Notes: generated by a model not told the origin, from the letters alone. A DNA stretch of 25,655 nucleotides from a virus (IMGVR_UViG_3300047562_002030:1-25655); one strand, 5' to 3'. Numbered from the stretch's first letter, positions 1-25,655 are shown. Numbers and translations are program-made.

Positions 1-2
1 AT

Positions 3-155
3 CATAGGATCGAACTAGAACCGGGCGTTACTTGCTGGACACTGTTTATGCCGGGGCCACATCGCAAAGAATGGGGATTCGATGTAGAAGGTCGCTGGGT
101 TAAATGGGACGATTATCTAAGGATGCGATATGAAAAAGTTAGTGCTGGACAATAG
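3..155 (+). CDS. C-terminal end of a conserved phage protein, possibly cupin-like (5' end outside window)
   Basis: An open frame enters from the left edge and stops with TAG at 153-155, leaving about 50 residues. The visible part holds the string PGPHRKEWGF followed by a Trp-rich stretch ending near WDDYL. From memory this Gly-Pro-(basic)-x-WGF pattern occurs in small phage proteins thought to be cupin-like, but nothing catalytic can be judged from the tail. It overlaps the next gene by 26 nt in a different frame, as is usual in this gene-dense strand. The frame, composition and downstream coupling support a real gene; the function is a guess. Confidence 0.55.
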   Translation, partial: HRIELEPGVTCWTLFMPGPHRKEWGFDVEGRWVKWDDYLRMRYEKVSAGQ

Positions 156-675
156 AGAAGTACAAAATCTCACAAGCAAGATCTGCAGAGAGATATCTAC
201 AGATCCGTGGACACCTGATATCATCGTAGGAATCAATCGTGGCGGATTGGTTCCTGGCGTTTTAATTAGTCATTGGTTTGATTGTAAACATGTTCCTTTG
301 ACTGTGAGCCTGCGAGATCACGAGGATTGCGAAAGCAACCTTTGGTTAGCTGAAATGGCGTTTGGCTATCATAGAACGGACCTACCAGAACCTGCATCAA
401 GCAATCCAGCTCTCCGTAAAAACATTTTAATCGTTGATGATATCAATGATTCAGGTGCAACATTTAACTGGATTATGGAAGATTGGCCCAGCGGATGTTT
501 GCCTAACGATCCTGTTTGGAAAGATATATGGGGCAATAATGTCAAATTCGCCGTGTTAGTAGATAATCTCTCCAGCAAATGCGAACGCGAAATGGACTTC
601 TGCGGTATGGAGATCAACAAAGCAGAAGACGATGTTTGGGTAGACTTTCCTTGGGAAGATTGGTGGACTAAATGA
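130..675 (+). CDS. Phosphoribosyltransferase (type I, PRPP-binding)
   Basis: A 181-residue protein of the type I phosphoribosyltransferase fold, which moves a phosphoribosyl group between PRPP and a nucleobase. The core is visible: a strand-loop at residues 30-40 (DIIVGINRGGLVPG) and the PRPP-binding motif at about 98-111 (NILIVDDINDSGAT), with the usual hydrophobic strand, two acidic residues and small residues. This arrangement resembles hypoxanthine/xanthine phosphoribosyltransferases, suggesting purine salvage in the cytoplasm of the infected cell, though the base specificity cannot be read from sequence. The ATG at 130 is preceded by TAAGGA six bases upstream. The stop overlaps the start of the following micro-ORF (ATGA). 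Confidence 0.85.
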   Translation: MKKLVLDNREVQNLTSKICREISTDPWTPDIIVGINRGGLVPGVLISHWFDCKHVPLTVSLRDHEDCESNLWLAEMAFGYHRTDLPEPASSNPALRKNILIVDDINDSGATFNWIMEDWPSGCLPNDPVWKDIWGNNVKFAVLVDNLSSKCEREMDFCGMEINKAEDDVWVDFPWEDWWTK

Positions 676-782
676 TGGGATTGAGATTGGCACTAGCTCG
701 TTGGATACTAGGCAAACACTGTGGCTGCTATGCCATGGGCTACCATAAATTGTGTGATTATTCTAAGAGAGTGAAAAAATGA
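672..782 (+). CDS. 36-residue Cys/His-rich micro-protein
   Basis: A short frame of 36 residues that exactly fills the space between two genes: its ATGATG start overlaps the stop of the phosphoribosyltransferase and its TGA overlaps the ATG of the next gene (ATGA), so both junctions are coupled. GGTGG lies five bases before the start. The C-terminal half has Cys17, Cys19, Cys28 with His16 and His25 (KHCGCYAMGYHKLC), a spacing that could bind a metal such as zinc. It is basic at both ends. I recall similar tiny conserved proteins in marine T4-like phages but cannot name a function. The start could also be the second ATG at 675. Confidence 0.6.
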   Translation: MMGLRLALARWILGKHCGCYAMGYHKLCDYSKRVKK

Positions 783-994
783 AAGTAATGTTAAATTGTA
801 CAGATAAGGGCGTAGACGTTGAAGCAGATATTCTTAGCCACAAAAAAGGCCAATTCCTCGAAGTAGCTATAAACACTGTTAAACTCCGAATGGTTTACAT
901 GAACAAGGCCTATGTAGGGTCAATGGCTGGTCTAGAATTTGTTGTCCGCGAAGAGCGAGTTCCTGAAGAGTATCGCAAGGAGTGGTCTCGATGA
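779..994 (+). CDS. Small conserved phage protein, unknown function
   Basis: A 71-residue protein with no recognised domain. It has an alternating hydrophobic/polar pattern suggesting a small beta-rich fold, a central AINTVKLRM segment, and an acidic/basic C-terminal tail (EEYRKEWSR). There is no signal peptide or membrane segment. It starts with ATG overlapping the TGA of the micro-ORF and ends with TGA overlapping the ATG of the HIT gene. The start is preceded by AAGAGAG about five bases upstream. It is probably part of the same translationally coupled run; no role can be assigned. Confidence 0.75.
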   Translation: MKVMLNCTDKGVDVEADILSHKKGQFLEVAINTVKLRMVYMNKAYVGSMAGLEFVVREERVPEEYRKEWSR

Positions 995-1389
995 ACGATC
1001 TAGCTAAAGCAGTACCGTGGGAAACTAACAGTATTGACGAAAGCAAAGGAGCACCTTGGACCGAACTTGAAATGGAAGACATCCATGTCAAAGTGTTCCG
1101 AGATATCTATCCTGTCACAGAAGGACATCTACTGTTCGTGCCTAAATATAATACCATCGCTGTGCTCACAGACGCTATGAACAGTGCCGTCCAATACGGT
1201 GCTCGAAAAGTTATGGATAAGGAATGGGACGGATACAATGTAGGTATCAATATCGGAGAAGCCGCAGGACAGACCTGCACTTGGCCTCACGTTCACCTTA
1301 TTCCTCGACGTAATGGGGATATGGCTGACCCTCGTGGTGGGGTTAGACATGTAATACCAGAAAAAGGAAACTATAAACTATGGAAATGA
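991..1389 (+). CDS. HIT-family (histidine triad) nucleotide hydrolase
   Basis: A 132-residue protein of the HIT superfamily, whose members hydrolyse or transfer nucleoside phosphates such as dinucleoside polyphosphates. Features seen: GHLLFVPK at about 45-52, the helix and NVGINIGEAAGQT stretch at 83-95, then TWPHVHLIPRR at 97-107 and DPRGGVRHVIPEK at 113-125, which is the usual C-terminal signature. The triad normally reads H-x-H-x-H; here the first His is Trp98, while His100 (the expected nucleophile) and His102 are kept. ATG 991 was chosen because AAGGAG lies eight bases upstream and it overlaps the previous stop; an in-frame GTG at 982 has no ribosome site. Cytoplasmic. Confidence 0.85.
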   Translation: MNDLAKAVPWETNSIDESKGAPWTELEMEDIHVKVFRDIYPVTEGHLLFVPKYNTIAVLTDAMNSAVQYGARKVMDKEWDGYNVGINIGEAAGQTCTWPHVHLIPRRNGDMADPRGGVRHVIPEKGNYKLWK

Positions 1390-1589
1390 GACAACAACTT
1401 ATCGAAGCTAGCAAAGAACACTTCCGTGCTCATATTACTAAACATCAAATGAACATCGAAGTTATGTTAAATAATCCTACCGCTATACACGAACACAGCG
1501 ATATCATGGAAGCGATCGAAAAGGAAGCAGGTTATATCGCCGAATATATGGACAAACTAGAAGTCATGGAAAAGTATTTCAGTGAATGA
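1380..1589 (+). CDS. Small helical conserved phage protein
   Basis: A 69-residue, probably all-helical and charged protein of unknown function. It is rich in Glu, His and Met, with a second half (IMEAIEKEAGYIAEYMDKLEV) that reads as an amphipathic helix. I recall similar short proteins in marine T4-like phages. Two in-frame starts are possible: ATG 1380, ten bases after AAAGGA, and ATG 1386, which makes an ATGA overlap with the HIT gene stop; the first is given. It overlaps the following GTG-started gene by 8 nt. Confidence 0.75.
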   Translation: MEMRQQLIEASKEHFRAHITKHQMNIEVMLNNPTAIHEHSDIMEAIEKEAGYIAEYMDKLEVMEKYFSE

Positions 1590-1785
1590 GGTATTGATCG
1601 CCTGGAAGGCTGGTGATACCGTTACAAAATGGAGTGATCATTGTGCGATGATCATAGAACATTTTGGATTACCTGGTGGCCGATATAGTACAGAAGTCTG
1701 TGCTGATTGGATGAGTTTTAAATTTCTAGACGAAAAGGATGCGTTCTTATGCAAGATAATGTTAAGCGAACATCTTGGACACTGA
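1582..1785 (+). CDS. Small conserved phage protein, unknown function
   Basis: A 67-residue protein with a GTG start at 1582, inside the last codons of the previous gene; the only nearby ATG in another frame stops at once. The sequence has a Trp/Cys/His-rich character (KWSDHCAMIIEHFGLPGGRY, then a short strand and FLCKIMLSEH), looking like a compact alpha/beta domain. No known motif, signal or membrane segment is seen. Its last 37 nt overlap the following AbrB-like gene in another frame. Function unknown. Confidence 0.7.
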   Translation: MNEVLIAWKAGDTVTKWSDHCAMIIEHFGLPGGRYSTEVCADWMSFKFLDEKDAFLCKIMLSEHLGH

Positions 1786-1931
1786 CTGTCGATGAAGATC
1801 CCGAAACCGGTGACGGTATCTTGACCTTTCCCGAGGATCTTTTAGAGGCGGCAGGTTGGAAGGAAGGTGATTGTATTGAATGGATCGATCTCAAAGATGG
1901 CTCTTGGCAATTAAAGAAAAAGAGTGTATAA
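1749..1931 (+). CDS. AbrB/MazE (SpoVT-AbrB)-like small protein
   Basis: A 60-residue protein whose pattern matches a swapped-hairpin AbrB/MazE domain: a first strand (SWTLTVDEDPETGDGILTF), then PEDLLEAAGWKEGDCIEW at 28-45 (the usual proline, helix, then GW-x-GD turn and strand), and a final strand WQL with basic end. Proteins of this fold bind DNA as dimers, as transcription factors or antitoxins. No toxin gene is adjacent, so an antitoxin role is not supported; a small phage regulator or structural version is more likely. The ATG is nine bases after AAGGA and lies inside the previous gene. Confidence 0.65.
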   Translation: MQDNVKRTSWTLTVDEDPETGDGILTFPEDLLEAAGWKEGDCIEWIDLKDGSWQLKKKSV

Positions 1932-1937
1932 TTAGTT

Positions 1938-2807
1938 ATGGAAAAAATTAAAATATCAGAATGCTTTTATAGCATACAAGGTGAAGGCCGCTTTATGGGT
2001 GTGCCCTCTGTATTCATGAGAACATTTGGTTGCAATTTTCAATGTGCTGGCTTTGGTCTTCCTAGAGGAGAAAAGACCACAGAAGTAGATCCCATCGCTG
2101 CCAATGTTGAACTGTACAAGAGCTACGAAGATCTTCCACTGGTAAGTACAGGCTGTGACAGTTACGCATCGTGGCATCCAGCGTTTAAACATCTATCACC
2201 GTTTTATACCATCGACGAGATCGTAGACAAGATCGTAGGAACACTGCCTTACAAAGAGTGGCGTGACGAGCATCTAATCATCACAGGCGGCGAACCTTTG
2301 CTGAAGTGGCAGTATCTGTATCCGGAACTGTTGAGCCATCCTAAGATGCAGAGTCTCAAAGAACTGACATTCGAAACCAACGGTACCCAGGCACTAACGG
2401 ATGAGTTTAAGACTTGGATACATAGAGAATGGCATCACGATGGCACGATCAATCCAGGTCGTGGTCGAGACACATTTACTTTCTCTGTGAGTGCTAAACT
2501 GCCTTGCTCAGGCGAAGCGTTTGAAAAGGCTATCCGTCCAGAAGTCGTAGCAGAGTATGAAGAATACGGATATGTCTATCTCAAGTTCGTTATCGCTAAC
2601 GAACAGGATGCAGAAGATGCCGAATGTGCTATCGGTGCATATCGGGCTGCTGGCGTAACTGGTCCTGTGTATTTCATGCCTGTGGGCGGTACTGAAAGTG
2701 TTTATCACATGAATAATCGTGCTGTTGCAGATCTAGCGATGAAGCGTGGGTATCGCTATTCGGATAGATTGCAGGTACCGTTGTTTAAAAATGAGTGGGG
2801 AACATGA
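1938..2807 (+). CDS. queE: 7-carboxy-7-deazaguanine synthase, phage type (QueE)
   Basis: A 289-residue radical SAM enzyme that in the 7-deazaguanine pathway contracts the ring of carboxytetrahydropterin to CDG, the precursor of preQ0, queuosine and deazaguanine DNA bases. The diagnostic start FYSIQGEG is at 10-17, GVPSVFMRTFGCNFQC follows, and GGEP is at 117-120. The [4Fe-4S] cysteines are unusual: Cys32 and Cys36 are in place, but the CxxC position reads CAGFG, and the third Cys is probably Cys73 in the STGCDSYASW loop, as I recall for other phage QueE proteins. No QueC, QueD or FolE gene lies in the window. The product could feed phage DNA modification or alter host physiology; not decidable here. 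Confidence 0.85.
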   Translation: MEKIKISECFYSIQGEGRFMGVPSVFMRTFGCNFQCAGFGLPRGEKTTEVDPIAANVELYKSYEDLPLVSTGCDSYASWHPAFKHLSPFYTIDEIVDKIVGTLPYKEWRDEHLIITGGEPLLKWQYLYPELLSHPKMQSLKELTFETNGTQALTDEFKTWIHREWHHDGTINPGRGRDTFTFSVSAKLPCSGEAFEKAIRPEVVAEYEEYGYVYLKFVIANEQDAEDAECAIGAYRAAGVTGPVYFMPVGGTESVYHMNNRAVADLAMKRGYRYSDRLQVPLFKNEWGT

Positions 2808-3238
2808 TGTTAAAAAAATTACTAGGCATTGACAAAATCGAGCAAGATCTAGAACAGGCTAAAATGGCGTTGGAAGAAGCCAAAGCTAAACAGATTGAAG
2901 CAGAAAAAGCTGCTGTTCTTGCTCAGGAACAAGAAGAATTATCTAAACTTACCCCCAAAGATCGTGCTACACGTAAGAAAGAACCGTGGGTTGGTGTATT
3001 AAACACACATGTAAATTCTGATAATGTTCGCAACGGCTTTTTTGAGCTTGATTGGAACGAGCATTTTGTGTTGAAATTGAAGCAAGAAGGATATGGTGCA
3101 GATGGTGATAACGATGAAGAGATTGTAGATCGTTGGTTCCGAGAACTCTGTGCTAATGTGGTAGTAGATGGTGATTATGGCGGTCCTGTCAATTCTGGAA
3201 TTATTGATATATCAAAGATTAAAAAAGATAATCAATGA
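2804..3238 (+). CDS. Conserved phage protein with N-terminal coiled coil
   Basis: A 144-residue protein in two parts. Residues about 10-50 are a Glu/Ala/Lys/Gln-rich heptad-like helix, predicted coiled coil. Residues about 55-135 form a conserved domain beginning KEPWVGVLNTHVN, with FFELDWNEHFVLKLKQEGY and EEIVDRWFRELC; I recall this domain in marine T4-like phage genomes without a known function. The ATG at 2804 (ATGATG) overlaps the QueE stop and follows a GGGGA stretch; an in-frame GTG at 2795 is less likely. It overlaps the next gene by ATGA. Possibly a virion or scaffold-like component, but that is speculation. Confidence 0.75.
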   Translation: MMLKKLLGIDKIEQDLEQAKMALEEAKAKQIEAEKAAVLAQEQEELSKLTPKDRATRKKEPWVGVLNTHVNSDNVRNGFFELDWNEHFVLKLKQEGYGADGDNDEEIVDRWFRELCANVVVDGDYGGPVNSGIIDISKIKKDNQ

Positions 3239-3939
3239 TCAATATAAAATTTTTTGGTACGATGGAAAATATGAGAAATGATTTAGCTCTATTTGAGTTA
3301 GATCCTCTTTTATTAAAACCAATAAATGCTATCAGTTATCTTTCTAAGAAAAACAAATTAAACTCTTTTTCTTGTCCTGCTGTACAATCTTTTTTAAAAA
3401 ATATGTTTTACATATGCAGTCCGATTGATTTTAGCATCATCAGAGACGAGCAAGGCATGTTTTCGATTATCAATAGTAGAAATCCAGATCTAGATTTGAG
3501 CAGCTTTCTGTTTGTAAGATATCCAGAACAGGAATTATTAGACAATAATCCAATGCTAACTATCCATTTACAGTACGTTTTTGTCAACGAACACGATAAT
3601 ATCGAAATGCAGGTGTTAGATGCTCCTTTAACAAACTTGCCGTTGGCGAATATGCCTGGAGAATTTAATATAAGCAAATGGATACGTCCGACTAATTTCT
3701 GTTTCTTTTTAGATCCGTTCATTAAACAGCTAAACATCAAACGAGGTGATCCGTTATATGCAGTTAAATTTAAAACCGATCAATCAATAAATTTGGAAGA
3801 AATCATCGACGATTCGGAAAGAACCAAGATTTTGGTAGAACAAAAGAAGGCTTTATCATTGAAAAAATATTATCCTTATGCTAAACTAACAGATATGTAC
3901 GATATGTTTAAATCAAGAATGAAAGCGATTTGGAAATGA
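3235..3939 (+). CDS. Conserved phage protein, unknown function
   Basis: A 234-residue protein with no motif I can name. It has no signal peptide or membrane helix; it alternates hydrophobic strands with Pro/Asn loops, and the C-terminal 40 residues are basic and helical (LKKYYPYAKLTDMYDMFKSR). Its length and position between a conserved phage protein and the RNase H-like nuclease suggest it belongs to the core gene set of the phage. It starts with ATG overlapping the preceding TGA without a clear ribosome site, so translation is probably coupled, and its own TGA overlaps the ATG of the nuclease gene. Confidence 0.75.
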   Translation: MINIKFFGTMENMRNDLALFELDPLLLKPINAISYLSKKNKLNSFSCPAVQSFLKNMFYICSPIDFSIIRDEQGMFSIINSRNPDLDLSSFLFVRYPEQELLDNNPMLTIHLQYVFVNEHDNIEMQVLDAPLTNLPLANMPGEFNISKWIRPTNFCFFLDPFIKQLNIKRGDPLYAVKFKTDQSINLEEIIDDSERTKILVEQKKALSLKKYYPYAKLTDMYDMFKSRMKAIWK

Positions 3940-4925
3940 GCACTTATATTTTAGTTGATACTGCTAATACATTCTTTCGTGCTAGGCATGTAATCAACGG
4001 TGACGCTGATATTAAACTCGGGATGGCGTTCCATATAACCCTAAATTCTATTCGTAAAGCCTGGCAGCAATTTCAGGGTAGTCATGTAATCTTTTGCTTA
4101 GAAGGTCGTTCTTGGCGTAAAGACTACTACGAACCCTATAAGCGCAATCGATCTGACGCTCGTGCCGCACTCAGCGAACGTGAACAAGAAGAAGATCGTG
4201 TGTTCTGGGAAGCGTTTGATACTTTCAAAGAATTTATCAATGAAAAGACGAATTGTACAGTATTACGTCACGAACAGTTAGAAGCGGATGATCTTATCGC
4301 AGGTTGGATACAGAGTCATCCTGATGACGAACATGTGATTATCAGTACCGACACAGACTTTGTTCAACTAATTGCTCCCAACGTCCGACAATATAACGGT
4401 GTTATGGAAACCACTATTACCCACGAAGGATATTTTGACGATAAGGGTAAACCTATCACTGATAAGAAAACTAAAGAGGCAAAGGCCGCTCCTGATCCCG
4501 AATGGTTGTTGTTTGAAAAATGTATGAGAGGTGACAGCACCGACAATGTCTTCAGTGCTTATCCAGGAGTAAGAACAAAAGGTTCTAGTAAGAAAGTTGG
4601 ACTAGCTGAGGCTTTCGAGGATAGAAATACCAAAGGATTTGCATGGAATAATCTTATGCTACAGCGCTGGACTGATCACGAAGGTAAAGAACATCGTGTG
4701 TTAGAAGATTACGAAAGAAATCGCAGACTGATCGATCTTTCTTATCAGCCCGATCATATTAAAGAGATTATCGCTACTACTATTGCAGAAGCGACCGGTG
4801 CAAACAAAAATATCAGCCAAGTCGGCATTAGGCTAATGAAGTTTTGCAATCTTTACGATTTGAAAAAAATTGCAGAGCAGGCCCAATCTTATGCCGAACC
4901 ACTCAATGCGAGGTACACACTATGA
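3936..4925 (+). CDS. rnh: T4 RNase H / FEN-type 5'-3' exonuclease
   Basis: A 329-residue 5' nuclease of the FEN family, like T4 RNase H, which removes RNA primers and 5' flaps during lagging-strand replication. The metal-binding residues are visible: Asp8 in ILVDTANTFFR, the WRKDYYEPYKRNR bridge at about 60-72, EADD at 116-119, STDTD at 137-141, and MRGDSTDN at 197-204, followed by a glycine/lysine-rich helix-loop-helix segment (GVRTKGSSKK) that binds DNA. ATG 3936 was chosen since it overlaps the upstream stop; a TTG six bases earlier adds nothing. Coupled by ATGA to the next gene. In T4, rnh sits among replication and late-transcription genes, consistent with the setting here. Confidence 0.88.
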   Translation: MSTYILVDTANTFFRARHVINGDADIKLGMAFHITLNSIRKAWQQFQGSHVIFCLEGRSWRKDYYEPYKRNRSDARAALSEREQEEDRVFWEAFDTFKEFINEKTNCTVLRHEQLEADDLIAGWIQSHPDDEHVIISTDTDFVQLIAPNVRQYNGVMETTITHEGYFDDKGKPITDKKTKEAKAAPDPEWLLFEKCMRGDSTDNVFSAYPGVRTKGSSKKVGLAEAFEDRNTKGFAWNNLMLQRWTDHEGKEHRVLEDYERNRRLIDLSYQPDHIKEIIATTIAEATGANKNISQVGIRLMKFCNLYDLKKIAEQAQSYAEPLNARYTL

Positions 4926-5398
4926 CAGACTTACATGCTAAACCGATCATCGATAACAAATTTTGGATCGTCGAGAAAGATGGAGAGAAATTTGCTACGC
5001 TAAGGAAAGAAGAAGATAATAGATTTGTTCTCAGCAACAAATTAGGAATTAAAATTTATGACGACAAAGAAAGTCTCGTTCGTCAATTTGGAAAAAATTT
5101 CTTTGTTGCAAAAGTTATCAAAGAAGCCGATGATGCTGAACCTAACGAGATACACGGTTATCCTACTAGCTGTCATCCTCATAATGCTATGTTTGATATC
5201 AAAAGAAAATTTGCTTTGTTTACTAAAAGTGAAGATTCAAAAAGTCTATACTGTGCTGGTTATTATGTAATTAAATTTGACAAAGGATGGGTGAAGAGTT
5301 TCTGTCCGAAACTAATCACACTACAGAGATATCCTTACAAAGGTCCTTTTAAAACAGAGCTAGAGATGAAACAGGTATTGGCCAATGTCTCAAAATAA
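4922..5398 (+). CDS. Conserved phage protein, unknown function
   Basis: A 158-residue protein starting with ATG 4922, which overlaps the nuclease stop (ATGA) and follows a GCGAGG stretch; a longer frame from 4844 lies wholly inside the nuclease gene and is not used. The N-terminal half looks like a small beta domain (KFWIVEKDGEKFATLRKEE, then RFVLSN and IKIYDDKESL); the second half has a CHPHN segment and two Cys/Tyr-rich strands, ending in a helix (LEMKQVLANV). I recall relatives in marine T4-like phages but no function. Overlaps the next gene by 14 nt. Confidence 0.75.
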   Translation: MTDLHAKPIIDNKFWIVEKDGEKFATLRKEEDNRFVLSNKLGIKIYDDKESLVRQFGKNFFVAKVIKEADDAEPNEIHGYPTSCHPHNAMFDIKRKFALFTKSEDSKSLYCAGYYVIKFDKGWVKSFCPKLITLQRYPYKGPFKTELEMKQVLANVSK

Positions 5399-5633
5399 CA
5401 TTCCGACAAGATTGCCTACTGTAGAAAAGCTGGTACAAAGAGTCGCCCAGGCAGAAAAAAGCCAGCAACGTGAGATAAGAATGACCTTACAAGAAGCTAA
5501 AGACCTAACCTACGAACTAGCAATTTTAACCAGCAAGCTAGGGGTCACAGTACAAGAAATTCATGCTATGTTAAAAGATATAAGAGAATCAACTTCTAAT
5601 ATAGATGTAAAATTCGACGGCGGATCATTTTAA
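5385..5633 (+). CDS. Small helical phage protein
   Basis: An 82-residue protein, mostly helical between residues 10 and 68 with a heptad-like pattern (VEKLVQRVAQAEKSQQREIR and a second helix), then a short tail DVKFDGGSF. It has no Cys and no membrane segment. In T4 the gene after rnh and dsbA is the small late-transcription co-activator gp33, whose C-terminus binds the sliding clamp; position and size fit loosely, but I see no sequence motif that proves it, so the name is not given. Start ATG 5385 lies inside the end of the previous gene. Confidence 0.7.
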   Translation: MSQNNIPTRLPTVEKLVQRVAQAEKSQQREIRMTLQEAKDLTYELAILTSKLGVTVQEIHAMLKDIRESTSNIDVKFDGGSF

Positions 5634-5639
5634 ATCGAT

Positions 5640-5647
5640 GATAAATA
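5640..5647 (+). promoter_or_regulatory. T4-type late promoter motif (7 of 8)
   Basis: GATAAATA differs from the T4 late promoter consensus TATAAATA only at the first base. It sits in the 44-nt gap before the gene at 5678, one of the few real gaps on this strand. A start of transcription about six bases downstream would leave a leader of roughly 25 nt carrying TAGGAA upstream of the ATG. A gp55-like sigma factor would be needed; none is in the window. Confidence 0.5.
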
Positions 5648-5677
5648 TATACGCGGTTAATGTAGGAACCAGTATAT

Positions 5678-5962
5678 ATGAGCAGACCAAAGCCTAATAT
5701 TATTTTAGAGCATACAAATAAAGACAACTATAAAGTTGAACAAATTTTAGAAAGCGAAGCCATCTGGGCGGTATTCTATAAAGGAAAGCCTTTTAATCTT
5801 AAAAGTGGTAGCATGGTCGCTAGTTATCCGGGACCAAAATATAAAAAAGTAAGTTTTTCTAATCCCGGTCATGCTCACAATCTCGCTAAAAAATTAAACA
5901 GACTTTTTAAATGTCAAGACTTCACAGTTTACAAACTAACAGACGGGGAACAGGTCAGTTAA
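5678..5962 (+). CDS. Conserved small phage protein
   Basis: A 94-residue protein with a basic, beta-rich look. Noted segments are AIWAVFYKGKPFNLK at about 30-44, YPGPKYKKVSFSNPGHAHNL at about 51-70, and a short helix then TVYKLTDGE. I recall near-identical patterns in marine T4-like phages, always as an uncharacterised protein. It is the first gene after a likely late promoter, which suggests late expression. TAGGAAC lies upstream of the ATG. It is separated by only one base from the following gene. Confidence 0.78.
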   Translation: MSRPKPNIILEHTNKDNYKVEQILESEAIWAVFYKGKPFNLKSGSMVASYPGPKYKKVSFSNPGHAHNLAKKLNRLFKCQDFTVYKLTDGEQVS

Positions 5963-5963
5963 A

Positions 5964-6362
5964 ATGAACGTAAAGGATACCTATACTGAGGTATTCTTAA
6001 AAGCTGCTGAACAAGAATACACAGAAAAAACCGTAAACAATCTCAGAGCCGCATGGTGGTGGAACGTTCGAGATAAATCAGATGGTGGACTTAGACTAAC
6101 TGAGGCTGCTTTAAAATTTATAGAAGAGCGTGCCGAAATAAAAACTTATCGGGTAGAATTTCCAAAAGAATTTAATATAACTCCTCAGGTTTTATTATGG
6201 TTAGATCAATTTATCGAATCTCCGTATTACATTGATCGAAAATCTATAACAGTCCTAAGAGAAAAATCAGCTTTTGAACTTTATCTATTCTCAGGAGATG
6301 TTCGAAAAATGGGTTATACTAAAGCCATGGCGAAAAGGCTTAGCCAAGAAATTCCACAATAA
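5964..6362 (+). CDS. Conserved phage protein, unknown function
   Basis: A 132-residue protein with a Trp-rich N-terminal part (NNLRAAWWWNVRDKSDGGLR at about 25-44), a middle segment with EFPKEFNITPQVLLWLDQF, and a C-terminal part reading FELYLFSGDVRKMGYTKAMA. It is strongly patterned and I recall it as conserved in marine T4-like phages, but no function is known to me. There is no membrane segment despite the Trp cluster. It begins one base after the previous stop. Confidence 0.78.
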   Translation: MNVKDTYTEVFLKAAEQEYTEKTVNNLRAAWWWNVRDKSDGGLRLTEAALKFIEERAEIKTYRVEFPKEFNITPQVLLWLDQFIESPYYIDRKSITVLREKSAFELYLFSGDVRKMGYTKAMAKRLSQEIPQ

Positions 6363-6373
6363 AATAATCACTT

Positions 6374-6381
6374 TATAAATA
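6374..6381 (+). promoter_or_regulatory. T4-type late promoter, exact TATAAATA
   Basis: An exact match to the T4 late promoter consensus in the 22-nt gap between two genes. In T4 the start of transcription is about six bases after the motif, which here falls near 6387, on the start codon of the next gene (ATGATG at 6385-6390). It must therefore give either a leaderless message for that gene or mainly serve the genes from 6660 onward. Confidence 0.65.
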
Positions 6382-6384
6382 TTC

Positions 6385-6660
6385 ATGATGATTGATTTAA
6401 ATCCTTTAGATGTGTTAGGAAAAAGAAAATTAGATATCATGCCTGTTCATTTTAAAAAAACAAAGATATCTGTTTTTGAACTAGACATGTCCGATTTAAT
6501 AAATTGGATCACACAACGGCTAATTGGTCGATATTGTATTTCGACAGAACCTTGTATTGATTCGAACGGACAAGTAAAACTAACAACATTTTTAGGTTTT
6601 GAAGATCAAAAAGAATTGACATATTTTATTCTTGCATGTCCATATTTAAGGAGAAACTAA
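6385..6660 (+). CDS. Small conserved phage protein
   Basis: A 91-residue protein of unknown function. The part from about residue 22 onward (KKTKISVFELDMSDLINWIT, then RYCISTEPCID and a strand-helix end) looks like a small alpha/beta domain. No ribosome site precedes ATG 6385 or 6388, and the exact late promoter lies just upstream, so translation may start near the 5' end of the late transcript; an internal in-frame ATG at 6439 is a weaker alternative. Its TAA overlaps the ATG of the next gene, which has its own strong ribosome site inside this gene. Confidence 0.7.
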   Translation: MMIDLNPLDVLGKRKLDIMPVHFKKTKISVFELDMSDLINWITQRLIGRYCISTEPCIDSNGQVKLTTFLGFEDQKELTYFILACPYLRRN

Positions 6661-6896
6661 TGGAAGAAATCGCAGCAGCAGTAGCAGAAGAGCAAGCTCA
6701 GAATCAAGCAGAAGCTCAAGAGCCAAAACCAGAAGGAGCAGATCTAAATATCCAAGATCTAGTCGGTCTAAAAAGTGTTATTGATGTAGCTACCCAGAGG
6801 GGAGCATTCAAAGCTGCCGAATTAGAAGCGGTAGGAAAACTATATAATAGACTGAATGGTTTTATTGAGTCAGTATCTAAACCCAAGGAACAGTAA
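6660..6896 (+). CDS. Small conserved phage protein with acidic N-terminus
   Basis: A 78-residue protein. Residues 1-30 are Ala/Glu/Gln-rich and acidic, probably disordered; residues 30-72 form a conserved helical domain (LNIQDLVGLKSVIDVATQRG followed by FKAAELEAVGKLYNRL). I recall this pattern in marine T4-like phages without a named role. The ATG at 6660 was chosen because AAGGAG lies six bases upstream and the A overlaps the previous TAA; an in-frame ATG at 6636 lies inside the previous gene. One base separates it from the next gene. Confidence 0.78.
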   Translation: MEEIAAAVAEEQAQNQAEAQEPKPEGADLNIQDLVGLKSVIDVATQRGAFKAAELEAVGKLYNRLNGFIESVSKPKEQ

Positions 6897-6897
6897 A

Positions 6898-7551
6898 ATG
6901 AAAACATTGAAGCACATAGGTAAATTGAAAAATACTGGAGCGAAAGTATTGGTGGTGTTCCGAACATTGCCCGGCGAATCGAATCAAGCTCTTGTATTGC
7001 CTGTGGCGCAATTGCCGGATTCTTATCACGATTCTATTATGAAACTAGTCGAAGAAGACCAGTCTCAGGAAGCATTTGAATTTGGCGAGATGATGTTTAT
7101 CCGTAGCTTTCCAGACGGAAGACCAATGCTAAGGGCTATGCAGGCAGATAACAGATTGGTAAAAATGTCTACAGATAATATCATTATGACTCCAACGACT
7201 AGTGATCAGATTCCGTTAGATCAATTAAATTTATTGATCGCTGAGCAAAAAAATGTTGCTGTCGATGATTTATATACATTTGTCAAAGGTGCTCCTAAAA
7301 AATCCGATGTCACTGTAGAAACTGTAGCAGAAGCTCAACCGGTAGAACCTATTGTTGATCCGGATATTCCTGCTCCTTTGAGAGCACAAGCATCGAATAC
7401 CGAAGCACTGTCCGACAAGGACATCGCTAGAAGCTATCGCAGCCAAGCTGATGCAATGTATAAGGAAGCAGCTCGACTTCGAAGAGAAGCCGATCAACTA
7501 GATCCACCTGTAAAGAAAACTGTAAAAGTAAAAGAAGAAGCTAGTGTCTAA
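6898..7551 (+). CDS. Conserved phage protein, unknown function
   Basis: A 217-residue protein. The first about 130 residues form a conserved domain (VLVVFRTLPGESNQALVLPV at about 17-36, an SYHDSIMKLVE helix, FGEMMFIRSFPDGRPML at about 74-90, and IMTPTT). Residues 135-170 are Pro/Val/Ala-rich and look like a linker, and the last 45 residues are a charged helix (ARSYRSQADAMYKEAARLRR) then a Lys/Val-rich tail. From memory this is a marine T4-like phage family without known function. AAGGA lies eight bases before ATG 6898. It overlaps the following GTG-started gene by 8 nt. Confidence 0.78.
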   Translation: MKTLKHIGKLKNTGAKVLVVFRTLPGESNQALVLPVAQLPDSYHDSIMKLVEEDQSQEAFEFGEMMFIRSFPDGRPMLRAMQADNRLVKMSTDNIIMTPTTSDQIPLDQLNLLIAEQKNVAVDDLYTFVKGAPKKSDVTVETVAEAQPVEPIVDPDIPAPLRAQASNTEALSDKDIARSYRSQADAMYKEAARLRREADQLDPPVKKTVKVKEEASV

Positions 7552-7849
7552 AAACTTTTTTAAACCGCCCAACGATTTAGTACAAGAGTGGCCCGAAGTA
7601 TTTGAAGACCTATATATGAACACTATGCCGGTAGAATACTTACATTCTATCCGGCTAGAATTTACAAATGGCAGAATCTGGGAAATCTGCGTAGAAGATC
7701 ACTTAGATAAAGAGCATACACAAAGCATCACTGATCGATTGATATCTACGCTACACGAATATGCAGAAGAAATTAAACGTGTAGATTTTCAAGTTGACAT
7801 TGACAGGTTAAAAGACGATATAGTTAATTCCACTAAAAAGCTGTTCTAG
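7544..7849 (+). CDS. Conserved phage protein, unknown function
   Basis: A 101-residue acidic protein, the last gene on the + strand. The N-terminus (NFFKPPNDLVQEWPEVFEDL) and the VEYLHSIRLEFTNGRIWEI strand region are the conserved-looking parts, followed by a long helix; I recall it in marine T4-like phages as a hypothetical. It starts with GTG 7544 inside the last codons of the previous gene, and AAGAAGAAG lies just upstream. Its last 17 nt overlap, tail to tail, the end of the - strand dehydrogenase gene, and a terminator follows 51 nt downstream. Confidence 0.75.
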   Translation: MSKNFFKPPNDLVQEWPEVFEDLYMNTMPVEYLHSIRLEFTNGRIWEICVEDHLDKEHTQSITDRLISTLHEYAEEIKRVDFQVDIDRLKDDIVNSTKKLF

Positions 7850-9059
7850 TATTTCCGTAGTGAATTATTTTATAATCATTTGTTGATGTATAAGTTCTCC
7901 AAGGATCGATAATAATCGATCCTTTTTCTATTTTACAATATAGATCCTGCTGTTCTTCCCAACCTCGATATTCGTAAGTAACTTGTCTATTGTGAGCTAA
8001 TAAAATTACTCCGTAAGCTGAATTTAAAATATCTCCGGTTAAAGGATCTATGTACGTAGGTTTATAGCCTAATTGTTCGCAGTAATGACCAATCAAAAGA
8101 CTGTAACTTCCGTCACAATATTCTACTCCAGGTTTATAGGCTTTACCATGAATAAAGATATTCATCGAATTTTCTTTGGCATGTTTTACTAGTTCTTTAG
8201 CGAGATTTTCAGCTTGAATTTCTCTGGCATGCATTATAGCATCGAATAAATCATAACCTAATCCTAGTTCTTGTGCCATATATCGAAGAGCTATATTATC
8301 TCTAGGATGGCAGGCACCCCCATCTCCCATGCCTGCTTTCATATACTGAGGTCCCATAATACGCATAGTAGATTTAGCTAACGCATCTGTGACTACATCA
8401 ACATTGATATTTCCCTGTTTCATAGCGACATCTTGAATCATATTGACTAGACCAATTTTAGCAGATATAAACGTATTATAAAAAACTTTTATACATTCGC
8501 ATTCGTCCCATGTACCAATAATATATCTAGGATTATTTTCCATTACAGTCTTATAAAAATCTACAAGCTGTTTTGCATCACCTGTTTCGTTACCATCTTC
8601 GGTTCCGATCATTACCATTTCTGGGTTTATCATATCCCATGCTACTGATCCCATTGCAATAAGATAAGGATTATAAACAAATCTAGTATTAGTGATTAGA
8701 TTTATAAATTCTCTTCTAGTCGTTCCCGGTAGGACAGTTGATATCAATACTAACAGTTGACTCCTATTCATATAAGAATTAGCTTCGATTAAAACATTTT
8801 TGACTATATCGTATCCAAAATCTTTCGGATCTAAATGAGCAGTCGGTGCTCTACCATCATAGCTAGGATCATGAGGCGTTGGCACTGCGATAAAAACAAT
8901 GTCTCTATCTTGAACACATTCTTTGATAGTATCAACTACTACAATTTTATCGCTGGCACGTTCAGCGACATCATAACCTAAAATGTCGTGTCCTTTATCT
9001 GACATAGCTTCTGCACAAGGCATACCTAGTTTACCCACACCGATAAATCCAATTTTCAT
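7833..9059 (-). CDS. UDP-glucose/GDP-mannose dehydrogenase family protein
   Basis: A 408-residue nucleotide-sugar dehydrogenase; the family oxidises a UDP- or GDP-hexose twice with NAD to the uronic acid. The Rossmann start is KIGFIGVGKLGMP (2-14); IAVPTP is at 57-62, STVLPGTT at 107-114, YNTFISAKIGLVN at 194-206 with the lysine of the active site, and GDGGACHPRDN at 245-255 with the presumed catalytic Cys250. The usual motif is GGxCFPKD, so Phe is His and Lys is Arg here. It is the last gene of the - strand module, coupled by ATGA to the glycosyltransferase-like gene upstream, so it probably supplies an activated sugar acid to the pathway. Substrate is not certain. Confidence 0.85.
   Translation of the reverse strand: MKIGFIGVGKLGMPCAEAMSDKGHDILGYDVAERASDKIVVVDTIKECVQDRDIVFIAVPTPHDPSYDGRAPTAHLDPKDFGYDIVKNVLIEANSYMNRSQLLVLISTVLPGTTRREFINLITNTRFVYNPYLIAMGSVAWDMINPEMVMIGTEDGNETGDAKQLVDFYKTVMENNPRYIIGTWDECECIKVFYNTFISAKIGLVNMIQDVAMKQGNINVDVVTDALAKSTMRIMGPQYMKAGMGDGGACHPRDNIALRYMAQELGLGYDLFDAIMHAREIQAENLAKELVKHAKENSMNIFIHGKAYKPGVEYCDGSYSLLIGHYCEQLGYKPTYIDPLTGDILNSAYGVILLAHNRQVTYEYRGWEEQQDLYCKIEKGSIIIDPWRTYTSTNDYKIIHYGNTRTAF
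7901..7927 (+). terminator. Intrinsic terminator of the + strand genes, inside antisense CDS
   Basis: A perfect 10-bp inverted repeat, AAGGATCGAT / ATCGATCCTT, with a 4-base AATA loop at 7911-7914, runs into TTTTT at 7923-7927. Read on the + strand this is a textbook hairpin plus U tract, 51 nt after the last + gene. On the - strand no T tract follows the stem, so it is one-directional. The same bases encode Gly-Ser-Ile-Ile-Ile-Asp-Pro near the C-terminus of the dehydrogenase. Confidence 0.8.
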
Positions 9060-10024
9060 AATAACGATCCAATCCTTTTATAATTTTCTTGTATATATTC
9101 TAAAAATCTTTCTCTATTTTTTAAAAGCCTCGAAAATATGTTTTTATATATTAAACTACACTGATCTAAGTCTATGTTTTTTAATACAGAAACGATTCCA
9201 TTCGCACGTTCTTCCCAATTACCATTATCCCACCAGGTTCCGAAAACGTCATCAAACGTATCAAAACCTAGTTCTTTGAGCTGTATATAAATGTTATAGT
9301 CTCCTAAAATCACAAAAGGCCTTAGACCAATAATCGGTTTCCATGTTTTTTCGCTTATAAAAACATCAGTGTGTATGGTAGTTTCAGTGACAACATTTAT
9401 AAAATGTCTATTCCAATTTTTATAATCGCCAAGTGTTACTATATCATTCTTTATGTCCATCTTTCCGTGTACCGCAGCCTCTCCTAACTCTACGATTTCT
9501 GATAAAGACTCTTCGATAACCAAAGAGTTTTCTATTCCTAGACTTACTATTCCAGAATCTAATATATCGTGTTCTCTAAATTTATCTACTAAAAATACTC
9601 TGTGATCATGAGGTTTTCGATTTAGACACATGTATACTTTATCAAACTGAGGTTCTTCTAAATATCGATCATCAAAAAAACCTTCAGGGTTCCGTCTTAT
9701 AAATTCGGCCCAATAGTTGAAATAATATCTTCCTTTGGTATTTCCTATATAAAAAACTTCTTTGGAATTTTCTTTGATATATCGATGGGCGTTCCTGCGA
9801 AGAGGAATACAATTAAAATTTTCCCAGTCTGGGCCGGAGTAGCAGACAGCAATTTTTTCTTTAGATACGATTTTTTCTAAATCTCGATCCTGTTCTATCC
9901 ATGTAGTGTTGACGAACACGTAATCTTCTGTTAGCTGAGATATAATCTTATCTTTAATTTCGGTATCTATATCTCCAATAATATTACCGTGAAATCCCCG
10001 ATCGTAGATCAACGGTTTAGCCAT
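9056..10024 (-). CDS. Putative glycosyltransferase (EKTWKP family, exostosin/GT47-like), copy 1
   Basis: A 322-residue cytoplasmic protein with the C-terminal signature seen in exostosin-like and fucosyltransferase-like enzymes: VVTETTIHTDVFISEKTWKP at 211-230, then RPFVILGD and LKELGFDTFDDV to about 260. Upstream, MCLNRKPHDHRVFLVDKF at 132-149 is a second shared motif. Two neighbours (10009-11304 and 12952-13992) carry the same pair of motifs and are clear paralogs. The family is expected to transfer a sugar from a nucleotide donor, but neither donor nor acceptor can be read. ATG 10024 overlaps the end of the upstream gene by 16 nt; its own stop overlaps the dehydrogenase start by ATGA. The glycosyltransferase call is inference from motif resemblance. 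Confidence 0.6.
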   Translation of the reverse strand: MAKPLIYDRGFHGNIIGDIDTEIKDKIISQLTEDYVFVNTTWIEQDRDLEKIVSKEKIAVCYSGPDWENFNCIPLRRNAHRYIKENSKEVFYIGNTKGRYYFNYWAEFIRRNPEGFFDDRYLEEPQFDKVYMCLNRKPHDHRVFLVDKFREHDILDSGIVSLGIENSLVIEESLSEIVELGEAAVHGKMDIKNDIVTLGDYKNWNRHFINVVTETTIHTDVFISEKTWKPIIGLRPFVILGDYNIYIQLKELGFDTFDDVFGTWWDNGNWEERANGIVSVLKNIDLDQCSLIYKNIFSRLLKNRERFLEYIQENYKRIGSLL

Positions 10025-11304
10025 CTAATAGCATCCTCCCACTTTGATCTTCCTTTTTTTAATACAAAAAGATTTTTATTATGTATTAGTTTTTGTTGGA
10101 AGTTGTTGCTGTAATAAATCGAGTTGAGATCGTTTACATCCATGTTAGACACACGTTCAATATTATCTAACACTAATTTCGTGCGTTTTTTCAAGTCTTG
10201 CTCTTGATCGTAGCTTTCATCAAACAGTTCCGGAAATGTCTCATAACCATGTTTCTTCATGTATTTGAGCGTTCCGGGACAGGCAGCTACGATAAAAGGA
10301 TGATATTGTACAATAGGCTGATATATCTTCTCTGTCAAAAAAAGTACATTTTCTCTATTATGGTTATCAAACGTAGTTTCTGTTACGAAGGTGAAATAGC
10401 TATCCGAAAACATTTTTGGCTGAAGAACCCTTTGATTCAGGCCTTCTCCTATATTCGATGCATCGTGATCTATAATATAGGGACTTCGATCTATGAATTC
10501 TTTCATGTGTATTTTGATATCAAAATGTTCTGCAGGATCAGAATTATATGTTCTTATAATACTGTCGTACATGTCCTCCGAAGGAGTATGATATCTATTC
10601 AGCCAACTATAAAAGAATTTTTCTAGTAAACCCATAGATTTTAACTTTGCAGCAAAATATAATCTATGGTGCCTAGGATTAGCATTTCGAAAAATAAATC
10701 TCTTGTCTCGAACTTTATTCAAATTTCTTACTCTGTCTTCTTCTCGAGGAAACATTTCTTTATAACCGTCGCTTTCTAATATTCGACATTCATTATGATA
10801 AGAAGCTTCGAAACTGTCAAAACCATAAACATTTATAGGAGATAAAAATCTTTTATTTTTCCATTTATTGTAATTTTCCTCAATATTGATATCACCAAAT
10901 ACGAAATAAACTTTTTCCGGAGGAATCGATAGGTCTTTAATACAAAAATCTATTATTTCAATAAACCTAGGCATTGAAAGAGTAAAACCTTCAGTGGGGA
11001 ACCATAATAATAGCTGGAGATTGGTTTTCTTATCTTTAATCAATTTTAGAACATCGATATCAATCCATTCAAATACGTTTCTATATATCAGAGCTTGATC
11101 TATCCATGCTATTTCAATATGATAATATGCCCACTCTCCTTGCCAAGTATTCTTAGTAACTTGTCTTATAGGAATATTTAGGTATCCGCATATTTCTGTA
11201 AACATAGGCATGACGCTTTTGAGCTCTAGGGTTTCTTTAGATCTCATATTAGCAGGTATAGAATTAGGTATATCTACACTAGTCTGGTAAAAAAGAGTTA
11301 CCAA
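10009..11304 (-). CDS. Putative glycosyltransferase (EKTWKP family), copy 2
   Basis: A 431-residue paralog of the proteins encoded on either side. Shared motifs are FIFRNANPRHHRLYFAAKL at about 203-221 and FVTETTFDN ... FLTEKIYQPIV at 306-332, followed by HPFIVAACPGTLKYMKKHGY and FDESYD to 366. It has about 100 extra N-terminal residues with a strand-helix pattern that could be a second Rossmann-like half, as in GT-B enzymes. The only start near the upstream gene end is TTG 11304, with GGAG eleven bases before it; the first in-frame ATG (11247) has no ribosome site and would remove a conserved-looking start. No signal peptide or membrane segment. Acceptor unknown. Confidence 0.6.
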   Translation of the reverse strand: MVTLFYQTSVDIPNSIPANMRSKETLELKSVMPMFTEICGYLNIPIRQVTKNTWQGEWAYYHIEIAWIDQALIYRNVFEWIDIDVLKLIKDKKTNLQLLLWFPTEGFTLSMPRFIEIIDFCIKDLSIPPEKVYFVFGDINIEENYNKWKNKRFLSPINVYGFDSFEASYHNECRILESDGYKEMFPREEDRVRNLNKVRDKRFIFRNANPRHHRLYFAAKLKSMGLLEKFFYSWLNRYHTPSEDMYDSIIRTYNSDPAEHFDIKIHMKEFIDRSPYIIDHDASNIGEGLNQRVLQPKMFSDSYFTFVTETTFDNHNRENVLFLTEKIYQPIVQYHPFIVAACPGTLKYMKKHGYETFPELFDESYDQEQDLKKRTKLVLDNIERVSNMDVNDLNSIYYSNNFQQKLIHNKNLFVLKKGRSKWEDAIRWLNR

Positions 11305-12143
11305 TTTTTAATTTTCTCCATTATAAATTCTGCCCACATTTGCTGAGATCGATCGTTAGGATGAGAATTATCTAATACATCATTGTTTTCTATTACTGCA
11401 AATTCTCCTAAGCCTCCTCGTTTTACAAACTCGTTCTCATAAAAAAGCCAAGACGACCAATCTATCATATCGTACCAATGTCGAGCATTAGGATATTTGT
11501 CGATCACCGGATCGTAAACTATTTCTTTGTTTTTTAATTTATCTATACTTTCTTTGTCTAACCAATTAGATCCTCTTAGAGATTGATTTTTAACTTCATA
11601 CAAATCGTCCCATATGTTCTGCCAACAAGTATTGATCAATCTAATATTAGAAACTTTACAGATAGACTGTAACATGATTATCGACTTACAGGTTTGTATG
11701 AACTGATATTCACAATTAAAATGATTCGCTAGATAATTTTCAAACATCGAATCTAGATCCTTTTGATCGTATTTCCAGAATCCATATCCTCCGCCTGTAG
11801 TTAGCCAGTTAGAATTTTCGTGGCTCTCTGATTTTCCATTGTTTAATATAAAGTTGGTAAAAGAAGTTTTTTCTTTCATCTGTTGATAAATGGTGTCATA
11901 ATTAGGATGCTCTTTGTTTAAGAAAAATTCAAATCTATAAGGATTAGACCACATTACAATACAATAATCATATTTTTCTTTATCAATAAATGCACATAAT
12001 CTATCAACTATAATTTGATTACCCGATGCCATTTCTGCCGTGTTAAAAACATCTATACCTTTGTTCCTTAGGTGATTTGGCCATGCTAATTTTTCTTCCA
12101 CTCGGTGGGCTGAAAAACTGCATCCTCCTGTTATTATTTTCAT
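11298..12143 (-). CDS. SGNH/GDSL-like hydrolase, cytoplasmic
   Basis: A 281-residue protein of the SGNH type, a fold used by esterases, acyltransferases and carbohydrate deacetylases. Block I is ITGGCSFS with Ser9, a block II-like ASGNQ is at 39-43, block III-like MWSNPYRFE at 64-72 carries Asn67, and the end has LDNSHP with Asp258 and His261 as the likely remaining catalytic residues. There is no signal peptide; the catalytic serine sits at residue 9. The gene upstream (12140-12955) is a paralog with the same GGCSF and WSxPxRFE blocks, so the pair arose by duplication. Likely adds or removes an acyl group on a sugar made by this module; that role is inferred from neighbours. Confidence 0.7.
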   Translation of the reverse strand: MKIITGGCSFSAHRVEEKLAWPNHLRNKGIDVFNTAEMASGNQIIVDRLCAFIDKEKYDYCIVMWSNPYRFEFFLNKEHPNYDTIYQQMKEKTSFTNFILNNGKSESHENSNWLTTGGGYGFWKYDQKDLDSMFENYLANHFNCEYQFIQTCKSIIMLQSICKVSNIRLINTCWQNIWDDLYEVKNQSLRGSNWLDKESIDKLKNKEIVYDPVIDKYPNARHWYDMIDWSSWLFYENEFVKRGGLGEFAVIENNDVLDNSHPNDRSQQMWAEFIMEKIKNW

Positions 12144-12955
12144 TGGTACACCCCGGGTAGTTTCGGTAATAAAAAGCTGTCAACAAACAATTGATGAGCT
12201 TCATGGCTAGGATGATTATCATATCCGTCATCCCAGGTATTGATAGTATTCAATGTAAATTCTCTTAGGCCTCCATAATTATTGTCTGTAAAAATCCAGT
12301 TATTCCAGTTGACAGAGTCTTGTAAACTTTTAAACTGGGGTGCGCAGTATTGAACAAATTCTCCAAGGCCTTCTCTAAAAGTCATAAATCTATAGGGCCA
12401 TCCCTTAGATTCGCACATCCACTGTACTTCTAAAATAGCTGTGATAGTATTGTGCCATTGTGCATTTATGTTCCAGAGATATTGTTGAAATCTAACAAAC
12501 GTTTCTACGTATTCTTTGTCTATATGCTTTTTATGTGACCATCTAGTATCATCAGTAACTTTGCTACATTGCATCAACCAAAAATTATTTAAAGTAGACC
12601 GATCTATTTCGCCGGTAATATCACTGTGATAAAACGTTCCTGGATTAAAATCGTTGCCTAGCATCCTATTCGATTGAAAAATATCAGAGACATAGGGAGT
12701 CTCGTTTTCGTGGATAGGAATTTCAAAACGATTAGGACCAGACCACATTATAGTAACATCTGGTAAAAATCCCTTTTCGGCAGCCCTTAGTGCTGTATCA
12801 ATCGCAGCAGTAGCTATGAATCGATTACCGGCTCCAGATTTAGCGCAGTTCTTACTATTTTTAGAATCCGATAAAATGTGTTCTTGAATATAGCGAGCCC
12901 AGCTCCCTGGCATGTCGGTAAAGCTGCATCCTCCAAATATATAAAATTTATTCAT
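12140..12955 (-). CDS. SGNH/GDSL-like hydrolase, cytoplasmic, paralog
   Basis: A 271-residue SGNH-type protein. Block I IFGGCSFT holds Ser11, KSGAGNRF at 39-46 is the block II position, MWSGPNRFE at 70-78 is block III with Asn75, and near the end YDNHPSHEAH carries Asp246, His248 and His251, one residue shorter between Asp and the first His than in the neighbouring paralog. ATG 12955 is used because it overlaps the upstream TGA (ATGA); a TTG two codons earlier is weaker. No export signal. The middle part (90-200) is Trp-rich and differs from the paralog, so substrates probably differ. Confidence 0.7.
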   Translation of the reverse strand: MNKFYIFGGCSFTDMPGSWARYIQEHILSDSKNSKNCAKSGAGNRFIATAAIDTALRAAEKGFLPDVTIMWSGPNRFEIPIHENETPYVSDIFQSNRMLGNDFNPGTFYHSDITGEIDRSTLNNFWLMQCSKVTDDTRWSHKKHIDKEYVETFVRFQQYLWNINAQWHNTITAILEVQWMCESKGWPYRFMTFREGLGEFVQYCAPQFKSLQDSVNWNNWIFTDNNYGGLREFTLNTINTWDDGYDNHPSHEAHQLFVDSFLLPKLPGVYQ

Positions 12956-13992
12956 AGCCAACTACCTATCGTCGATTCGTCAATTTTTAAATTTAAAAAT
13001 TTTCTCTGATTATTTAACAATCTTTCTATGATACTATCTTTAGAATCTATATCTGTATCTAAAAACAATAACAAAGAGTGTACGGCAGCATCCCATCGTT
13101 CTTTTGAATTAGATAAAGAATCGTAACTCTGATCGATGATATCATCAAAAACATCATAACCCATATTTTTAAATGCAGAAACGATTCCTTTCTGTCCTAT
13201 CCATATAGGTAGATGACAATTAGCTATAGCTTTCCAAGATTTCTCCGTTATAAAACAACCTGGTCTAGAATCAGCATAAGTTTCAGTAATCAACGAAACA
13301 CAAGTTTTAGAATATAACTCCGGATCATGAGTCCTGTCATTTTTATGTATATCGTTGTTTGATTTATCCAGTACTAGTGTTTTCTTATTTTGAAATACAT
13401 CAACGGTAAAATTTGGATCTCCTGAATATAGAGATAAAAACTCATTAAAATTTATTTCATTTTCTATCTGATTGTATCTGTTTAAAAAACTTATTTGTCC
13501 TCGATCTAACAATTTTAGATCGTGCAATTTTTGTAAAACATACCAACGATGCACATCAGGTCTTCCGTTGAAGCAAAGGAATTCTTTTTTAATGTCTTTG
13601 ACAAAATTTAATTCTTGTCCATAGAATTGTACTCTAGATTTATAATCGTATGCCCAATAATTATGAAACTTACCTTCAGGAAAATAAAAATTACTATGCA
13701 GAAGTGTTCCAAGCCTCGACAACTGACGATAATTTGCGAGATATTTAAAATCACCTTCTGTATAATGAAATATCACCGGACAATCTTTTGTTATTTTAAT
13801 TTTATGTATTTCGTTGGCAGCTTCTAATATTTCACAGATTTGTATTTCTATAGAGTTGTTCGGCACCGCAGGAGGATCTATATAAACATCAAAATTAGAA
13901 AATTGTTCGATCTGCTTGGCCAAACGTGTAGGTTCCGCTTTTTGAAAATCGGCTTCTACGGTATCAGTCCATATCACAATAGAGAACGCCAT
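12952..13992 (-). CDS. Putative glycosyltransferase (EKTWKP family), copy 3
   Basis: A 346-residue paralog of the two proteins encoded at 9056-11304. The shared motifs are clearest here: FLCFNGRPDVHRWYVLQKLH at 138-157 and LITETYADSRPGCFITEKSW at 234-253, followed by KAIANCHLPIWIGQKG and FKNMGYDVFDDIIDQSYD to 291. The ITEKSWKAI-x(4)-LPI-x-IG run is close to the donor-binding region of exostosin/fucosyltransferase-like enzymes. It is separated from the other two copies by the two SGNH genes, which suggests the cluster grew by duplication of gene blocks. The start overlaps the SPASM radical SAM gene by 19 nt and the end is coupled by ATGA to an SGNH gene. Confidence 0.65.
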   Translation of the reverse strand: MAFSIVIWTDTVEADFQKAEPTRLAKQIEQFSNFDVYIDPPAVPNNSIEIQICEILEAANEIHKIKITKDCPVIFHYTEGDFKYLANYRQLSRLGTLLHSNFYFPEGKFHNYWAYDYKSRVQFYGQELNFVKDIKKEFLCFNGRPDVHRWYVLQKLHDLKLLDRGQISFLNRYNQIENEINFNEFLSLYSGDPNFTVDVFQNKKTLVLDKSNNDIHKNDRTHDPELYSKTCVSLITETYADSRPGCFITEKSWKAIANCHLPIWIGQKGIVSAFKNMGYDVFDDIIDQSYDSLSNSKERWDAAVHSLLLFLDTDIDSKDSIIERLLNNQRKFLNLKIDESTIGSWL

Positions 13993-14828
13993 ATAGCTAC
14001 ACTCTCGAATCCTTGTGCTGTCCCATTAGTGTCGCACCCTTTACATGCGGGAAGATTTTTTCTTTGACCTTTTTCTAGATTTCGACGAACATTCATAAAA
14101 TCTTCATTCATCCATATCTCATCAAATCGTTGATCATGTATGTTGCCAAATGCAGTTTGTTTCCTTGCCCAATCGTTGCAGCATAAACCTACATCGCCGT
14201 TCCAATCGACAAATGCTTTATAAAAAGGTAACCAACAAGGCCTATAAGTCTCCTTAGGAGAAAATATTCCCCCTCGATTGTTAAAATTATATAACTCGAT
14301 TAGTTTTTCTGATCCGTCATCGTAATGATCTCTGATACGAAAAGGTATTTCACAATCTTGCAATAATTTATGCATCTGTGTTACATGTTCAGGACCGTCA
14401 TAACAATCTACTATCAATAGATCTAATCCTGCAGATTTTAATTGACTGTGTGTAATAACGCTTTTGAGCAATCGATCTCCGTTAGTTATCAATTCAGTAT
14501 GGAACTTTTCCGACATCTCTGCGATGATCTCTAATATATCAGGATTCAAAAGAGGTTCTCCGTATCCTGTAATATGAATATCACCTTGATATCCTGCTAG
14601 TAGCAGTTGATCTTTCAGGCGTTGAGCTGTATCTACGGTCATATTTAAATTTCTATTAGGATAGATCAGAGGATCACTACGAGGACAGAAACTACAAGTC
14701 CTATTACAGAGTTCCGTGGGGTTGATTTCTACAGTAGATAAGCCTAATAACCTAGGATTAGACTTATCTAATCCCTTGTATCTTTCATCTCTAAACGTTA
14801 AATGATCTTTGATATCAAAAGTTGACAT
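13974..14828 (-). CDS. Radical SAM/SPASM-domain enzyme
   Basis: A 284-residue radical SAM enzyme with the classical order, core first and SPASM domain last. CNRTCSFC at 41-48 binds the [4Fe-4S]-SAM cluster, and GYGEPLLNP at 88-96 is the GGEP motif with Tyr in place of Gly. Auxiliary-cluster cysteines lie at 198 (PCWLPF), 216-217 (GLCCNDW), 262 and 265 (ACKGC), between which FGNI and IW mark the SPASM signature. SPASM enzymes modify peptides, proteins or sugars, aminoglycoside dehydratases/epimerases included. It is the only one of this layout here; the six related genes upstream have the cysteine domain at the N-terminus instead. The sugar genes beside it favour a sugar or glycoprotein substrate, by inference. 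Confidence 0.85.
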   Translation of the reverse strand: MSTFDIKDHLTFRDERYKGLDKSNPRLLGLSTVEINPTELCNRTCSFCPRSDPLIYPNRNLNMTVDTAQRLKDQLLLAGYQGDIHITGYGEPLLNPDILEIIAEMSEKFHTELITNGDRLLKSVITHSQLKSAGLDLLIVDCYDGPEHVTQMHKLLQDCEIPFRIRDHYDDGSEKLIELYNFNNRGGIFSPKETYRPCWLPFYKAFVDWNGDVGLCCNDWARKQTAFGNIHDQRFDEIWMNEDFMNVRRNLEKGQRKNLPACKGCDTNGTAQGFESVAIWRSLL

Positions 14829-15777
14829 AATGATCTGGTATGATAAGTTCTCTGTTCGTCAATGCATAAGGATTATGTATAATAATAGAATCATCTAAGG
14901 TCCTTGAATATCTGTGATTTACAGAAACAAAAAACAATAACTCAAAGATATCAAAATCTTTCAAAGATCGATCGATATAAATGTAAGGGAGAGTTTTATC
15001 TACTGATTTAGATACAGCATATTCAAACATCTTATTGTTTGATCTAAAAAATTTGCCTGATAAATTTGATCTAATATCGATTTGATGATCTGACCAAATG
15101 TTTAAAGGCAACATCTTACCTATAATATCAATCCATAAATTAAATTTTTCAAATTCCGGCCATGCGTCTGCACCTAAAAATTCATAGGTAAAGTCCGGAT
15201 AATCTCTTCCTATCTGCCTTTGTCCTGCGATCCATAATTCTTCTCGGCTTTCAGTCCTCCACAATATCTTATTAGGACTATGTAAAGCATTTCTTAGATC
15301 TCGTTCATTATCAATCGCTGTATAATTAGATAAACTTTTTAAAAGAGATTGTTCTTTGTGTATATTGATCAAAATTTTAAGAGCTGAACATTTTAAAAAT
15401 TTTGCTGCCACACATCTATTAGTTCCAGGGTGGACTACTATCTGACCATTATCAAGATGATTTATTCCTTTGAGAGGATTAGTCCATCCTCTTTCACAAT
15501 AGCTCTGTATCAACCATAAAACTTTTTCAAAATAATGTTTTATCTTATGCTCTCCGGCAAAAGGAAGAGATAAAACTTCAGAAGTCCAACTGGACAACAT
15601 CTTACGTGCGATGTCTTTATCACTATCAGTAATTTGATTTTGAGATCCCCATTCTGCAATTGCATCATCGCCGATAGTACCGTAATATTTTAATTTTTCT
15701 AACGGATAATCAACTAATGCTACTATCTGAGTATTGAAAAAATTTTCGTCGAAAAAATCTTGTCCAGCAGTGCTCAT
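14815..15777 (-). CDS. Protein of unknown function with ParB/sulfiredoxin-like HPGTNR motif
   Basis: A 320-residue protein I cannot place firmly. The clearest feature is a segment at 98-128 with GWTNPLKGI, then a short strand, then VVHPGTNRCVAAKFL. This resembles the G-x-x-R box of ParB-like/sulfiredoxin-like folds, where the arginine touches phosphate of a nucleotide; some of these use CTP or ATP. The rest (130-320) is mixed helix and strand without Cys clusters or membrane segments. It sits between two radical SAM genes, coupled by ATGA upstream and overlapping 14 nt downstream, so it is likely part of the same pathway, maybe as a kinase or nucleotide-binding partner. That role is a guess. 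Confidence 0.5.
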   Translation of the reverse strand: MSTAGQDFFDENFFNTQIVALVDYPLEKLKYYGTIGDDAIAEWGSQNQITDSDKDIARKMLSSWTSEVLSLPFAGEHKIKHYFEKVLWLIQSYCERGWTNPLKGINHLDNGQIVVHPGTNRCVAAKFLKCSALKILINIHKEQSLLKSLSNYTAIDNERDLRNALHSPNKILWRTESREELWIAGQRQIGRDYPDFTYEFLGADAWPEFEKFNLWIDIIGKMLPLNIWSDHQIDIRSNLSGKFFRSNNKMFEYAVSKSVDKTLPYIYIDRSLKDFDIFELLFFVSVNHRYSRTLDDSIIIHNPYALTNRELIIPDHYVNF

Positions 15778-16940
15778 TTTATTTTTAAAATTTCATTGAG
15801 CTCGGGGAATGTCTCAGCAAAATTTTCTCCTCTAATTTCGTCTAGTGTCAGTGTCATATTTTTAAATTGATCAGGAAGATCAGGAGTCACCGATTTCTCC
15901 ATCATAAAATCTATAACTTCTTTAACTTTTAAGTCATTCCATTCATAACCTGTTTTAGTTTTTTCTAGATGTTCCTTGATTTTTATTTTTGCTTCGTCAG
16001 ATAAAGATTGTATGTTCATGTATTCTGGTCTAAAGATGAAATTAAAATAGAGCTGATCGTCATGAAGACCAAACTGTTTAAACCAATTGATAAATTCGTT
16101 CATATACATAACATTGTATATAGAAACACTATAACAGATAGGAGTCCATATCTTTTTTCTATCTAAAACGCTTTGAAATATAGGAACTAGTTTTTCCCAT
16201 TTTGCAGGATGTCGGAGATATTCAAACTTTTTTTCTATACCGTCTATGCTAAACATTATTTCTACTTTCTTGAAATGGTCCCAAATACTGAACATACGTT
16301 CAGTTGGTTGTATAGATCCATTAGTATTGTAATGGATGATTATATTTTTAGCATATCCTTGATCCACACATTTCTGTAAAATCTCAAAATGTTTTTTGAT
16401 CAAGAAAGGTTCTCCGCCGGTAAAATCAAAATACTCTATATCAGGAATAAATTTTTCTATCTCGTTCCATATAGGGCTTTCTTCTTCTATCCAATAGCTA
16501 TGTAGATTTTGATTGAAAGGTTTTCCGAATATTTTTATCTCGTCTTCTGCCCATTTCGAACTGCTATAGCTGCTACAACTACGGCATTTTAGATTACAAA
16601 CTGTTCCTAGCTTCAAATCAAAGTAGGTTGGGGAGGCTAGAGGTTCATCCCATCTGTGTAATCTATGTTTAAACCAATCGTTGCTGATTTCTCTCTTAGA
16701 CCGCTTGCCGACAGCTTCCATTTCCCAACATGCTGAGCATCCGTCGGGCTCTATTCCTTGTAACATCTGCTGACGCAGATCGTTCATGTAGTCGCTGTTC
16801 CACACTTCCTCGATAGAATGTCGATTTAAATTAGCGTTTTTTCCGTTGATCTTTATAGGTTCTTTGTATAGGCAGCAAGGCTTCGCATTGCCTACAGCAG
16901 TAGCTTCTAGATGGATCCACGGTAATATACATTTTTTCAT
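15774..16940 (-). CDS. N-twitch radical SAM protein, copy 6 (CC type)
   Basis: A 388-residue radical SAM protein with the cysteine-rich auxiliary domain before the core. N-terminal half: Cys4 in CILPWIHLEA, Cys22-Cys23 in AKPCCLY, a SIEEVWNSDYMNDLRQQML helix, and Cys68/Cys71 in GCSACWEME. The core follows with CNLKCRSC (115-122), SSYSSSKW, FTGGEPF at about 172-178 and a MFSIDG strand. The end carries DEIRGENFAETFPEL. From memory this matches the family called twitch domain-containing radical SAM protein, whose members have no known reaction. The twitch/SPASM cysteines probably hold one extra Fe-S cluster. It is separated from its five relatives by the SGNH gene. Confidence 0.85.
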   Translation of the reverse strand: MKKCILPWIHLEATAVGNAKPCCLYKEPIKINGKNANLNRHSIEEVWNSDYMNDLRQQMLQGIEPDGCSACWEMEAVGKRSKREISNDWFKHRLHRWDEPLASPTYFDLKLGTVCNLKCRSCSSYSSSKWAEDEIKIFGKPFNQNLHSYWIEEESPIWNEIEKFIPDIEYFDFTGGEPFLIKKHFEILQKCVDQGYAKNIIIHYNTNGSIQPTERMFSIWDHFKKVEIMFSIDGIEKKFEYLRHPAKWEKLVPIFQSVLDRKKIWTPICYSVSIYNVMYMNEFINWFKQFGLHDDQLYFNFIFRPEYMNIQSLSDEAKIKIKEHLEKTKTGYEWNDLKVKEVIDFMMEKSVTPDLPDQFKNMTLTLDEIRGENFAETFPELNEILKIK

Positions 16941-17725
16941 AACATTTTCTCTATGTAAGGCATGAGATATTCTTCTGCAAGAACCTTGTTTCCCTCATTA
17001 TTGATGTGACTTAAATCAATGTAATAATTATGATTAGGATAAGTTTTATGCAACCATGTTTTCCAACTTTCTTTTATCATAGTAACGTTTGTTTGAAATA
17101 ATTTAAAATATTTCGATGAATAGGCATCATCTGATACTGGTAGATAAGAAAAATATAAAGATCGAATATTTTTTTGTTTTAAATAATTTTCAAAAATTAA
17201 AAGATTCGAAAAAGTTTTTTGAAAATGATATGTGCTGTATGAAACATTTTCTGTTAGTACAGACACAAAAGTACGATACTTTTTATAATTTAAATTTTTC
17301 ATTCCGGACCATTTAAATTCTTCATGTTTAAAATGATCTTCGGCTGAATATGATCCGTCGGTATACTTAGTTTTTACATTATCAGTAACACCGATCAATC
17401 TTTTATACTGACTTTCAGTATCTTCATAATATATAGATTCATCTTTTCCGTCGTAAAATCTGTCTTCTAAAAAATTTTCAAACCCGTCAGTTCCTAAAGT
17501 AATTCTATCAAGAGAGCTAAGTTGAAAAACGACGAAATCTACTGGCATAGATTCTATCAAACTCATCGCTGTAAAGATCGCAAAATCTACATCGGCACCG
17601 CAATGTCCTCCATTGATTACTTGCCATCCATCTAAACGATTTTGCAGGTGAGCCGAGTATGTCTCGTGGCTTTCTAAACCGTGTCCCCAGGTCCAGCTAC
17701 AACCAACCGAGATCATAGTTTTCAT
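16937..17725 (-). CDS. SGNH/GDSL hydrolase, canonical triad, cytoplasmic
   Basis: A 262-residue SGNH hydrolase closer to the standard type than the two copies at 11298-12955. Block I is ISVGCSWTWGHG with Ser10, NGGHCGADVD at about 38-47 holds the block II glycine, FQLSSLDR at 67-74 is the block III position without an obvious Asn, and IDLSHINNEG near the end gives Asp237 and His240. No signal peptide precedes it. The gene looks more AT-rich than its flanking radical SAM genes. It sits between the fifth and sixth N-twitch radical SAM genes with ATGA overlaps on both sides, so the products are made together. Likely an esterase or acyltransferase for a sugar intermediate. Confidence 0.72.
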   Translation of the reverse strand: MKTMISVGCSWTWGHGLESHETYSAHLQNRLDGWQVINGGHCGADVDFAIFTAMSLIESMPVDFVVFQLSSLDRITLGTDGFENFLEDRFYDGKDESIYYEDTESQYKRLIGVTDNVKTKYTDGSYSAEDHFKHEEFKWSGMKNLNYKKYRTFVSVLTENVSYSTYHFQKTFSNLLIFENYLKQKNIRSLYFSYLPVSDDAYSSKYFKLFQTNVTMIKESWKTWLHKTYPNHNYYIDLSHINNEGNKVLAEEYLMPYIEKML

Positions 17726-18918
17726 ATTTGGACTCCTGCTAACTCAGGGAACACTGAACGCCAGCTTTCAGATCGAATACTGTCAATCTTGTCCATATGA
17801 TCAATCATCTTAGGTATCAAGTGCTGCGTATGCGCTGCATCGATAAATTTTATATAACTCCTAAAATCTTCGGCCACTGCCTGTGATCCGTTAGGTATAA
17901 GATATGTTTCGATATAATCGTTGATAGAATTTTTTAACTGCTCTTTGACCGTTAGAGGTAATATTTGAACGCAGAGATGATCAGGATTTACAGCGAAGTT
18001 CAATCTAAAATCATCTATGTGATCGATGATTCCTTGCTCATAAACTTCTTTATGAAAGTCCATAGCGTGAAAACTGTTGAGTACGATCAGCGTATAGTTG
18101 ATTATAAATTTTACATTGGGAGCTCTGGCTTTCATTTGCTGCCTATTATCTATGAACTTCTGCCAGTTCTGTCCTTTACGTATGAGTTCTCCTCGGCTCC
18201 AGCTACCGTCTAAGCTGGCAAACATATCAACTTGCTTGAACTTAGGCCAAAGATCTAACACATTCATAGATTTGTATTTGAACTGACTGCAATTAGAATT
18301 ATATCTTATATGCACATCGTACTTCTTCATCTCATCTAGCTTGTTTAAAATTCTATAGTGTTCTTCCATTATCAGAGGTTCACCGCCTGCAAAATAGATT
18401 TCTTCTACAGTATCAAACAAGGGTTCTATCTGTGCCCACAACTTGTCCGGGTCCGAATCTTTAGGAATATCAATAGGCAACGATCCGTAGAGTTTTTTAG
18501 TATCTTCATACCAACTGCTAGATAACTGAGGACCACACATCCTACATTTAAAATTACAGATATTGCTGAATCTAAAATCCCAATATACGAGATTTAAATG
18601 ATCATAAGATCCATCTTCTCGAGTCTTATCAACTTCAGGTAAATGATGAGCGTATCTTTCATTTAGAGTTTCGCGCATAGATTTTTGACCGGCTGCTTCA
18701 AAAGCGTAGCATCTTTTACAGCTTTCAGATTTTACATTGTTTAGCATATTCAATCTTAGATCTTTCATAGGTTTATCGTTCCAGACTTCTTCTAGAGATT
18801 GTTTAGAAAGATCTCCTACCACATAATTCATAGGTGTGAGACAGCAAGGATAAACCTTTTCATTAGGCCATGTATGCAAATGGATCCACGGAGAAATACA
18901 AAAAACATCATTCTTCAT
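17722..18918 (-). CDS. N-twitch radical SAM protein, copy 5 (CC type)
   Basis: A 398-residue member of the N-terminal twitch radical SAM family. Auxiliary cysteines: Cys7 in FCISPWIHLH, Cys25-Cys26 in VYPCCLT, and Cys67/Cys70 in SCKRCYAFEAAGQKS; between them a SLEEVWNDKPMKDLRL helix. The SAM cluster motif is CNFKCRMC at 121-128 followed by GPQLSSSW, and AGGEPL is at 177-182. The C-terminal signature is DSIRSESWRSVFPEL. Close to copy 6 and copy 4 in layout, most similar by eye to copy 6 in the N-terminal domain. Coupled by ATGA to the SGNH gene downstream and overlapping the upstream copy by 11 nt. Substrate unknown. Confidence 0.85.
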   Translation of the reverse strand: MKNDVFCISPWIHLHTWPNEKVYPCCLTPMNYVVGDLSKQSLEEVWNDKPMKDLRLNMLNNVKSESCKRCYAFEAAGQKSMRETLNERYAHHLPEVDKTREDGSYDHLNLVYWDFRFSNICNFKCRMCGPQLSSSWYEDTKKLYGSLPIDIPKDSDPDKLWAQIEPLFDTVEEIYFAGGEPLIMEEHYRILNKLDEMKKYDVHIRYNSNCSQFKYKSMNVLDLWPKFKQVDMFASLDGSWSRGELIRKGQNWQKFIDNRQQMKARAPNVKFIINYTLIVLNSFHAMDFHKEVYEQGIIDHIDDFRLNFAVNPDHLCVQILPLTVKEQLKNSINDYIETYLIPNGSQAVAEDFRSYIKFIDAAHTQHLIPKMIDHMDKIDSIRSESWRSVFPELAGVQI

Positions 18919-20119
18919 AAATTTTCAACTCTATTATTTTTGCGTAATCGTAAAAGACATTTTCAAATGACTGATTTCTTATCTGATCAAACTTTGCAGT
19001 CATCGATAAAAATTCTTGAAATTTACTTTCATTGCTATTTAAGCTCATAAAATTCTTGACAGAATCATAAAACGGATATACTGATATCTTGTTTAACACT
19101 AATTTCTTTAATCCTATAGGTAGATTTACCACACTGAAATATGCAGGATCCGATACAAAATTGTGGCTTACTGGAATACCAACTTTATTGAAATGATCGT
19201 AAAACTCTTTTAGATAAAACACATTCATCGAAGACACAGTCTGCAGTATAGACATATTGATATTATTATATCTTTGTTTTAGATCGTCGAGCCATTGTAA
19301 AAATTCTTCTATTTTACTCCAATCCGATGGATGTCTAATATAGGTATTTCTTTCTTTTAAATCATCTATGCTGATAGAAAAATCTACACTCAAAAATTCC
19401 TTCCATACCTCTTCGTATAATTGATTTTTTACAGTCCCGTTGGTAGAATAATGTATTTTTATTTTTGATGCAATTCCTCGATCGACTAGCATTTCTAAAA
19501 ATTGTTTGTGCTTGTCTACTAACAGAGGTTCCCCTCCGTTGATGTATATAAATCTTAGATTATCGGTTTTCTTATCTAGATTTTTCCAGAAGTCGTCCTC
19601 TAGCGGCCAATCGAAATATCGTTGATCCGTGTCAAAACTTCCGTGTATTTTAATCCAGTCGGATTTCATTTTTGTACTACTGTAGGGATTACAAGTCCTG
19701 CAGGCTAGATTACAATGATTGCCTAATCTCAGTTCTACGAATTCATAATCCAGCTCTTTTAGGCTACCGTCTTCTTTGGTAATTTCTAATGCTCGCTCGT
19801 GATCGAAATTTAATCTATTAGTCTCTCGCTGTCGCTTGCTTTCGATACCTACCAATTCTAGCTCATAACACTTTCTGCAAGCGGAAGGAATCTCTCCTGC
19901 TAGCATTTTCTTACGGACATCTCTAAACAATTCCGAATTGTGTATCCTATCAAAGTCGTACTTTTCCGAGTTTAATGTCCTAAAAACTTTCTTACCGTTG
20001 ACTAGATCATGAGAATGAGATTCAGCATTGACGCTAGATGATTCGCAGCATAAAGATACTATGCCGTGAGGATGAGTAGCTAGGTGCGTCCAAGGCAAAG
20101 GGCAGAACGTTTTGCTCAT
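18908..20119 (-). CDS. N-twitch radical SAM protein, copy 4 (CC type)
   Basis: A 403-residue member of the same family. Auxiliary cysteines are Cys6 (FCPLPWTHLAT), Cys24-Cys25 (SLCCES) and Cys81/Cys84 (ACRKCYELELVG); a longer loop of about 55 residues separates the pairs, against about 41 in copy 5. The core has CNLACRTC at 136-143, NPYSSTK, then INGGEPLL. The end reads DQIRNQSFENVFYDY, where the FPE of the relatives is FYD. ATG 20119 was chosen because it makes an ATGA overlap with the upstream gene; a GTG four codons earlier is possible. Function unknown beyond SAM-radical chemistry. Confidence 0.85.
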   Translation of the reverse strand: MSKTFCPLPWTHLATHPHGIVSLCCESSSVNAESHSHDLVNGKKVFRTLNSEKYDFDRIHNSELFRDVRKKMLAGEIPSACRKCYELELVGIESKRQRETNRLNFDHERALEITKEDGSLKELDYEFVELRLGNHCNLACRTCNPYSSTKMKSDWIKIHGSFDTDQRYFDWPLEDDFWKNLDKKTDNLRFIYINGGEPLLVDKHKQFLEMLVDRGIASKIKIHYSTNGTVKNQLYEEVWKEFLSVDFSISIDDLKERNTYIRHPSDWSKIEEFLQWLDDLKQRYNNINMSILQTVSSMNVFYLKEFYDHFNKVGIPVSHNFVSDPAYFSVVNLPIGLKKLVLNKISVYPFYDSVKNFMSLNSNESKFQEFLSMTAKFDQIRNQSFENVFYDYAKIIELKIYEE

Positions 20120-21450
20120 ATAGAATTCCACCAGACTAAAACTGAATCGTTAGCAGATAGAATTTCTTCTATAGTCAAAGCATGTCCGTTGTATCCGTCT
20201 TTTCTAAATTCGGCGATAGACTGTAATCTAGCTTTTCCTCTCCGCGCTCCTTCTATATATTGATCAGGATATTTTTCTTCGAATGTGGGTCTCGACAACA
20301 TATTTTCAAATGTTTCTCTATATACTTTTGTTAGGTCCGATTCGAGGCTTTTTTCATAATCGATCAAGTCCATTAAAATTGGATCCAAGATTTTTCGAGG
20401 AAGAGACATAGGACTCATCAATACGCTGCTATCAAAATCGAAAGTGATCTTGACATAACTTTTTACTCCTAGTTCAACTGCTAGATCCATGAGATTTTTC
20501 ATATCTAATAATCCCGGCAATGTTATGGTCACATCTATAACCATAGCATCACTACCGAACTGCGAATTTAAAAATATTCCTTGTTTGAAATAATCCAACC
20601 AACGATCATACTTCAATCCTGTCCTAACGAACTCGGCCACTTTACCGGTGGCATCTTGGCTACAGCACATATTGACATTTTTAAAATGCGGAAGGAGATC
20701 GTAAAGTTTCGTTCCGCTACGTTCTATCAAACTAAGATTAGTATTGTATCTAACAGTTACCTTATGTGCCTGATCGTTATCTACTAGATATTTCATTATA
20801 TCCCAGTGTATCTGATACATTAGAGGTTCACCACCGACCCAATATATCTCCTCAATGCGATCTTCTTTGACCGCATTCCACAGTTCTTGTTCGACTACTA
20901 ATTTTTGAAACTCTTCTACGACTTTTTTGTTTTCTGGAATCATCCATTGATCTACATCAGCTTTCCAGGTATTCATCAATCTTTTTTCTGTTTCCCAGCT
21001 GCTGGATAATTGTTCTCCACACATTCTGCATTTAAAATTACAGAGATTATAGATGCGATAATCAAAACTTATCGGCTTCATAGTAGTATATCCGTTGGGA
21101 TCTGTAGATTCTAAAGCCTGTTTGATTTTATCAGGAAACAGAGTTTCAGTAAAATAATTTCTATACGTATGTAGATTTAATTGTTGAGAATGACAGACTT
21201 CACATTCGGGGATACGATCACCTTGCATAATTCTTTTACGGACACTTTTCATGTGTTCACCGTTCCAATGCTGCTCCAAAGTTATAGGAATATATGTGTT
21301 ACTTTGCGCATCGTCGCCAGAATCGATGTATTGCTTAGTCCAGGTTGCCTGTTCTCTGCTAGCACAGCATATGCGTCGTTCGCTCTGCGGACTGATATAG
21401 GTATGTGTCCACGGTGCTATACAGAAATATTCTCCAACATCTTTATTCAT
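20116..21450 (-). CDS. N-twitch radical SAM protein, copy 3 (CC type)
   Basis: A 444-residue, more divergent member. Auxiliary cysteines: Cys10 (FCIAPWTHTY), Cys28-Cys29 (RICCAS) and Cys83/Cys86 (ECEVCHSQQ). The core has CNFKCRMC at 137-144 with GEQLSSSW, nearly the same as copy 5, and VGGEPLMY. A CCSQDATG segment replaces the SIDG strand of other copies, and the C-terminal region (about 370-444) lacks the R-x-FPE signature. The start is placed at ATG 21450, 8 nt inside the upstream gene, since all relatives begin within ten residues of the first Cys; an ATG at 21468 adds six residues and cannot be excluded. Confidence 0.82.
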   Translation of the reverse strand: MNKDVGEYFCIAPWTHTYISPQSERRICCASREQATWTKQYIDSGDDAQSNTYIPITLEQHWNGEHMKSVRKRIMQGDRIPECEVCHSQQLNLHTYRNYFTETLFPDKIKQALESTDPNGYTTMKPISFDYRIYNLCNFKCRMCGEQLSSSWETEKRLMNTWKADVDQWMIPENKKVVEEFQKLVVEQELWNAVKEDRIEEIYWVGGEPLMYQIHWDIMKYLVDNDQAHKVTVRYNTNLSLIERSGTKLYDLLPHFKNVNMCCSQDATGKVAEFVRTGLKYDRWLDYFKQGIFLNSQFGSDAMVIDVTITLPGLLDMKNLMDLAVELGVKSYVKITFDFDSSVLMSPMSLPRKILDPILMDLIDYEKSLESDLTKVYRETFENMLSRPTFEEKYPDQYIEGARRGKARLQSIAEFRKDGYNGHALTIEEILSANDSVLVWWNSI

Positions 21451-22945
21451 ATTTCGCAAGAGGATCATCTATGTTTTTATTGTCTGGATTTAGGATCCAA
21501 CCTTCTTTTTCTGCCAGGCGTTTAAGCTGTTCGTCATCGTCGTATTGTTTAGTGCTGTTGCCGTCTACTAAGACCTGTATCTTGTCTAGTTTAGTCTCGG
21601 GTATCTGAGCTAGCCAATCTGTTAGAATCTCAGGAAAAACAGAGATATCTTTACCTCGGCGCTGATCGTATTGCCTGTAGAAACTTTTAAAGTCTCTCCA
21701 CAGTGTGATCTTATTACTGGTGCGGCGATGTGGGGCATCTACTACTATGAGATAATCTATTAGACGTTCTATACTGGCACGTTCAAACTCATGCATCAAC
21801 GGACTGTCTTTGTTTGCATCGTACCATGTTTCGAGTTTAGTCCTACAATAATCTTTGATATGGTCCGGCAGTGCTAATGGGCTTTGGAAACTAGGGAAGC
21901 GCAATAGATTTACACTAACCGTAGGATTCTTTCCGTACTTGACTTTCATCTGCATGACTTCGTCAAAAAATTCTGTGATAGAAAAAAGGCAAAGACTGTT
22001 TATAGTCATCATTATATGCACACCGCGACAATGTCCGGCTTCTAGGATACGTGTGATGTTCTTCTTCCACTGTTGATAATCTAATCCATCACGGATGTAT
22101 TCAGCCTGATCTCCCACAGCCTCGCAGCTGGTGTATAGATGAAACTCATGTATGTTTTTAGTCTTTTCTATGAGCTTGTCTACGATATCATCTTTGGCGA
22201 TGAGGTTACTGTTGATAGCGAATCGCATCTTGCTGTTCTGCTCGTTGAACCAATCCAGAAGCTTCCATGTGTTTCCGCTCATCAAAGGCTCGCCGCCTGT
22301 GATACGCAGTTCATCAAGGCTGGTGCTTAGTCCGTTGTCCCACCATTTCCAGAACGCTTGTATATAAGGATTTTCCTCATCATTCTTGTAAGGCTCTACC
22401 CATGATCCATCTTGCTGGAAAGCAGCGGCACCGTCGCTTACAAGATTCTGATAAGCACCGTGTTTTTTAATATCACGTGCCCAGGTGGTACTAAAACTGG
22501 CATTACAGTATGAGCAGGCGAGATTGCAGACACGGTCGAAACTGATTTCTAATGTTTTTAATTCTGCGTCATGATCCCAAGGCTTTTGGTAAATGTCTTC
22601 TAGTTCCTCATCTTTATAAATGATAGTTTTAAAAACACGATCGCTGATATGATCTTTGCCTATGTCCTCTATCTTCCAACAATATTCACACTCTCGAGGA
22701 CGTTCTCCCTCGATCATCATCTTGCGCATCAACTTTTTATGCTTGGTATTATGTATAGCGGTATAGTTGTTTTTGAGTTCTTCTAAGGGAACATTGTGTG
22801 CAGGAGGGTGATGACAGCTAGTTGTTGATCCGCTGCCTAACCATATGGTAGCATTGAGCCACTTAGCTGCACAGAAACTTTCACTCTTTATGTCAATGAC
22901 ACGCTTGCGATAATCTACTAGAGATTCGTTAGGTCGTTTAGGCAT
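21443..22945 (-). CDS. N-twitch radical SAM protein, copy 2 (CHH type)
   Basis: A 500-residue member, paired with copy 1. The first Cys is Cys25 (SFCAAKWLNATIW), but the Cys-Cys pair of the other four copies is CHHPPAH (Cys44, His45, His46); Cys86/Cys89 follow in ECEYCWKIED. The core has CNLACSYC at 140-147, NASFSTTW, and ITGGEPLM. Near residue 430 the common signature RRGKDISVFPE appears, then about 60 extra residues that copy 1 lacks. GC content looks higher than in the sugar genes downstream. AGAGGA precedes ATG 22945, which lies 8 nt inside copy 1. The altered ligand set suggests a different auxiliary cluster or partner. Confidence 0.83.
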   Translation of the reverse strand: MPKRPNESLVDYRKRVIDIKSESFCAAKWLNATIWLGSGSTTSCHHPPAHNVPLEELKNNYTAIHNTKHKKLMRKMMIEGERPRECEYCWKIEDIGKDHISDRVFKTIIYKDEELEDIYQKPWDHDAELKTLEISFDRVCNLACSYCNASFSTTWARDIKKHGAYQNLVSDGAAAFQQDGSWVEPYKNDEENPYIQAFWKWWDNGLSTSLDELRITGGEPLMSGNTWKLLDWFNEQNSKMRFAINSNLIAKDDIVDKLIEKTKNIHEFHLYTSCEAVGDQAEYIRDGLDYQQWKKNITRILEAGHCRGVHIMMTINSLCLFSITEFFDEVMQMKVKYGKNPTVSVNLLRFPSFQSPLALPDHIKDYCRTKLETWYDANKDSPLMHEFERASIERLIDYLIVVDAPHRRTSNKITLWRDFKSFYRQYDQRRGKDISVFPEILTDWLAQIPETKLDKIQVLVDGNSTKQYDDDEQLKRLAEKEGWILNPDNKNIDDPLAKYE

Positions 22946-24311
22946 CCCATTCCTCTTTTAATTTTTTATATTCAGGAAAAACTGAATCAAAATCAGTACC
23001 TCTCCTGCGATCATATTCTTTTATGTATTCTACGAAATATCTACGTCTTTCTCCTACGTCTTCATCTTGATTCAAATAATCACAAAATCGTTTTATCTGA
23101 TCCCATTCTTCTAGATATAATCTAGCGAACTGATGCTTTCTATAATATTTCAACCATGCTTGGCTAGTATCAAAGATCTCTTTGCTGAATCTCTGTCTCA
23201 TATCCTTAGGCAAAAGTTTGACACTGAGGTGAGCGGGCCATCGTAGATAATTGATGCTGAGCGGTATACGGTTGACGTCCATAGTCTCGTTGTAGTCGCA
23301 TCTCAACTGCATGATCAGTTCTACGAATCTCGAAAACGTAGGTAAGCTCAAGATATTGATCGTAGTCATGACTGCTACAGTACACGAAGTCTGCTCTAAG
23401 CATTTTCTCACATTAGCGATCCAGCATTCGTAGTCTAGACCAAATCTAGAATATTCTGCTTGAGCACCTATGCTTTCGAGGCTGGTATAGACATCTATTT
23501 TTTTGACTTTGTCTTTTATATCGTTTATTGCAGATAAGAAACGTTCTATGAGTTTTTCTTCTACTACTAGATTAGTATTGATAGCAATCTCTAGATCGGG
23601 TTGAGGATTTTCTTTTATGTATTCAAAAACTCTCCATGTATCTTTGCTCATGAGAGGTTCGCCGCCTGTTATTCTAAAAACTTTTAAATGCGGCAATGCT
23701 TCGGGAAACCATTTCCAGAAAGCATCAACGTAAGGATTGTCGTCGCTGTGTTTATAAGGATAACGACCCACTTTCTTGTACCACTCAATATCTTGATTGC
23801 TTTCCGGTATAGGATAAGGTCCATATTGTTTGATCTCTTCTAACCACTTGCTGGAAATCTCGGGGCTGCAATAGCTACACTTTAGATTGCAGGCATTTGA
23901 AAAACTGACTTCTAGGTAAGCGGGATAAACATTATCTCGAGGATCCTTAGCGGCGATCTCGTCGAATCTTTCCCAAGCCCAATAGTCCGCTGTCTTATAA
24001 TGACGATCTGAAAAATAATCTTTGTTGAGATCTTCAATCTTCCAGCAGTAATCACATTCTGCAGGGCGTTGTCCCTGTATCATCAATTCACGCTGAGACT
24101 TTTTAAAATTGCTGTTATGTAATGCAGCAGGATCGGCTTCTACTTCATGTACGGGAATCTTATGTGGGCTAGGATGGTGGCAGCTATGATTATATCCGTT
24201 CTGCAGATATAAGGTAGTCTGTAGCCATTTAGCTGTACAGAAACTCGGGCTAACGGCATTGATCTTTTCTCTCTTTTCTTTAAGGATGAATATCTTTTGC
24301 TCGTTGCTCAT
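22938..24311 (-). CDS. N-twitch radical SAM protein, copy 1 (CHH type)
   Basis: A 457-residue member and the closest relative of copy 2: both share SFC-x-AKWL-x(2)-T, then SCHHP, then WKIED after the CxYC pair. Auxiliary ligands here are Cys25, Cys44 with His45/His46, and Cys86/Cys89. The SAM cluster is CNLKCSYC at 141-148 followed by SPEISSKW; ITGGEPLMS follows near 225. The end is RRGTDFDSVFPEYKKL. The gene starts inside the last 32 nt of the repeat-protein gene, so the whole row is translated from one message. Function unknown; the two CHH-type copies were probably the product of one duplication. Confidence 0.83.
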   Translation of the reverse strand: MSNEQKIFILKEKREKINAVSPSFCTAKWLQTTLYLQNGYNHSCHHPSPHKIPVHEVEADPAALHNSNFKKSQRELMIQGQRPAECDYCWKIEDLNKDYFSDRHYKTADYWAWERFDEIAAKDPRDNVYPAYLEVSFSNACNLKCSYCSPEISSKWLEEIKQYGPYPIPESNQDIEWYKKVGRYPYKHSDDNPYVDAFWKWFPEALPHLKVFRITGGEPLMSKDTWRVFEYIKENPQPDLEIAINTNLVVEEKLIERFLSAINDIKDKVKKIDVYTSLESIGAQAEYSRFGLDYECWIANVRKCLEQTSCTVAVMTTINILSLPTFSRFVELIMQLRCDYNETMDVNRIPLSINYLRWPAHLSVKLLPKDMRQRFSKEIFDTSQAWLKYYRKHQFARLYLEEWDQIKRFCDYLNQDEDVGERRRYFVEYIKEYDRRRGTDFDSVFPEYKKLKEEWDA

Positions 24312-25655
24312 ATATGTTTTTTAACCATTCAAAATTATTGATCTTTGCTAGTTCAGAATCTACACCAATGTTATCATAGCCATATTCTCGGCCGGCCTTT
24401 GCGCCATCGATACAGAACTTTCCGTATTGCCTATCTGCTCCTTTAGAACACCATGCCTGTAATCTAAAATCAGTTTCCTCGTCGTAGGTTTCATCTACAG
24501 GTCTGCTGGCTAGTTTCACACACTCTCTGAATGCTGATTTCCAGGTACTGAACTCGTCCGTGTCAAATCTAGTCTTATTAGATACCGTTTCTATCACTTT
24601 AAATCTATCACTGATCGACATGGTCATATCTACAGTATTGGTCTCCATGCCTAAAACTAAATCTCTAGGCAATAATTTCACACCGCCGTAGCCATAAACT
24701 AAATCATTGATAGGATTTAGAGATTGCCATACAAATACTATATCACGCTCGTATCTAGAAACTTCATAATCAAAATTAAAGCCTTCGACGATTTCTGCAT
24801 CGCCATCAACCACATAGAACATATTAGTAGTGGATAATTCTGCTGCGGCTTTGTGTGCATTATGTATGCCTTTTACGCCATGCACTCTTTTCGCTCTCGG
24901 AAATTTCGACCGCAATTTCTCAAAATTTTCATCTGCATTGATTTCATTGTAGCTGATAAAGATAATGTCGTAAGGTCTTAGTTTAGATGCTAGAACTTCA
25001 TACTGTTTCTTTTCTATAGGAAATCTAAAATCGATTTCTTTTTTGGATAATCGTTTATCGTTAGGAACGCAGGCGATTCCATTATAAGTTATTTCATTTC
25101 TAAACATGTGCTGAAACACATGATTCATCTTCCTATCATAAGAATTGTGATGATTAAAATATAGATCGAAATCGAAATCTAAAATTTCAACTTCTTTAGG
25201 GATCATCCAAAACATCTCCATAGAGCTTTTATCGCAGGCATCTATGTAATCTTCATATGTATCTATCGTAAACTTTTCAAAAAGTTTAGGATGTGATGCA
25301 ACAATATCTATTTCTTTTTTCTCTATAAAAAATCTATGATCAAATTCTTTTTTAGTAACTGGCTTAGTTTTAGACATAAGACATAGCCCGTCAAAAAAGT
25401 TTTTGTTTTTAAAAATATGAGTGATGTGCTGATTGTGTTTAGGTACTTGATAATTAAAATCGAAATCATCAAGTATATCTATATCATTCCATATTGCCCA
25501 GAACACATTAGTCTTTGATTTAGAAATAGCATCTAAATATTCTTCGTATGTAGATAAATTAAATTTTTCATAAAGTTTAGGATGTGATGCAACAATATCT
25601 ATTTCTTTCTTGTTAGAAAAAAATCTATAATCAAATTCTTTTTTGGTTACAATAT
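24280..25655 (-). CDS. Repeat protein with GT-A glycosyltransferase-like domain (5' end outside window)
   Basis: The frame stays open to the right edge (457 residues visible); the GTG at 25504-25506 is just an internal valine. It is built of repeated modules of about 97 residues: each starts (T/S)KKE(F/I)D-x-RF, continues ASHPKL-EKF and TYE-Y-DA in the first two, then FW followed by an acidic strand and a FDF turn. The last module is a complete GT-A-like domain: YDIIFISYNE, FPRAKRVHGVKGIHNAHKAA, MFYVVDGDAEI (visible residues about 278-288, a DxD-like metal site) and VYGYGGVKLLPR. In the upstream modules the DGD position reads WND and PKE. I recall this last domain from marine phage proteins. 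Probably a glycosyltransferase with degenerate copies. Confidence 0.7.
   Translation of the reverse strand, partial: IVTKKEFDYRFFSNKKEIDIVASHPKLYEKFNLSTYEEYLDAISKSKTNVFWAIWNDIDILDDFDFNYQVPKHNQHITHIFKNKNFFDGLCLMSKTKPVTKKEFDHRFFIEKKEIDIVASHPKLFEKFTIDTYEDYIDACDKSSMEMFWMIPKEVEILDFDFDLYFNHHNSYDRKMNHVFQHMFRNEITYNGIACVPNDKRLSKKEIDFRFPIEKKQYEVLASKLRPYDIIFISYNEINADENFEKLRSKFPRAKRVHGVKGIHNAHKAAAELSTTNMFYVVDGDAEIVEGFNFDYEVSRYERDIVFVWQSLNPINDLVYGYGGVKLLPRDLVLGMETNTVDMTMSISDRFKVIETVSNKTRFDTDEFSTWKSAFRECVKLASRPVDETYDEETDFRLQAWCSKGADRQYGKFCIDGAKAGREYGYDNIGVDSELAKINNFEWLKNIYEQRAKDIHP
25281..25317. repeat. 37-bp direct repeat, copy A
   Basis: Identical over 37 bp to 25572-25608 and lying 291 bp (97 codons) away in the same reading frame. 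It encodes the KKEIDIVASHPKL part of the repeated module. Flanking sequence on both sides is similar but not identical. Confidence 0.85.
25572..25608. repeat. 37-bp direct repeat, copy B
   Basis: Second copy of the 37-bp identity within the repeat-protein gene. Downstream of it, 25619-25645 again closely matches 25328-25353, with a few changes. The exact identity in a gene whose other modules are diverged points to recent duplication or gene conversion. Confidence 0.85.

Follow-up and report, generated by a model that had tools for sequence, protein, structure and literature searches.

Two previously described systems of T4-like marine phages come closest to the locus considered here. In the genome TARA_ERS488813_N000010, Nishimura et al. 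reported 12 radical SAM genes, which they viewed as genes of Fe-S metabolism (PMC5332604); it resembles the present locus in that a single T4-like phage has numerous genes of this kind. In the host-recognition cluster of the pelagimyophages, a T4-like marine island beside the tail fibers, Zaragoza-Solas et al. found glycosyltransferases (GTs), a UDP-glucose dehydrogenase, and cassettes of radical SAM genes (PMC7029224). Neither paper assigns a function to the radical SAM genes. The family to which the present proteins belong, NCBIfam NF033640 (N_Twi_rSAM), carries a subfamily-level name that gives no reaction, and no functional assignment for it was found in the literature searched, which consisted mostly of papers outside subscription.

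Given these published T4-like radical SAM cassettes, the present locus is therefore a case of an already known type of island. What is new here is the presence of ordered paralogue types, which sets the present description apart from that of the pelagimyophage cluster, together with the tight link of the array to a GT-A gene, the copy numbers, and the relation between twitch and SPASM domain order. The initial annotation had considered seven radical SAM enzymes in one virus to be remarkable. Such rarity is not supported: there are the published genome with 12 of them and the pelagimyophage cassettes, large T4-like records reach 21 family members, and one tandem run has 8.

The window, that is, the whole stretch of DNA analyzed, is an entire linear virus record of 25,655 bases. 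On its minus strand, a continuous run of genes, in which neighbors overlap, extends from 25,653 down to 7,833; the plus strand (1-7849) carries ordinary phage genes, among them one for a QueE-like protein and one for an RNase H/exonuclease of T4-like type. The features are as follows.

24280..25653, minus strand: GT-A glycosyltransferase domain (C-terminal; confident predicted model with fold matches) after repeated N-terminal modules; the ORF leaves the window
22938..24311, minus strand: N-twitch radical SAM protein, type 1; NF033640 337 bits; in a starred clade with L008, L009, and L013
21443..22945, minus strand: N-twitch radical SAM protein, type 2; NF033640 311 bits; in a starred clade
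20116..21468, minus strand: N-twitch radical SAM protein, type 3; NF033640 293 bits; in a clade with L009, L013, and L024 (100/100)
18908..20131, minus strand: N-twitch radical SAM protein, type 4; NF033640 341 bits; sister to L013:11249 (100/99)
17722..18918, minus strand: N-twitch radical SAM protein, type 5; NF033640 388 bits; AlphaFold pLDDT 94; weak placement in the tree
16937..17725, minus strand: SGNH-hydrolase-like protein within the array; N-terminal VGCSW and C-terminal DLSHINNEG motifs
15774..16940, minus strand: N-twitch radical SAM protein, type 6; NF033640 374 bits; groups with L078 and L024 (98/99)
14815..15777, minus strand: protein without a family match in profile searches; overlaps its operon neighbor
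13974..14828, minus strand: radical SAM protein of classical order with C-terminal SPASM; PF04055 at 35-136, PF13186 at 198-266
12952..13992, minus strand: putative GT-B-like glycosyltransferase (GTB1); homologous to 10009 (E 9e-20); TEK motif
12140..12961, minus strand: SGNH-hydrolase-like protein; GGCSF and C-terminal HPSH motifs
11298..12143, minus strand: SGNH-hydrolase-like protein; GGCSF and C-terminal DNSH motifs; its family (SGNH20) also occurs in viral cassettes
10009..11304, minus strand: putative GT-B-like glycosyltransferase (GTB1); one family with 9056 and 12952
9056..10024, minus strand: putative GT-B-like glycosyltransferase (GTB1); clusters with other GTB1 members
7833..9059, minus strand: UDP-glucose/GDP-mannose dehydrogenase-like protein; phrog_9148 332 bits; PF00984 and PF03721
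2795..7849, plus strand: phage block including a T4-like RNase H/exonuclease (3930-4925); phrog_107, PF02739

None of the six N-twitch ORFs contains an internal stop, and all match NF033640 over nearly their full length, at 292.6-388.4 bits against a curated cut-off of 170 bits. The initial annotation had located the six at these coordinates, and the profile search bears out its view of them as one common family rather than unrelated ones. The unusual order that it described, an auxiliary Cys domain followed by the CX3CX2C core, is upheld by the Cys alignment and the profiles, and its reading of CC/CHH in the auxiliary domain is correct, with CHH occurring in 22938 and 21443. Judged by sequence, the six belong to NF033640, with nothing in them that goes beyond that family. 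In 54 aligned viral members, auxiliary C7, C26, C67, and C70 and core C121, C125, and C128 (numbered as in ORF 17722) are invariant, and the CX3CX2C motif is missing in just one of 704 full-length relatives among the matches listed from viral and genome contigs.

The auxiliary domain is N-terminal in all six proteins and C-terminal in 13974, which has the classical order with a terminal SPASM that had been ascribed to it. The SPASM of 13974 aligns with the N-terminal twitch profile of the six (hhalign probability 87, E 4e-6), and this profile also matches the twitch of the aminocyclitol enzyme BtrN, a 2-deoxy-scyllo-inosamine dehydrogenase (E 4e-5 to 3e-4), in which the twitch is C-terminal rather than N-terminal. 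These alignments therefore indicate that a like auxiliary domain stands at opposite ends of the products of neighboring genes. The seven radical SAM proteins counted originally are all present, but the count was too low, as an eighth, the QueE-like protein (1938-2807), is encoded on the other, plus strand. In this protein CX3C is followed by F where the third Cys would stand; roughly 32-36 residues further on there is a conserved Cys, in STGCDSYASW, that may take its place. The same pattern is present in L014:4659 and L046:16379.

In the predicted (AlphaFold) model of type 5, the CX3CX2C radical SAM core has a partial TIM barrel. Its closest structural cores include anSME, SuiB, and SkfB, which modify peptides and proteins, a result that favors the idea that the radical SAM enzymes act like RiPP and sulfatase maturases and modify the tail-fiber polypeptide itself (by epimerization, C-methylation, or cross-links), while the GTs work in parallel on the same fiber. 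We regard this as rather unlikely. The sugar enzymes BlsE (Z 11.5) and DesII (Z 10.9) score similarly, with anSME, BlsE, SuiB, and SkfB all at Z 11-12, and viperin is also similar; because peptide and sugar enzymes have near-equal Z, the fold names no substrate, and deriving one from the type 5 core was ruled out. The SPASM/twitch maturases anSME, SuiB, and SkfB, although alike in core fold, have their auxiliary domain at the other end. In addition, neither a RiPP recognition element nor a precursor was found in the cassette, the window operon included; its genes overlap without gaps, and its accessory genes are those of sugar-nucleotide enzymes. A RiPP maturase cluster proper is ruled out, since successive operon genes overlap from 7833 to 25506 and leave no space for a precursor peptide.

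A tree of 41 proteins intersperses the six window proteins among relatives from other phages instead of grouping them together. Five of them fall within strongly supported groups with viral relatives, whereas support for the position of type 5 is weak. The AU test rejects a single clade of the window proteins (lnL difference 1582, p 7e-48), a result that agrees with the old expansion, as opposed to recent copies, that had been proposed for them. By the same test, recent tandem duplication was ruled out. The six copies do not form an unbroken tandem as first described, since the SGNH-like ORF at 16937 lies between the fifth and the sixth.

The order of the types is stereotyped. In the 75 arrays that remained once those >70% identical had been removed, type 1 stands before type 2 in 36 and after it in 2, with types set by HMMs from the first tree, such that distant members are assigned only approximately and 82 are without a type. 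Type 2 lies ahead of type 3 (26:0), type 5 (29:0), and type 6 (27:0), and type 5 ahead of type 6 (25:2). Relative to types 5 and 6, type 3 may stand before or after. The window order, 1-2-3-4-5-6, occurs in three more viral arrays, two of which carry an extra type 1 in front.

The family is widespread. Two scans of viral contigs yielded at least 548 and at least 596 relatives, and carriers include both T4-like marine phages and large phages of up to 367 kb. Among 25 large viral records picked as family carriers, each has 1-21 copies, and the T4 capsid gene gp23 is present in 19. Loci fetched with the type-5 query mostly contain 5 or 6 copies per ~17 kb, with a maximum of 9 and a longest strict tandem run of 8; as these loci were selected by similarity, the counts are not natural frequencies. 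The cultured phages that match type 5 are Vibrio phages only (22-24% identity); they include QD01, which grows on the laboratory strain V. natriegens Vmax and has one KVP40-type match, and K566 has three clear members near one another. A scan of a genome collection, with the type-5 alignment as the query, gave 80 genome-contig loci, of which six (L093-L096, L140, and L149) contain genes of the phage cassettes and, as they are probably phage contigs, were left out. Cellular arrays include one in a Bacteriovoracaceae MAG, with 8 copies, and one of 6 tandem N-twitch proteins with long N-terminal extensions in an Elusimicrobia MAG (contig L099), at least five of which are fused to TPR arrays (TPR was seen in the five scanned). 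TPR is a protein-binding module, and such fusions would also suit a protein substrate; they thus count against a sugar substrate and in favor of modification of the fiber polypeptide.

For the last 236 aa of 24280, the predicted model (pLDDT 92) matches GT-A enzymes in Foldseek at probability 1.00, with a VIA Z of 11.8 to B4GALNT1, and the fold search thereby settles this C-terminal domain as GT-A. The N-terminal half of 24280-25653 consists of repeated modules (KKEIDxVASHPKLxEKF) that precede the GT-A domain. The GTB1 proteins (9056, 10009, and 12952) are putative glycosyltransferases by virtue of a TEK motif that recalls GT10; in a comparison with GT10, hhalign returned a probability of 3.5 and a short match at the TEK motif only. 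A PDB sequence search with the GT-A (A3) and GTB1 (A4) families gave no credible match.

Comparison of the cassettes shows that the sugar-gene neighborhood recurs in other viral contigs, a check that the initial annotation had proposed. In relatives, the order is tail-fiber genes (phrog_19602 and others), a small conserved gene, two GT8 genes (assigned independently by a glycogenin match, E 2e-7), a GT-A gene, the radical SAM array, and then GTB1/SGNH/carbamoyltransferase genes. Directly upstream of the viral members examined, GT-A is the commonest non-radical-SAM gene (112 cases); type 1, the commonest type, frequently sits right after it, and in 55 of 79 GT-A-anchored viral loci a family member lies no more than 3 kb away. 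Copies of the dehydrogenase-like gene (7833..9059), 60-71% identical, occur in 9 of the 25 large viral records, and other phage cassettes contain nucleotide-sugar epimerases, DegT sugar aminotransferases, carbamoyltransferases, a TPP enzyme, and an APS-kinase-like gene. The locus L043, which is syntenic to the window but carries two radical SAM genes where the window array carries six, has its cassette between tail-fiber genes and a matching opposite-strand RNase H block; the identical gene order on its far side indicates that the window's block at 2795..7849 marks the far border of the island. Because the window stops before the tail-fiber genes, adjacency to them is known from relatives only, where the trait of the pelagimyophage cluster, an island adjoining tail-fiber genes in a T4-like phage, is found. 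The position of tail-fiber genes just upstream would also be expected if the fiber polypeptide were the substrate. Since the gene order is conserved, the single pathway assumed in the initial annotation is plausible.

These observations suggest a model, to which we give about an even chance, in which the operon on the minus strand acts as a glycan-decoration cassette within a T4-like phage's host-recognition island, and the radical SAM enzymes edit its sugars. In favor of it are, besides the neighborhood, the match of the twitch to that of BtrN, the LamG fusions, the cellular copies beside polysaccharide-type exporters, and the lack of space for a precursor; against it are the core that fails to discriminate substrates, the non-glycan neighbors of many Bacteroidota relatives, and the motif basis of the GTB1 assignment. 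The GT-A, putative GT-B-like, SGNH esterase/acyltransferase-like, and nucleotide-sugar dehydrogenase proteins would assemble a short glycan in the cytoplasm of the host and trim it. Each N-twitch enzyme would make one radical edit (epimerization, dehydrogenation, deoxygenation, or similar) on a nucleotide sugar or a glycosyl residue, its core [4Fe-4S] cluster cleaving SAM to yield a 5'-deoxyadenosyl radical and its N-terminal twitch carrying one auxiliary cluster near the mouth of the barrel; separate paralogues would perform separate steps. The glycan would end up on the phage's own tail fibers or, about as likely, on a host surface polysaccharide. That all six enzymes act sequentially on one glycan, with gene order equal to reaction order and a new radical-edited tail-fiber sugar as the product, is improbable.

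A related hypothesis, which overlaps with glycan decoration and differs in the acceptor, is that the cassette remodels the host O-chain or capsule during infection to act against superinfection, the radical SAM enzymes editing those sugars. Modification of the host O-chain has been proposed for the GTs of the pelagimyophage island, which also has radical SAM cassettes (Zaragoza-Solas 2020, PMC7029224), and some cellular relatives adjoin exporters: ABC exporters of polysaccharide type neighbor the family in three cellular cases (arrays or copies), and in one of these GT2s and a Wzt C-terminal domain are present as well. The wider census of cellular neighbors is mixed, and many single-copy Bacteroidota relatives adjoin non-glycan genes. 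Against this hypothesis, the phage cassettes showed no recognizable gene for an exporter, flippase, or polymerase, and the product would therefore have to pass to lipid-linked carriers of the host; adjacency to tail-fiber genes suits decoration of the virion at least equally well. Host remodeling seems somewhat unlikely. The missing exporters are weakly consistent either with a cytoplasmic acceptor, such as new tail fibers, or with host lipid-linked carriers. Just 5 of 1834 viral cassette neighbors have at least 4 predicted TM segments, but this low count is weak evidence, because the KVP40 control region is likewise without such membrane proteins (0 of 78); the use of few membrane proteins as a sign of virion decoration is weakened by this control.

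It could also be argued that the array is a general auxiliary-metabolism set, for the synthesis of a cofactor or modified nucleotide, and lies in the island by chance. One viral member (L073:17398-19686, minus strand) is fused to an N-terminal PP-loop-type domain weakly resembling QueC/Asn synthase (E 0.02-0.04), and in KVP40 a QueC-like gene lies two genes upstream of the family member. The strong neighborhood of GTs and sugar enzymes, repeated over many contigs, speaks against such an explanation and makes it very unlikely.

The order of the types, the GT-A link, and the tail-fiber position in relatives mean that a few Vibrio phages in culture would suffice to put the question of the substrate to the test. 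Were sugars to be confirmed, the family would hold a large store of radical chemistry on sugars and would hint at the way in which marine phages alter what is displayed by their fibers or by their hosts.

Several other features of the viral cassettes were observed. A conserved 359-aa protein (L317:13871-14950, plus strand, and 41 other loci) lies beside N-twitch arrays in 42 viral loci and has no Pfam match. Type-5-like proteins with an additional N-terminal domain of ~150-160 aa occur in L267, L276, L279, L290, L309, L318, L327, and L328; for the domain of L267, Pfam gave an insignificant match only, and for that of L328:3170, Pfam and PDB sequence searches gave none. LamG domains of the same kind occur as fusions in two loci, with a radical SAM protein (L058) and with a GT7 (L051). 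Finally, L058 also encodes (14520-15530, plus strand) a StrB1-like homologue of the inosamine-phosphate amidinotransferase of the streptomycin pathway (1bwd, E 3e-97).
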